Below, one piece after another: positions 1 to 64,000 of a DNA stretch of 64,000 bases. Each line of letters opens with the position of its first letter. Position 1 is the first letter of the stretch. The stretch spans positions 3,280,501 to 3,344,500 of the forward strand of contig NZ_CP011477.1 in the NCBI RefSeq assembly GCF_001010805.1, in the 5' to 3' direction. This DNA is from Spongiibacter sp. IMCC21906. Lineage in GTDB: Bacteria > Pseudomonadota > Gammaproteobacteria > Pseudomonadales > Spongiibacteraceae. A program made the position numbers and the translations under genes. The notes below the pieces were generated by a model. It worked only from the letters and a program-made list of their open reading frames with translations, did not search any database and was not told the DNA's origin.

Positions 1-159
1 GAATTTTTAAAACGCCTGCACGCCAATCATGAAATCGCCGGCTCAGGTTTAGGTCTGAGTTTTTGCAAAAAAGCGGTCTCACGTTTGGGGGGAACGCTAA
101 AACTCGAGTCCGCCGAAAACTGCGGCGCCATATTCAGCTTTACCATTGCCAAACCCTGA
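1..159 (+). CDS. C-terminal end of a sensor histidine kinase (partial, 5' end outside window)
   Basis: Frame 1 is open from the first base and ends in TGA at 157-159, giving 52 residues. They hold the end of a HATPase_c domain: an F-box-like FLKRLH followed by the G2 box GSGLGLSFCKK and a final beta-strand segment. The same blocks occur in the kinase at 1454-3448 (FKRLH, GTGIGLAHCKK), so the two are related in this domain. Its sensor and phosphoacceptor parts are not visible. The IS element lies just downstream, between this gene and the next kinase. Confidence 0.8.
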   Translation, partial: EFLKRLHANHEIAGSGLGLSFCKKAVSRLGGTLKLESAENCGAIFSFTIAKP

Positions 160-210
160 TAGTAGTATCTGCAGCGCCCTACTTGTTGCCATGCTCACAA
201 TCATAGCAAC

Positions 211-214
211 CTAG
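211..214. repeat. CTAG target-site duplication, left flank of the IS
   Basis: CTAG directly precedes the left inverted repeat. The matching copy is at 1361-1364. Confidence 0.85.
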
Positions 215-305
215 GGAAGGTCTGCACAACCTCCCTCGTTCATAAAAATACCGCTAAAAATACGCGTTAGTTTCTTGGGCCGCGGTGATTCTCAGCTTTT
301 CCCGG

Positions 306-335
306 CCTGTAACCAGCCATTTGGCTGATTACAGG
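306..335 (-). terminator. Hairpin downstream of the IS transposase
   Basis: Two 13- to 14-base arms form a near-perfect stem (one mismatch or G-U pair) about 10 bases after the transposase stop on the minus strand. There is only a modest U-rich tail, so this may be a terminator or a barrier to read-through into the element. Confidence 0.5.
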
Positions 336-345
336 CGCACCTTCC

Positions 346-1293
346 CTACGAAGGCAGATATTTCTCCGCTCTCAGCAGGTTGGTAAACGCCGAGAGGACA
401 TACAGGCGATTGGTGTTTTTCGCCAGTCCACGGTAGCGAACCTTCCCATAACCAAACTGCTGTTTGATCGTCCGGAACGGATGCTCGACTTTCGCACGCA
501 CGCTGGCCTTTATTCCCTCCAGCATTTCCTGTAGCTGGTCAGCCAGCTTGCGCCGGGTGCCGGGGCGTAGCGCGATACGCCAATCGACATCCCGATCTTT
601 AAACTCATCTCGCTTATGGATGCCGGTATAACCCGCATCACCCCAGACCCGCTGCTCTTCTCCGTGAAGAAGCTGATCTGCCGCAGTGAGATCATGCACA
701 TTCGCGGCTGTGGTCTCGATGCTGTGAATCAAGCCGTCCCGGTCATCCACGCCAATATGCATCTTCATGCCAAAGTGCCATTCATTGCCTTTCTTTGTCT
801 GGTGCATCTCCGGATCCCGCTCCCCGTCCTGATTCTTGGTTGAGCTGGGCGCGGCGATAATCGTGGCATCAACAATGGTGCCTTCACGCATCATCAGACC
901 CTGCTGGCGCAGCTGGGCGCTCACGGTATCGAAGATCACTTTGCCCAATTTGTAGCGTTCTAAAAAATGACGGAAGCGGAGAATGGTGCTTTCATCCGGT
1001 AGCCGATCAGACAAACGGAGCCCGGCAAAGCGGCGCATCGACTCGATCTCGTACAGGGCATCCTCCATCGCCGGATCACTGAGGTTGTAGAACAGCTGCA
1101 GGCAGTGAACCCGAAGCATTATCGCCAGCGGGTACGGCGGATTCCCGTTCTCACCCTTGGGATAGTGCTTGCGGAGCTTCTTCTCCAGCTTGGCCCAGGG
1201 AATCAAGCCATCCATTTTCTCGAGGAACAGCTCCCGCCGCGTCTTGCGCTTCTTGTTTTGGTATTCGGCTTCGGCGAAAGTCAGTTGGCTCAT
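346..1293 (-). CDS. IS5-family (IS5 subgroup) DDE transposase
   Basis: A 315-residue transposase that cuts and joins DNA at the ends of the surrounding element. The N-terminal stretch with YPLAIMLRVHCLQ and NLSDPAMEDALYEI is characteristic of the IS5 subgroup. The DDE triad can be placed at D142 (GTIVDATII), D219 (GDAGYTG) and E270 (VEHPFRTIK); the block PSSTKNQDGERDPEMHQTKK is also typical. The length is close to IS5 transposases (about 326 residues) and no internal stop is present. ATG start at 1293. It is the only gene of the element, and a small plus-strand ORF inside it is a shadow. Confidence 0.95.
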   Translation of the reverse strand: MSQLTFAEAEYQNKKRKTRRELFLEKMDGLIPWAKLEKKLRKHYPKGENGNPPYPLAIMLRVHCLQLFYNLSDPAMEDALYEIESMRRFAGLRLSDRLPDESTILRFRHFLERYKLGKVIFDTVSAQLRQQGLMMREGTIVDATIIAAPSSTKNQDGERDPEMHQTKKGNEWHFGMKMHIGVDDRDGLIHSIETTAANVHDLTAADQLLHGEEQRVWGDAGYTGIHKRDEFKDRDVDWRIALRPGTRRKLADQLQEMLEGIKASVRAKVEHPFRTIKQQFGYGKVRYRGLAKNTNRLYVLSAFTNLLRAEKYLPS

Positions 1294-1360
1294 GCTATAT
1301 TCCGGTTGAAATGGGTCATCACGAAATTATCTCAAATTTTCGAGGTTGTGCAGAGGTTCC

Positions 1361-1364
1361 CTAG
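1361..1364. repeat. CTAG target-site duplication, right flank of the IS
   Basis: CTAG directly follows the right inverted repeat and pairs with 211-214. Confidence 0.85.
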
Positions 1365-1453
1365 TTCCAGGTATTGTGCTGCGGCAGCCCTCAGCACAAA
1401 AAGCTGTGACGCCACACTGACAAGCCCTTCAATAACAAAGACTTCCGGTAACC

Positions 1454-3448
1454 ATGAGGAAAAATGTGAGCCCTCCCCCCGTTAAGCGGCTGCGAAGAAT
1501 TTTTCCGCAAATTCTGGTTCCAATACTGCTACTGCTGATTGCCAGTAATCTGCTGATCTTGGCCACTACCTATATCGCACTGGACCAGGAACTCCACAAC
1601 AAAGACGATCGCTTATTGCTTACCGAGGCTGAAAAACTCTCCCAGCAATTTCAAAATGTGATACAAAAATTACCCATTGATGCCCGCCAAGCCAGCGGCT
1701 TTCCTGCGCTGGAAGGGGTCATTCGAGCAGAAACCGAGGCTCAATACGCCCATGAACTTAAGGATTGGGAGGCGCGACTAGCGCAATTATTTACCGGCAT
1801 GTTACGCGCCAACCCCGCCCTCTCCCAAGTGCGCCTTATTCATAACACTGGGCAAGAACGTGTCCGGGTAGACCGCTATAACGAAGGCGGCCGCATCCAA
1901 CGAGTTCCCAATTCCAAGCTGCAAAACAAAGGGGGCAGACAATACTTTACTGACACCATCAGCCTTGCTGCAGACGAGCACTACCTCTCCAAGATCGAAC
2001 TGAATCGGGAAAACGGCAAAATTACAGAACCTCGTGAGCTGGTTATTCGCGTTGCCACCCCCGTTTTTCAACCCCAAGATACCAGCCAAGCCTATGGTGT
2101 TCTGGTGATTAACCTGGGACTGGCCCAAGCACTTGAAGAGATGGCCTCTTTGGCCGGAAATCGCAGCGTGATGTTGATCGACAGCAATGGTCGCTATCTT
2201 TTCCATTCCAATCAGGCTATAGCCATCACCCACGCCACCGCTCCTAAACGTAGCTTTTTTGATGACTTTGCCCTGACGGAGCAAAATCTCAGCGCCAATC
2301 GAGTGCATGTTTTCGACCAACAGCGCCTTACTGTGTTACCTCTGAGTTACGGTCAAAAACCCCTTAACCAAACCCAATTGTATTTGGCAATAGCCAGCCA
2401 CAACGACGATGCCGTCAGTGTGCGAGACTCGGTCATTCGACAAACCCTATTTATTTTAGCCGCAGTGATATTGTTCACGGTGCTGCTGTGCATCTACATT
2501 ACCCGCCGCATCACCACCCCCATCCGCCGCATGTCAGACAAATTGGCGAAAGACCAGCGGCAAAACCTCATGGGCGCAATACCTGGCAAAGCCCCCCTAG
2601 AGGTTCAACAGCTGGCACAAGAATTTGACCGGGTTTATTCCAACCTGACCGAGCAACAACACCAGCTTGAAGTAGAGATTAGCGCCAAGATCCAAGCGCA
2701 AAAATCTCTGGAAGACAAAATCGACCTTCTTAACAAAGCCAACCAGGAACTACAGCAATTTACCTATATTGCCTCCCACGATCTGCAGGAGCCCCTGCGC
2801 ACCATTCGCAGTTTTATTACGGTACTGTCCCAGCAATACGATCAGCTCTATGACGACCAGGGTCGTACCATGCTCAAGTTTGTCGATGATGCGGGCAGCA
2901 GGATGGAAACACTGGTCAAAGACCTGTTGGACTACGGCCGCATAGGGGTAAAAAGCGCCCCCCAAGTCGTTAACCTCAGTGAATTAATCCACTCGGTTCA
3001 ACAAGACCTCGCCAAAGCCATTGAACACAGTGGCGCCATTTTGCAGATCGATGAACTGCCCGTATTAACAGGCTACGAGACTGAGCTGCGCTTGCTGTTT
3101 CAAAACCTGCTGGCCAACGCCTTAAAATTTTCCAGGCCCGGTATCACCCCCAAGATAACTATTTCGTCACAAGCCGTAGTCGATGGCTGGCAATTCGCCA
3201 TATCAGATAATGGTATTGGCATTGCAGAAGAGTATAGAGATAAAATATTTGGCGTATTTAAACGCCTGCACACTAAACAAGAGTACGCAGGAACCGGTAT
3301 CGGCTTAGCCCATTGCAAAAAGGTCGTGGAACTTCACGGCGGCAAAATCTGGGTTGAAGCCAGTCACACCGACGGCAGCGGCAGCTGCTTCCTGTTTATA
3401 CTCAAGGAGCCAAAGAGTGAAAAAGTTGAAATCAATCCTGCTGGTTGA
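1454..3448 (+). CDS. Membrane sensor histidine kinase
   Basis: A 664-residue inner-membrane kinase that autophosphorylates on histidine and passes phosphate to a response regulator. One membrane segment lies at about residues 16-40. A large extracytoplasmic sensor region (about 41-325, probably Cache-like) follows, then a second membrane segment at about 330-350, HAMP, and a coiled region to 430. The H box FTYIASHDLQEPLRT places the phosphohistidine at H442. The HATPase domain shows N box NLLANALKF, G1 box DNGIGI and G2 box GTGIGLAHCKK. The phytochrome-like H box often goes with Rcp1-type regulators, and one is the next gene, overlapping this one by 32 bases. The ligand is unknown. The IS ends about 90 bp upstream and may have displaced its promoter. 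Confidence 0.9.
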   Translation: MRKNVSPPPVKRLRRIFPQILVPILLLLIASNLLILATTYIALDQELHNKDDRLLLTEAEKLSQQFQNVIQKLPIDARQASGFPALEGVIRAETEAQYAHELKDWEARLAQLFTGMLRANPALSQVRLIHNTGQERVRVDRYNEGGRIQRVPNSKLQNKGGRQYFTDTISLAADEHYLSKIELNRENGKITEPRELVIRVATPVFQPQDTSQAYGVLVINLGLAQALEEMASLAGNRSVMLIDSNGRYLFHSNQAIAITHATAPKRSFFDDFALTEQNLSANRVHVFDQQRLTVLPLSYGQKPLNQTQLYLAIASHNDDAVSVRDSVIRQTLFILAAVILFTVLLCIYITRRITTPIRRMSDKLAKDQRQNLMGAIPGKAPLEVQQLAQEFDRVYSNLTEQQHQLEVEISAKIQAQKSLEDKIDLLNKANQELQQFTYIASHDLQEPLRTIRSFITVLSQQYDQLYDDQGRTMLKFVDDAGSRMETLVKDLLDYGRIGVKSAPQVVNLSELIHSVQQDLAKAIEHSGAILQIDELPVLTGYETELRLLFQNLLANALKFSRPGITPKITISSQAVVDGWQFAISDNGIGIAEEYRDKIFGVFKRLHTKQEYAGTGIGLAHCKKVVELHGGKIWVEASHTDGSGSCFLFILKEPKSEKVEINPAG

Positions 3449-3839
3449 CGATGACATAGCAACCAATTACCTGCATCGAATGGTGATTGAAAGCTATGGA
3501 TTTACCGAGCACATTGCTGAGGTGCACGACGGCCAGGAAGCCATGGAGTACCTCACCAAGAAAATTGATGGTGAATACCCACGACCAGAAATTATCTTTT
3601 TGGACATCAACATGCCCCGCATGGATGGCTGGGAATTTCTTGAGGCCTACGAAAACATCGCCCCGGAGTGCAAAGCGGGAGCCGTGATTGCCATGCTAAC
3701 CACCTCACTTAACCCCGACGACCGGAGCAAGGCCTCAGACTACGACTGTGTTAAAAACTTTGAGAACAAGCCTTTAGACCACGATAAACTAAGCAAATTA
3801 TTGGCAGATGTTTTCCCAGAATGTGTCAAAGACAGCTGA
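3417..3839 (+). CDS. Single-domain response regulator (CheY/Rcp1-like)
   Basis: A 140-residue receiver domain with no output domain. Acidic residues D11-D13 and phosphoacceptor D63 (FLDINMPRMDGWEF) are present, with the conserved Thr in AMLTTS and Lys in NKPLD. A longer reading from 3354 exists, but the GTG at 3417 has AAGGAG at 3404-3409, seven bases upstream, and starts right at the receiver fold. The gene overlaps the end of the kinase gene, so the two are translationally coupled and probably cognate. The family commonly relays phosphate to other proteins or acts by protein-protein contact; the next gene, a REC-GGDEF protein, is a plausible downstream partner. Confidence 0.88.
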   Translation: MKKLKSILLVDDDIATNYLHRMVIESYGFTEHIAEVHDGQEAMEYLTKKIDGEYPRPEIIFLDINMPRMDGWEFLEAYENIAPECKAGAVIAMLTTSLNPDDRSKASDYDCVKNFENKPLDHDKLSKLLADVFPECVKDS

Positions 3840-3875
3840 TCAAAACGTCAAGCCACCGCCATTGAGCACGTGTAA

Positions 3876-4814
3876 ATGAGCGACTCCACTCGCCCGACAA
3901 TATTGATTGTTGAAGATGAGCAATCCAGCGCCACTTTAATGTTGCTGTTGCTCGCAAACCACTATGAGACGGAAGTCGCCCATAATGGTGAGCGCGCCAT
4001 TGAGCTGATGAAAGCCCTGCGGCCCGATTTGATCTTGCTGGATGTTGTTATGCCAAGAATGGACGGCTACCAAGTGTTAGAGGCAATACAAGAACTTTAT
4101 GCCGACGATCCAGTGCCCGTCATTTTTATTACCGGCCTGAACACCCCCGATGCAGAAGTACGCGCACTGAGTGATGGGGCCGTGGATTTTATTCACAAGC
4201 CCTTCCAGCCAGACATAGTACAAGCGCGTATTCGCCTGCACCTTGAACTGCAATACAAAACCAAGGCCCTGACCAAAGCCAATAAAGAACTTGAACGACT
4301 ATCGAGAATAGACCCTTTAACCGAACTGGCTAACCGCCGCCATCTTGAAGAAACTGCCGCCCACGAAGTCGACCGGGCACGGCGACAACAACGCCCTCTT
4401 AGCCTTATTACGCTGGATATAGATCACTTTAAAAAGGTCAACGACCAGTACGGGCATATTATTGGTGACCTCGTCCTCAAGGCCTTTGCAAACTATGCCA
4501 GCCAGTTTATGCGCGCCAGCGACTTTCTTGCCCGGACAGGGGGAGAAGAGTTTGTCTTTTTATTGCCTGACACCTCGCTAGATAACGCCACCGATGTAGC
4601 AAAACGCTTTCGTCTTGCGCTGGAGTCTTTCAACATCGACATTGGCAACAACGAGAAGCTCCAGATCAGAGTGTCCGCGGGGGTCGCCCAATTTACAGAT
4701 AGCGACATCAATATTGAAGGCACATTTGCACGGGCTGACAAGGCACTTTACGACGCGAAACAGCAGGGCCGTAACAAGGTCGTTGCCCAGCAGGCCTCAC
4801 AAGCCAGCGGCTAA
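3876..4814 (+). CDS. Response regulator with GGDEF domain (diguanylate cyclase, PleD/WspR-like)
   Basis: A 312-residue cytoplasmic protein. Receiver domain at 1-125 with phosphoacceptor D56 (LILLDVVMPRMDGYQ), a helical linker, then a GGDEF domain at about 150-310. The active-site motif is GGEEF (222-226), a form found in active cyclases. An RxxD inhibitory site (RASD) lies five residues before it, so product inhibition is likely. It should make cyclic-di-GMP from two GTP when phosphorylated. It follows the kinase and single-domain regulator on the same strand with a 36-bp gap, suggesting one operon and one phosphorelay. Likely clients in the window are the PilZ domain of the cellulose synthase and the FimX-like protein; that link is inference. 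Confidence 0.9.
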   Translation: MSDSTRPTILIVEDEQSSATLMLLLLANHYETEVAHNGERAIELMKALRPDLILLDVVMPRMDGYQVLEAIQELYADDPVPVIFITGLNTPDAEVRALSDGAVDFIHKPFQPDIVQARIRLHLELQYKTKALTKANKELERLSRIDPLTELANRRHLEETAAHEVDRARRQQRPLSLITLDIDHFKKVNDQYGHIIGDLVLKAFANYASQFMRASDFLARTGGEEFVFLLPDTSLDNATDVAKRFRLALESFNIDIGNNEKLQIRVSAGVAQFTDSDINIEGTFARADKALYDAKQQGRNKVVAQQASQASG

Positions 4815-4877
4815 TACAGTAGAGTACCCCGCGTTTAACAAACTTGCCCTGCCCGGCTCAAGGCCACAACAGCCTGG

Positions 4878-5837
4878 CTAAGCCCGCTCCAGCGGGAAGG
4901 CAATAACCTCATCAATACGGCTGGCCCCACAGGCCAACATCACCAAACGATCTAAACCCATTGCCACTCCCACACAGTCCGGCAAGCCTGCCTGCATCGC
5001 CTTCAACAATTGGCGGTCAATGGCCGGGCGATGCTGCCCTGCCGCATCCCGGCGTTGGTGATCAAGGCTGATACGACGCACAAATTCGCTGGCATCTTGC
5101 AGCTCGTCATAGGCATTTGCCAGCTCCATGCCGCCATAAAATGCTTCAAAGCGACGGGCAACAGCTTGGCCTGAGGCATCGACCTCTACCTTTGCCAGCG
5201 CAGCCTGAGATGCCGGAAAGTCGTAAATAAAACTGATGGCATTGCGCTTCAGAGCAGGTTCCACCACGGTAGACATCAGCAGCTGCAACCACATATCCCG
5301 ATCTTCACTACTAAAACTGAGTTCAAGATGTTGCTCGGCCACTTCCTGCAAACGAGAAGCCTCAGCGGTGAAGGGGTCGATACCACAATAGTTGATAAAG
5401 GCCTGCTGATAACTGATCTTTTCGACCGGCGGCGCACTGCCCAGTGCCAGCGAGATCACCGCAGCCACCTCGTCCATTAGCGCAGTCAATCCCAAGCCCG
5501 GCCGATACCATTCCAGCATGGTAAATTCAGGGTTGTGGCGCCGCCCTCGCTCCCCCTGCCGAAACGCTTTGCAAATTTGATAAACAGGCCCACTCCCCGC
5601 TGCCAGCAGACGTTTCATGGCGTATTCCGGCGAGGTTTGCAAATACATCTCGCCTTCGCCATTGGGCCGAGTCGCGGCAATGGCCTCGATATTGGGGTCG
5701 GTTACCGGTGCCGAGGCCAGCAGTGGCGTCTCCACCTCCATCACCCCCTTATCGGCGAAAAAAAGGCGCAGCTGCGAAAGCAGTTGCGCCCTTTTTTTCA
5801 GCGAATCCAAGTCAGCCGTAGGCCGCCAAGAACTCAC
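4878..5837 (-). CDS. epmA: EF-P--(R)-beta-lysine ligase EpmA (PoxA/GenX)
   Basis: A 319-residue paralogue of the class II lysyl-tRNA synthetase catalytic core without the anticodon-binding domain. It activates (R)-beta-lysine and attaches it to a lysine of elongation factor P. Class II motif 2 is seen in FRQGERGRRHNPEFTMLEWY and motif 3 in GVAMGLDRLVMLACG. The length matches E. coli EpmA (325). It starts with GTG at 5837, one base after the efp stop, so efp and epmA form one transcript; epmB, the third pathway gene, is divergent next door. The 3' end converges on the diguanylate cyclase gene. Confidence 0.95.
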   Translation of the reverse strand: MSSWRPTADLDSLKKRAQLLSQLRLFFADKGVMEVETPLLASAPVTDPNIEAIAATRPNGEGEMYLQTSPEYAMKRLLAAGSGPVYQICKAFRQGERGRRHNPEFTMLEWYRPGLGLTALMDEVAAVISLALGSAPPVEKISYQQAFINYCGIDPFTAEASRLQEVAEQHLELSFSSEDRDMWLQLLMSTVVEPALKRNAISFIYDFPASQAALAKVEVDASGQAVARRFEAFYGGMELANAYDELQDASEFVRRISLDHQRRDAAGQHRPAIDRQLLKAMQAGLPDCVGVAMGLDRLVMLACGASRIDEVIAFPLERA

Positions 5838-5838
5838 C

Positions 5839-6408
5839 TCAGCTTTTCACCCGGCTGACATATTCGCCGCTGCGGGTATCGACTTTAATCACCTCACCTT
5901 GGTTGATAAACAGCGGTACCTTTACCACGGCGCCCGTGCTCAAATGCGCAGGCTTGGTGCCACCTTGGGCGGTATCACCTTTCAGGCCGGGGTCGGTTTC
6001 TACAATTTCAAGCTCAACAAAATTCGGCGGCGTCACCGACAAGGGCGCGCCGTTGTATAAGGTTACGGTAAAAACATCTTGCTCTTTCAGCCAGTTAACC
6101 GCGTCGCTCACCGCTTTGCTATCGGCTTGAACCTGCTCAAAAGTGGCGGGATCCATAAAATGGTAAAACTCGCCATCGGTATAGAGATATTCCATCTCCT
6201 GATCCATAACGTCCGCGCCTTCCAGTGATTCACCGGACTTGAACGTGCGCTCCCAAACTCGGCCAGAATTCAGGTTGCGCAATTTAACCCGGTTAAAGGC
6301 TTGGCCTTTGCCCGGTTTTACAAACTCATTGTCCAGAATCGAGCAAGGCTCGCCATCGAGCATTACTTTGAGCCCCGAACGAAAATCATTGGTAGAATAG
6401 TTGGCCAT
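5839..6408 (-). CDS. efp: Translation elongation factor P
   Basis: A 189-residue protein that relieves ribosome stalling at proline runs. The modification site is K34 in the conserved KPGKGQAF loop, exactly where beta-lysylated EF-P proteins carry it. An upstream in-frame ATG would add 16 residues, but the start at 6408 has a good GAGGAA site and gives the family N-terminus [12 protein letters not shown]. Three EF-P domains (KOW-like, OB, C-terminal OB) fit the length. It is followed directly by epmA. Confidence 0.96.
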
Positions 6409-6455
6409 ATGTTCCTCAGCGACAGCGTCGATAACCGTGATTTTAAAAGGCCACA
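6409..6455. promoter_or_regulatory. Short divergent intergenic region, efp / epmB
   Basis: Only 47 bp separate the two divergent starts, so promoters or 5' leaders of efp-epmA and epmB must overlap here or extend into the opposing gene. No convincing -35/-10 pair was recognised by eye. Confidence 0.4.
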
Positions 6456-7466
6456 ATGATACCCGTTAACGCATCAATTTGGCAGACCGAAACGTGGCAA
6501 CAGCAAATGCGACATCTGATTCGCGACCCGCAGGAACTGATGCGGCGGTTAGAGCTAAAAAGCGAGGCCGAACCAGAGTTAGCCGCCGCCCTGAAACAAT
6601 TCCCTCTGCGAGTACCCGAAGCCTTTGTGGCTAAAATGACCAAGGGCAACTGGCAGGACCCGCTACTGTTGCAAGTTTTACCCCAAGGTCAAGAAGCCCT
6701 GCCCCAACCCGGTTACAGTGATGACCCGTTGGAAGAAAAAACCGCCAACCCCGTCCCCGGCCTTATTCATAAATATCCGAGCCGGGTATTGCTGATCACC
6801 AGTCCGGCTTGCGCCATCAACTGTCGCTACTGCTTCCGCCGCAGCTTTCCCTATCAAGACAATATCCCCGGCCAACAGGACTGGCAGCACGCCATTGACT
6901 ATATTGCCCAACGCCCCGATGTCAGCGAGGTTATTCTCAGCGGCGGCGATCCACTGGTGGCCAATGACCGCGCCCTTCAACAGCTCATCGAGCGCCTCGC
7001 GCAAATCCCGCAGCTCACCACCCTGCGTCTGCATACCCGGCTGCCGCTGGTGATGCCCGCTCGAATCACCCCGGAGCTGGTCGACATCCTCACCGCGACC
7101 CGGTTACAAACGGTGATGGTAGTGCACTGCAACCATGCCAATGAGCTTGATGACGCCACCGCTTCTGCATTCCGTCTGCTGACAAGCAACGGTGTTAGCC
7201 TGCTAAATCAAAGCGTACTGTTGGCTAACATCAACGATAACGCCGCGGCACTCGGGAGTTTAATGCGCAAGCTGTTCAGCCAAAACGTCTTGCCTTATTA
7301 CATACACCTGTTGGATAAAGTGACGGGGGCAGCCCATTTTGAGGTCAGTGAAGCGCGGGGCATCGAGCTGCTGACCGCATTACGGGCAAGTTTGCCGGGC
7401 TACCTGGTTCCTCGTTTAGTTCGTGAAGAACCCGGAAAGACGAGCAAAACCCCTATTGCGCTCTGA
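6456..7466 (+). CDS. epmB: EF-P lysine 2,3-aminomutase EpmB (YjeK)
   Basis: A 336-residue radical SAM, PLP-dependent enzyme that converts L-alpha-lysine to (R)-beta-lysine for EpmA. The iron-sulfur cluster motif CAINCRYC (C119, C123, C126) is intact, followed by the glycine-rich SGGDPL motif for SAM binding. The length agrees with E. coli YjeK (342). It faces efp across 47 bp, so all three pathway genes are together. Confidence 0.95.
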
Positions 7467-7554
7467 CATTGAACCGCGTAAAAACATATACTTAGCTCAT
7501 AATTGTGTATTGATGTCATAACATCTCAGTAAAGTAGCAAGACGGCGGAAGAAG

Positions 7555-9141
7555 ATGACCGGAAAATCAGACACAGCGATTCCGCTCCCTGAAGCAAGCA
7601 GGGACAAGCACAGCCTGTTCGCCACAAACGCCAACGCAGCCCGAGCTTGGCTACAAACCGTGCCCAGAGCAAACTTGGGCGAAGCCACGCGGCAGCTCTA
7701 TCAAGCCACATCAGAACTCAATCAAGTCAAGTGCAAAGGCAAAGAGCGGCTGGAAATCCTTGAAACACTCCGACCTGACGTCCACCAAGCTATTCAGGGG
7801 CTAGCACAGCACTACTTAAGCAAACCTCTTAACATTCCCGAAAAGGTCGAGAAAATAGTCTCTCTGGCCAATACACTAAACGCCCAGCTGGCAACCGGTT
7901 ATGCCCTGTCGTTCAAAGCTTTGCTACAGGAATCACGGCTACTGAAGCCAACTGAGGCATTATCTCGGGCCCTGCATCGACTCATTACTGAATACAGCCG
8001 CATTTTGCTGCGCACTTATCAACTCCACCGCTCGCCTAGCAGCGGTTACTGGCAAAAACTGCATTATTTTTATCAGCAAGGCCTCATACAAAAAGTTTTA
8101 AAACACAAAACCAACGACCCCTTGTACGGATCAGGCAACGTTAACGACGCTTATTTACGCGCCCTGTTATTATCCACCAGCCGCCCCCACCAACTGCCGC
8201 AACGCTATCTGAGCGAGTTATTTATTGCACTTTCTCGCATGAGTAATTTGGTTGAGCTACGCGGCGAACGTTTAGAAAGCTGTGCATTCTTACTCGATCC
8301 CAAACAAGACAGTGCGCCGCAATATCGTGAGTTAATCAACCGTGCGCCTACCGAAGGCTGGCTAGGCATGGATACCCGGCCGCTGACCAAGCAGGATGGC
8401 GAATCGTCGTTATTCAGCAAAGCCCCGTCTATTCCCCCGTTGCTGCAAGAGCGAGTTATATTGGCTTGGAGCGAAGCCGCCGACCGGGTTTCTGACCGCC
8501 AACCTTGTAATATCCTGGCCAAAGTTGCGGTGGGCATCAGCGCCAGCCACTACTATATTGCCAGAGAAGAAGTTTTTGAGACGTTTAAGCTAAACAGCAA
8601 AGAAGCCACTGCCTGTCCAGACCCTTTTTTGGAGCACGTACCGATTGACCCTTGGGCTGGCGTGCCAGACACAGACCCACATGAGCAAAAAACAAGGGCT
8701 TATGCTCAAACAGGGATTGATTACAAAGTACCTACCCACACGATTGAAACCATTGAGTACAGCTTGCCCAGCAGCAATACCAAAAAGCGCGGGATAAAAG
8801 CCCACTACAGCTACGTTGACTCACGTATTCTGGATATCAGTGATAGCGGTTATCGTATCCAATGGGACCCGGCACCCAATCTGAAGGTCCGCAATGGCGA
8901 ACTGATGGCGGTGAAAAGTGCGGACATTCCCGAGTGGAGTCTGGCGGTGGTGCGCTGGCTACGAAACGAAGACCACTCTCAGGTTGGGGCAGAAATATTG
9001 GCGACCACCGCCACACCGTACAGCGCGCGGGTACTCAATGCCGGACAGCCGATTACCGACTACCAACGCGCCGCACTTGCTATTTGGCGGCAAGCAAAAA
9101 CTGGATGGCACGGTGTTAATGGCCGCGCTCTCCACCTTTAA
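7555..9141 (+). CDS. PilZ-like protein upstream of fimX, probably frameshifted at its 3' end
   Basis: The 528-residue reading has a long helical N-terminal region (about 1-380) and a beta-rich C-terminal region with ILDISDSGYRIQWDP (near 426-440), resembling the (D/N)xSxxG part of PilZ domains. The position matches the gene before fimX in P. aeruginosa. The last residues (after YQRAA, base 9075) look unlike a protein end. The +1 frame from 9077 instead continues sensibly to a stop at 9334 (LLFGGKQKLDGTVLMAAL, then a beta-rich tail). I infer a one-base indel near 9073-9083; the intact protein would be about 592 residues. It could be a sequencing error, a true mutation, or less likely programmed frameshifting, since no classic slippery site is seen. 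Start ATG 7555 follows a GGAAG element. Confidence 0.7.
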   Translation: MTGKSDTAIPLPEASRDKHSLFATNANAARAWLQTVPRANLGEATRQLYQATSELNQVKCKGKERLEILETLRPDVHQAIQGLAQHYLSKPLNIPEKVEKIVSLANTLNAQLATGYALSFKALLQESRLLKPTEALSRALHRLITEYSRILLRTYQLHRSPSSGYWQKLHYFYQQGLIQKVLKHKTNDPLYGSGNVNDAYLRALLLSTSRPHQLPQRYLSELFIALSRMSNLVELRGERLESCAFLLDPKQDSAPQYRELINRAPTEGWLGMDTRPLTKQDGESSLFSKAPSIPPLLQERVILAWSEAADRVSDRQPCNILAKVAVGISASHYYIAREEVFETFKLNSKEATACPDPFLEHVPIDPWAGVPDTDPHEQKTRAYAQTGIDYKVPTHTIETIEYSLPSSNTKKRGIKAHYSYVDSRILDISDSGYRIQWDPAPNLKVRNGELMAVKSADIPEWSLAVVRWLRNEDHSQVGAEILATTATPYSARVLNAGQPITDYQRAALAIWRQAKTGWHGVNGRALHL

Positions 9142-9334
9142 ATCCGGACAAACTATTGAGCTTGTCCGTCCCGGTCATGTCATGCGAATCAAGCTGACGA
9201 AACTGGTTGAAGAAAGCAATGCCTTCAAGGCATTTGAGTTTGATGAAATAAAATCCAACAAACCCGCTCGCAAAGAAAGCAACGACAAGGAACGTCTAAA
9301 CAACGATTTTCAGGAGGTTTGGGAGATTTTATAG
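9077..9334 (+). pseudogene. Displaced C-terminal part of the PilZ-like gene (+1 frame)
   Basis: An 85-codon open stretch in the +1 frame relative to 7555-9141, with no plausible start signal of its own. The translation (LMAALSTFKSGQTIELVRPG, then MRIKLTKLVEES and FKAFEFDEIK) looks like the final beta-rich module of this family, in which a short Leu-rich segment precedes a strand-rich tail ending in an F-x-F motif. It fills the gap up to the FimX-like gene. Rejoining needs removal of one base near 9076. Confidence 0.6.
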
Positions 9335-9387
9335 CTCCTTCTCCATACTTAGGCGTTCAGTCATATCACATGATTCACAAACAAATA

Positions 9388-11376
9388 ATGAATATATTGC
9401 TCGTTAGTTTATCTGACAGCGATGTAGAACTTTTGACCGGCGGCTTTAGAAAAGCCGGACAGGTTTGCCGCGAAATCCGGGTCACCAACAGCGAACAGTT
9501 TGCTGAACAGCTGAATGGGCAACGCTGGGAGCTGATTATATTTGACGCGGAGCGTGCGACTTTTGACATCCAACAATGCGGCCATCTATTGCGCAAAGGC
9601 GGGCACGATATCCCAGTTATCTACATGGGCAATGCCGAATCACTGCCACCACCCGATGCCGCCGTCGCGGCTGTTTTCAGCAAATATGAATTCCCCCGCT
9701 TGGTCAGCGCCAGCCTCAGAGAAGTACAAGCCCTCCTGCACCGACGCCAACTAGCCACATTGCAGCACACGCTAAATGCAGCAGAGCAGCGCAGCCATTT
9801 ACTGATGACCGAGTCGAAAGACCCGGTGGCCTACATCACTGACGGCATGATCATCCACGCCAACCCTGCGTTTTGCCAGCAACTAGGTTTTGATGATGTC
9901 GATGGTTTTCCCATAGTCGACCTCGTTGAACACAAGGATCAGGATCGATTAAAGAATGTCCTTAAACAGCAGCTTAAAGGCGAGGATGACCGGCATATCG
10001 ACCTACACTTTCACTGCAATGATAACTCCACCGCCCTATTCACCGTGTACTGCAGCAATACGCAATATGACGACGAAGCCTGTATCCAGCTATTGCTCAA
10101 CGAGCCCAGCAGCGCCGCCAACACCGGCAATATCGATGAAAGCACTGGCTTAGCAAACCGCTATCATTTTGAACACTTACTGCAAGAGTTTGTAGAAAAT
10201 GAACGCAACAGCAACAGTTCACTGCTGCTCATCTCCGTGGATAACTTTAGCCGCTTGAGGCAAATCACTGGCCTCAAAGGTATCGAAGTATTTATTGCCG
10301 ATGTGGCCGGGCGGATACGCACCCAGTTAAATGCCCAAATTTACGGGCGTATTAGCGATGACATTATTGCCGCTGTTACCCACCATATTCCCAGCCAAAC
10401 TGCGCTGGAGATGGCCGAAGGTTTGCTAAACAGCGTAGAAGAAGCAATCATCGAAATAAAAACACAATCCCTACAATGCACGCTTAGCACGGTGATTATG
10501 CCTATCAATCACCTCACGCCACCCCATGCACCCTCTTTGCTAGACACTAGCTTCCAGTTTTTAAAGGGGCTTATTGACGCGGGCGGTAACCAGGCAGCCA
10601 TTTATAAAAAGGACCGCCAGCAACTTAAAAACAGCGAAGCAGCCAGTGAAATAGTCAGCGAGGCCCTGGCCGATAACCGGCTACAACTGTTGTTTGAACC
10701 AATGGTGAATTTAAGTGATGCAGACGGCGATCATTATGAAGTCAGCTTTGAACTGAAAGACCGAGCAGAAGACGAAATCACCGCTGGCGAGCTAATGCGT
10801 AATATCGAAAACGAAGCGAGCAATATTCAGCTGGACCGCTGGATAGTGATGGAAGCCACCAAATTACTGGCCAAGGAACGCCTCACTGGGCAGGACATCA
10901 AGCTGGTAATCAACCTGAGCGCTAATGTCTTTCATGACCCCGAGTTTTGTTCCTGGCTGGGGGTGGCAATAAAAGCCGCCGCACTGCCTGCCGCAACGCT
11001 TACCCTGCAGTTTGGCGAAGACAGTATCCGTGACAACCTCAAACCCGCACTGGATTTTTGCACCCAATTCAAGCGAATGGGCGGTAACATCGGGGTGCGC
11101 AATTTTGGCCGGACCGAAACGGCCCATAAATTTCTTGGCCATATCAAACCCGGCCTGGTAAAGCCGGGGATGCGCCGCAGCGACACGCCGGATAGCAAAC
11201 AGATAAGCGAGTTTATCCGTGTGGCCAAAGGCTTAGGCAGCCGTATTGTGGTGCCCAATGTCGGCAGTGCCGCCACCTTAGCCATGCTCTGGCAACTGGG
11301 TCCCGACTTTATTCAAGGCAGCTATGTTCACGAACCCCAGCCAACAATGAGCTATGAATTCTCGGCGTTTAATTAA
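9388..11376 (+). CDS. fimX: FimX-like protein: REC-like, PAS, degenerate GGDEF and EAL domains
   Basis: A protein of 662 residues from this start, close to P. aeruginosa FimX (691). Order: receiver-like N-terminus (MNILLVSLSDSDVELL), PAS domain (about residues 105-230, ITDGMIIHANPAF), a GGDEF domain whose signature is reduced to RISDD, and an EAL domain whose EAL is replaced (EVSFELK) and whose metal-binding DDFG-like motif reads RNFGR. It should bind rather than make or cleave cyclic-di-GMP. FimX controls type IV pilus assembly at the pole. Synteny with serB, an Smp-like gene and parC supports the name. An upstream TTG (9319) and ATG (9370) are in frame; 9388 starts at the fold, but no clear ribosome site is seen for any of them. 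Confidence 0.78.
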   Translation: MNILLVSLSDSDVELLTGGFRKAGQVCREIRVTNSEQFAEQLNGQRWELIIFDAERATFDIQQCGHLLRKGGHDIPVIYMGNAESLPPPDAAVAAVFSKYEFPRLVSASLREVQALLHRRQLATLQHTLNAAEQRSHLLMTESKDPVAYITDGMIIHANPAFCQQLGFDDVDGFPIVDLVEHKDQDRLKNVLKQQLKGEDDRHIDLHFHCNDNSTALFTVYCSNTQYDDEACIQLLLNEPSSAANTGNIDESTGLANRYHFEHLLQEFVENERNSNSSLLLISVDNFSRLRQITGLKGIEVFIADVAGRIRTQLNAQIYGRISDDIIAAVTHHIPSQTALEMAEGLLNSVEEAIIEIKTQSLQCTLSTVIMPINHLTPPHAPSLLDTSFQFLKGLIDAGGNQAAIYKKDRQQLKNSEAASEIVSEALADNRLQLLFEPMVNLSDADGDHYEVSFELKDRAEDEITAGELMRNIENEASNIQLDRWIVMEATKLLAKERLTGQDIKLVINLSANVFHDPEFCSWLGVAIKAAALPAATLTLQFGEDSIRDNLKPALDFCTQFKRMGGNIGVRNFGRTETAHKFLGHIKPGLVKPGMRRSDTPDSKQISEFIRVAKGLGSRIVVPNVGSAATLAMLWQLGPDFIQGSYVHEPQPTMSYEFSAFN

Positions 11377-11408
11377 ACAGCCAGATCATCGCAAGCCCGC
11401 TTGCCACC

Positions 11409-12620
11409 TCAGTGACTGAGCCGGTCACTGATCCCCAGTAAATACAGAATACCGTCCAATCCCAGGGTGCTAATGGACTGCTTGGCACTTTCCCGCACAA
11501 TGGGCTTGGCGCGAAAAGCGATTCCCAACCCGGCAATACTGAGCATGGGTAAGTCATTGGCGCCATCACCAACGGCAATCACCTGCTCCAGATCAATACC
11601 CTCTCGGCGCGCAATTTCTCGCAACAACTCGGCCTTGCGTTGGCCGTCCACGACGACACCTTCCACTTCGCCCAGCACCTTGCCATCTTTCACCGGCAAG
11701 GCATTGGCGTAGACATAATCGATGCCCAGCTTTTCTTTCAGGTATTCGCCAAAGTAGGTAAAGCCACCAGAAAGAATCGCTGTTTTATAGCCCATGCGCT
11801 TGAGGGTAGAAATCAAACGTTCGGCCCCTTCCGTAATAGGCAGTGTGTGCGCAATACCTTCAAGCACAGACTCATCCAGCCCTTTCAACAACGCCACCCG
11901 AGCCTTAAAGCTCTCGGTAAAGTCGATTTCGCCGCGCATGGCCCGCTCGGTAATCTCGGCAACCTGCTCACCCACACCGGCCGCCGCCGCCAGCTCATCA
12001 ATCACTTCGGCTTCAATCAGTGTTGAGTCCATATCAAAGGCCACCAGACGCCGGGTGCGACGGAACATATTGTCCTCTTGGTAGGCAATATCAATATCCA
12101 TTTCGCTGGCGAGATGCAAAAGCTCACGACGAAAATCCGAGGCATCGGCCAGATAGCCCCGCACCGACAGCTCAACACAGGCCTTAGACTGCTGAGTGGT
12201 ATCGTCAAGAGAAATACGCCCAGACAGCCGATCAATCCGATCAATATTCAGCCCATAGCGCGCGACAATATCGGTGACAGAGGCAATATGCCGTCCGCTG
12301 ATTTTTCGGGCCAGCAAGGTAACAATATGGCGCTGTTTACCCTGCCCGCTAACCCACTGTTCGTAGCTATCGGGGCTTACCGGCGAAAAGCGCACTTGCA
12401 TGCCCATTTCGTGGGTACGAAACAGAATATCTTTTAGAATACTGGACGATTCCAAATCCGATGGCACTTCCACCAACAAACCCAAGGTGAGAGTGTCGTG
12501 GATCACTGCCTGGCCAATATCGAGAATGCTGACCTGATGATCGGCCAGAATACTGGTTATGGTGCTTGTCACACCCGGCCGGTCATCACCGGCAATATTA
12601 ATTAGGATTATTTCGTTCAC
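11409..12620 (-). CDS. serB: Phosphoserine phosphatase SerB with N-terminal ACT domains
   Basis: Catalyses the last step of serine synthesis, phosphoserine to serine. About 403 residues from the GTG at 12620: two ACT-like regulatory regions (about 1-170; IAGDDRPGVTSTI at the first) and a HAD phosphatase domain. Motif I is FDMDSTLIEAEVIDELA with the nucleophile Asp and general acid Asp; motif II is SGGFTYF; the late motif is VGDGANDLPML. The frame is open upstream to 12704, but the GTG start gives the family N-terminus and has a G-rich site upstream. It is divergent from the next gene and convergent with fimX. Confidence 0.93.
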   Translation of the reverse strand: MNEIILINIAGDDRPGVTSTITSILADHQVSILDIGQAVIHDTLTLGLLVEVPSDLESSSILKDILFRTHEMGMQVRFSPVSPDSYEQWVSGQGKQRHIVTLLARKISGRHIASVTDIVARYGLNIDRIDRLSGRISLDDTTQQSKACVELSVRGYLADASDFRRELLHLASEMDIDIAYQEDNMFRRTRRLVAFDMDSTLIEAEVIDELAAAAGVGEQVAEITERAMRGEIDFTESFKARVALLKGLDESVLEGIAHTLPITEGAERLISTLKRMGYKTAILSGGFTYFGEYLKEKLGIDYVYANALPVKDGKVLGEVEGVVVDGQRKAELLREIARREGIDLEQVIAVGDGANDLPMLSIAGLGIAFRAKPIVRESAKQSISTLGLDGILYLLGISDRLSH

Positions 12621-12739
12621 AGCGACCCCCGCAACAGACCGCGTATTGTAGCCGCTGAACGCATTCCACCCAAGCACCGAAAGCCTTGATATACTCGCCA
12701 GCAAAATTGTTACTTTATTATTGGCCTGGATACTCGCCC

Positions 12740-13930
12740 ATGCTCAAGCAGCTTCTCAAGCTTCCTCTTTCAGCTAAATGTGGCCTGGTCGCCGCCATCA
12801 TCTGCGCGGTTGCCGGGCTTACCCTTTTAATTACCAGTATGACTGCCAGCAAGCAGATTCTGTTAGAGACCACCCAAATGATTGGTCAGCAATGGACCGA
12901 CCAACTGGCCTCACAAAGCCAACAATCGCTGCTGCGCAATGACAAAGTCAGCCTGCAGGCAATTTTGCAGGACTATATCAACAGCCCATTGGTGGTATAC
13001 GGCAGTATCGCCAATGCCCGTCAAGAAACCGTTGCCGAAGCGGGCACCTGGCGGCCCGAAAATCTCAACTACGAGGCCGGGGTCGCCGGAGATGGCTCTC
13101 TGGGTATTGTTAAGCTTTCCCTTAGCAAAGATATTATCAGCACCGAAATTCGCGACCTGGGCAAAACCCTACTGATACTCACCGGCATATTGGCATGCTT
13201 AAGTTACGCCCTTGTCGCCGTGCCAGTTCGCCGAGCCGAATCGTGGCTGGAACTAGCCCGACTGCGTTTAGCCAACCCGCTGCGAGACGACAAAGCAGCC
13301 TACCGCGGCGATGACAGTTTAGGGCTCCTACTGGAAGAGATTCACAACCCCGAGATTCGCCTTTTAGAAGCCGGAGAACACCGCTACCGGGACTACTACG
13401 TTTTACACTGCCAATGGCAGGCCTACGAGCAATTAAAAGCACAAATGGCTCCCGACAGTTTTATCAGTCACCTGCATAACAGCCACGCCCGCGCCGAAGC
13501 CATTGCTCGCTTGTATCACGGTGAACTGATTCCACATCGCCAGACGGCGGTAAGCTTGCGCTTTTATGAGGTGAACGACACCGACCACCCGCTGTTTAGA
13601 GCACTGTGCTGCGCTGAGCTTTTACAAAAACTGGATCGAGCCTTAAAAACCCGGGCTGGGGTGGCGCATATTTTAGGAGAAGGGCAAGACTGGGAATGCG
13701 CGGCACTGGAATGCGCCGCGGTAGAGCGCCTGCATGAGGCGACCAAAGAAGGTCGCGGAATCTGGCTGGACAACAGCGCCAAAGAACACGAGCGGCTAGA
13801 CGCCTGGGTTGAGCACAAAGGCAACCGGGTAAGCACCCTCAAACCGCCTTACAATGAGTTACTTGAGCGCCAGCAGACTCAGTTAAAAAACCTGAATCTG
13901 GCTGGCCGCTTTGAACAGGAAGAAAGCTAA
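12740..13930 (+). CDS. Smp/AhpA-like membrane protein of unknown function
   Basis: A protein of 396 residues. Membrane segments lie at about residues 14-33 (GLVAAIICAVAGLTLLITSM) and 140-160 (LLILTGILACLSYALVAVPV), bracketing a periplasmic region of about 100 residues. A soluble C-terminal part of about 230 residues follows. The N-terminal layout and the divergent position beside serB match the Smp (YtjB) family of enterobacteria and the gene between serB and parC in Pseudomonas. The start at 12740 gives the typical MLKQLLKLPL; a TTG at 12686 is also in frame. No enzymatic motif is recognised in the C-terminal part. Confidence 0.7.
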   Translation: MLKQLLKLPLSAKCGLVAAIICAVAGLTLLITSMTASKQILLETTQMIGQQWTDQLASQSQQSLLRNDKVSLQAILQDYINSPLVVYGSIANARQETVAEAGTWRPENLNYEAGVAGDGSLGIVKLSLSKDIISTEIRDLGKTLLILTGILACLSYALVAVPVRRAESWLELARLRLANPLRDDKAAYRGDDSLGLLLEEIHNPEIRLLEAGEHRYRDYYVLHCQWQAYEQLKAQMAPDSFISHLHNSHARAEAIARLYHGELIPHRQTAVSLRFYEVNDTDHPLFRALCCAELLQKLDRALKTRAGVAHILGEGQDWECAALECAAVERLHEATKEGRGIWLDNSAKEHERLDAWVEHKGNRVSTLKPPYNELLERQQTQLKNLNLAGRFEQEES

Positions 13931-13954
13931 ACCTTTCTGGCCTCTATTCCCGAT

Positions 13955-16204
13955 TTACTCGACAGCCAGACCATCGACCCGCTGGAAGCCCCTGGGCAGC
14001 TTATGCCCCCGGCGGCCTCGGTCACCCAGATAATGCTCCAGTTCAGACAATTTCAAGCTGAGGTGGCGCTTACCGGCAATCACTTTTAATGATTGCTGAG
14101 CCCCCATCACCGCGGCGGCAATCACATACTCTTCTCGGGCTGCGGCTCGAGCAGAGGGAATACCGATCATCTTATTGCCCTTACCTCGCGCCATCACCGG
14201 TAAATCTGCCAACGGGAATACCAACATCCGCCCTTCGGTGGTGACCGCAGCCAGATAATGGTCTTCAATTGCCGTTACCGGTACCGGCGGCAACACCTTG
14301 GCACCTTTGGGCAGGGTTAGCGCAGCCTTGCCCGCTTTGTTTTTGCCTTGCAGGTCAGCCAGTTTGGCCACAAAACCATAGCCTGCATCGCTGGCCAACA
14401 AAAATTGACTATTTTCTGCGCCCATCATCAGACCTTCAAAATGGGCGCCGGACTGGGCATTAATCCGCCCGGTCAGCGGCTCGCCCTGACCTCTGGCAGA
14501 AGGCAAACTATGTGCGGCCACGGTATAGGCTCGGCCGGTATGATCCAACACCACCACCGGCTGATTACTCTTGCCCTGTGTGGCCAGCTTAAAGCGGTCA
14601 CCCGATTTGTAGTTCAGGGCAACAGGGTCAACATCGTGCCCTTTGGCTGCACGAATCCAGCCCATCTCCGACAACACCACTGTGACGGGGTCAGCTGCGA
14701 TCACGTCTTCTTCAGAAAAGGCTTTGGCTTCACCACGGGTCACCAACGGCGAGCGACGGTCATCACCAAACTCGTCCGCCGCTTGCAACAGCTCTTTGCG
14801 CACTAAGGTTTTCATGCGTCGGCTGGAGCCCAAAATTTGCTCAATGCCATCCCGCTCAGCGGCAAGTTCATCCTGTTCACCGCGAATTTTCATTTCTTCT
14901 AATTTTGCTAAATTCCGCAGTTTTAAATCGAGAATCGCTTCGGCCTGAGTATCACTAATACCAAAGCGCGCCATCAACGCCAATTTAGGCTTATCCTCTT
15001 CTCGGATGATGGCGATGACTTCATCAATATTCAGATAGGCGACCAGCAAACCGTCCAGAATATGCAGGCGTTTCAGCACCTTATCTAGGCGAAATTCCAA
15101 ACGGCGACGGGTGGTAGCGGTTCTAAATTCCAGCCATTCACCCAAAATCAGGTCCAGGCTCTTCACCTGAGGTCGGCCATTTATGCCGATCATATTCATA
15201 TTGACCCGATAACTTTTTTCCAGATCGGTAGTGGCAAATAAGTGATTCATTACCGCTTCACAATCTACCCGGTTTGAGCGAGGTATCACGACCAGCCGGG
15301 TGGGATTTTCGTGATCAGACTCGTCCCGCAAGTCCACCACCATCGGCAATTTCTTGGCTTGCATCTGCGCGGCAATTTGCTCGAGAATTTTTGAGCCCGA
15401 AGCCTGGTGGGGCAGCGCCGATATCACAATATCGTCGCCGTCTTTATGCCACAGAGCCCGCATCCGCAATGAGCCACGCCCCGTTTCGTAAATTTTCTGC
15501 AGCTCGGATTGAGGGGTAATAACCTCGGCATCCGTGGGGAAATCCGGACCCAACACATGCTCGCACAACTCCGACACAGAAGCCTTGGGGTTATCCAGCA
15601 GGTGAATGCACGCTGATACCACTTCACGAAGATTGTGAGGTGGTATATCGGTGGCCATCCCCACTGCAATCCCAGTTGTGCCATTAAGCAACACATTGGG
15701 CACTCTGGCGGGCAAATTCGCGGGTTCGTCCAAGCCACCGTCAAAATTGGGGTTCCAATCTACGGTGCCCAGGGCCAACTCACTCAACAGCACATCGGCA
15801 TAGCGGGTTAAGCGGGACTCGGTATAGCGCATTGCCGCAAAGGACTTGGGGTCATCTGGTGAGCCCCAGTTGCCCTGGCCGTCAATCAGCGGGTAACGGT
15901 AGGAGAAGCTCTGGGACATCAACACCATCGCTTCGTACACAGCACTGTCGCCGTGAGGATGAAACTTACCGATAACATCCCCCACCGTACGGGCAGATTT
16001 CTTGTGTTTGGAGCTGGCTTTTAGCCCCAATTCACTCATGGCATACACAATACGGCGCTGTACCGGCTTCAGGCCATCAGCAATATTGGGCAGGGCTCTA
16101 TCCAAAATAACGTACATGGAGTAATCCAAATACGCTTTTTCGGTGTAAGTCTTTAAGGATATCTGTTCGACGCCATCGGCGCCGATCGCAATTGAGTCGG
16201 TCAT
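13955..16204 (-). CDS. parC: DNA topoisomerase IV subunit A
   Basis: A 749-residue breakage-reunion subunit that decatenates chromosomes together with ParE (not in this window). The catalytic tyrosine is Y127 in [12 protein letters not shown]. The quinolone-determining region [15 protein letters not shown] carries Ser at 87 and Glu at 91, the sensitive-type residues equivalent to E. coli S80 and E84. The C-terminal beta-pinwheel region is present and the length is like other ParC proteins (about 750). Start ATG 16204. It converges with the Smp-like gene. Confidence 0.96.
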
Positions 16205-16334
16205 AGGGGCTTTATTAAGTCCTTGTTAATCACTGCTACTAAACACTTACGATCCTAAGGGTAATTACGAAGAGTCAGCCATGTCATGTATTTCTATACT
16301 GAGCTCACCCTTTAAGAAGGAAAGGAGACGCAAA

Positions 16335-16589
16335 ATGGCAATCTCAAATGTGGTGACGCTAAACGAATATCGCCAAGAAAGTGAACAGGTCATTATTGAC
16401 GATATCAGCGCTCAAGCTTTTCTATTTTTACAAGAGCAAGCGCAGGAGAATAAACTCTCCATGAGAAAATTGCTAATGGAACACCTGCTGGGACTGGCTT
16501 GCGTCGTCAAAGCGGTGGAAGGTCCTGAAGAAGCCAGAAACTGGCTCAACAAGATCAGCTCGGAAATCACTCGAGAGCTCGAAAAATAG
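16335..16589 (+). CDS. Small hypothetical protein
   Basis: 84 residues from an ATG at 16335 with a strong GGAG site seven bases upstream; an upstream in-frame ATG at 16281 lacks one. The N-terminus is short and polar (MAISNVVTLNEYRQES), followed by predicted helices with LFLQEQAQENKLSMRKLLMEH. No membrane segment, signal peptide or known motif was recognised. It faces away from parC and converges on the small zinc-ribbon-like gene with a 5-bp gap. Confidence 0.6.
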   Translation: MAISNVVTLNEYRQESEQVIIDDISAQAFLFLQEQAQENKLSMRKLLMEHLLGLACVVKAVEGPEEARNWLNKISSEITRELEK

Positions 16590-16594
16590 GCCTG

Positions 16595-16774
16595 CTAATG
16601 CGCTGTGGTTTTTGTTGTCCCACAGCGTTCACAGCGATATACCGTCACCAGCTTCCCCTGCTTCACATCAAATTTTTTCGCCGTATCGATCTTCCATTTA
16701 TGGTGCCCCTCACGACATAAGCTATTCGCTTTTTTGCCGTCTCCACGACGGGAGAACGGGATAACCTCGCCCAT
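16595..16774 (-). CDS. Small zinc-ribbon-like protein
   Basis: 59 residues from ATG 16774, preceded by GGAG with a six-base spacer; an ATG four codons earlier (16786) is the alternative. Metal-ligand candidates are C20 and two His in CREGHHKW and the pair CERC near the C-terminus, together a small zinc-finger-like fold. The function is unknown; DNA, RNA or protein binding is possible. Confidence 0.6.
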   Translation of the reverse strand: MGEVIPFSRRGDGKKANSLCREGHHKWKIDTAKKFDVKQGKLVTVYRCERCGTTKTTAH

Positions 16775-16886
16775 ACAACTCTCCATTGAATTTGACGATA
16801 CTCGTCACGCTACCACTGCGCTCGATTCGGCTTTACTATACGCGCCTTAATTTAATCACGCGACGGCTCAGCAACAAGGAAATACA

Positions 16887-17369
16887 ATGCAAATTGCCAA
16901 CAACAGTGTTGTTTCGTTTCACTACACCTTAAAAAATGCTCAAGGTGAAGAACTGGAAAACAATCGCCAAGATGCCCCTTCTTTATACCTGCACGGTGCT
17001 AACAATATTATTACCGGCTTGGAAAACGCCATGGCGGGAAAATCCGCCGGTGACAGCTTCGAGGTTACCCTGACAGCAGAACAAGCCTACGGCCCCCGCC
17101 AAGATAATATGCAGCAGCGTATTCCCGCCAAATATCTAAAACACGAAGGCAAACTAAAGGTCGGGCAGCCAGTGAGCTTTAACACCGACAAAGGTAGACG
17201 TAACGGCACCGTCATCAAAGTCGGAAAATTCTCGGTAGACATCGACACCAACCATCCACTGGCGGGTCAAACACTGCTTTTTGCAATTGAGATCACCGAT
17301 GTGAGAGAAGCTACCGCCGAAGAGATTCAGCACGGCCACGCTCACGGCGTAGGTGGGCATCAACATTAG
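16887..17369 (+). CDS. slyD: FKBP-type peptidyl-prolyl isomerase, SlyD-like
   Basis: 160 residues: an FKBP domain split by an insert-in-flap chaperone domain, as in SlyD. Recognisable stretches are VVSFHYTLKNAQGEELENN, YLHGANNIITGLENAMAGKS and NHPLAGQTLLFAIEI. The tail is short and His-rich (GHAHGVGGHQH), a reduced version of the nickel-binding tail of E. coli SlyD. It probably catalyses prolyl isomerisation and acts as a chaperone in the cytoplasm. An AAGGA site lies just before the ATG. Confidence 0.92.
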   Translation: MQIANNSVVSFHYTLKNAQGEELENNRQDAPSLYLHGANNIITGLENAMAGKSAGDSFEVTLTAEQAYGPRQDNMQQRIPAKYLKHEGKLKVGQPVSFNTDKGRRNGTVIKVGKFSVDIDTNHPLAGQTLLFAIEITDVREATAEEIQHGHAHGVGGHQH

Positions 17370-17397
17370 ACTCAGTGTCATTCTGCTTATGTCTTCC

Positions 17398-17476
17398 GCC
17401 ATTAAAACAGATTCCGAATAGATTCTCCGGGCGCTCCAAAAAAGTGCGCTTTTAAGTAAACCCCTGTTTTAATGGC
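17398..17476. repeat. 13-bp perfect inverted repeat enclosing 53 bp
   Basis: GCCATTAAAACAG at 17398-17410 is the exact reverse complement of 17464-17476. Between the arms is a smaller hairpin (AAAAGTGCGCTTTT). It starts 29 bp after slyD, so it may be its terminator region or a relic of a mobile element. Confidence 0.5.
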
Positions 17477-17834
17477 AGATAACCGCATGCTTACACAAGC
17501 CCCTTAAGTAAAACCCTCATAAAATTAACATTGCCCTGTGCACCAGCTTAAACAAAATGTTAGGCTAGTATTGACATCGCACAGCAGCTAATACACATTA
17601 GATGCATTGCACCGTATTTACTGATTTTACAACTCCAGAGTCATTCGTGAATTATTAACGTGCATATCTTCTTTTGAATTAACCACCGGGCATTCCACGC
17701 CAATTAGATACATATTCTGGTTAAAGAAACTGGCTACCTAAATGGCGCAAACCGCCAATCTAGTGTAGCTAGCGTCATTCTTGAGAAGTGGCATTATTTT
17801 TTCTTCGAAGTCCTCACCAAGTACTTAGGAATGT

Positions 17835-17862
17835 ACTCTTCAGCCTTAATCGGCTGAAGAGT
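17835..17862. repeat. Perfect 11-bp stem, 6-base loop hairpin
   Basis: Arms ACTCTTCAGCC and GGCTGAAGAGT separated by TTAATC. No T-run follows on either strand, so a factor-independent terminator is unlikely; an operator or RNA structure is possible. Confidence 0.5.
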
Positions 17863-17970
17863 CATAGCCGAAGGTCAGGCAAAGATTCATATACAGAGAT
17901 ACGAGTAGTACCACCAAACTTAATACGCTATGACACTCGGCAACACTATTTTGAAAGAGCTTGTTCCTAG

Positions 17971-18235
17971 GGGACCTCTGATTAATTCGGTAATGTTTCA
18001 ACGGAGTCTCTGGCGCGCACTGGCAAGGCGCGATGCGAAGATTAAGGCTGGTTGTCCTTAATGGGCATGGCAACGCAGTCCAGTGTGCGCCAGAGGCCCG
18101 CCCCTCGGGGCTTAGCCAAAAACAGCTCAACTGCGTTGCCGCCACTTGAAAGGCAACCAGCATTCCTTCATGTCGGCGCCTTGTTGAGCCGCTTTTGGCT
18201 AAGCTTGAGATATCACCGAATTAATAAGAGGTGCC
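17971..18235. mobile_element. 265-bp MITE-like non-autonomous element, IS5-type ends
   Basis: The left end (GGGACCTCTGATTAATTCGG) and the reverse complement of the right end (GGCACCTCTTATTAATTCGG) agree in 18 of 20 bases. CTAG flanks both ends (17967-17970 and 18236-18239). No transposase frame is present. The interior is built of nested inverted repeats, for example GCTTAGCCAAAA with TTTTGGCTAAGC, and TCTGGCGCGCACTGG with an almost matching complement, so the single strand would fold extensively. CTAG flanks and similar first bases suggest an IS5-family transposase mobilised it; the ends differ from those of the IS at 215-1360 after about 10 bases. It stops 55 bp before the first gene of the cellulose operon. 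Confidence 0.8.
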
Positions 18236-18290
18236 CTAGTTAAAATCGAAAACGCACTGCTTAACATTATTCACGAATAAGGATTTTTGT

Positions 18291-18590
18291 ATGAGTAATA
18301 AAAGGATCAAATTAACGCCGTATACTGACCCAACGTCTAATTTTCATTCTTGGTCTTTACTTTCCCAAGTAAAAAATGCGAATCAAGAGCTAACTCAACC
18401 GGAGGTCGTAACGAGGGATATTGAGGACAATCAGAACAACAGAAGCTTTCCACACATCCAGCCCCTGCCCCCGTTGCCTCAAAAACACATTGCCACTAAT
18501 ACTGAGACGGCCCTTCCTGGCAAAACCCTGTTAAAGCCCTTATTAAAGAATATTGCTTACGCCAATTGTAAATTGAGTACATCAACGTGA
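18291..18590 (+). CDS. Small unrecognised first gene of the cellulose operon (possible BcsD-partner or Bcs accessory protein)
   Basis: 99 residues, ATG 18291 after an AAGGA site. No signal peptide or membrane segment. An N-terminal segment with SNFHSWSLLSQV and a C-terminal segment GKTLLKPLLKNIAYAN look like two short helices joined by a polar linker with a proline patch (IQPLPPLPQ). The stop overlaps the GTG of bcsQ by four bases, so they are coupled. In other bcsD-containing operons, small proline-containing proteins (BcsO, BcsP, BcsH) occupy similar positions and partner the BcsD scaffold; this gene may be such a partner. That assignment is positional inference, not recognised homology. 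Confidence 0.65.
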   Translation: MSNKRIKLTPYTDPTSNFHSWSLLSQVKNANQELTQPEVVTRDIEDNQNNRSFPHIQPLPPLPQKHIATNTETALPGKTLLKPLLKNIAYANCKLSTST

Positions 18591-19369
18591 CGGTTATCTG
18601 TATTGGTTCTCCCAAAGGGGGTGTCGGTAAAACGACGACGTCAGCACACCTAGCTTACGGGCTACGGCGCTCAGGCTATAGAGTGATTGCGATAGATTTC
18701 GACTCACAAAATGCATTGCGGTTACATTTTGGCATACCGTTAAATGATAGGCGGGGTTTTGTCGAGAGTGCCTCGTACAGCGAAGACTGGTCGTCGCTGG
18801 CAATACCCATTGCCGATAATTTATCAGTACTACCTTATGGCCATCCAAGTCGACAGCTCAAACAACGTTTTGAAGCAGACTTAATGAAACCTGATTTTTT
18901 ACGCCAGCGCCTAGCCTCATTACAAAAAACCCCAGGCACCATTGTGATTATTGATCTCCCCCCAGGAGAATCGAATGCATTGGAGTCCGCGACGAACCTA
19001 GCAGATTTAAGGCTAACCGTATTGCTGCCCGACTCGGCATCGATGGCGTTGCTCCCTCGGGTTGAAAACAATGAGTTTTACCCAGGGACAGTGCCAATGA
19101 ATAGCAGGCATGGCTTTGTACTTAATCAGGTCGACCCACAGCGCCGATTAAATAGTGAAATATGCGCGTTTATAGAGCACCGCCACAAAGATAGTCTCTT
19201 GGGACTGATCCATCGTGATGAAGCCGTAACAGAAGCGAATGCAACACAAAAATCGGTATTTGAAGGCTCTCCAGGCTCGCTGGCTGCAAAAGATTTCAAT
19301 ACTTTTGTCAGCAATGTTATGCGAGAGCTCCTTTCTATAGAAAAACCTGATGGACCAACGGTCGCTTAA
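18587..19369 (+). CDS. bcsQ: Cellulose biosynthesis protein BcsQ (ParA/MinD-like ATPase)
   Basis: A 260-residue SIMIBI ATPase. The deviant Walker A KGGVGKTTTSAHLA lies at about residues 8-21 and the Walker B-like IVIIDLPPGES follows near 125. In enterobacteria BcsQ is needed for cellulose secretion and places or stabilises the synthase complex at the cytoplasmic face of the membrane. GTG start at 18587 overlapping the previous stop (GTGA). It ends one base before the likely start of the synthase gene. Confidence 0.92.
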   Translation: MTVICIGSPKGGVGKTTTSAHLAYGLRRSGYRVIAIDFDSQNALRLHFGIPLNDRRGFVESASYSEDWSSLAIPIADNLSVLPYGHPSRQLKQRFEADLMKPDFLRQRLASLQKTPGTIVIIDLPPGESNALESATNLADLRLTVLLPDSASMALLPRVENNEFYPGTVPMNSRHGFVLNQVDPQRRLNSEICAFIEHRHKDSLLGLIHRDEAVTEANATQKSVFEGSPGSLAAKDFNTFVSNVMRELLSIEKPDGPTVA

Positions 19370-19370
19370 T

Positions 19371-22300
19371 ATGACGACAAAAAATGAAGAACTCCGTTCA
19401 GAGAACTCTCGCGGAGTTCGTTTTTTAGCATGGTTGCTGGCCCTTATATCCATTGGTCCGGTGTTTTTTTTTATAACTACACCAATGGATATCTCTTACC
19501 AAGCTCTATTAGGAATTTTTACCGTCATTATTATGGTGGTTACTAACCGACTGCTGCCAAAGTCTCAGTTAGCCTCATTATTTTTAGCTGCCTTAAGTTT
19601 ATTGGTGTCTACCCGATATTTATATTGGCGGGCTTCAGAGACCTTAGTATTTAATAGCGGATTAGAGTATGTACTAGGATACGGCCTATTTGTGGCGGAG
19701 CTTTATGCATGGCTTATTCTGTTTTTGGGCTACGTACAAACTGCAATGCCGTTGAATAGACGGGTTATTCCGTTGCCAAAAGATATCGCATTATGGCCTA
19801 CCATTGATGTTTATATCCCCAGCTATAACGAAAGCTTGAGCGTCGTAGCTGATACGATACTGGCAGCCCAATGTCTAGAATATCCCACTGACAAACTAAA
19901 TATCTATCTGCTGGATGATGGCAAGCGAGCAGAGTTCTCTGCCTTTGCCGCAAGAGCCGGTGTTGGATATATCACTCGTGATAATAATAAACACGCTAAA
20001 GCTGGAAACTTAAATAACGCCATGACACAAACCCATGGCGAATTAATTGTGGTTTTTGACTGTGACCACGTCCCAACTCGTGGTTTTTTGCAATATACCA
20101 TTGGCGGATTTTTACGAGACCCAAAGCTCTCCCTATTACAAACACCCCATTACTTCTACTCTCAGGATCCCTTCGAACGCAATTTGGCAGTAGGTGAAGA
20201 TATACCGCGTGAAGGGGCGCTATTTTATGGTCCAGTACAGCAGGGCAATGATTTTTGGAATGCCACATTTTTTTGTGGCTCCTGTGCAGTGATACGCCGA
20301 ACAGCGCTGGAAGAGATTGATGGCTTTGCTGTTGATACCGTCACTGAAGATGCCCATACCGCTTTAAAAATGCAGCGAAAAGGTTGGGGGACCGCTTACC
20401 TCGCGTTGCCTTTAGCGGCGGGATTGGCCACTGAGCGGCTTTCATTACATATTGGTCAAAGAGCGCGCTGGGCCCGCGGCATGACGCAAATATTGCGAAT
20501 GGATAACCCGCTTTTTGGACGAGGACTCACATTGTCTCAGCGCTTGTGTTACTTGTCTGCCATGCTGCATTTTCAGTTTCCTCTTCCTCGCGTGGTTTTT
20601 ATTACTGCTCCCCTCGCCTACCTACTACTTGGACAGAATATCATCGCATCCTCGGCCGGTATTATCGTAGCGTATGCACTACCACACTTAAGCCATGCAC
20701 TTTATACCAACTCTCGCACGACAGGACGTTACCGGCATATTTTATGGGGAGAAATATACGAATCTGTATTGGCCTTCCAGCTTGTAAAGCCAACGTTGAC
20801 GACTCTTTTAGATCCTAGCAAAGGTAAATTTAATGTCACCGATAAAGGTGGCTTAGTTGATAAAACCTTTTTTGATATTAATGCCGTCAAACCCCAATTG
20901 ATCGTATCGTTTCTATTAATGGCGGGAGTTGGCTGGGGCATTGTGCGTCTATACTGGCATGACTATTACGATATTGAACCCAACGTCATGCTGCTTAACG
21001 TTTTCTGGGCAGGCTTTAGTCTTTTTATGTTATTAGCCGCCATCACCGTTGGCCGAGAAAGGCAGCAAATACGAAAAACGGTTCGGGTAGCGGTAGAGCT
21101 AGAAGGAAGTATTTTCTTTACCGATGGCCACGCAATAGCGAGTGAAGTGGTTGATATCTCTATGGGAGGAGCACGCTTACGCAACTTGAAAACCCAGCCA
21201 TTTACTGCAGAGATTGAGTGTATTGAGCTAGTTTATCAAGGTCGCAGGGTGGCGCTGCCTGCAAGCTTAATTGCCTGTGATGAACGCTTTATACGAGTGA
21301 GGTTTTCAGAATTAAATATAGACCAACGTCGTAATTTAGTTCGTATTGCACTGGCTAGAGAAGATTCATGGTTCGAAGAGAAAGCAATTAAATCCGATAA
21401 TATCATTCGGTCATTCTTTGGCATATCACGCTGTATTTTAAGTTTGTTGTTTCCAAGCTTATTCTCACGGGGTGATGACGAACGAAAAATTAATGTTCAG
21501 CTAAGAGAGCAGCTTTTCAAACGCTGGATTATGCCTATCGCATTTAGCGTTTTACTTATCGTGTTATTACTATTGGCTAGCTTGCCCGCGTTCGCCAACA
21601 TCAGCAGTGACAGTGAAGGAGATACTGTTAGAGAAATCAGTATTGCGCAAATCAGCAATATGGATGGCTTGCGGTTAAGCACTCACTCTTCAAGAGCAGG
21701 CTTACATTTTTCATTGCCACGCGATGAGGTTGTTACCGGTGCAAGCCTTGATCTCTTGCTTAACTATTCGTCTACCCAAGTAGGTAGCGATACCTTAATT
21801 TTGTCCATTAACGGAGTAAAAATTAAGGAAATTAACTTACAAGAAAACAATGGCACACCGGCTCTGGTCTCGATGGAGATTAATCCAGCATATCTCGTTT
21901 CCAGTAATAATATCGACTTTATGCTGCGCAGCAATAATACCTACACCTGTATAGACCCACTTGTTGGTCAAGCAAAGCTGCATATTCTGCCAACATCACA
22001 GATTCGACTTGCCATAGACACCTTGTCAACAGCTAAAGATTTACACCTATTACCCCGACCTTTTTTAGATGCCGATGCTTCAGGCAGTGCCGCAATCAGT
22101 GTCGTTTTACCAGTCATGCCATCATCCGACCAAGTTCGCGCCGCAACAATAATATCATCGTGGTTTGGCGCAGAGAATCACTTCCGCGGCATGAAATTTA
22201 ACGTAAGTAACACACTTACGAATGGCCATGCCATTGCTTTTGCAACCAATGAAAATCCAGTTATTGGTTTACCCCAAGCACTGATCGAACGTCCGGGAAT

Positions 22301-23726
22301 TAGATTAGTTGCCAACCCCAATTCAACTTTCGGCAGCGTACTTCTTATTGAAGCGCCCGATGATCGAGGTTTAGTACAGGCTGCGCGTTTTTTGGCGCTT
22401 CAGCATAGAGGATTGTTAGGCAACTACGTGGATGCGAGTCAAGCCTTATCTATGCCCCCCGATGTTGAAGTTCAAAATCGCTGGGCCGACACGTCGAAAC
22501 CACTCATGCTAGAAGATATCGTGGACCCTGACAGCCTGCATGTGAAAGGGCTGAGTCCATCTTTAATTCGTATGCCCTTCCGTTTATCGCCGCTACTCAA
22601 TACCTGGCCTGGGCGTACTGTGCCGCTTCACGTTAGTTATCAATTTCCTGAAGGCGACTGGCTAGATACTAAACGGTCGTCGCTGGACTTGATGTTAAAC
22701 GGTCAGTTTTTAAAGTCTCTCTCTGTTAATCGAAAGGGACTTATTGAGCAACTATGGGGGAGCATTGGCGGACGTGTTCGGCAAGAGAAAGCGGTTATTC
22801 ACCTGTCGCCGGAACTACTTCATGGTAAAAACGAATTAACTTTTTATTTCAATTTAAAAGCCAAACTCAAAGACGGCTGCCTAGATGATGTGCCCGACGA
22901 TGTGCTGAGTCACCTTATGCCTGAAACAGGCTTAGATCTAACAGAGCTTCGGACAATGGTATCCGTACCTGACTTATCTCTATTTACCGATGCAGGCTAT
23001 CCATTTACAAGTACCGCTGACCTGTCTAACAGTGCATTGGTATTACCTGCAGAGCCTGATAAAAATACGCTAGCGACGGCGTTTGAATTAGTATCACGAT
23101 TTTCTGAATTTACAGGTAAGCCCGGGATAAATATTGCTGTGGCATTAGGACCAAATCAGCTCGCTGCGGTAAAACAACGTCACTGGTTGGTGCTTTCTCC
23201 TGTCAATGATGACGTAATGCCGAACGTACTGAGCGGCAGCAGACTATACGTTAGTAAAGAACGCCTGCGCATCCGTCCTTTAAGTCGGCGTGACTGGTTG
23301 GCCTCATTACTTTTAGATGGGCAGGATCTTAATGAAGAGAATGCTGATCGCACACTGACTAGCCGAGAATATTTACAAGCTTTAGTAAGCACCGCATCCC
23401 GTGACAACAATGCTTTAACCGTCTTATTAACTGCAACAGATAGCCTAGGTTTAGTAGAGATTGCCAAACAAATAGAAACAGCCGGCGTGTTATCTACTGT
23501 TTCTGACGACCTAGTCATTTTGGATGGGGGCAGCAAGGCATTGTCCTTCCAGTTGGCGGCAACCCGTCTCGATGGGGGCGTTAACCTTTACAACCAAGCG
23601 TATTGGTGGCTTAGCCAGCGTCCACTCTTATTACTGCTCATACCACTAATATTGATTCTACTACTGGTAACGCAGGTGTATACCTTACTGGTCCGGCGGG
23701 CGCAGCGTCGCCGTGATGGGAGATGA
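19371..23726 (+). CDS. bcsAB: Fused cellulose synthase: BcsA catalytic subunit plus BcsB
   Basis: 1451 residues, the sum of a BcsA and a BcsB. BcsA half (about 1-715): membrane helices; GT2 active site with DDG at 182-184, DCD at 230-232, FFCGS at 300-304, TED at 325-327 and QRARW at 363-367; then a PilZ domain with RKTVR (568-572) and DISMGG (595-600), the complete cyclic-di-GMP site. A membrane segment at about 718-743 leads to the periplasmic BcsB half with its jelly-roll and flavodoxin-like domains and a C-terminal anchor near 1425-1445, ending in RRAQRRR. It polymerises UDP-glucose into beta-1,4-glucan and extrudes it when cyclic-di-GMP is bound. BcsA and BcsB are separate in most species; fusions are known in some Komagataeibacter. 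An in-frame ATG at 19350 is an alternative start. Confidence 0.96.
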   Translation: MTTKNEELRSENSRGVRFLAWLLALISIGPVFFFITTPMDISYQALLGIFTVIIMVVTNRLLPKSQLASLFLAALSLLVSTRYLYWRASETLVFNSGLEYVLGYGLFVAELYAWLILFLGYVQTAMPLNRRVIPLPKDIALWPTIDVYIPSYNESLSVVADTILAAQCLEYPTDKLNIYLLDDGKRAEFSAFAARAGVGYITRDNNKHAKAGNLNNAMTQTHGELIVVFDCDHVPTRGFLQYTIGGFLRDPKLSLLQTPHYFYSQDPFERNLAVGEDIPREGALFYGPVQQGNDFWNATFFCGSCAVIRRTALEEIDGFAVDTVTEDAHTALKMQRKGWGTAYLALPLAAGLATERLSLHIGQRARWARGMTQILRMDNPLFGRGLTLSQRLCYLSAMLHFQFPLPRVVFITAPLAYLLLGQNIIASSAGIIVAYALPHLSHALYTNSRTTGRYRHILWGEIYESVLAFQLVKPTLTTLLDPSKGKFNVTDKGGLVDKTFFDINAVKPQLIVSFLLMAGVGWGIVRLYWHDYYDIEPNVMLLNVFWAGFSLFMLLAAITVGRERQQIRKTVRVAVELEGSIFFTDGHAIASEVVDISMGGARLRNLKTQPFTAEIECIELVYQGRRVALPASLIACDERFIRVRFSELNIDQRRNLVRIALAREDSWFEEKAIKSDNIIRSFFGISRCILSLLFPSLFSRGDDERKINVQLREQLFKRWIMPIAFSVLLIVLLLLASLPAFANISSDSEGDTVREISIAQISNMDGLRLSTHSSRAGLHFSLPRDEVVTGASLDLLLNYSSTQVGSDTLILSINGVKIKEINLQENNGTPALVSMEINPAYLVSSNNIDFMLRSNNTYTCIDPLVGQAKLHILPTSQIRLAIDTLSTAKDLHLLPRPFLDADASGSAAISVVLPVMPSSDQVRAATIISSWFGAENHFRGMKFNVSNTLTNGHAIAFATNENPVIGLPQALIERPGIRLVANPNSTFGSVLLIEAPDDRGLVQAARFLALQHRGLLGNYVDASQALSMPPDVEVQNRWADTSKPLMLEDIVDPDSLHVKGLSPSLIRMPFRLSPLLNTWPGRTVPLHVSYQFPEGDWLDTKRSSLDLMLNGQFLKSLSVNRKGLIEQLWGSIGGRVRQEKAVIHLSPELLHGKNELTFYFNLKAKLKDGCLDDVPDDVLSHLMPETGLDLTELRTMVSVPDLSLFTDAGYPFTSTADLSNSALVLPAEPDKNTLATAFELVSRFSEFTGKPGINIAVALGPNQLAAVKQRHWLVLSPVNDDVMPNVLSGSRLYVSKERLRIRPLSRRDWLASLLLDGQDLNEENADRTLTSREYLQALVSTASRDNNALTVLLTATDSLGLVEIAKQIETAGVLSTVSDDLVILDGGSKALSFQLAATRLDGGVNLYNQAYWWLSQRPLLLLLIPLILILLLVTQVYTLLVRRAQRRRDGR

Positions 23727-26700
23727 AAAACGTGCAATTTCAAAAATCGCGTTATTTAAAAGTATTGGCAAAATCTACACTGCTAGCCCTATTACTCCCT
23801 GTAACAGCCTTAGTAGAGGCCGCCCCGTATGAGGCACTACTTGAGCAAGCAAAGTTCTGGATGCAATCTGGGCGCTCTGATTTAGCTGAAGACTCCCTTC
23901 GCAGAATTTTAGCCTCAGACGCAGACAACACTGAAGCCTTGTTGCAAATGGCTTTGATTGAGTTAAATCGCGGCAACGTTGAGACGGCAAAGGAGTGGGG
24001 GCAAAAACTAGAAAGCACTGCACCTGATAGCAACCAGTGGCAAACTTTACAGAATCGTTTACGCAGAGACGCTCTCGACAATAGCGTTTTAGCCAGAGCA
24101 CGAGCTTCTGCAGCTCGCGGCGAAACTGAAAAATCGATTGAGTTGTATCGGGCCTTATTTAAAGGCGATGCACCTCCAGAAGATCTTGCCCTTGAGTATT
24201 ATCAAACCCTTGCAGGGATTGATGCCAGTTGGGCAGAGGCACGGCGAGAACTAGAGCGATTAGCCAAACGTTTTCCTGAAAATTACGCCATTGCTGCAGG
24301 GTTGGCAGAAATACTGACCTATCGAAGTCAAACACGTCGTGAAGGTGCCGCTCGCCTGGAAGAGCTTTGGAATGCAAAACAAAACAATAAGGTATTAAAG
24401 GCTTGGAGAACGAGCCTGTTGTGGTTACCAGCCACATCCGCGAATGCAGCTTTAATGAAAGCTTATTTAGATAAATTTCCCGAAGATCGGGAGCTGAGCG
24501 AGCACCTTGCATCCTATCAAAAAGATACCGGGCAAGCCCGGGCAGATGGTTATGCCGCTCTGAATAAGGGACGTTTACGTGAAGCAAAGTCAGCATTCAC
24601 CACAGCGCTGCAAAACGACCCAAACGATATTGATGCTCAAGTCGGTTTAGGACTGTTGCAGCTGCGGAGTGGTCAGTTTAGGGCAGCAGATAGAAGCTTA
24701 TCTCAGGCAATGTTACGGGCGCCAAAATCTGCGGAAAAATGGCGAGAGGCTCGTGACTCCGCACGGTTTTACGCCAAACTTGAAGATGCACGAAAACTGT
24801 ATAAGTCAGGAAACCTGCCAAAAGCATATCAATCCGTACAACCATTATCAGAGGTTGGCGGTCGTTTAGGCACTGATGCTCAACTACTTGAGGCAGAGAT
24901 TTTATTAGGATTAAATCGTCCTGAAGACGCAGAGCTCATTTACCGGCACCAGCTGGTGTTAAACGCAAGCTCTGTGGATGCCCGCTCCGGGTTGGTTCGC
25001 TCCCTAATTGCACGCAAAAAATTTAGTGAAGCTGATCGTGAATATGCTCGGCTGCCTAAACCTGAACAACAAAAACTTGCCTATCTACGCACTCAACGTG
25101 CAAATGCGCTACGTGAGCATGGCCTAGCATTAATACGTAAAGGTCAGACGGCAGCGGCAGAAGTGATGTTGCGAGATGCCATGATAGCCGCCCCCGACGA
25201 CCCGTGGATACGGTTAGAGCTGGCGCGCCTATATGATGACAAGGGTCAATCGGAGCGAGCAATTGCGCTGGTTGAGCCTACTCCTGCCCGGTCAAGTATT
25301 GATGACTTTACTGTGGCAGCCCTGATCGCCGAGAAGCAACAACGTTGGGATGATGTTAGCGCACTGATCAGCCAGATAGCTAAGTCTAAACGCCAAGCTA
25401 ACCATGAAGCACTGCTTGAGCGTGCAAGCCGCAATAAACGTATTGTGTCGTTACAGCAAATTCTGCGTACGGGAGATCCTATACGAATAGAGATGGCTCT
25501 CGACGATATTTATCGCAATCCGCCATCTACAAGTGCTGAAGTTGGTCGGGTAGCGGCGATGTTGCAGGACGAGGGCGAGCGCAGTCTGGCACTGGCATTG
25601 GTCAGGCGAGATTTGGACCAAGGCCTTAAGGCAGCGGCAACAGATTACTTAAACCATGTTTTGGTATTCAGAAAAACCGAGAACGACGATGAAGCCAGGC
25701 GTTTGTTGGGGTTTTTAGAGCGGCATGCGGCTAAAGATGAAATCGCTAGCAAAAGTTTGATCCGTGCACGTAAGGATATGTTATTGGCCGAAGTCACTAA
25801 CATGATTGAGCAAAAACAATTTGCACAAGCATATGACATTCTTGTTGCCGAACTAGAACGAGCCCCAAACGACAGCCCCATCTTATTAGCTTTGGCAGAT
25901 CTATATAAGCGTGGTGCTTACTATGACTTTTCGCGACAAGTGTATGAACATGTTTATGCACAAGGTGGTGAAAACGCGAACTTGGCCTTACTGGGACTGA
26001 CGGAAAATGCCTTGGCAGCAGATGACCCTGACTCAGCAGAAGATTACTTACAAAAAGCAGCGCCCCTAACGAGTCCGCAGTGGCTTATTTTGGCAGCACG
26101 CACGGCCGAAGCTCAGGGCGATAAACGTCAGGCACTGGTATTTGTTGAACAGGCAAGAATGGCGGTAGCTGGCAATACCGAAGGGGCTCAAATGTATCGT
26201 TTGGGTGAAAATCCATTCCGCGGCGGGCGGTCTGGTTTGCGAAAGCAGGATAATAGCTCGCGCTGGGTACAATTAACGACCCATAAAACAAGTGATGAAT
26301 TCGCCGAATCGAGCGCTTGGCTGCCGAGTCGCAGTATTACTGGCGGCACGTGGCAACCCGACATAAATGATCAGCAATATATTAGACACGCTTTTGATGA
26401 AAAATCAGCGAAAACAGTGGCCTCAACAGAAAACAGCGCCAGCCCATATGACGATAATATGCCGCTACAGTGGTCAGCACGTTACTGGCGGGACCGCGGC
26501 CAAGAACATATCAACACCGCAAGCATAAACGAAGCGGATGTTGCTCGCCGCCGTGAGGTAACCAACATCGAAGAATACCGTAGCAAACTCAAAAAAGACC
26601 TGTCACCACGCTTGCGTGGTGACATTGCTATGCGTTTCCGCGATGGCGAAGAAGGCTTGAGCGAGCTAGCAGAAATTAGCGGTGACCTTGCTTTTTCCGG

Positions 26701-28081
26701 TGTACCTTTCGCCAGCGGCCGCTTAGAAGCAGTAATCAACCCGGTGTTTTTAAACGCGGGCTCTGTTACAAATGATTCTGCACGACGTTTCTTCCGATCG
26801 GCCGTCACCAATGCTGGCACCCAAGCGTTAGCAGAAAAATTGAACGGTGCAAGCCAGATCATTGACGACATAGATAATAGCGCTCAAGAACTCGCCCAAG
26901 CGACAGCTTCTTTAGAGGCGGTACAAAACTCAGCAAACCCAAGCGCCTCAGAAATTGCGGCAGTAGAGGCGCGAGTACAAACTGCGCAGCGCAACTTCAG
27001 CTTAGCGACTAGCCGAAATCCCTTATTTGAATCAGGAATAGATCTGGATACGCTCACAGTCAGTCAGCGTAAGTTTGTAGACGATTTTCTCCTTGAAAAC
27101 TTTGGTGACAACGATTTCTCGCTGGTATCTACAGATGTTGCTACATACCAGAGCCGCAGCACCGCCGTTCGCAACCTAATATCACAACTCACAACAAGAC
27201 TGGGATCGTATAATCGCGCTATCCCCCTAGGCAGCCAGGACGAGTCAGGCTTAGGTGTTGAAATAAATTATCAACGAGATAGCGTCCATCTTGATATTGG
27301 AAGCACGCCATTTGGGTTTGAAATGACAAATTTAGTCGGTGGCATCTCGTTGGCGCCAAAAATCAGCAACAATACCGAGCTTCGTCTCATCGCCCAGCGA
27401 CGTGCAGTCACAGATAGCCTCCTATCCTATGCGGGAGTAGAAGACCCGGTGACCGGTGACCGCTGGGGAGCGGTAACGCGCAGCGGCTTCACATTAGGGT
27501 TTGCCTTTGACAACGAAGATCTTGGCTTTTACGGAGATGCAGGGGCGTATTACTACGATGGCAACCACGTAAAAAGTAACCAGGCAATGCAGGTAAATAT
27601 GGGGGCTTACCTCCGACCGGTCAACAAGAACCAACGCGTCCTGCAAACGGGGGTAAACATCGGCTACTCGAGCTTTTCTGAAAACTTGAGTAAGTTTACT
27701 TATGGTCATGGCGGATACTTCAGCCCACAGAGTTATGTCAGTTTGGCCTTTCCACTCAGCTATTCGGAGCAATATAAAAAACTTTATTGGCGTGCCGGAG
27801 GTGCACTAGGGTTTCAGAGTTATAGCTCTGATAGTGCTGCCTACTTCCCCACCCTGGCTAATGATCAACGCTGGCTGGATATACTGGCAGACACTGGCAC
27901 CATACTCGAATCACGCTATGCATCAGAAAGCAAAAGCGGTTTTGGGTTGAATTTAGGATTGGATATTCGGTACGCGTTATCAGAGGCGCTAACTATTGGC
28001 ACAAGGGTTTCGTACGACACCTTTGGTGATTATTCTGAAACCTCCATGGCAATCAATGTCTTGTATAACACGGACCCTTAA
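23723..28081 (+). CDS. bcsC: Cellulose synthase subunit BcsC (TPR and outer-membrane barrel)
   Basis: 1452 residues, longer than E. coli BcsC (1157) and Komagataeibacter BcsC (about 1325). A signal peptide (hydrophobic 17-32, ending near VEAAP) is followed by a long TPR superhelix to about residue 830, then a linker including an Ala/Gln-rich coiled segment near 1040-1100. The C-terminal porin-like barrel (about 1170-1452) shows alternating aromatic strands and ends in a short hydrophobic motif. It should span the periplasm and export the glucan through the outer membrane. The ATG overlaps the bcsAB stop (ATGA), so they are coupled. Confidence 0.94.
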   Translation: MKNVQFQKSRYLKVLAKSTLLALLLPVTALVEAAPYEALLEQAKFWMQSGRSDLAEDSLRRILASDADNTEALLQMALIELNRGNVETAKEWGQKLESTAPDSNQWQTLQNRLRRDALDNSVLARARASAARGETEKSIELYRALFKGDAPPEDLALEYYQTLAGIDASWAEARRELERLAKRFPENYAIAAGLAEILTYRSQTRREGAARLEELWNAKQNNKVLKAWRTSLLWLPATSANAALMKAYLDKFPEDRELSEHLASYQKDTGQARADGYAALNKGRLREAKSAFTTALQNDPNDIDAQVGLGLLQLRSGQFRAADRSLSQAMLRAPKSAEKWREARDSARFYAKLEDARKLYKSGNLPKAYQSVQPLSEVGGRLGTDAQLLEAEILLGLNRPEDAELIYRHQLVLNASSVDARSGLVRSLIARKKFSEADREYARLPKPEQQKLAYLRTQRANALREHGLALIRKGQTAAAEVMLRDAMIAAPDDPWIRLELARLYDDKGQSERAIALVEPTPARSSIDDFTVAALIAEKQQRWDDVSALISQIAKSKRQANHEALLERASRNKRIVSLQQILRTGDPIRIEMALDDIYRNPPSTSAEVGRVAAMLQDEGERSLALALVRRDLDQGLKAAATDYLNHVLVFRKTENDDEARRLLGFLERHAAKDEIASKSLIRARKDMLLAEVTNMIEQKQFAQAYDILVAELERAPNDSPILLALADLYKRGAYYDFSRQVYEHVYAQGGENANLALLGLTENALAADDPDSAEDYLQKAAPLTSPQWLILAARTAEAQGDKRQALVFVEQARMAVAGNTEGAQMYRLGENPFRGGRSGLRKQDNSSRWVQLTTHKTSDEFAESSAWLPSRSITGGTWQPDINDQQYIRHAFDEKSAKTVASTENSASPYDDNMPLQWSARYWRDRGQEHINTASINEADVARRREVTNIEEYRSKLKKDLSPRLRGDIAMRFRDGEEGLSELAEISGDLAFSGVPFASGRLEAVINPVFLNAGSVTNDSARRFFRSAVTNAGTQALAEKLNGASQIIDDIDNSAQELAQATASLEAVQNSANPSASEIAAVEARVQTAQRNFSLATSRNPLFESGIDLDTLTVSQRKFVDDFLLENFGDNDFSLVSTDVATYQSRSTAVRNLISQLTTRLGSYNRAIPLGSQDESGLGVEINYQRDSVHLDIGSTPFGFEMTNLVGGISLAPKISNNTELRLIAQRRAVTDSLLSYAGVEDPVTGDRWGAVTRSGFTLGFAFDNEDLGFYGDAGAYYYDGNHVKSNQAMQVNMGAYLRPVNKNQRVLQTGVNIGYSSFSENLSKFTYGHGGYFSPQSYVSLAFPLSYSEQYKKLYWRAGGALGFQSYSSDSAAYFPTLANDQRWLDILADTGTILESRYASESKSGFGLNLGLDIRYALSEALTIGTRVSYDTFGDYSETSMAINVLYNTDP

Positions 28082-28085
28082 TGAA

Positions 28086-28559
28086 ATGGATTTAAATAAA
28101 CTAAGTTATGAGCGTAATCAGCGCTACTACCGGGAACGGCACTGCAGCGGCCAATGGCGCGATTTTCTTTGTGTATTGCTCGATGAGTTACAAGACAATA
28201 TGGGAAGGAGTGACACAGCTGATTTTTTTAACGCCATTGGTCAAAAACTCGCTACCCGTTTTTCTCTGGCTGAACAAGACACCGTAGAAGAACTTGAAGA
28301 GCGCCTGAATAGTTTATGGTTAAAGTTAGACTGGGGCTGGTGCCAGCTGATCGCCCAACCTAACTCTATCACCATTATCCATGGAGCCTGGCCAAATCCG
28401 GACGAAGGGAAAGAGACTCTTTGGCCCATTGTTTTTTCGTCGGTATTACAAGGTTTTTATAGTAAATCTCTTTCCATACAGGGCGGTGATGCTAGTGTAA
28501 AAATTGAGATTAAATCCAGCACTTTGGGCATGCCGATAGAGCTAATTTATGGCGCTTAG
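28086..28559 (+). CDS. bcsD: Cellulose synthase subunit D
   Basis: 157 residues from ATG 28086, the same length as Komagataeibacter AcsD (156). Shared features are the DTVEELEERLNSLWLKLDWG block (compare the DKLQIELN and IGWG of AcsD), a Trp-Gly beta start, an IxIxH strand and the WPIVFSSVLQGFYSK segment matching the LAPVLEGLYGRW region. BcsD forms octameric rings that help align glucan chains into crystalline ribbons. It starts 4 bp after bcsC and overlaps bcsZ by 11 bases. A longer in-frame reading from 27996 lies inside bcsC and is unlikely. Confidence 0.85.
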   Translation: MDLNKLSYERNQRYYRERHCSGQWRDFLCVLLDELQDNMGRSDTADFFNAIGQKLATRFSLAEQDTVEELEERLNSLWLKLDWGWCQLIAQPNSITIIHGAWPNPDEGKETLWPIVFSSVLQGFYSKSLSIQGGDASVKIEIKSSTLGMPIELIYGA

Positions 28560-29616
28560 TTTTCGTGTTTTTATCTTGCTGCTGAGTCTGTCAGCCAAAT
28601 CGTATGGCTTTAATTTACACGCCTCGCAAGATATTAGCTGGCAGACTTACGTTCATAATTTTGTTACTCCGAGCGGACGAGTCATTGATACCGGAAATAA
28701 CAATATCAGCCACACCGAGGGGCAAGGCTGGGCAATGCTGATGGCCGTGGCATTTAATGACAAACTGCAGTTTGAAAAAATTTGGCAATGGACAAACGCC
28801 CACCTTCGCCGCCCCGAAGATAATTTGTTCTCCTGGCGTTACCAAGCGGATGCCGACCCTTCTATAGCGGACCGCAACAATGCCAGTGACGGCGATATTC
28901 TTATCGCGTGGGCACTTAGTTTGGCGGCAAGTCGATGGGATTGCCGAGAGTATCGGGAGCAGTCTGCAGTACTGCGGCAAGCTATTGGCAGCAAACTGGT
29001 TATGCAGTTCGGTGGCTATACCGTGCTATTACCAGCTGACGACGGATTCGAACATGATGGGTATATCAATATTAACTTGTCTTACATTGTTGTTCCGGCT
29101 TTACAACATTTTGCTGAGCTGGAACCAAGTGGCGCGTGGCAGGCAATAATAGATGATGCCCAAGTGCTTTTTAACAAGGGTCGTTTTGGTCGGCAGCAAT
29201 TACCTGCCGACTGGCTGCAATTATATGAAGACGGTCATTTAAGCGTTGCCGATAAATGGCCAGCCCGCTTCGGTTATGAAGCAATAAGAATCCCGCTCTA
29301 TTTTCTCTGGGGCGGTTTATCTCAGTCTGAAGGACTTCAATCAATAGCAGATTTTTGGTCAGAATCCGCTACCCCCCCCGCCTGGATCGCTTTAGGCAGT
29401 GAAGAACGTGCGGAATATGGCCTATCGAAAGGCGGAATGGCCGTACGTTATTTACTACTAGGAGAGCATCACCGAATAACAGAATTAAATATAGAACATG
29501 AAAAGTATTACAGCGCCTCTTTGCTGCTTCTTTCTAGGCTGGCAGCGGATAAACAATTTACTGAAAAGGTAATGATTACTGTACCTCAACACAGAGTTAC
29601 GATACCTCCCCGATAA
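28549..29616 (+). CDS. bcsZ: Periplasmic endo-beta-1,4-glucanase BcsZ (GH8)
   Basis: 355 residues with a signal peptide (1-20). The GH8 catalytic acid is E57 in SHTEGQGWAMLMAV, equivalent to E55 of E. coli BcsZ, and NNASDGDILIAWAL (110-123) supplies the conserved acidic residues. It trims or releases nascent glucan in the periplasm and is a standard member of bcs operons. It overlaps bcsD and is the last gene of the operon. Confidence 0.94.
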   Translation: MALSFRVFILLLSLSAKSYGFNLHASQDISWQTYVHNFVTPSGRVIDTGNNNISHTEGQGWAMLMAVAFNDKLQFEKIWQWTNAHLRRPEDNLFSWRYQADADPSIADRNNASDGDILIAWALSLAASRWDCREYREQSAVLRQAIGSKLVMQFGGYTVLLPADDGFEHDGYININLSYIVVPALQHFAELEPSGAWQAIIDDAQVLFNKGRFGRQQLPADWLQLYEDGHLSVADKWPARFGYEAIRIPLYFLWGGLSQSEGLQSIADFWSESATPPAWIALGSEERAEYGLSKGGMAVRYLLLGEHHRITELNIEHEKYYSASLLLLSRLAADKQFTEKVMITVPQHRVTIPPR

Positions 29617-29769
29617 AACATTACAATGCCAGCAGGTTCCCCATCATTCCGTCAGTTATAACACAAAGCGGTCAATGTCAATAAGATTTTCATCAACACC
29701 CTCTTCCTTGCAGGCAGCATTGCATAATTCACAATACTAACTACGCTAATATATTGCACTTTTGGTAGC

Positions 29770-29789
29770 CATATCATATAAATGATATG
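29770..29789. promoter_or_regulatory. 20-bp palindrome upstream of the lipoprotein cluster
   Basis: CATATCAT and ATGATATG are perfect inverted arms around ATAA, about 80 bp before the first lipoprotein gene and inside an AT-rich 250-bp gap. Its size and position fit a dimeric repressor site; no T-run follows. Confidence 0.4.
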
Positions 29790-29871
29790 ACGGAGAATAC
29801 CGTTAGCTGCAATATCTGCAGCACCTTAAAAAAATACCTTCAAACCTAGATTGATAAAACCCGGAGTAGTT

Positions 29872-30426
29872 ATGACTTTCAAAACAAGCCGACGAGCGGT
29901 CAAAGCCGCCCTCGCCGTATTTTTTATTTCTCTTATAACCGCCTGTGCCAGCACCCCCCAAGCCACACCCGCCCAGTTACAAGCCTTCGCCCCGACTCCA
30001 ATCCCTGACAATTCCGGTGAGTATTTATCTCCTTATACATCTGATGCAGTCGTCGCCGAATGGGTTGATAAAGCCATAAATGCTAAGGCAGGTTCTGCTG
30101 TAGGTGGTGCTGTTGGTGCTTACGCAGGTCAAAAAGCACTAGAACAAGTGCCATTTGTAGGCAGTTTTCTTGGCAAAAAACTTGGTCAATCTGCCGGCCG
30201 AGCAATTGCAATTAAATCCTCAGGCGGCATGGATTACATTAAATCAACATCAGATCTATCATTCGACTCCGCAAAAGACCTGTCAGTTTACCTATACGCT
30301 AACTACAGTACTAACGAGCATTATCCCGAGGTACTGGATGCCACAATGGCAATTTATCCAGAGCTAAAAGAAAGCTACTACCAGCATATTATGCAAGCAA
30401 GCAGGGAAGCCGCCGCAATTCAATAA
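29872..30426 (+). CDS. Putative outer-membrane lipoprotein with glycine-zipper segment
   Basis: 184 residues from ATG 29872 (CGGAG site upstream). A lipoprotein signal ends in LITAC, acylated Cys at 25. Residues near 73-120 form a glycine/alanine zipper (GSAVGGAVGAYAGQKAL, then LGKKLGQSAGRA), a pattern that inserts into or packs against membranes. The rest is predicted helical. I do not recognise a named family. It opens a run of five exported proteins on one strand, with the LpoB-like gene 61 bp downstream. Confidence 0.75.
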   Translation: MTFKTSRRAVKAALAVFFISLITACASTPQATPAQLQAFAPTPIPDNSGEYLSPYTSDAVVAEWVDKAINAKAGSAVGGAVGAYAGQKALEQVPFVGSFLGKKLGQSAGRAIAIKSSGGMDYIKSTSDLSFDSAKDLSVYLYANYSTNEHYPEVLDATMAIYPELKESYYQHIMQASREAAAIQ

Positions 30427-30487
30427 TATTTATACGCTGCAATACCATAAGACATACTGCAGCGGTTCTTAAGGAAAAGGAGCAAAT

Positions 30488-31141
30488 ATGACTTCAAGGT
30501 TTGCAGGCCGCGCTTCGGCCATATTAATTGCACTAGCAAGCTCATTTTTTGTAGGTTGCGCTAACAATTCCGTCGACTATGACAACAGTAAAGGAAAGCC
30601 CTCAGTCTATCAGGACACCAATCAGGCTGGCCCTGTACAAGGCGTAGGAATCGAATCCCAAGATATTAATGCAATGGCCGACCAAATGGTGCGAGACATT
30701 ATGTCCAGCGGATTGTTCTCAGGACGTGCTACTCCACCAAGGGTGGTCATAGACAATGAGTACTTCAAGAATGAAAGCAGCTCTATTGTTAATACCAAAA
30801 GAATCACCTTGCGTTTACGGGCACTGCTCAACCGGGCCGCTAGAGGGAAAATCATCTTTATCGGCCGCCAAGACAGTGTAGCCATGGTAGAAAAAGAGCG
30901 TGAACTTAAACGCTCTGGAATGGTTGATTCAGGAAGCATCCGCAGTACAAAAGCCACAGCTGGCGCAGATTATCGCTTAATGGGAACAATTACATCCGGC
31001 GACATCTCTAACAGCTCACAAATGGCGGTAAGAGAAACTGAAATCTTTTTTCAGATGTATGATTTGGAGTATAACTCGATTGTGTGGGAAAACTTCTACG
31101 ATATGAAGAAGGCCGCTCAAGACGACATCATGTACCGCTAG
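30488..31141 (+). CDS. LpoB-like lipoprotein (penicillin-binding protein activator family)
   Basis: 217 residues; lipoprotein signal ending FFVGC (Cys24) and an AAGGAG site before ATG 30488. A disordered N-terminal linker is followed by the LpoB/CsgG-like alpha-beta domain with PPRVVIDNEYFKNESSSIV, RITLRLRALL, FIGRQDSVAMVEKERE and ADYRLMGTITSGD. In E. coli LpoB is an outer-membrane lipoprotein that reaches through the periplasm and activates PBP1b. Whether this copy does so or serves the neighbouring genes is unknown. It is followed by an intrinsic terminator. Confidence 0.82.
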   Translation: MTSRFAGRASAILIALASSFFVGCANNSVDYDNSKGKPSVYQDTNQAGPVQGVGIESQDINAMADQMVRDIMSSGLFSGRATPPRVVIDNEYFKNESSSIVNTKRITLRLRALLNRAARGKIIFIGRQDSVAMVEKERELKRSGMVDSGSIRSTKATAGADYRLMGTITSGDISNSSQMAVRETEIFFQMYDLEYNSIVWENFYDMKKAAQDDIMYR

Positions 31142-31177
31142 CCCTCAAGCTTAAACTTAAAGGCTATCGCGCTGTTT

Positions 31178-31213
31178 AAAAGACCCAAAGAGCTTCATCT
31201 ATGGGTCTTTTTT
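31178..31213 (+). terminator. Intrinsic terminator after the LpoB-like gene
   Basis: A ten-base stem (AAAAGACCCA with TGGGTCTTTT) and a run of T follow 37 bp after the stop. The loop of 14 bases is large, so termination may be partial and allow read-through into the next gene. Confidence 0.75.
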
Positions 31214-31242
31214 ATCGCTCACAAATCAACAGGAATACCATC

Positions 31243-32451
31243 ATGACAAAAGCCAAAATAACAAGTGCTGCAATTGGCTTACTGGTAACGGCCTGCGCCA
31301 CCGGCCCGACAGTATATGAAAAAGCCTCACTTTCTGATGCTGACCGCGCACAAATCTCTACTCTCCCACTTCCGTATCAATCCGCTTACACAAAGCTCTT
31401 ACAGGAAGGAAACCGCAACGAAGTCCTCAATCGCATGGAAATTGGCGCTAAGGCCTTTAAAGCCGGCGATTTCATATTGGCCAAGCGTGAACTTACTGCC
31501 GCCAGAAACACAATTGAACGCATCTATGCCGATGATGAAGATGCATTGAAAGCCCGAAGCCTCTGGTATGAGGAAGGCCGCAAGAACTTCAAGGGCGAAC
31601 CTTACGAACGTTCAATGGTGTATTTTTACCTCGGCCTGATTTACATCACTGAAGGCGACTACGGCAATGCGCACGCCAGTTTTAAAAATGGCCTAATGCA
31701 AGATGCCTTTGCCGAAGAAGAACAAAACCGCAGTGACTTTGCCAGCATGTACTACTTGGCTTGGTGGAGTGCTCAAAGAATGGGCTCCGAAACACTCATC
31801 CGCGATTATAAATATGACGAAGCGTTCAAAGCACTTCGCCCCGATATTGCCGCACCCAACCTTGATAACAAGCTACTTGTTATTGCCGAAACGGGCACGG
31901 CACCCAGGAAACTGGCCGACGGCGTAGGCCATTACGCCTTAGTATACCGTCGAGGTAAAAATTTCACTGAGGAGTCAGTCAATATCCGCTATGACGGTAA
32001 TGATGCAAAGCTGGACTTGCTAGATAGTGTCTATTTTCAAGCAGCTACTCGTGGCGGTCGGGCTGTAGACAAAATTATTGAAGGCAAAGCCTCTTTCAAG
32101 CAAAAAACCGAGAATATAGGTTCAACGCTTACCGACATCGGCATGAGCGATACAGCGCACTTTCTAGCCTACGGTCAAAGTGGCGGAATGGAAACACTGG
32201 GAGCATTGACACTAGTAGGCGTTGCTGCGATGTCATTATCGGCGAACACCAAGGCTCGTGCCGACACTCGATATTGGAAGCACCTACCTGACAGTATTCA
32301 TGTGGGCAGCTTCAAAAACACCGGTACTGACACCAACATTCAAGCCACATTCCTAGACAAAGCAGGTAATGAGGTCACTACTGTCAAGCCCAAAATAAAT
32401 GTTCAGACTAACCCTGATGGCATTAAATTAGCCTTTATCAGTGCGCGATAA
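31243..32451 (+). CDS. TPR-containing lipoprotein of the COG3014 type
   Basis: 402 residues from ATG 31243 (AGGA site upstream). Lipoprotein signal with Cys18 (LLVTACATGP). Residues about 45-180 are TPR-like helices (AFKAGDFILAKRELTAARNT, YFYLGLIYITEGDYGNAHAS). The C-terminal half is beta-rich with a small hydrophobic Gly-rich stretch (GALTLVGVAAMSL). Proteins of this type are found beside lpoB and ycfL homologues in other gammaproteobacteria; their function is not established. The first ATG at 31201 lies inside the terminator hairpin and is rejected. Confidence 0.75.
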   Translation: MTKAKITSAAIGLLVTACATGPTVYEKASLSDADRAQISTLPLPYQSAYTKLLQEGNRNEVLNRMEIGAKAFKAGDFILAKRELTAARNTIERIYADDEDALKARSLWYEEGRKNFKGEPYERSMVYFYLGLIYITEGDYGNAHASFKNGLMQDAFAEEEQNRSDFASMYYLAWWSAQRMGSETLIRDYKYDEAFKALRPDIAAPNLDNKLLVIAETGTAPRKLADGVGHYALVYRRGKNFTEESVNIRYDGNDAKLDLLDSVYFQAATRGGRAVDKIIEGKASFKQKTENIGSTLTDIGMSDTAHFLAYGQSGGMETLGALTLVGVAAMSLSANTKARADTRYWKHLPDSIHVGSFKNTGTDTNIQATFLDKAGNEVTTVKPKINVQTNPDGIKLAFISAR

Positions 32452-32487
32452 AACTTAACTCGCGGTACTTTGAAACGGAGATTTCAC

Positions 32488-32934
32488 ATGAATTATATGA
32501 AAAAACTAAGTATTTGCATTCTTTCAGTGCTAGCAAGTGGAACTGGCATCGCCTCAGAACCGGTACAACGAACCAATGAAGTACAAATGAACGAAGTGGT
32601 ATTTGTTGATCATGACTTGAACAGAACCTACGAGAAATCTTTCTTTGGAATGAAATCCACTAAACAAATCATCAAAGTATCGGTGAACTCCAAAGGCATA
32701 CGCACAACGCCAGGCGGCACGGCAGAAGCCTGGGTGGTCTTCCGCAACCATACGGACTACCCATTACAGATTCAGGCGCAAACTATGTTCTTTGATTCTG
32801 ACATGGCTCCGATGCAACCTGACCCTATGTGGAAGCGTGTATTTCTTCCTGCCAACTCCCTAGGGACCTACAAAGAGCAATCATACGATGGGAATATTAG
32901 TTATTACCGGATAGAAGTGAAGGAGGCTAAATAA
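32488..32934 (+). CDS. YcfL-like (DUF1425) periplasmic protein
   Basis: 148 residues from ATG 32488 with GGAG seven bases upstream. A signal peptide of about 25 residues ends near GIAS, with no lipobox Cys, unlike E. coli YcfL which is a lipoprotein. The domain contains AWVVFRNHTDYPLQIQAQTM and FFDSDMAP, typical of DUF1425, an immunoglobulin-like beta sandwich. In E. coli ycfL lies directly before lpoB; here they are separated by the TPR lipoprotein gene. The stop overlaps the next start (TAATG). Confidence 0.8.
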   Translation: MNYMKKLSICILSVLASGTGIASEPVQRTNEVQMNEVVFVDHDLNRTYEKSFFGMKSTKQIIKVSVNSKGIRTTPGGTAEAWVVFRNHTDYPLQIQAQTMFFDSDMAPMQPDPMWKRVFLPANSLGTYKEQSYDGNISYYRIEVKEAK

Positions 32935-33791
32935 TGAGACTCGCGACCCTTGCGATTACAAGCCTACTGCTTTCCTCCCAAACCTACAGCTTTGAAGATA
33001 CTTCCCCTATGCCTATGATGGCAGAACCCCAGCAGGAAGATTCAGTAGACAATGAAGCCAGCAACCAAGAAATAGTGCGCAGTTTCAGCACCATATACAA
33101 AAAGAAAGGTAAACCGCGCTTAGCAGTTTTCTGGAATCGTAAATTTGACGACCAACTAAGCCAATGGGAACAAGTTGCCAGAGGCAGCGTATCCATGCAG
33201 GCCAGTTTAGAGACCGAAGGCCACTTACCCTCCTCTGAATCCGAAAAAGATGCTAATGGTAAAGCCCGCGCTAAAGCATTAGGCTCTGCCTATATTGAGC
33301 GTAAAAACCCGGCGCAGTACCGTCATGGCCTAGGTGAAACTTCCGACTTTGAATTCGGCTCCGGCTTTGTTCAAAGAATGAGCTCAGCAGGCACTAAAAT
33401 TATTGACCGTTCGACAATTATGCGGTTAATGCAATCCAATAAGCAGGATACAGCTGGCGCTGAAGTTATCACTGATCGCCAAGTCGTCGAAACTGATGCA
33501 TTAAAAGGCTACGCTGACTATATCGCTGAATTGGTGTTTACCCGTAATTCAAGTGCCCCTGTTGGAATGAGCTTTTTAGTCACTGTTAAAGATATAAATA
33601 CAGGTGAAATTGTCACCATGTTCAAAAGTGATGGCGAGCCTCCCACAGTCCAGCAAAAAGCCAAGCTACAGGTAACTGACCACGGTTACGATTACGTCGA
33701 CGATAACAATTCCGATATTAATCCTACCGATGTTGGCGGACAAATCGCACTTGAGATGATGTCAGCATTAACCCAAGTATGGATTAATTAA
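32934..33791 (+). CDS. Exported protein, possibly CsgG/LpoB-fold, unknown function
   Basis: 285 residues, signal peptide to about residue 20 (SLLLSSQTYS), ATG overlapping the ycfL-like stop with GGAGG seven bases before. After a polar, acidic linker comes KGKPRLAVFWNRKFDDQLSQW, resembling the first strand of CsgG/LpoB-type domains, then a mid-section (STIMRLMQSNK) and AELVFTRNSSAPVGMSFLVT with VKDINTGEIVTMFKSDG, like the later strands of that fold. This makes it a second, divergent LpoB/CsgG-like member of the cluster. The similarity is judged by eye. Confidence 0.65.
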   Translation: MRLATLAITSLLLSSQTYSFEDTSPMPMMAEPQQEDSVDNEASNQEIVRSFSTIYKKKGKPRLAVFWNRKFDDQLSQWEQVARGSVSMQASLETEGHLPSSESEKDANGKARAKALGSAYIERKNPAQYRHGLGETSDFEFGSGFVQRMSSAGTKIIDRSTIMRLMQSNKQDTAGAEVITDRQVVETDALKGYADYIAELVFTRNSSAPVGMSFLVTVKDINTGEIVTMFKSDGEPPTVQQKAKLQVTDHGYDYVDDNNSDINPTDVGGQIALEMMSALTQVWIN

Positions 33792-33796
33792 AACTA

Positions 33797-33836
33797 AAAA
33801 CACAAATTGACGCCACCGCGGGTCAATTTGTGTTTT
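33797..33836. terminator. Bidirectional intrinsic terminator
   Basis: A perfect 15-bp stem (AAAACACAAATTGAC and its complement) with a 10-base loop and A/T runs on both sides lies between the convergent lipoprotein cluster and S41-like gene. It serves both strands and overlaps the last two bases of the latter. Confidence 0.9.
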
Positions 33837-35247
33837 ACTTTACAAGGCTTCCTTTGTTCAAAAACTGTATTGCCGCTTCCAGCACAACATCTCTTTCCAA
33901 TTTCAGTTGTTTAGTATGAGTTGTAATTTCCAAAATGGGTTGTACACCTCTACCTTCCAAACGCTCATTGTGGCTACCTATTGCAATATGGTTGGAAATA
34001 CCGAAAAACCAACCATTTGGTAAACTTCTAACCATAACGGGCGAATATATTCCGGCAGACGTTTGGCCGATTAACATAGCCCCAGAGGCCTTAAGGCCAT
34101 ATGCTAGATGTTCCGCAGCGCTTCCAGTTCTTGGACCAAGCAAGACAATAATATTATTAAATCGATGAGAAAAAGTTTCGCTTACCTTCTCGAAACGTTG
34201 ATAAATAAAGAAATCTCCTCCTTCTGCACGATAAAATAATGACGGCTGCTCAAAACTCTCAGGATAAAGAAAACGCCCAATGACCTCTGAAAAAAGTAGG
34301 GAACCGCCTTCATTCAATCGTAAATCTACAATAATCGAATCACTATGTCGTGATAACTTAGCCGCTTTCTGCAATATGTTTTGCAAAACGGACATCGAGT
34401 CATTGCCATAAGCATCTCCCTGACGAAACCGTCCCATTTCAATCACACTCAAATAGACATGCCCATATCGGGTCATTCCTAACTTAATGTTCGGCTTTTC
34501 ACTTTCGACATCTATGTAATGTTTTAAGGCCACTTCCAATCTTTCAGGATAATTACGCGGAACTACATGAGCGCGCCTATCTTGCTGAAAGGTAAATATT
34601 CGTTCAAGCTCTGAGCTCATCAAAAAAGCATGTCCATCCCCCAGTTCGACAAGAAACTCCTTGATCGTATCAAAAAGAATATTCTCCGTAGTTTTGTCGT
34701 CTATTAGACTCATTACCAAATCAAGCTCTACAAGCCGGTTGACGTACTTTTTATATATGCTCTCCAAATTCTCTTGCTTAGCATCAAACAACGCACTTCG
34801 CTCTCGCACTGTCTCCCATAACACTACAAATTGACTGAGCGCAGTATCCACCAGCGATACGTTACAATATCCAGGTAAACTATCCACTCTAACTAGTTCA
34901 ATAAAATGGGAATCTTGAGGACGGCGTATTTTAAGTACATTCTCAGTGATAGGATGAAGTTCAGCCCAATCATTAACCGAAGTGTTAGAAAGGTAGCCCG
35001 TTTGAGGTAGATAACCTGCAGCCGCAACAAAACAGGAAGACTGGGTAAACTGGTAGCGAGTAAAGATACCGTTTTCGACTACTAGATAAAAACCGTAGCC
35101 TTCAGCGCTCCAAATGCCATCATATTTTAGTACGGGGCCATCGCGAAAAGGTAGTACACAGCTTACACAGCTAAACACTACAAAACTTGCCAGTATCATT
35201 ACCTTGATGAGAACTAATGTCCTTGAAATGCTTAGCTTACCTGGCAT
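33835..35247 (-). CDS. S41-family peptidase-like lipoprotein
   Basis: 470 residues. A hydrophobic N-terminus (11-25) ends in VFSC27 or CVSC30, suggesting a lipoprotein. An N-terminal beta-rich region of about 120 residues precedes a helical segment (about 145-205) and a tail-specific-protease core (about 250-450): SIIVDLRLNEGG, then GPRTGSAAEHLAYGLK with the Ser of GSAAE as likely nucleophile, and LIGQTSAGIYSP. No PDZ domain was recognised, unlike Prc/CtpA. Substrate unknown. The gene stands alone and its composition looks AT-rich compared with the pnp region next to it. Confidence 0.8.
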   Translation of the reverse strand: MPGKLSISRTLVLIKVMILASFVVFSCVSCVLPFRDGPVLKYDGIWSAEGYGFYLVVENGIFTRYQFTQSSCFVAAAGYLPQTGYLSNTSVNDWAELHPITENVLKIRRPQDSHFIELVRVDSLPGYCNVSLVDTALSQFVVLWETVRERSALFDAKQENLESIYKKYVNRLVELDLVMSLIDDKTTENILFDTIKEFLVELGDGHAFLMSSELERIFTFQQDRRAHVVPRNYPERLEVALKHYIDVESEKPNIKLGMTRYGHVYLSVIEMGRFRQGDAYGNDSMSVLQNILQKAAKLSRHSDSIIVDLRLNEGGSLLFSEVIGRFLYPESFEQPSLFYRAEGGDFFIYQRFEKVSETFSHRFNNIIVLLGPRTGSAAEHLAYGLKASGAMLIGQTSAGIYSPVMVRSLPNGWFFGISNHIAIGSHNERLEGRGVQPILEITTHTKQLKLERDVVLEAAIQFLNKGSLVK

Positions 35248-35397
35248 GCTACTCTTTTCAAATTAGGCCTATTTTCTTGATTAATGCCGATGCAGCACTA
35301 ATCAGTAGTCAAATACTAACCGTATACAGGTAAAAGATATAGAACTAACACCGACCGCTAATTTTTTATAGTTGAATAAAAATCCACAGCTCTATAA

Positions 35398-35431
35398 AAC
35401 AAAAAACCCCGCAAATGCGGGGTTTTTTGTT
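35398..35431 (-). terminator. Intrinsic terminator of rpsO-pnp
   Basis: Arms 35398-35413 and 35416-35431 form a perfect 16-bp stem, GC-rich at the tip with A/T tracts at the base, 20 bp after the pnp stop. The shape would also work on the plus strand. Confidence 0.92.
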
Positions 35432-35451
35432 CAAACATTAGAAGGGCTAAA

Positions 35452-37575
35452 TTACTCAGCGCCTTCCTCAGTTGAAGCGGGTGCATCTTCAGCTTTCACT
35501 TCTTTCATTGAAAGTTTGATACGGCCACGCTGATCTACATCCAGCACTTTAACCTGCACATCCTGACCTTCTTTGAGGTAGTCGCTGACATTTTCAACGC
35601 GCTCATCAGAGATTTGGGAGATATGCACCAGACCATCTTTGCCAGGCAAAATGGTAACAAAGGCACCAAAATCTACAATACGAGCCACTTTACCCGTGTA
35701 GGTTGCGCCAATTTCAGCCTCGGCAGTAATCGCCAAAATACGATCAACAGCTGCATCCCGAGAAGCAGAATCTGCACCGTAAACCCGAACCGTGCCATCG
35801 TCTTCGATATCGATCTGGGCTTCAGTTTCTTCACAGATAGCGCGAATCGTTGCACCGCCTTTACCAATGATGTCACGGATTTTGTCAGAATCGACTTTCA
35901 TCACGTGCATGCTCGGTGCGTTTTCAGAAACGTCCTGACGAGAAATCGACAGTACTTGGTTCATCTGACCCAGAATATGCAAACGGGCTTGTTGAGCCTG
36001 ATCCAGCGCAATTTCCATGATCTTCTGAGTAATGCCTTCAATCTTGATATCCATCTGCAAAGCAGTGATACCGTCGGCCGTACCGGCAACTTTAAAGTCC
36101 ATGTCGCCCAGGTGGTCTTCGTCACCCAAGATGTCGGTCAAAACGGCGAAACGCTCGCCTTCCTTAACCAGACCCATGGCGATACCCGCAACAGGCGCTT
36201 TCAACGGTACACCCGCATCCATCAACGACAGGCTGCCCACGCAGACTGAGGCCATAGAGCTAGAACCATTAGATTCCGTAATTTCAGAGACCACACGAAT
36301 GGTGTACGGAAATTCTTCAGCAGAAGGCAGCACTGCTTCAAGACTACGGCGTGCCAAACGGCCGTGACCGATTTCACGACGACCAGTGCCGCCCATACGA
36401 CCACACTCGCCTACAGAGTAGGGAGGGAAGTTGTAGTGCAGCATGAAGTTGTCTTTGAAGTCGCCAGATAACGCATCGATGAATTGTGCGTCGCGGCTTG
36501 TGCCTAGTGTAGCAACACCGATGGCCTGAGTTTCACCACGGGTGAACAACGCTGAACCGTGAGACTTATTCAGTACACCGACTTCAACATTGATCGGGCG
36601 CACTGTGCGGCTATCACGGCCATCAATACGGGGCTCACCATTGATAATGCGCTGACGCACAATTTGCTTTTCAAGCTTAGCGAACACAGCTTTTACATCT
36701 TCTGCTGTGTACTGGGCTTCTTCACCCGAAGCTAATTGCTCAACGGCTTGATCGCGCAGCGCGCCGACTTTTGCGTAACGCTCCATTTTATCGGTAACGC
36801 GGTAAGCTTCACCCAAGCCGGCTTTAAAACCGTCGGCAACGGCACCTAGCAAAGCGGTATCTTCTTGCTCTGGCTGCCAGTCCCAAGAAGGTTTGGCGGC
36901 TTCTGCAGCTAACTCTTTAATGACCTGAACCGCTGTTTGCATTTCTTGGTGAGCATAAAGCACGGCACCCAGCATTTGATCTTCGCTTAGCTGCTGAGCT
37001 TCTGATTCAACCATTAGCACCGCATCTTGCGTACCGGCAACAACCATATCCAGCAAGCCATCTTTAAGCTGGCTATGACTAGGGTTAAGGATGTAGCCAT
37101 CTTCGGCTGTAAAGCCAACCCGTGCTGCACCGACAGGGCCACTGAAAGGCACGCCAGAAACGGCCAGTGCCGCAGACGTGCCAATTAATGCGGCGATATC
37201 AGGATCGTTTTCTTTGTCTGCCGACATCACAGTACAAACGACTTGGACTTCGTTCAGAAAACCTTTAGGAAACAACGGCCGAATTGGACGGTCGATCAGG
37301 CGTGAAGTCAGTGTTTCTTTCTCAGAAGGACGACCTTCACGCTTAAAGAAACTGCCGGGGATTTTGCCTACCGCATAAGTACGCTCTTGGTAGTGAACCG
37401 ACAGCGGAAAGAAGTCCTGACCAGGCTTGGCTGATTTAGATGCAACAACAGTACAAAGAACTTGAGTTTTATCGATAGTAACCAATACAGCGCCGCTGGC
37501 CTGACGGGCAATACGGCCGGTTTCCAGAGTGACAGTTTGGCTGCCCCACTGGAATGTTTTAGTAACGGGATTCAC
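35452..37575 (-). CDS. pnp: Polyribonucleotide nucleotidyltransferase (PNPase)
   Basis: 707 residues (E. coli 711). Phosphorolytic 3'-5' exoribonuclease of the degradosome. Two RNase PH domains (about 1-220 and 310-540) with [16 protein letters not shown] and [14 protein letters not shown], then a KH domain ([20 protein letters not shown]) and S1 domain ([20 protein letters not shown]). GTG start at 37575 with GAGGAAA about eight bases upstream. It follows rpsO as in E. coli. Confidence 0.97.
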
Positions 37576-37611
37576 GAATGATTTCCTCCCTTTATAGGAT
37601 TTAAAAAGTAT

Positions 37612-37634
37612 GAAGGGGCCGCCAGGACCCCCTC
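37612..37634 (-). terminator. Hairpin between rpsO and pnp
   Basis: Short GC arms (AGGGG/CCCCT, loop 10) followed at a distance by a T-rich stretch on the minus strand. In E. coli the same gap holds an rpsO terminator and an RNase III site controlling pnp; a similar role is inferred here. Confidence 0.4.
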
Positions 37635-37647
37635 ACTTATTCTTGTT

Positions 37648-37917
37648 TTAGCGACGTAGACCGAGACGCTTAATCAAATTGGTGTAGCGATCTTGGTTTT
37701 TACGTTTTAAGTAATCCAGCAGTTTGCGGCGCTGGTTTACCATGCGGATCAGGCCGCGGCGGGAATGGTGGTCTTTCTTATTCCCTTCGAAGTGACCTTG
37801 CAACTTGTTGATGTTGACGGTCAGTAGAGCGACTTGTACTTCTGGAGAACCGGTGTCGCCCTCGGCAGTTTGATACTCTTTTACAACTTCAGCTTTCTCA
37901 ACAGCAGATAATGCCAT
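37648..37917 (-). CDS. rpsO: 30S ribosomal protein S15
   Basis: 89 residues, the usual length. The conserved [20 protein letters not shown] and [19 protein letters not shown] segments bind 16S rRNA and make bridge B4. GAGGAAA precedes the ATG. The 152-bp leader toward truB could carry the autogenous control site known for S15, but I could not assign the fold. Confidence 0.97.
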
Positions 37918-38069
37918 GACTATTTCCTCATTAGGGATATGCAGTTATTAAACGAGCCTGACCGTGCATATCTACAGACAGGTTCGGAGCTTAATCGGGG
38001 TAATATGCCAAAACGCCAAGCTCAAACAACTTCCTACACACAACGCATAGAAAATGTGGCCGCGAATTA

Positions 38070-38996
38070 TCACATATTTGCAATCAAACGACGAGGTTTT
38101 ACGCGACCATCGTCTAAAATTTCTCCAATTCCCATAAATTGGCCGTGTTCATCAAATAAAGTCACCGTTCCCTCGGTAGGCGCGTTGGCCACAAATACCG
38201 CTTGACCTAAGCGGAGGTAATACGCGCAAGACTCGACAAGGTGCAGCGCAGGAATATGCTCAAGGGCGCGCTCGACAGGAATCAACAAGGCATCTAAACC
38301 GTCAAAATCTTCCACATCGCGCAACGCCTGTAAGGTGTCCATGGTGACAGTCCCAGACTCGTCAAAGGGCCCCGCTTTAATTCGGTGCAGCTCGGCAACA
38401 TGACCACCGCAAGCAAACACCTCTCCCAGATCCACCGCTAAGGAGCGAATATACGTGCCTTTGCTGCAATGCACCTCGACGACGGCTTCAGCCAGGGCAC
38501 CGGGCCGAAACGATTCAAGCTCAAAACGGCGAATCGTCACAGGGCGAGGTGCCCGCTCAACCTCAATACCCTTGCGGGCCAGCTCGTACAAGGGGCGACC
38601 ATCTTTTTTGAGTGCCGAGTACATGGGGGGCACTTGTTCAATATCGCCACGAAAAGTATCGATAGCTGCTTCAAGTGCCTCTTTCGTCAGTTGTGAGGCA
38701 TCAGCCTCACTCACCACCTCACCATCGGCATCGGCAGTGTCGGTGTTTTGACCAAAGATAAACCGGCTGCGATAAGCCTTATCGGCATCGAGAAGAAATT
38801 GGGAAAATTTGGTAGCTTCGCCAAAACAGACGGGCAAAACACCCGTGGCCAAAGGATCAAGAGCGCCGGTATGCCCCGCCTTGGCGGCATTATAAATGGC
38901 ACGACAAACCACCATGGCCGAATTAGAGGTTCGGCCAGCGGGTTTGTTTAATAAAAGAATGCCGCTGATATCGCGGCCTTTGCGTCGCCGTCCCAC
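38070..38996 (-). CDS. truB: tRNA pseudouridine(55) synthase
   Basis: 308 residues. Forms pseudouridine 55 in the T loop of tRNAs. The catalytic Asp lies in AGHTGALDPLATGVLP, and SKGTYIRSLAVDLGE and the C-terminal PUA-like domain are present. GTG start at 38996, six bases after the rbfA stop, within the nusA-infB-rbfA-truB-rpsO-pnp operon. Confidence 0.96.
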   Translation of the reverse strand: MGRRRKGRDISGILLLNKPAGRTSNSAMVVCRAIYNAAKAGHTGALDPLATGVLPVCFGEATKFSQFLLDADKAYRSRFIFGQNTDTADADGEVVSEADASQLTKEALEAAIDTFRGDIEQVPPMYSALKKDGRPLYELARKGIEVERAPRPVTIRRFELESFRPGALAEAVVEVHCSKGTYIRSLAVDLGEVFACGGHVAELHRIKAGPFDESGTVTMDTLQALRDVEDFDGLDALLIPVERALEHIPALHLVESCAYYLRLGQAVFVANAPTEGTVTLFDEHGQFMGIGEILDDGRVKPRRLIANM

Positions 38997-39002
38997 TAAC
39001 CT

Positions 39003-39383
39003 TTACTCGTCGTCTTGTTGACGACTACGGTCAGACTCAACAGCATCTTGAATAAGCTTGCTCAGACGTTGACCACGATCAATGCTGCTATCGTAGTAAA
39101 AACGCAATTGCGGAGTGGTTCGTGCATTATTGGACTTAGCCACTTTGCTGCGTAAAAACCCGGCGGCCTTGTTCAGTACCGCCAGGGATTCTTTCGCTTC
39201 TTCGGCGCTATCCTTACCCATTACCGTGACATACACCTTGGCATGACTGAGGTCGCGACTGACTTCTGCGTCAGTCACGCTCACCATGCCCACGCGCGGG
39301 TCTCTGATCTGGAGCTGGATTAAGCTTCCCAGCTCTCGCTTCAGAAAATCGGCAATCCGGTCCGTACGGCTAAACTCTTTCAC
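39003..39383 (-). CDS. rbfA: Ribosome-binding factor A
   Basis: 126 residues with a KH-like fold; matures the 16S rRNA 5' end in cold-sensitive 30S assembly. Family motifs FSRTDRIADFLKRELG and RDPRVGMVSVTDAEVSRDL are visible, and the tail is acidic. GTG start at 39383, 16 bp after infB. Confidence 0.95.
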   Translation of the reverse strand: MKEFSRTDRIADFLKRELGSLIQLQIRDPRVGMVSVTDAEVSRDLSHAKVYVTVMGKDSAEEAKESLAVLNKAAGFLRSKVAKSNNARTTPQLRFYYDSSIDRGQRLSKLIQDAVESDRSRQQDDE

Positions 39384-39399
39384 ACACTCAACTCACGGT

Positions 39400-42192
39400 T
39401 CACAGGGTACGGGCGAATTCTTTAACATCAAAGACTTCGATCTTGTCGCCGGGGCGAACATCTTTGTAGTTCTTCACGCCGATACCGCACTCAAGGCCGT
39501 TTTTCACCTCGTTGGCGTCATCTTTAAAGCGACGCAGAGATTCCAGCTCGCCTTCGTAAATAACCACGTCTTCCCGCAGAACCCGGATAGGCTTGCTGCG
39601 ATGTACGGTACCTTCCACCACCATACAACCGGCAATATCGCCAAATTTTGGTGAACGGAACACGTCTCGAACCTCGGCCACACCCAGAATTTCTTCGCGC
39701 TTTTCTGGACTCAGCATGCCACTCAAGGCCGCTCTCACGTCGTCAATCACGTCATAGATAACGCTGTAATAACGCAGATCGACACCTTCGGCTTCAGCCA
39801 GTTTTCTAGCACTACCGTCGGCACGCACATTGAAACCAAACATGACCGCACCTGCTGTCAGCGCCAAGTTCACGTCCGTTTCAGTAATACCACCCACACC
39901 GCCAGAAACAATGTTCACGTTGACTTCGTCATTACCAATTTCACGCAACGATGACTGAATCGCTTCCAAAGAACCACGCACATCGGCCTTCACAACCACA
40001 TTCAATGTTTTGCGTTCAGCTGACTCCATGCTTTCAAACATGCGATCCAGCTTAGCTGCTTGCTGACGCTTAATGCGAAGATCACGCTCACGCACCTGAC
40101 GGAAGTCAGCCACTTCGCGGGCCTTCTTGTCATTTTCGACAACAACAAAACTATCACCCGCTTCTGGCGTACCATCCAAGCCCAGAATTTCTACCGGGAT
40201 AGACGGACCAGCTTCTTTCACTGGCTTACCATTTTCGTCCAGCATTGCCCGAACACGACCGTAACACTGGCCAGCCAGAACCGTATCGCCTTGTCTCAAG
40301 GTACCGTTCTGTACCAATACAGAGGCAACCGCGCCGCGACCTTTATCCAAGCGCGACTCAATAACCAGGCCTTGCGCTGACACATCCGCCGCCGCTTTAA
40401 GTTCAAGCAGTTCAGCTTGCAACAACAGGGCGTCCAACAATTCGTCAATGCCCTGACCACTGTGCGCCGACACATACACAAACTGAGTATCGCCGCCCCA
40501 CTCTTCAGAGATGACATCTTTAGTAGAAAGCTCATTTTTAACCCGCTCAGGGTCTGCGCCTTCCTTATCCATTTTGTTCACCGCCACCACGAGGGGCACA
40601 CCGGCCGCTCGAGCGTGGGTGATCGCCTCTTCGGTTTGCGGCATTACGCCGTCATCCGCAGCAACAACCAAAATAACGATATCGGTAGACTTGGCACCTC
40701 GAGCACGCATGGCAGTAAACGCAGCGTGACCCGGTGTATCCAAGAAAGTAATCATGCCGTGGCCGGTTTCTACATGGTAGGCACCGATATGCTGAGTGAT
40801 ACCACCCGCTTCACCGCTGGCCACCTTGGTTTTACGGATATGATCCAACAGCGAGGTTTTACCATGGTCAACGTGGCCCATTACCGTTACTACAGGCGCA
40901 CGATTCATTTCTGTACCGCCACCACGAGATACCAACTCTTCTTCCAAGGCTTCTTCAACGGCAGTTTCAGATACCAGTTTTACCTTGTGGCCCATTTCCT
41001 CAACAACCAACTGACCGGTTTCCTGATCAATCGCTTGGTTGATAGTCACCATCATGCCCATTTTGAACATTTCTTTAATGACTTCTGCAGCCTTCACCTT
41101 CATCTGCTGAGCAAGCTCGGCAGCATTAGTGGTTTCCGGAATGGATACTTCGTAAACAATTTTTTCTGTTGGCGCCTGAAAAGCATGACGCTGAGCGTCA
41201 TCTGGCAACTTCAGGGTCTTCTTCTTACGACGACCACCAAACTTACCGGTGCTTTGATCATCCGCTTTCTTCAAACGGCCCTTACCTTTACGACGCGGGC
41301 GATCATCATTATCTTGCTCAGTCGGAGCCGCACGACGGTGATGGCGAGGTGCCGGACCGCTAGTGCTTTCTTCATCTTTGGCTTTTTTCTTAGCCTTGCG
41401 CTGCTCTTCTTCACGGCGCTTCTCTTCTAGCACTGCCGCGCGACGCTCTTTCTCTTTTTCCTCTTCGTCTTTGCGACGCAAAATGGCCCGCTGACGAAGA
41501 ATTTCTGGATCGATATTCGCAGGATCTTCTTCTACTGCTTTTTGCTCCTGCTTTGCAGAAGGTTCTTCAGCCGCCGCTGGCTTTTCTTCGGCAACCTCAG
41601 CTTCAGGTTTTGGCTCGGCCTCAACCTCTGCTTTCACTTCAGGTGTAGTGTCTTCCACAACGGGCTCAGCCGCTTTGGGCTCTGGCTCTGCAGGCGCAGC
41701 TTCAGGTTCTGCAGCTTGAGGCTCTGGCTCAGCAGCAACTTCTTTTTCTGCGGGCTCTGCCTCTGCCGTCACAGTCGTTGTTTCTTCTACGCCAGGTGCC
41801 GTTTCTTGAGGCGTTGTTTCTTCTGACGCCACCACTTTTTCAGCGACGTCCTCAGCAGCCACTTGCTCTTCGGCCTGAACCTCTAAATCAGAAGCATCGC
41901 GCTTAACGTAAGTGCGCTTTTTACGCACTTCGATATTGACGGTCTTTTTACCTGCACCACTACCTGTTTTCAGGGTGCTCAACGTCTTCCGCTTGAGGGT
42001 GATTTTACGGGGGCCCTCAGCAGATTCGCCATGACTGCGCTTTAAAAAAGTCAGCAAGGTTTGCTTGTCTACATCAGACACCGCCTGATCAGCCGAACTG
42101 TGCGACAGACCCGCTTCTTTCATTTGCCGTAACAGTCGCTCCACAGGTGCGCCGACGACTTCGGCGAGCTGGCTCACGGTAACTTCAGCCAT
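39400..42192 (-). CDS. infB: Translation initiation factor IF-2
   Basis: 930 residues (E. coli 890). The N-terminal IF2 domain is followed by a long low-complexity Ala/Glu/Pro region (about 120-230, many AEPEP-type repeats) and a Lys/Arg/Glu-rich helix. The GTPase domain has G1 [12 protein letters not shown]3 DTPGHAAF and G4 NKMDKE. Domains II, III and the fMet-tRNA-binding C-terminal domain follow. It delivers initiator tRNA to the 30S subunit. The low-complexity linker is the variable part of the family and explains several long shadow frames on the plus strand. Confidence 0.97.
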
Positions 42193-42221
42193 TCATCATT
42201 CTCCCTAAACTTAGGACTCGC

Positions 42222-43724
42222 TTATTTTGCAGCTTCGTCTTCATCTGCAAACCACGGGGCACGCGCTGTCATAATCAACTCAGCGGCCCGTTCTTCGGTC
42301 ATTTCTTCGATATCGAGGAGATCCTCGACAGCCTGTTCTGCAAGATCTTCCATGGTCACAATGCCACGGCTAGCCAATACAAAGGCCAAGTGCCGTTCCA
42401 TGCCATCCATAGTCAAGAGATCTTCCGCAGGCTCAGCGCTTTCAAGCTGTTCCTCGCTGGCAATCGCCTGAGTCAGCAGCGCGTCTTTTGCCCGAGCACG
42501 CAGCTCATGGGCAATTTCTTCATCAAATCCGTCAATCGCCATCATTTCTTCAAGGGGCACATAAGCCACCTCTTCAAGCGTGGTAAAGCCTTCATCTACC
42601 AAGACAACAGCAATATCTTCATCAATATCCAAAGCCTCAACAAAACTTCCAACAATTTGCTCAGACTCTTGTTCGTGCTTATCCGCCATTTCATCAATGC
42701 TCATGACATTGATGGTCCAGCCTGTTAATTCGCCAGCCAGGCGGACATTTTGACCCGCGCGGCCAATCGCCTGAGCCAAGTTGTCTTCAGCAACACCAAC
42801 ATCCATCGTGTTGGAGTCTTCATCCACAACAATGGATTCGACCTCAGCTGGAGCCATGGCGTTAATGACCAACTGCGCCGGATTGTCATCCCACAGAATG
42901 ATATCAACGCGCTCGTTACCCAATTCACCGGAAACCGCTTGCACACGAGAACCTCGCATACCGACGCAAGCACCAACCGGATCGATGCGACCGTCATTGG
43001 TTTTGACGGCGATTTTCGCCCGAGAACCAGGGTCACGAGCTGCAGCGCGAATCTCGATAACTTCTTCAGAGACTTCTGGCACTTCTATTTTGAACAGCTC
43101 GATCAACATTTCAGGGCAAGCCCGGCTCAAGAACAGCTGCGGGCCGCGCGCTTCTGGGCGCACATCTTGTAAAATTGCACGCACCCGATCATTGATGCGA
43201 AAGACTTCACGACCCACCAATTCTTCGCGGGGCATTAGCGCTTCAGCGTTGTTACCCAGGTCAACAATAATACTGTCTCGAGTCACCTTTTTAACCGAGC
43301 CACTCAACAACTCGCCAACCCGGCTTTGATATTCTTCTACAACCTGAGCGCGTTCGGCTTCACGTACTTTTTGTACGATAACCTGTTTGGCGGTCTGGGC
43401 AGCAATACGCCCAAAACCAACATTTTCCACTTTTAATTCAAACACATCACCGGCCGCCAAGCTGGTATCGTGCTCGTGGCTTTCTTCAATAGTGAACTGA
43501 GTTCCCAGCAACGCCATTTCATCGTCAGGCATGACTTCCCAGCGGCGAAAGGTTTCGTAGTCACCGGTTTCACGGTCGATTACCACGCGGATTTCAGAAT
43601 CCTCGTCGTAGCGTTTTTTGGTCGCTGTGGCCAGAGCTTGTTCTATCGCCTCGAAAATGATGTTTTTAGACACACCTTTTTCATTGGAAACAGCTTCAAC
43701 CACCAGCAGTATTTCTTTACTCAT
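42222..43724 (-). CDS. nusA: Transcription termination/antitermination factor NusA
   Basis: 500 residues (E. coli 495). N-terminal RNA polymerase-binding domain, S1 domain (about 135-200), KH domains ([19 protein letters not shown] and [19 protein letters not shown]) and two C-terminal acidic repeats with helix-hairpin-helix character, as in gammaproteobacteria. It modulates pausing and termination and is autoregulated in E. coli. Second gene of the rimP operon. Confidence 0.97.
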
Positions 43725-43769
43725 CGTCCGCCTCGTTCCGTAGCCGGCTATCTATGTCAAGAAACCCCT

Positions 43770-44225
43770 TTAAAACTGGGGTACGACGTTTGCTTTTTCG
43801 ATTTGATCATGGGGCAAGAGATACTCGTGCTCATCCACCATCAAAACCACATCTTCATCTTCAATGGCCACCAGGCGACCAAGAAATTTACGGCGCCCTT
43901 CAAAGGCGACCCGCAAGCGGACATTGACATTGCTGCCGATATATTCCGCAAATTGTTCTAAGCTATACAGTGGCCGATCCATACCCGGCGACGACACTTC
44001 AAGACTGTATTCACCTGCGATTGGATCTTCTACATCCAAAATACCGCTAAGCTGATGACTCACTTTGGCGCAGTCATCAACCCCAATACCCTGTTCAGCA
44101 TCTATATAGATGCGCACAGTGGAGTGACGCCCTTGGGAGTGATACTCAAGCCCCCATAGCTGGTAGCCCAGCGCTTCAACGCCAGGACGTAACAACGCCT
44201 CTAGTTTGCTGTTTTTACCTGACAA
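43770..44225 (-). CDS. rimP: Ribosome maturation factor RimP
   Basis: About 151 residues; assembles the 30S subunit. [19 protein letters not shown] and [18 protein letters not shown] are family features and the SH3-like C-terminus is complete. The frame is open upstream to a TTG at 44240 and a GTG at 44237. The TTG at 44225 gives the usual N-terminal length and has a G-rich stretch before it, so I prefer it, with moderate certainty. Two terminator-like hairpins lie immediately upstream. Confidence 0.93.
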
Positions 44226-44241
44226 CGCCCTACCCACCAAT

Positions 44242-44262
44242 AAAAAATGGGCCCTAGGCCCA
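44242..44262 (-). terminator. Terminator-like hairpin just before rimP (possible attenuator)
   Basis: TGGGCC-CTA-GGCCCA with a run of six T on the minus strand, ending only about 17 bases before the rimP start. Transcripts arriving from upstream would be terminated or attenuated here. Confidence 0.65.
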
Positions 44263-44300
44263 CTTACGAAATCTCATGCCGCATGCCTTTCAGCGATACG

Positions 44301-44325
44301 AAAAAGCCCCTGCGTAAGGGGCTTT
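44301..44325 (-). terminator. Intrinsic terminator upstream of rimP
   Basis: An eight-base stem AAAGCCCC/GGGGCTTT with a seven-base loop, followed by a T-run on the minus strand. There is no recognisable minus-strand gene immediately upstream for it to serve. Confidence 0.75.
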
Positions 44326-44881
44326 AAAGAAAACTTCAATCCAAGTAAACAAGCGAAGTGCCCTACGCTTCCATCAAGCCGCCATACTGCAACTGGGCTC
44401 GACCTACTCTCAAGAGAGCGGCATTATAGGCCTGAGCCTCCACTGGGTCAAGAAGACACTCGCGTAAACGCCGTATACAACAGCACGTTAGCGCCAACAG
44501 GACGGCAACTCCAACCCCATCCACAGCTAGAGAAATCGCCTTTGCCCTACCCAATTGCTAAGCGCCAGCCAAAACCACCGCGACAAAGACAACACCACGC
44601 TACACTCCTACTAAATATCTAGAATAAGCAACCCAAAATCAGCGCGGCAATTCAACCCAACACTCCCCCGGAAAAACACCAAGCAGCTCAACACGCTCGC
44701 TTGCAAAAATTCCATAAGCACTTGAAAATAAAGATAATTACAAGAACAACTGCACACCAATGCGCGCCGAGAGCGATAGCAACCTCGACAAGCCAAGGCA
44801 ATTCCATGATCATAGCCGTCGCTGCGTGAACGATTCGTTTTTATTCACACAACTCTCACTGCTCTTATCATGGAAGGCAAC
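44326..44881. other. 556-bp region without a recognised gene (rimP / DUF445 divergent gap)
   Basis: No supportable ORF and no tRNA was found on either strand; a T-loop sequence was searched for by eye on the minus strand because metY often precedes rimP. The plus strand from about 44560 is conspicuously rich in A and C. Promoters for the rimP operon and the DUF445 gene should be here. Confidence 0.5.
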
Positions 44882-46129
44882 ATGGATATCAATTACATCA
44901 TCACACTGCTACAGGAATATGGGCCGTATTTGAGCATCCCTATTGTGAGTGCACTCGTTGGCTACGGCACCAATTTACTCGCTGTAAAAATGATGATGTA
45001 CCCCGTCGACTTCCGCGGCATCGGCCCACTGGGCTGGCAGGGAGTCGTCCCCGGCAGCGCCAAAAAAATGTCCCGAATTCTGGTTGAACAAAGCTTAGGC
45101 AAAGTCATCAGTCAGCAAGAGATTATCGACCGGATCGATATCACCAAGCTCACCCACGCCATGGAACACCGGGTGAACATGCTCATCCACAAAATTGTCG
45201 ATGAGGTAATGGAAGAAACCCAGCTATGGGGCAAGCATTCGCTGTCAAAATTCCTTTGGCACTCCGCGCCAGCGGGCATGAAGGATGCGATATATAAGCG
45301 GATACAAGCACAGCTACCTGACATTATGGACAGCATCACCGATGACTTCCGCCGCGACTTTGAAGTCATCGGCAACGTCAACGAGTCGGTCATCACCCGA
45401 CTGGAAACCAAAAAAACCTTGCTGATAGAAATTTTTCTAGAAGCCGCCGGTAAAGAGTTCGACTTTTTAGCCCGCAGTGGTTTTTACTTTGGCTTCCCCC
45501 TCGGCATTCCAGTGATGTTTATTTGGCACTATCTACCAGAGTGGTGGGTACTACCCGTATTTGGCTTATTAGTTGGCTACCTCACCAATAAGCTCGCTCT
45601 ATATATGGTGCAAAAACCTTTGCTGCCCAAGCGCATTTTTGGCTTCACCTTCCAAGGCCTATTCATCAAACGCCAGGTAGAAATCTCAGCTTATCTAGGC
45701 AAAGTTTTTTCCAAAGAACTACTGAACGCCGAAACCCTCGCCAAAGACCTGCTCAAAGAGCCCAAGAGCGTCGACAAAATTCAAGAACTGGTTTACGAAA
45801 GCGTCAGCAACGCCTATTTACGTTTTCCCAACTTGGTAAGACCCTTACTGGTTGCCAGTATTGGCCCTGACGAATACGCAAAATCAAAGCAGATTGTCAC
45901 CGATATCATCGTTCACGAGATGCAAGACCCCGATCCTCGTTATTACGAAATTATCGACGAATCAATGGAGATCGAAACCACTTTATCGGAACGCATTGGC
46001 CAACTTCCCCCCGATGAATTCTTCGGCCTACTCCACCCCGTTGTCGCCGAAGACCAGTGGAAATTAATCGCGGTCGGTGCCGTCCTAGGCCTCGCTGCTG
46101 GCATCATGCAGTGGCAGTTTCTGGTGTGA
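44882..46129 (+). CDS. DUF445 family membrane protein
   Basis: 415 residues from ATG 44882, with GGAAGG upstream; an ATG four codons earlier lacks one. Predicted membrane segments lie at the N-terminus (15-35), in the middle (about 205-245) and at the C-terminus (about 395-412). The family's internal duplication is clear: GYGTNLLAVKMMMYP early and GYLTNKLALYMVQKP in the middle, each followed by a GxxxQG block and helices. Function unknown. It is the only plus-strand gene between tRNA-Leu and rimP, which are usually close neighbours. Confidence 0.88.
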   Translation: MDINYIITLLQEYGPYLSIPIVSALVGYGTNLLAVKMMMYPVDFRGIGPLGWQGVVPGSAKKMSRILVEQSLGKVISQQEIIDRIDITKLTHAMEHRVNMLIHKIVDEVMEETQLWGKHSLSKFLWHSAPAGMKDAIYKRIQAQLPDIMDSITDDFRRDFEVIGNVNESVITRLETKKTLLIEIFLEAAGKEFDFLARSGFYFGFPLGIPVMFIWHYLPEWWVLPVFGLLVGYLTNKLALYMVQKPLLPKRIFGFTFQGLFIKRQVEISAYLGKVFSKELLNAETLAKDLLKEPKSVDKIQELVYESVSNAYLRFPNLVRPLLVASIGPDEYAKSKQIVTDIIVHEMQDPDPRYYEIIDESMEIETTLSERIGQLPPDEFFGLLHPVVAEDQWKLIAVGAVLGLAAGIMQWQFLV

Positions 46130-46422
46130 TAGCCCACCCACCCTTGCTCATCAACGACCACCTAGCCAAGCGCCAAAGCTAGGTGGGCCGTCCCGCCACA
46201 AAACTCCGCAGCACCATCACACAAACAAACATCAAAACAACCCGGCACAAGAACGCAAAAGACAAGCCCAGATTACCTTGCTTAGATGTAGCCGGCAGAC
46301 AAAATTACCCAAGCGCTATCTGCATCAACGCACTCCTCCCAACAGCCTGCAGGGCATCACGCCAACGCGCGGCTCCTCACTACCAACAAGAGAGCACACA
46401 ACAACCCTCACCACACCAAACA
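46130..46422. other. A/C-rich gap between DUF445 gene and terminator
   Basis: About 290 bp with no credible ORF. The plus strand is strongly biased to A and C, like the gap at 44560-44870 on the other side of the DUF445 gene. No repeat shared between the two was spotted. Confidence 0.45.
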
Positions 46423-46462
46423 AAAAAAAGGGGGTAACTGCATGCAGTTACCCCCTTTTTTT
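46423..46462. terminator. Perfect 40-bp palindromic bidirectional terminator
   Basis: Twenty bases on each side of 46442/46443 are exact complements: GGGGGTAACTGCA and its mirror flanked by seven A and seven T. It ends 3 bp from the tRNA-Leu 3' end and so terminates the secG-tRNA transcript on the minus strand; it also faces the DUF445 transcript. Confidence 0.93.
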
Positions 46463-46465
46463 GCT

Positions 46466-46551
46466 TGGTGCCGAAGGCGGGACTTGAACCCGCACGAGCA
46501 TAGCTCACCACCCCCTCAAGATGGCGTGTCTACCAATTCCACCACTTCGGC
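46466..46551 (-). tRNA. leuU: tRNA-Leu (anticodon GAG)
   Basis: 86 nt including an encoded CCA. The acceptor arms GCCGAAG and CTTCGGC pair, the D-arm region is GTGGAATTGGTAGACACG, the anticodon arm CCATC-TTGAGGG-GGTGG reads GAG, a class II variable arm is present, and the T arm contains GGTTCAAGTCC. It lies 13 bp after secG, the same arrangement as E. coli secG-leuU. Confidence 0.97.
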
Positions 46552-46564
46552 TTAATCTGATCAA

Positions 46565-46963
46565 TCAGGCTGACGGAATCTCCGACTCAGATGACGATCC
46601 ACCCTTGGGTGATGCATCTGTTTCAGACGCCGGCATATCGCTGTCTGGCGCCTTAGATTCATTCATCACAGGTGCCACATCACGGCTTTCCTGCAACTCA
46701 GGCACCTCAATTACGTCTTCGCTAATACCACTTTTCTGCTTGGCGACATAAGCCAAAGAAAGACTGGTTGCAAAAAATATCGTGGCAAATACTGCCGTGG
46801 CACGAGTCAATGCACTACCGCTACCAGTGCTACCCAGAAGGGTTTGAGATGCGCCAGCACCAAAAGAGGCCCCCATATCGGCCCCTTTACCCTGCTGAAT
46901 CAAGATCAAGCCAATGATGGCCAGTGCAGCCAATACATGCACTATTAAAATTATCTGTTCCAT
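46565..46963 (-). CDS. secG: Protein translocase subunit SecG
   Basis: 132 residues from ATG 46963. Two membrane helices (about 1-22 and 50-70) flank the conserved cytoplasmic loop LIQQGKGADMGASFGAGAS. The C-terminal tail is long and acidic/Ser-rich, longer than in E. coli SecG (110 residues in total). It assists SecYE export. The start codon overlaps the tpiA stop (TAATG), so the two are coupled. Confidence 0.95.
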   Translation of the reverse strand: MEQIILIVHVLAALAIIGLILIQQGKGADMGASFGAGASQTLLGSTGSGSALTRATAVFATIFFATSLSLAYVAKQKSGISEDVIEVPELQESRDVAPVMNESKAPDSDMPASETDASPKGGSSSESEIPSA

Positions 46964-47718
46964 TATTCCGCCGCTCTGCAAATTGCAGAAAATTCTTGTG
47001 CATCCAACGATGCACCACCTACCAAGCCGCCATCGATATCGGCTTGGGCAAACAACGTTGCCGCATTGTTTGCTTTTACGCTGCCGCCATACAAAATCCG
47101 CAGCTCATTAGCCAAGGCTTCATCCTGTTTGGCAAACAGGGCACGAATAAAGCCGTGCACTTCCTGAGCCTGTTCCGGGCTGGCTGTCTTACCCGTGCCA
47201 ATCGCCCATACAGGCTCATAAGCGACAACAATTTTTTTCAACTCCGCCGCAGTAAGCGCCGCAAAAACCGCCACCAACTGAGAAGAGATTACTTCTAGTG
47301 TTTGACCCTCATCTCGCTGCGCTTCGCTCTCACCAACACAGACCACTGGAATCAATCCGGCGGTTAATGCTGCCTTGGCTTTTTCTGCAACAAGCTGACT
47401 GCTTTCACCATAAAGACTACGACGTTCAGAGTGGCCAACAAGCACATACTGACAACCAACATCCGTCAGCATTGCTGCACTGATTTCGCCGGTATACGCA
47501 CCTGGACCAGCTTGAGCGCAAACGTTTTGAGCCCCAACCGCCACTGGCGTAGCCGCCATTTCCGCAGCAACTTGCGCTAAATAAACCGCCGGAGGAAATA
47601 CCGCAATATCAATCCCCGGTTCTGCCGGCAGAGCTTTTAGTAACTCTGACAACAACTGCTTAATGCCAGCACTATCGCCGTGCATTTTCCAGTTACCCGC
47701 TACCAAAAAGCTTCTCAT
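46963..47718 (-). CDS. tpiA: Triosephosphate isomerase
   Basis: 251 residues (family about 250). Interconverts dihydroxyacetone phosphate and glyceraldehyde 3-phosphate. N-terminal GNWKMHG with the catalytic Lys, GHSERR with the catalytic His, VAYEPVWAIGTGK with the catalytic Glu and loop 6, and the phosphate-binding YGGSV are all present. The order glmM-tpiA-secG is shared with Pseudomonas. Confidence 0.97.
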   Translation of the reverse strand: MRSFLVAGNWKMHGDSAGIKQLLSELLKALPAEPGIDIAVFPPAVYLAQVAAEMAATPVAVGAQNVCAQAGPGAYTGEISAAMLTDVGCQYVLVGHSERRSLYGESSQLVAEKAKAALTAGLIPVVCVGESEAQRDEGQTLEVISSQLVAVFAALTAAELKKIVVAYEPVWAIGTGKTASPEQAQEVHGFIRALFAKQDEALANELRILYGGSVKANNAATLFAQADIDGGLVGGASLDAQEFSAICRAAE

Positions 47719-47793
47719 GCCATTTCCCTTAGCGCAAAATGGGCGCCAATCTTACATAAACTTATATTCACATACAAGAACACATTAAGCCTA

Positions 47794-49128
47794 TTAAGCC
47801 AGGCTACTCACACGGTCGGCCAGCTGCTGACACAAGCCTTCAACTTGGCCTGCATCCTCACCCTCTACCATCACCCTAACCAAAGGTTCGGTGCCCGAGG
47901 GGCGCAGCAATACTCGACCTCGCTCGCCCAGCTGGTTTTCTACTTCGGCCACCGCCTCCAACATCTCGGCAGAGCCAAGATCCACCTCACCGGATACCCG
48001 CACATTTTTCATAATCTGGGGAAGCTTGGTGACTTTTGCACGCAATTCGCGAAGCGACTCACCACTGCTGGAAATAGCCTGCAACACCTTTAGTGCAGCA
48101 ACTACACCGTCGCCCGTACTGCTGACATCAGCGCAAATAATATGGCCGGAGTTTTCGCCCCCCAACAGCCAACCTTTGCCGTCCATCATTTCTTTCACGT
48201 AACGGTCACCCACCTTGGCCCGGGCAAAGGGGATATCCAAATCTTTGAGAGCAAGCTCAAATCCCAGGTTGGACATAAGCGTGCCGACGACACCTTTGCA
48301 ACCATTAATCTGTCTATGCTGCTCTGAAGCAATGATGTACAACAACTCATCACCATCTACCAGCTCACCCTTGCTATCAACAAACAGCACTCGATCACCA
48401 TCGCCATCAAAGGCGATACCCAGATCAGCATTTTCAGCAATTACCTGCTTTTGCAGTGCTTCTGGCGCAGTAGAGCCATAACCGGCATTGATATTCAAAC
48501 CGTCTGGAGAGCCCCCAATAACGGATACTTGCGCACCCAGCTCTGCAAACACCGCAGGCGCAACGTGATAGGTTGCGCCATTAGCACAATCCAATACGAT
48601 CTTCATGCCCTCTAATGCAAAACCGCCGTTAGCGGTGGATTTACAATATTCGATATAGCGTCCGCCAGCATCGTCCAGCCGACGCACCTTACCCAACTGG
48701 GCAGACTCGACGGTTTCCATAGGCTGATCAAGCATAGCCTCAATAGCCAGCTCTACGTCATCGGGCAGCTTTGTGCCCTGCGCTGAAAAGAATTTAATAC
48801 CATTGTCGTAATAGGGATTATGACTGGCACTGATCACAATGCCCGCGCGAGCTTTAAACGTTCGCGTCAGGTAGGCAATTGCCGGCGTCGGCATGGGGCC
48901 AAGCAACCGCACATCCACACCTGCCGCAACCAATCCTGCTTCTAGCGCCGATTCAAACATATACCCAGAGATACGGGTATCTTTACCAATTAACACCAAG
49001 CTGCGGCCACCTTCTTGAGCAAACACCTTGCCCACCGCCCAACCTAACTTTAAAACAAAATCTGCCGTGATTGGCGCCTGACCTACTCGGCCACGAACCC
49101 CATCAGTACCAAAATATTTCTTTGTCAT
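47794..49128 (-). CDS. glmM: Phosphoglucosamine mutase
   Basis: 444 residues. Converts glucosamine 6-phosphate to the 1-phosphate for UDP-GlcNAc, and so for peptidoglycan and LPS. The active-site serine is S102 in [15 protein letters not shown], the metal loop is DGDGDR, and the late phosphate loop [12 protein letters not shown] is intact. The ATG at 49128 has AGGGA six bases upstream and matches the family N-terminus; the ATG at 49134 overlapping the folP stop is the alternative. Confidence 0.96.
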
Positions 49129-49130
49129 TG

Positions 49131-50009
49131 TCATTCCCTTCTACCCACTATTGCCGCGACAACACTCAGGGCATCACGTGTTTCTTCAACATCGTGTACC
49201 CGGAAGATATGCGCGCCGCGTTCCGCAGCCAGTGCCGCCGCCACAATACTGGCGGGCATGCGCTCACTGACATCACGATGCGTTATTGAGCCCAACATGG
49301 ACTTACGAGATAAACCGACCATCAGAGGGAAACCAAGTTCAGCGAAGTGTGACAAAGCACGAAACAATTCCAAATTGTGATCAAGGCTTTTGCCAAAACC
49401 AAAACCGGGATCTAAAAGGATATTTTCCTTGCCGATGCCAGCCGCCGTGCACGCAGCCACTCTCGACAACAAAAACTGCGTTACCTCATCGACAATATTG
49501 CGATAACGAGGATTGCTCTGCATTTTATCGGGCTCACCTTGCATATGCATAAGGCAAACAGGTAAACCTGACTCGGCAGCAGCCAACAACGCACCGGGAC
49601 GCTGTAACGCTCTCACATCATTGACCATACCCGCACCGAGTACAGCAGACTCCCGAATCACCGCAGCACTGCTGGTATCGACAGAAATCACCACATCAAA
49701 TCGCTGGGCAACCGCCTCTACGGCTGGCAATACTCGATCACATTCTTCTTGTTCAGAAACCGGAGCCGCACCTGGGCGAGTAGACTCACCACCAATATCG
49801 ATGATAGTTGCCCCACCTCGACAAGCCCCCTCAACCCTCTCAAGCAACTTATCAATAGACACAACACCGGCGCCATCTTGGAGCTGGCCACCATCGGAGA
49901 ATGAGTCAGGAGTCACATTGATCACCGCCATTATCTGCGGTTTTTGGAGGTCTAAAACACGTCCGCCACAGCGCAGCTGTGGCGGACATTTATTACAGTT
50001 TTCAGGCAT
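49131..50009 (-). CDS. folP: Dihydropteroate synthase
   Basis: 292 residues. Joins p-aminobenzoate to the pterin diphosphate in folate synthesis; the sulfonamide target. The signature [26 protein letters not shown] and the C-terminal GLSRKSMLG are intact. It follows ftsH by 5 bp and runs into glmM, the ftsH-folP-glmM order of E. coli. Confidence 0.96.
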
Positions 50010-50014
50010 GGGAT

Positions 50015-51979
50015 TTAGTTATCGCGAGCAGGCCCAGCAAAAGGATCTTCGGGGCGATTACCACTATCTTCCGGCTTGTTATCCGGCTCGGGATCATCAA
50101 TGGGTGGTGTGGCAGCGCGACCGCCACCATGGTGACCATCATCGTCCCAACCTGCGGGTTTACGGGGCTTGCGACCCGCCATAATGTCATCAATCTGCAA
50201 GGCATCAATTGTTTCGTACATCATCAAGGCTTCAGCCATCATGTCTAACTTCTGCCGATTTTCCTCTAGCAACGTAGAAGCGGTGCCATAGCACTGGTCA
50301 ATGATGCGGCGCACTTCTTCATCAATTTGCCTCGCCGTCTCGCCAGAAATTCCTTTGCCACCGGTAGCCGCAGCCCGCCCCAGAAAGACTTCTTCATCCG
50401 CATCGTCATACATCAGCGGACCCATTTTTTCGGACAAGCCCCATTTGGTAACCATCTTGCGAGCAATATCCGTGGCGCGCTCAATATCATTGGACGCACC
50501 CGTGGTAACACCATCCATACCCAAGGTCATTTCTTCGGCGATTCGACCACCAAATAACGAACAAATCTGGCTGATGATATGGCGGCGACTCAAGCTGTAA
50601 CGATCTTCTTCTGGCAAGAACATGGTCACACCCAACGCTCTGCCCCGGGGAATAATGCTGACTTTGTAAACCGGGTCGTGCTCCGGCACCAAACGGCCCA
50701 CAATAGCGTGGCCTGCTTCGTGGTAAGCCGTGTTGAGCTTTTCTTTATCGGACATCACCATCGATTTGCGCTCAGCGCCCATCATGATTTTATCTTTAGC
50801 CAGATCAAACTGCTCCATGCTCACCACACGGGAATTTGAGCGCGCGGCAAACAGTGCCGCCTCATTAGCCAAGTTGGCCAAATCCGCACCCGAGAAACCG
50901 GGGGTACCACGCGCAATAACCGAGGCTTCGACATCGTCAGCCAATGGCAGTTTACGCATATGCACTTTCATAATTTGCTCGCGGCCGCGAATATCGGGCA
51001 AACCCACCACAACCTGCCGATCAAAGCGACCTGGACGCAGTAATGCGGGATCGAGCACATCGGGCCGGTTGGTTGCGGCAATGACGATCACGCCGTCATT
51101 CATTTCAAAACCGTCCATCTCAACCAGCAGCTGGTTCAGGGTTTGCTCACGCTCGTCGTGACCGCCACCCATACCGGCGCCACGATGGCGACCAACCGCA
51201 TCGATTTCATCGATAAAGATGATACAAGGCGACTGTTTCTTCGCCTGTTCAAACATATCCCGAACCCGGGACGCACCCACGCCGACAAACATTTCGACAA
51301 AATCAGAACCCGAAATGGAGAAGAACGGTACCTTCGCCTCGCCGGCAATTGCTTTAGCCAACAAGGTCTTACCGGTACCCGGCGGGCCAACCATCAGTAC
51401 GCCACGGGGAATACGTCCACCTAAACGCTGAAACTTGCCCGGATCACGCAGGAACTCAACCAATTCCTGTACGTCTTCCTTAGCCTCATCAACCCCGGCC
51501 ACATCGGCAAAGGTCGTTTTAATTTGATCATCACTCAGCAGGCGCGCCTTGCTCTTGCCAAAGGCCATTGGGCCGCCTCGGCCGCCGCCACCACCGCCCT
51601 GCATCTGGCGCATGAAAAACATGAAAATAGCCAAAATAATCAGGATCGGGAAGCTAGCCACAAGCAGTTGAGTCCAGATACTTTGACGCTCAGGCTTTTT
51701 GCCTTCAACAACAACGCTGTGCTCCAACAAGTCGTCGATCAGCTTAGGATCAGCCAAGTTGGGCCGAACCGTCTCAAACTGACTGTTGTCTTTGCGCTGG
51801 CCACTGATTACCAAGCCGTCAATGACAACTTTGCTAACCCGTTCGTTCTGCACTTCAGAAATGAACTGTGAGTAGTTCAGCTGCTCGGTTGGAGACTGAA
51901 CACTAAAGTTGTTGAAGACGGTCAGTAGCACCGCTGCTATCACCAGCCACAACAGTAAATTTTTTGCCATATCGTTCAA
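50015..51979 (-). CDS. ftsH: ATP-dependent zinc metalloprotease FtsH
   Basis: 654 residues (E. coli 644). Two membrane helices (about 5-25 and 100-125) flank a periplasmic domain. The AAA module has Walker [14 protein letters not shown] and Walker [16 protein letters not shown], and the protease zinc motif is HEAGH. It degrades misassembled membrane proteins and short-lived regulators. The TTG start at 51979 has AGAGGA six bases upstream; the ATG three codons later gives the E. coli-like N-terminus but its spacing is too long. The C-terminal tail is Asp/Pro-rich. Confidence 0.97.
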
Positions 51980-52085
51980 GAACTATTCCTCTAGCTACAG
52001 GCATTTCGGGGGATGAAAAACACTGCCTAATGCGCCTTACTTTTAGACACACTCTACACCATTAATTCAACACCCTCCACGCAAA

Positions 52086-52709
52086 TTAGCCCCGAAACCC
52101 CCGCCCTACGAGGTAGACTTCGCGGGAGCGGGGCCGGGATGCTGCGGGTTTGCGCGTAATGACCTTGTCAAATTGATCGCGCAACATTCGGAAGTACTCG
52201 TCAAAGCCCTCGCCCTGAAATATCTTGGTAACATAGTCACCACCGGGGCGCAGTACCTGGCCAGCCATATCCAACGCCAGCTCACACAGATACATTGATC
52301 GGGGCTGATCAACGTCTTTCATACCACTCATATTGGGGGCCATATCTGAGATTACAAGGTCTACCGGCTTTTCACCGATAATCTCCAGAATCTGCTGCAG
52401 CACACTGTCCTCTGTAAAATCGCCGCAGATAAACTCAACGCCAGCCAAGGTATCCATAGCCAGAATGTCCGACGCAATGACTCTACCTTTATGCCCAACC
52501 AAATTAACTGCGACCTGAGACCAGCCCCCTGGGGCCGAGCCCAGATCCACCACGGTCATACCCGGCTTAATCAGCTTGTCCTTTTGCTGCAGCTCAATCA
52601 GCTTATAGCAAGCACGGGATCGGTAGCCTTCTTTTTGAGCCAGCTTGACGTAATGATCGTCAAAGTGCTCTCTCAACCAGGCGCCACTGGAGGCGGATCG
52701 TTTTGCCAC
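52086..52709 (-). CDS. rlmE: 23S rRNA (uridine-2552-2'-O) methyltransferase
   Basis: 207 residues (E. coli RrmJ/FtsJ 209). SAM-binding [26 protein letters not shown] and the catalytic lysine region [13 protein letters not shown] are visible. The gene lies upstream of ftsH, as rrmJ does in E. coli, and is divergent from yhbY. Confidence 0.96.
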
Positions 52710-52847
52710 AGGAATTCCTCATTTCAAAAATTGCCACCGCGTTAGCATCTATCAACTATTAACAAACCCAGAGCTGCGATGGCATCTCGCCTACAGTATA
52801 CCTTTGCCGTACAATACCGCCCCACTTCAGGAAAACGGTCTATCAGC

Positions 52848-53153
52848 ATGCCCCAACTCAGCGCCAGCGACAAAAAACATCTTCGCGGTATTGGTCACAA
52901 GTTAAACCCCATTGTCATGATCGGCGATAAGGGTATCAGTGAGGGCGTGGAAGCGGAGCTAGAAAGAGCTCTGGAAGATCACGAGCTGATCAAAATTAAG
53001 GTCAATGCAGACGCAAGTGACCGCAAACTTATTATTGAACAGCTCTGCCAGTCACATAAAGCAAGCTTGGTGCAATCGGTAGGCAAAATGGCCCTGTTAT
53101 ACCGCCCAGCACGCAAACCCAACGCTAAATTATCTAACCTGCTCCGGGTCTAG
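52848..53153 (+). CDS. yhbY: YhbY-type RNA-binding protein (CRM domain)
   Basis: 101 residues from ATG 52848. A single CRS1-YhbY domain with KHLRGIGHKLNPIVMIGDKG (the GxxG-type loop) and LIKIKVNA. The E. coli homologue associates with pre-50S particles. The frame opens earlier (52779), but the family length and N-terminus support 52848. Convergent with greA. Confidence 0.93.
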   Translation: MPQLSASDKKHLRGIGHKLNPIVMIGDKGISEGVEAELERALEDHELIKIKVNADASDRKLIIEQLCQSHKASLVQSVGKMALLYRPARKPNAKLSNLLRV

Positions 53154-53184
53154 CCCAACCCCGGAGCAGTCGACTACCGAAACC

Positions 53185-53667
53185 TTACTCGGCAATATGC
53201 TCCACTAAATCAATCTCGTATTCGATAGCACCGCCGGGCGCCGTCACTACTACGACGTCGCCTTCTTCCTTGCCAATAAGTGCACGAGCGATGGGGGAGG
53301 TCACTGAAATTTTCCCCACCTTTACATTCGCCTCATCCTCACCAACTAAACGGTACTTAACTTCTTCATCCGTTTCACAGTTGATCAGTGTCACCGTGGC
53401 ACCAAAAACAACCTTACCCGTGTAGGGTATCTGGGAAATATCAATAACCCTGACCGAGCCAAGCTTGCCTTCAATCTCTTGAATTCGACCTTCGCAAAAC
53501 CCTTGCTGCTCACGCGCCGCGTGATACTCAGCATTTTCCTTTAAATCACCATGCTCTCGGGCCTCGGCAATCGCCTTGGTAATTTTAGGCCGCTCGACAC
53601 TTTTTAACTGCTTCAATTCTTCTCGCAGGGCGCGCTCGCCCGCGACAGTCATAGGCACTTGATTCAT
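53185..53667 (-). CDS. greA: Transcription elongation factor GreA
   Basis: 160 residues (E. coli 158). An N-terminal coiled coil with the acidic tip ([17 protein letters not shown]) enters the RNA polymerase secondary channel and stimulates transcript cleavage; an FKBP-like C-terminal domain follows. The ATG overlaps the carB stop. The family start could also be read at the sixth codon (MTVAGERAL). Confidence 0.96.
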
Positions 53668-56600
53668 TTAACTAATTCCTCATGCACGTCCTGCAGTCGA
53701 CGTACTGTTTTTTCTTCACCAAAGGCCAGAGCCATACAGATCGCCTCGGCACCCGCCAAGGTGGTGGTATAGCTGACTTTATTGGCTAGCGCACTGCGGC
53801 GGATAAGAGAAGAATCCGCAATGGCTTGCTTACCCTCGGTAGTATTAATAATAAGATCGACATCGCCATTTTTAACCATATCGACAATATGAGGCCGACC
53901 TTCTAGCACTTTGTTTACACGCTGACATTTTAGACCGGCAGCGGTCAAGACCTTGTAGGTTCCCCGCGTAGCACAGAGACTAAAACCCTGCTCAACCAAA
54001 GCGCGCGCTACTTCGACAGCGCCTTCTTTGTCAGGATCCCGAACACTGATAAACGCCTTGCCAGATGTCGGAAACACTTCTCCCGCGCCCCGAGCTGCTT
54101 TTGAAAAAGCTTCAGCAAAGGTCTTACCAAGCCCCATGACTTCACCCGTCGATTTCATTTCTGGCCCAAGAATGGGATCTACACCGGGGAATTTATTAAA
54201 GGGGAAAACCGCCTCTTTTACGGCATAGTACTGAGGAACCAACTCTTTAGTGAAGTTTTGCTCTGCCAAGCTAGTACCCGCCATGCACCGAGCCGCCACT
54301 TTGGCCAGGGACACGCCGATACATTTAGAGACAAAAGGCACAGTACGCGATGCGCGAGGGTTCACCTCAATCACATAAATTTCGCCGTCCTGCACCGCCA
54401 GCTGCACATTCATCAAGCCCACTACGCCCAACTCCAGCGCCATACGCTTAACCATGTCCCGCATATCGTCCTGGACTTTTGCGTCCAGCGAGTAGGGTGG
54501 CAAAGAACAGGCTGAGTCACCAGAATGCACTCCCGCTTGCTCAATGTGCTGCATAATGGCGCCAATAACGACGTCTTTGCCATCCGACACCGCATCGAGG
54601 TCTACCTCAACAGCGGCATTCAAAAAATGATCCAGCAATACGGGTGACTCGTTAGACACTTTTACCGCTTCGCGCATATAGCGCTCAAGCTCTTCTTCTT
54701 TATAGACGATTTCCATCGCCCGTCCACCCAATACATAAGAGGGACGCACGACCAATGGATAACCAATTTTAGCCGCTGCCACTAAGGCCGCTTCTTCTGA
54801 GCGTACCGTGGTATTGGGTGGCTGCTTGAGCTGCAAACGCTCAATCATTTGCTGAAAGCGCTCACGATCTTCCGCTCGATCGATTGCATCAGGAGTCGTG
54901 CCAATAATCGGCACGCCTGCGGCCTCAAGGTCTCGGGCCAATTTTAACGGCGTCTGGCCGCCAAATTGGACAATAACGCCCTTGGGTTTTTCTTTAGCGA
55001 CAATTTCCAGCACATCCTCCAGCGTTACCGGCTCAAAGTAGAGTCGATCTGAGGTGTCGTAGTCAGTGGAAACGGTCTCGGGATTACAGTTGACCATAAT
55101 GGTTTCATAACCATCTTCGCGCATCGCTAACGCGGCATGCACACAGCAGTAGTCAAACTCAATGCCCTGGCCAATGCGGTTAGGCCCCCCGCCAATAACC
55201 AGAATTTTATCCCGATCAGAAGGCTGGCTTTCGCACTCTTCTTCATATGTGGAATACATATACGCCGTGGAGGTTGAAAACTCTGCCGCACAAGTATCCA
55301 CACGTTTATATACCGGGCGGATTCCCAAGCTGTGGCGGTGCTCTCGCAAGTCGCTTTCACTCACTCCCAACAATACTGCCAAACGCTGGTCAGAAAACCC
55401 TTTGCGCTTCAGCTGCCACATGGCAGGCTTATCCAACTCGGACAACACCACTTTTTTAAGCGCGTTCTCAGTTTTAACAATGTCTTCGATCTGAACCAAA
55501 AACCAGCGGTCGATACGAGAGTGGTCAAACACTTCCTCAATGTCCATTCCAGCACGAAATGCATCTGCTACATACCAGATACGATCCGGACCGGGATTGG
55601 TTAACTCTGCGATAAGAATATCTTTGGCGCCATCACGGTCCGTATCAATCTTGTGCTCAAAGCCGGAGGAGCCCACTTCCAAGCCACGCAGAGCTTTTTG
55701 CACTGACTCTTGGAAATTACGACCAATCGCCATGACCTCACCCACCGACTTCATCTGGGTATGTAGACGGTCCTGAGCCTCGCCAAACTTCTCAAAGGTA
55801 AAACGCGGGATTTTGGTAACAACGTAGTCAATTGATGGCTCAAAAGACGCCGGCGTCGCCCCGCCGGTAATATCATTTTGCAATTCGTCGAGGGTGTAAC
55901 CCACGGCCAATTTGGCAGCGACCTTGGCAATAGGAAAGCCCGTTGCCTTAGATGCCAGTGCCGACGAGCGACTTACCCGCGGGTTCATTTCAATCACCAC
56001 CAAGCGGCCCGTGTCTGGACACATGCCAAACTGAACATTAGAACCACCGGTTTCCACCCCGATCTCACGTAGTACCGCACAAGAGGCGTTACGCATGATT
56101 TGGTATTCTTTATCGGTCAAGGTCTGGGCCGGAGCAACGGTGATAGAGTCACCGGTGTGAACCCCCATTGGATCAAAGTTTTCGATGGCACAGATAATAA
56201 TGCAGTTGTCGTTCTTATCCCGCACCACTTCCATTTCAAACTCTTTCCAACCAATCAAGCTCTGGTCGATCAACAGCTCATTGGTAGGAGAAAGGTCCAA
56301 ACCGCGGGTACAAATTTCAACAAACTCTTCTTTGTTGTAGGCAATACCACCGCCCGAGCCACCCATGGTAAAAGAGGGACGAATAATGGCCGGAAAACCG
56401 ATGCTATCCAGAACCTGCAGTGCTTCTTCCATGCTGTGAGCAATGGCAGAGTTTGGAGTTTCAAGGCCAATGCGCTTCATTGCCCGGTCAAAAAGCTGGC
56501 GATCCTCTGCCATATCAATGGCATCTTTGCTCGCGCCAATCATCTCGACATTGTATTTTTCCAGCACCCCTTCCCGGTCCAAATCCAGCGCACAGTTCAG

Positions 56601-56885
56601 CGCTGTTTGGCCACCCATGGTCGGCAGCAGCGCATCCGGGCGCTCCTTTTCGATGATTTTAGCCACCGTCTCCCAAGCCACTGGCTCGATATACGTCGCG
56701 TCAGCCATGGCCGGATCGGTCATGATGGTTGCGGGATTGGAGTTCACCAAAATAACCCGGAAGCCTTCTTCGCGCAGGGCTTTGCACGCCTGAGCGCCGG
56801 AGTAGTCAAACTCACAGGCTTGGCCGATGACAATGGGACCGGCGCCGAGAATAAGGATAGATTGAATGTCGGTTCTTTTTGGCAT
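53664..56885 (-). CDS. carB: Carbamoyl-phosphate synthase large subunit
   Basis: 1073 residues, identical in length to E. coli CarB. Two ATP-grasp halves: carboxyphosphate domain ([30 protein letters not shown]) and carbamoyl-phosphate domain ([19 protein letters not shown]), then a C-terminal MGS-like allosteric domain. It makes carbamoyl phosphate for pyrimidines and arginine with CarA. It is separated from carA by 132 bp containing a GC-rich stem (CCCAGCC/GGCTGGG). Confidence 0.98.
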
Positions 56886-57017
56886 GGCGGTAAGCTATTT
56901 GTCCGATTTGGTACTTCGTTAATTTAAGGTTTCAGTGTTTATTTACTGAGGCAACCCCCAACAGCCCTGAGACCGCGCCCAGCCTAAGCGGGCTGGGGGT
57001 ATCACAATATCACACTG

Positions 57018-58157
57018 TTACGCAGCGTCTTTTTTAGCGTTGATCAACACAAGAAAGTGATCAAATAAAGCCGCGATATCATGGGGCCCAGGACTCGCTT
57101 CAGGGTGCCCTTGAAAGCTAAACGCCGGTTTATCAGTGCGTTCAATGCCCTGCAGAGAGCCATCAAAAAGAGATTTATGGGTTACCCGCATAGTGTCTGG
57201 CAAACTGCTTTCATCAACAGCAAAGCCATGGTTCTGACTGGTTATATGCACCACCTTGCTGCGCAGGTCCTGCACAGGGTGGTTAGCACCATGATGACCA
57301 AACTTCATCTTCATGGTTTTAGCGCCAGACGCCAGCGCCAATATCTGGTGGCCAAGACAAATGCCAAACACGGGCAACCCGGCTTCAACAATCTCTTTAA
57401 CCGCCGCAATTGCGTAATCACAGGGTTCTGGATCACCGGGACCATTAGAAAGAAATACGCCGTCAGGGTTCATTGCCAACACCTCGGCGGCAGGCGTTGC
57501 GGCAGGCACCACCGTTAAACGACAACCCCGGTCGGCCAGCATTCGTAAAATATTGCGTTTAACACCAAAGTCATAGGCCACCACGTGATGGGGGAGATCG
57601 GCGTCATCCAGAAAACGATGCCCCTCCGCCAACGACCAGCTGCTTTCCCGCCAGTCATACACTTCTTTGGTGCTGACATCCTTCGCCAAATCAAGACCTT
57701 TCAAGCCACCAAATTCTCTGGCTAGCTGAAGGGCTTTGGCTTCGTCGATGTCACCGGCCATCACGCAGCCGCTTTGGGCGCCTTTGTCCCGAAGAATTCG
57801 AGTCAGGCGACGAGTATCAATATCGGCAATACCGACAACATTACGAGCTTTGAGGTAATCGGAAAGGCTTTGTTCGCTGCGAAAACTACTGGCCATCATC
57901 GACAGATCGCGAATCACCAGACCCGCAGACCATATTTCAACGGCCTCTTCGTCGTCGGCATTGACGCCGGTATTACCAATATGAGGGTAGGTCAGGGTCA
58001 CAATTTGGCGAGCGTAGGACGGGTCAGTTAATATCTCCTGATACCCGGTCATGGCGGTGTTAAACACCACCTCGCCTACTGAATGCCCCTCCGCCCCAAT
58101 CGCAAGGCCCCGAAAAATGCTGCCGTCTTCTAAGGCAAGTATGGCTGAAACGGTCAA
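57018..58157 (-). CDS. carA: Carbamoyl-phosphate synthase small subunit
   Basis: 379 residues. Supplies ammonia from glutamine to CarB. The glutamine amidotransferase nucleophile is the Cys of [13 protein letters not shown], with His and Glu in [15 protein letters not shown] at 58163 is in frame, but AGGAGG lies five bases before the TTG at 58157, which also gives the typical N-terminus [17 protein letters not shown]; the gene therefore seems to start with TTG. Confidence 0.96.
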
Positions 58158-58251
58158 AGACACCTCCTAGGTCAGATTTGCGGCCGAGAGTTACCGCCGA
58201 CAAAAACCTATCGGAGCGACAACCGGAGACCACAGAGGAAAACACGCGTGC

Positions 58252-58283
58252 AAAAAAGCGAGATGAAGTAACTTCATCCCGCT
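58252..58283 (-). terminator. Terminator or attenuator between dapB and carA
   Basis: A 12-bp stem with one mismatch (AGCGAGATGAAG with CTTCATCCCGCT), three-base loop, and six T on the minus strand. It lies 95 bp before the carA start, so it either ends the dapB transcript or attenuates carAB. Confidence 0.8.
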
Positions 58284-58425
58284 CCTTTGCGGGGCGCCAA
58301 AGCGGAAGAGGCTCGACACCCAAATCTGAGGCGGGATTTTACGCGAAACCGCTACCCCAAGTCCACCGCCTCGACGGAGGAAACTGCATAACTACCGAAG
58401 CAGTCGCAAATAATATCCCGACAGC

Positions 58426-59244
<819 letters not shown>

Positions 59245-59255
59245 TTATCTCTACA

Positions 59256-60626
59256 CTAATTTTGTGGCTTCTCTTCAGGCAGCGGTGCAATCACGCCGTC
59301 TATAGCCATATCTTTTACCGTGATATCCGCCAAACAGGTATTTAACGCGGTCTCAATTGCCGCATCGACCTCGGCAACACCTTTCACCGGCCGACGCCCC
59401 ACCCGCACGGCAATAGGTGGCATCGCGCCGTCATCCCGAACTACATCCATCACCTGTTTCACCGAGGTGGTTTCCATCGGCACATTGGGAAGATAACGCG
59501 GCGGGTCTTCACTGTTCTCGGTAATCAACCCAGCTTTTTCCAGCGCCCGCAGCACCCGGGTCACCCCTTGGATCTGCACCCGCAACCGCAACACAAAGTC
59601 GGTTGCCGAAAAAGGCCGATGTGTCTCGTAATAACGCTGGGCAATAATAGCCATAATTTCCAGCGCTAAACGCTCTTGCTGACGCAAGCTGAGATTTCCC
59701 GTCCGGCGTCCGGGGACGACATATTCGGGGTGCTGCACATAAAAAGCAATACTGCTGCCCACCAGCAAGGTGAGCCAGCTGATGTACATCCACATCATAA
59801 ACAGAATCAAAATGGCAAAGCCGGAATAGATCGCATAAGGGCCGCTGTCACTGGCCGACACCACCACACTGCCAAACCCCCAACCCAGACTTTGAAACAA
59901 AATCCCGGACACCACGCCAGCAATCAAGCCCGCTTTTAACTTGACTCGGGTATTGGGGATAAACATATAAAAGAAGGTAAAGGCGGCAATGATCATCACA
60001 TAGGGCGTTGCCGCCGCCAGAAACTCCAGCAGCTCAGTCACAAAAGGCACATGATCACTGAGGGCGCGAGCAACATCACCACTTAAAATCTTGGCCGACA
60101 GCCCCAGTGCCGAGAAGACCATCAACGGGCCAATTAACATCACACTGCCGTAGTCGGCAAAGCGTCGACCGATACTGCGATGATGGTCCAGCCGCCAAAT
60201 ATAATTGAAGGTGGCTTCGATTTTCTGGATAAGCGAGATCGCGGTATAAAACAACAGAGCAATACCAAAAGCACCGAGCACACCGATTTTTACATTATCG
60301 ATAAAGCCGATAATTTTTTCGGTAATCTCAATGCCCTGTTCTCCCATCGGCGCCAAAAACTGCAGCATGATAGGCTCAAGCTGTTTATTGTGCATGCCAA
60401 AGGCTTTTAGAACAGAAAAGCTCACCGCCATCAGCGGCACCAGCGACAATAGCGTGGTGTACACCAGGCTCATTGCCCGCAGCGTTAGCTCGCCCTTGGC
60501 AAGATCATCCAGCACAACATAAATGTAGCGGGCCACATTAAAAAGCTGTCGATGCCAGAAAGGCTTTTGGTCGTGCTCGTCCAACCAGAGATAGTTGGCC
60601 ACGAAGCGATTTAAAGTTTTATCCAT
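59256..60626 (-). CDS. YihY/BrkB family inner-membrane protein
   Basis: 456 residues. About six membrane helices between residues 30 and 310 with family motifs LTLRAMSLVYTTLLSLVPL and MMWMYISWLTLLVGSSIAF. A cytoplasmic C-terminal extension of about 140 residues includes a winged-helix-like segment (FSATDFVLRLRVQIQGVTRV). Once misnamed ribonuclease BN; a transport or envelope role is likelier but unproven. It sits 24 bp upstream of dapB on the same strand. Confidence 0.88.
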   Translation of the reverse strand: MDKTLNRFVANYLWLDEHDQKPFWHRQLFNVARYIYVVLDDLAKGELTLRAMSLVYTTLLSLVPLMAVSFSVLKAFGMHNKQLEPIMLQFLAPMGEQGIEITEKIIGFIDNVKIGVLGAFGIALLFYTAISLIQKIEATFNYIWRLDHHRSIGRRFADYGSVMLIGPLMVFSALGLSAKILSGDVARALSDHVPFVTELLEFLAAATPYVMIIAAFTFFYMFIPNTRVKLKAGLIAGVVSGILFQSLGWGFGSVVVSASDSGPYAIYSGFAILILFMMWMYISWLTLLVGSSIAFYVQHPEYVVPGRRTGNLSLRQQERLALEIMAIIAQRYYETHRPFSATDFVLRLRVQIQGVTRVLRALEKAGLITENSEDPPRYLPNVPMETTSVKQVMDVVRDDGAMPPIAVRVGRRPVKGVAEVDAAIETALNTCLADITVKDMAIDGVIAPLPEEKPQN

Positions 60627-60668
60627 TCAAAGTCGTCCACTGGCTGCCTGTTGACGCAAAGGATGGAG

Positions 60669-60720
60669 AAAAAAGTGGGGGAAGTCGAGGGGGAATGGAC
60701 CGAAGCGCCTCCCCCCTCAC
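60669..60720 (-). terminator. Possible terminator after dnaJ
   Basis: G/C-rich arms (GTGGGGGAAG region and the CCTCCCCCCTCAC region) can form a stem with bulges, followed on the minus strand by a run of six T. Pairing is imperfect. Confidence 0.45.
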
Positions 60721-60731
60721 ATTGCAGCGTT

Positions 60732-61865
60732 TTATAACTTCATATCATCAAAAAAACTTTTTACACCGTCAAACCAACTTTTAGAACGCGGCGACTGTTT
60801 GCTATCACCCTCCAGGCTGTCCTGTAGCTCTTTGATCAGTTCTTTTTGACGCTTATTTAACGACACCGGCGTTTCAATGGTGACCTTGCAAATCAAGTCA
60901 CCTGTACTGCCGCCACGTACCGGCGCAATACCTTTGCCACGCAAACGGAAAGAGCGCCCAGTCTGGGTTTCTGCGGGAATCTTCAACTTCACTCGACCGT
61001 CGAGGGTTGGCACATCTAACTCACCACCCAAGGCCGCATCGGCAAAGCCAATGGGGACTTCGCAAAACAGGTTTTTGCCATCACGCTGAAAAATAGCATG
61101 GGGGCGCACAGACATCTGCACATACAAATCCCCCGCCGGGCCGCCGTCAGGACTGGCCTCACCCTCGCCACTCAAGCGAATACGGTCGCCAGTATCAACA
61201 CCCGGCGGCACTTTCACCGACAGGGTTTTAGTTTCTTCTACTCGGCCCTCGCCGCCACAACTACTGCAGGGATCAGAAATAACCTTGCCCGTACCACGGC
61301 ACGTTGGACAGGCCTGCTGCACCGCAAAAAAGCCTTGCTGCATGCGTACTTGGCCCATGCCATTACAGGTACCGCAGGTAAGAGGCGTGCTGCCTTTTTT
61401 AGCGCCACTGCCATCGCAAGGCTCGCAACTTACCAGGGTCGGTATGCGAATTTTTGCCGTCGTACCCTTAACCGCCTGCTCAAGATCGATGTCCAGCGTG
61501 TAACGCAAATCCGAACCACGCTGCGGACCGCGCTGGCGACCACCGCCACCGCCGCCAAAAATATCACCAAACACGTCACCAAAAATATCGCTAAAGCCAC
61601 CTGCACCAGCACCGCCGCCGCCAAAACCACCGGCACCGCCGCCAACACCCTCGTGACCAAAACGGTCGTAGGCGCCACGCTTCTCTTTATCCGACAAGAC
61701 CTCATAGGCCTCGGTAGCTTCTTTAAAGATATCGATCGCTTTGGGATCATCCGGGTTGCGATCCGGATGATTCTTCATCGCGATACGGCGATACGCTTTT
61801 TTAATATCTTTTTCGTCGGAGTCCCGAGCTACGCCCAGAATTTCATAATAATCGCGCTTTGACAT
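60732..61865 (-). CDS. dnaJ: Chaperone protein DnaJ
   Basis: 377 residues (E. coli 376). J domain with HPD in [11 protein letters not shown], a Gly/Phe-rich region, four zinc-binding repeats ([32 protein letters not shown]) and C-terminal substrate domains. It stimulates DnaK ATPase and delivers clients. It lies 186 bp after dnaK. Confidence 0.98.
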
Positions 61866-61962
61866 ATTTCTAATTGCCTAGGGAAGGCCAATAAATCCAG
61901 CGTCCCTATGTGCCCCGTGTTGATTTAAACCTGCCAAAAGATCATGGCTATTCAAACGAACA

Positions 61963-62044
61963 GAACGGGAGAAGACATAAACCGATTAATCAGCCTCGCC
62001 CATCTCCCGTTCGGTGTCGCGCTTTGCGGAGCAAAGGCTCCGCA
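61963..62044 (-). other. Structured dnaK-dnaJ intergenic region
   Basis: Two perfect stems: GAACGGGAGA/TCTCCCGTTC (61963-61972 with 62003-62012, 30-base loop) and TGCGGAGC/GCTCCGCA (62025-62032 with 62037-62044). No T-run, so probably an mRNA stability or processing element lowering dnaJ relative to dnaK; this role is inference. Confidence 0.5.
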
Positions 62045-62051
62045 CCATCGC

Positions 62052-63974
62052 TTACTTCTTGTCGTCGTCTTTTACTTCTTCAAACTCAGCATCTACGACG
62101 TCATCACTCGCGTCTTTGGGCTCAGCGTCAGACTCAGCACCTTGCGCTTGAGCGGCCTGCTCGGCATACATCTTCTCTGCCAAGCCACCAGAAGCTTCCG
62201 TCAGCTTTTTGGTTGCCGCATCGATGGCTTCAACGTCGTCACCTTTAATGGCTTCGTCCACTTCGGTCAGCGCTGACTCAATAGCCGCCTTCTCGTCGTC
62301 AGAGGCTTTATCCCCTGCCTCTTCCAAGGTTTTACGCGTCGCATTTGCCAAGCCTTCGGCTGTGTTTCGTGCGGTAACCAATGCTTCAAACTGTTTATCC
62401 GCTTCAGCATTCGCTTCGGCATCACGAACCATCTTCTCGATTTCGCCCTCATCCAAACCACTGGATGCGGTGATGCGAATAGACTGCTCTTTGCCAGTTG
62501 CCTTGTCTTTGGCCGACACATGCAAGATGCCGTTGGCGTCGATATCGAAGGTCACTTCAATTTGTGGCAAGCCCCGTGGCGAAGGTGGAATATCTGCCAG
62601 GTCAAAACGACCCAGTGACTTATTCGCTGACGCCTGCTTGCGCTCACCCTGAACAACGTGAATGGTCACCGCAGTCTGGTTGTCTTCTGCCGTTGAAAAC
62701 ACCTGAGATTTCTTGGTAGGAATCGTGGTGTTTTTCTCAATCAGCGGCGTTGCCACGCCGCCCATGGTTTCAATACCCAAGGTCAGTGGCGTCACGTCCA
62801 ACAGCAATACGTCTTTTACATCGCCAGACAATACCGCACCCTGCAGAGCCGCACCCATGGCAACCGCTTCATCGGGGTTAACATCTTTACGAGGCTCTTT
62901 GCCAAAGAACTCAGAAACCTTGGCTTGCACCATTGGCATCCGGGTCTGACCACCCACCAAAATCACTTCATCAATTTCGCTGGCAGACAAATTGGCGTCT
63001 TTCAAGGCTACCTTCATCGGCTCGAGTGAACGCTTAACCAGCTCCTCAACAAGCGATTCCAGCTTGGCGCGGCTCAACTTCACCACCAAGTGTTTAGGGC
63101 CCGTCGCATCGGCCGTAATATAAGGCAGGTTCACCTCAGTTTGCTGACTGGAAGACAACTCGATCTTAGCCTTCTCAGCCGCTTCTTTCAGACGCTGCAC
63201 TGCCAAGGAATCGCCTTTCAGGTCGATACCGTTTTCTTTCTTAAACTCTTCCGCCAGATAATCAATCAGGCGCATATCAAAGTCTTCACCACCTAGGAAG
63301 GTGTCACCGTTGGTCGACAGCACTTCAAACTGGTGCTCGCCATCCACTTCGGCAATTTCAATAATAGAAATATCGAAGGTACCACCACCCAAGTCATATA
63401 CCGCAACCGTGCGATCACCTTTGGCCTTGTCCATGCCGTAAGCCAAGGCTGCAGCGGTGGGCTCGTTAATGATGCGCTTTACTTCCAGACCCGCAATACG
63501 GCCAGCATCTTTCGTCGCCTGACGCTGAGAGTCATTAAAGTAAGCAGGCACAGTGATAACGGCCTCGGTAACTTTCTCACCCAGATAGTCTTCAGCGGTT
63601 TTCTTCATTTTCTTCAGCACTTCAGCTGAAATCTGCGGGGGGGCCATTTTCTCGCCCTTCACTTCAACCCACGCATCGCCGTTGTCCGCTTTGCAGATGC
63701 CATAAGGCACCATTTTGATATCTTTTTGAACAACATCGTCTTCAAAGCGGCGGCCAATCAGGCGCTTAACCGCATACAGCGTGTTGTTAGGGTTAGTCAC
63801 TGCCTGGCGCTTGGCGCTTTGACCAACCAGAATTTCGTTGTCATCTGTGTAAGCAACAATAGAAGGCGTCGTCCGAGTACCTTCTGCATTCTCGATAACC
63901 TTAACCTTGTCACCGTCCATCACGGCAACACAGGAATTGGTCGTTCCTAAGTCAATACCAATGATTTTAGCCAT
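62052..63974 (-). CDS. dnaK: Chaperone protein DnaK (Hsp70)
   Basis: 640 residues (E. coli 638). The ATPase domain starts [16 protein letters not shown], with [13 protein letters not shown]; the linker [19 protein letters not shown] leads to the substrate-binding domain and helical lid. The C-terminus is acidic and ends EEVKDDDKK, the usual co-chaperone-binding tail. GGAGAA lies before the ATG at 63974. The heat-shock promoter, if present, lies beyond the window. Confidence 0.98.
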
Positions 63975-64000
63975 GTTCGTTCTCCGCTTTTCTCATTCGC

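Follow-up and report, generated by a model that had tools for sequence, protein, structure and literature searches.

Directly behind a cellulose operon, Spongiibacter sp. IMCC21906 carries five genes for exported proteins, which an earlier sequence-only reading had taken for parts of one envelope machine. Here, we asked whether these genes belong together, what kind of assembly their products might build and how such an assembly relates to the activation of PBP1b by LpoB. Unless a locus is named, positions refer to the window, which is the whole stretch of 64,000 nucleotides that was analysed.

Organization of the gene cluster

The five genes (g1 to g5) follow bcsZ, a gene of the cellulose operon, consecutively and on the same strand (29872-33791).

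29872..30426, + strand: g1, glycine-zipper lipoprotein (open reading frame, lipobox, family profile)
30488..31141, + strand: g2, lipoprotein of the LpoB family (PF13036), in a clade specific to the cassette (Pfam, tree)
31243..32451, + strand: g3, TPR lipoprotein (open reading frame, lipobox, TPR match, model)
32488..32934, + strand: g4, YcfL/DUF1425-like exported protein (sub-threshold Pfam score, family matches)
32934..33791, + strand: g5, non-lipidated exported periplasmic protein, CsgG/TolB-N/LpoB-like fold (model)

We confirmed all five open reading frames of this same-strand set and also the proposed TAATG coupling of the last two genes, which is the g4/g5 overlap at 32932-32936. The protein descriptions given previously were accurate except for the likely start of g3, for which we prefer the ATG at 31243 to 31201. 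Lipobox-like motifs can be read from the sequences of g1 (LITAC), g2 (FFVGC) and g3 (LVTAC), and none was found in the window copy of g4 or in g5. Across the families, most members of g1 to g4 (59-63 of 76-88) were lipoprotein-positive, as compared with 4 of 72 for g5.

When the intergenic regions were read by eye, we saw a hairpin followed by a T run between g2 and g3 (31180-31220, AAAGACCC...GGGTCTTTTTT) and a second one after g5 (33795-33832). The loops of both hairpins are above the limit of the scan, which did not list them. Because of the first hairpin, the cassette might be transcribed in two parts.

Conservation of the five genes as one unit

We searched 84,980 species genomes with a g3 pattern and confirmed 163 relatives, and 80 of these loci were taken. 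Iterated profiles of all five genes were run on these 80 loci and on other loci, and they repeatedly found the five genes together. For the linkage counts, we used the 66 loci in which g3 is flanked by 2.5 kb or more on either side. In 61 of them all five genes were present within 6 kb, and the counts for the single genes within 6 kb of g3 were 64 (g1), 66 (g2), 63 (g4) and 62 (g5). Among the 61 complete loci the order g1-g2-g3-g4-g5, which is that of the window, prevailed (36 loci), followed by g2-g3-g4-g5-g1 (11 loci), g1-g2-g3-g4-g5-g1 (six loci) and g3-g4-g5-g2-g1-g1 (four loci, Alcanivorax). Among the orders seen only once is that of Terasakiella, where the cassette is split divergently.

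The distribution over genomes gave a similar picture. In the host's order (390 genomes), g3 was detected in 11 genomes and g1 in ten, all of which were among those eleven. In the host's class (274 genomes), g1 occurred solely in the two genomes with a strong g3 match. A chance grouping of the five genes is ruled out by the linkage in 61 of 66 loci and by the confinement of g1 to g3-positive genomes, and five independently distributed families, an outcome that the co-occurrence check might have returned, are thereby excluded. These data show that the five families have been inherited and moved together, and they strongly support the claim that the genes form one system.

The carriers belong to the Gamma-, Beta- and Alphaproteobacteria, Thermodesulfobacteriota, Nitrospinota and Campylobacterota, and there is one Lentisphaerota MAG. 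It had been stated that homologues of several of the genes co-occur in other gammaproteobacteria. Linked homologues do exist, and in several phyla, but the cassette is sparse and not widespread (within the order, it was present in 11 of 390 genomes). Two cassette contigs were filed under a DHVE2 archaeon (L067) and a Rhodopirellula MAG (L020). Since L020 is nearly identical to Marinobacter loci, both filings are probably binning errors.

Mobility and genomic neighbourhood

The cassette is a sparse, horizontally transferred module. We consider it mobile because it is rare, because plasmid-borne copies exist (Sphingomonas, Marinobacter), because its genes have been reshuffled, and because two lineages with different gene orders occur in Zhongshania beside the same FKBP gene. 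Among the 18 congeners (Zhongshania), a cassette-type LpoB was found only in the host and in one MAG, a contig of which is represented twice, letter for letter, in our set (L021 and L138). This MAG is a Zhongshania, so the host belongs to that genus too. In this MAG the cassette has the Alcanivorax-like order and adjoins the same FKBP gene as that of the host; the only basis for placing the pnp side of its contig is a terminator match of 28 bases. A tree of g3 put the Zhongshania MAG with Alcanivorax (SH-aLRT 96) and the host in a group with Idiomarina, Alteromonas and Aliikangiella (SH-aLRT 90). Two features of the window describe the site:

17370..35451, no strand: strain-variable interval from the FKBP-type isomerase gene to pnp (congener comparison)
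33835..35247, - strand: S41-family peptidase, convergent to the cassette (Pfam, neighbour comparison)

In the host, this interval of 18 kb contains the S41 gene in addition to the cellulose operon and the cassette, and its GC content is below that of the flanks. In one congener (G596) it is almost empty, and in others it holds small exported-protein or hydrolase genes. The S41 gene also adjoins the cassette in ten loci of the Idiomarina group (Idiomarina/Pseudidiomarina) and in one Alteromonas locus, and it was absent from the 17 congeners searched. This pattern indicates that the gene probably moved with this version of the cassette.

The cellulose operon includes a fusion of the BcsA and BcsB domains (19350-23726, 1458 residues); BcsQ is encoded upstream of this fusion, and BcsD and BcsZ are encoded on its downstream side. 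Within the stretches compared, the cellulose genes of the window were present in no other cassette locus, and in none of the eight congener stretches compared did the FKBP-pnp interval contain the operon. A functional link between cassette and cellulose synthesis was therefore rejected, both lying within one variable interval, and the suspicion that their adjacency is due to chance was borne out.

In the literature on LpoB, YcfL/DUF1425, CsgG, COG3014, DUF799/DUF4810/GNA1162 and glycine zippers, we found no published name or description of the cassette. It is a real, mobile five-part system and apparently new to the literature.

Properties of the encoded proteins

The glycine zipper of g1 was recognized in the window copy at a sub-threshold Pfam score. 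Members of this family share a conserved C-terminal domain ([YF]xSP[YF]TxDxVxAEWV...), and their N-termini vary from none at all (window, Idiomarina) to more than 300 residues. The N-terminal domains include PDZ (Alcanivorax), ankyrin repeats (a Marinobacter) and unknown types, and at 13 loci g1 is present in two or three copies. Taken together, the constant C-terminal domain, the variable N-termini and the multiple copies suggest that g1 may act as an exchangeable adaptor; a family of exported passengers is less likely.

For g2, membership in the LpoB family is clear from the Pfam score (PF13036, 71.2 bits, cut-off 22.3), and CsgG was also matched by eight of 33 family members. However, the score against the LpoB equivalog TIGR02722 of NCBIfam (52.3 bits) was below the cut-off of 110.55. 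In a quick tree with long branches, cassette LpoBs and classical LpoBs fell on opposite sides of one branch (SH-aLRT 97). The g2 alignment gave no match among PDB sequences.

The best-conserved member of the cassette is g3, with the core KxFKGEPYER. Its TPR match in Pfam was weak for the window copy, and TPR was found in 37 of 41 family members. The structure model (pLDDT 82.2) comprises N-terminal TPR helices, a C-terminal beta part and a long helical hairpin. It contains no barrel-sized set of strands, and VIA returned TPR-type matches only. For g4, the window copy scored 15.7 bits against DUF1425 and thus stayed under the cut-off of 28.3, but 28 of 32 family members matched this domain (E<=0.01). 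Most relatives of g4 carry a lipobox, unlike the window copy.

Searches with g5 were less productive. Pfam yielded nothing credible, comparison of the g5 alignment with Pfam and PDB sequences yielded nothing credible either, and hhalign found no relatedness to g2. Since these sequence searches were empty, a fold comparison was needed to place g5. The model, calculated from a 36-row alignment (pLDDT 79.7; one row from a plasmid record was left out in the two structure-model alignments), shows alternating helices and strands and a long beta hairpin (81-96/109-124) that follows the first strand and precedes the helix 135-151. Foldseek ranked CsgG (4uv2) first with a weak E-value of 4.8e-3, followed by LpoB, with TolB, GNA1162 and PelC lower. 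The VIA comparison gave the following values: 2iqi (DUF330), Z 9.0, rmsd 4.1, 128 aligned residues; TolB (7mx5), Z 8.2, rmsd 3.3, 109 aligned; LpoB (4q6l), Z 6.5, rmsd 3.5, 103 aligned; FlgT (3w1e), a component of the Vibrio FlgT/FlgO/FlgP ring, Z 6.4, rmsd 4.8, 134 aligned. For CsgG (6l7a), the alignment covered residues 37-285 (Z 7.6, rmsd 7.3, 171 aligned), a Z range that may mean just a common arrangement. The single matches are weak, and the agreement of the model comparisons on one superfamily appears more telling than any lone score. Thus, the proposal of g5 as second candidate for a CsgG/LpoB fold gained support, its model being matched by CsgG, LpoB, TolB and PelC. The hairpin is polar and its strand alternation only slightly exceeds that of shuffled sequences (mean z about 1.5). 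For this reason, we do not claim a membrane pore.

Functional interpretation

As the most likely reading, we propose an outer-membrane-anchored scaffold of the CsgG superfamily with exchangeable glycine-zipper adaptors. That the cassette encodes a single periplasmic complex of this kind, which serves as scaffold or adaptor and not principally as PBP1b activator, has in our view an even chance of being correct, and the mechanism outlined below is balanced to about the same degree. Beneath the outer membrane, g2 and g5 would form an oligomeric collar of CsgG-superfamily proteins. The TPR half of g3 may dock partners onto this collar, and g4 might cap or stabilize it. The glycine-zipper domain of g1 would insert into the membrane or rest against it, and g1 could in this way plug exchangeable sensor or binding domains (PDZ, ankyrin and others) into the collar. 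The whole would be a general outer-membrane scaffold/adaptor, the parts of which are related to LpoB/YcfL, CsgG and PelC. We consider, more tentatively, a mobile outer-membrane machine in which a two-protein scaffold of this superfamily holds exchangeable g1 proteins, the C-terminal domain being a docking or export tag and the N-termini providing host-specific functions.

An alternative is a substrate-specific outer-membrane export channel like those for curli or Pel, in which the pore is lined by g5 hairpins and g2, and the g1 proteins are its substrates, being secreted or displayed at the cell surface. CsgG as best Foldseek match of g5, with a VIA alignment over 37-285, fits this explanation, as do the constant C-terminal domain, variable N-termini and multiple copies of g1. 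PelBC sets a precedent for a TPR protein combined with a CsgG-fold ring (PMC12141448). Nevertheless, we regard an export channel as unlikely: the cassette encodes no beta-barrel protein and lacks genes of the curli and Pel systems, and the g5 hairpin is polar, weakly amphipathic and not evidently at the sites of the two membrane hairpins of CsgG. Moreover, most g1 proteins carry a lipobox of their own and thus look anchored, not released.

More doubtful still is the explanation that g2 is the PBP1b activator of the host and that the products of the neighbouring genes act from the outer membrane to modulate peptidoglycan synthesis. The PBP1b of the host bears a UB2H docking domain (64.8 bits; L093 5633-7789), no lpoP-sized gene was seen beside its gene, and in E. 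coli ycfL (DUF1425) lies directly upstream of lpoB. We looked for a second LpoB that could serve this enzyme and did not find one, which leaves g2 as the only LpoB-family gene of the host. However, a PBP1b with UB2H was present in all 18 Zhongshania congeners, but an LpoB-family gene in only 12, so that six have the enzyme and lack any LpoB. In addition, two genomes (G080, G025) each hold a cassette-type and a classical LpoB, and the cassette occurs in lineages that are not expected to have UB2H (in the Caulobacter control, this domain did not exceed the cut-off). The UB2H and LpoB counts, the co-residence of both LpoB types and the equivalog score make it unlikely, judged from sequence, that g2 is primarily a PBP1b activator; moonlighting in this role is possible. 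The description of g2 as LpoB-like therefore holds for its family, but it is not obviously an activator of PBP1b.

An envelope module for the handling of lipids, hydrocarbons or esters is less probable again. In some lineages, the cassette has a LuxR-HTH/alpha-beta-hydrolase protein as neighbour, encoded on its downstream side in Alcanivorax and on its upstream side in Phenylobacterium; this protein might regulate the cassette in response to a ligand:

L029 15989-17671: LuxR-HTH fused to alpha/beta hydrolase, beside the Alcanivorax cassette
L071 6598-8289: LuxR-HTH fused to alpha/beta hydrolase, beside the Phenylobacterium cassette

Shorter HTH relatives of this protein adjoin the cassette in Sphingobium and Sphingomonas, and Alcanivorax and Marinobacter, which are among the carriers, are genera known for hydrocarbon degradation. 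In contrast, no such regulator lies beside the host cassette and most other lineages lack it as well, the list of carriers is biased by genome sampling, and across lineages the cassette has no recurring catabolic gene family as neighbour. A mobile system for defence or competition, with g1 as membrane-acting effector bearing variable sensor domains, would suit the hotspot site, the patchy distribution and the exchangeable N-termini but is highly improbable, since PADLOC matched none of the five window proteins, no meaningful PHROG link was obtained and no consistent defence neighbours were noticed.

If the scaffold with exchangeable g1 proteins is true, LpoB and YcfL of E. coli would be reduced relatives of multi-part assemblies of this type. 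Using stringent cut-offs, LpoB has been reported as evolutionarily restricted to enterobacteria (PMC3060616). LpoB and DUF1425 are fixed in a cassette that spans several phyla and also occur in a second cluster type in the host's order, which suggests that the activation of PBP1b by LpoB is a specialization of an older outer-membrane lipoprotein assembly. Culturable carriers include Idiomarina loihiensis, Marinobacter adhaerens HP15 (plasmid pHP-187) and Alcanivorax. With a compact and mobile cassette that occurs in such strains, direct tests of its function are feasible.

Comparison with known systems

The CsgG curli channel may share its fold with the g5 model, and some relatives of g2 match its family. 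However, g5 is not a lipoprotein and has one long predicted hairpin in place of the two membrane hairpins of CsgG, and neither the cassette nor the flanking genes scanned include curli subunit or accessory genes. PelB/PelC export combines a TPR protein with a lipoprotein of the CsgG/TolB-N fold and in this respect resembles the cassette, which, in contrast, has no polysaccharide genes of its own and no outer-membrane barrel of the kind fused to the TPR protein in PelBC. LpoP (6w5q), the TPR activator of PBP1b in Pseudomonas, resembles the TPR half of the g3 model, but it is one among many TPR proteins that do so and the match is generic; g3 is far larger and has its own C-terminal half.

The products of the E. 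coli ycfL-lpoB pair belong to the same families as the relatives of g4 (DUF1425) and as g2 (PF13036), and the two families are neighbours in other clusters of the host's order as well. Compared with this pair, the cassette has a g2 of a separate clade that scores below the equivalog cut-off, and it adds g1, g3 and g5. It is also sparse and mobile, and in some genomes it occurs together with a classical LpoB. Classical LpoB clusters are known from the host's order (L094-L110) and are present in several Zhongshania congeners; the host has lost them or never had them. Clusters of this type (such as L094, L098 and L109) encode, like the cassette, an LpoB, a TPR lipoprotein, a DUF1425 protein and a CsgG-domain protein. 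Their sequences are deeply diverged from those of the cassette, no g1 glycine-zipper protein was found in them, and their second CsgG-type protein is a recognizable member of PF03783, which g5 is not. When the cassette is set against the LpoB, CsgG and Pel systems, the domain arrangement of g1 is its most distinguishing feature. The classical clusters and the ycfL-lpoB pair of E. coli suggest a broader type of assembly, of which the cassette is one deeply diverged form.
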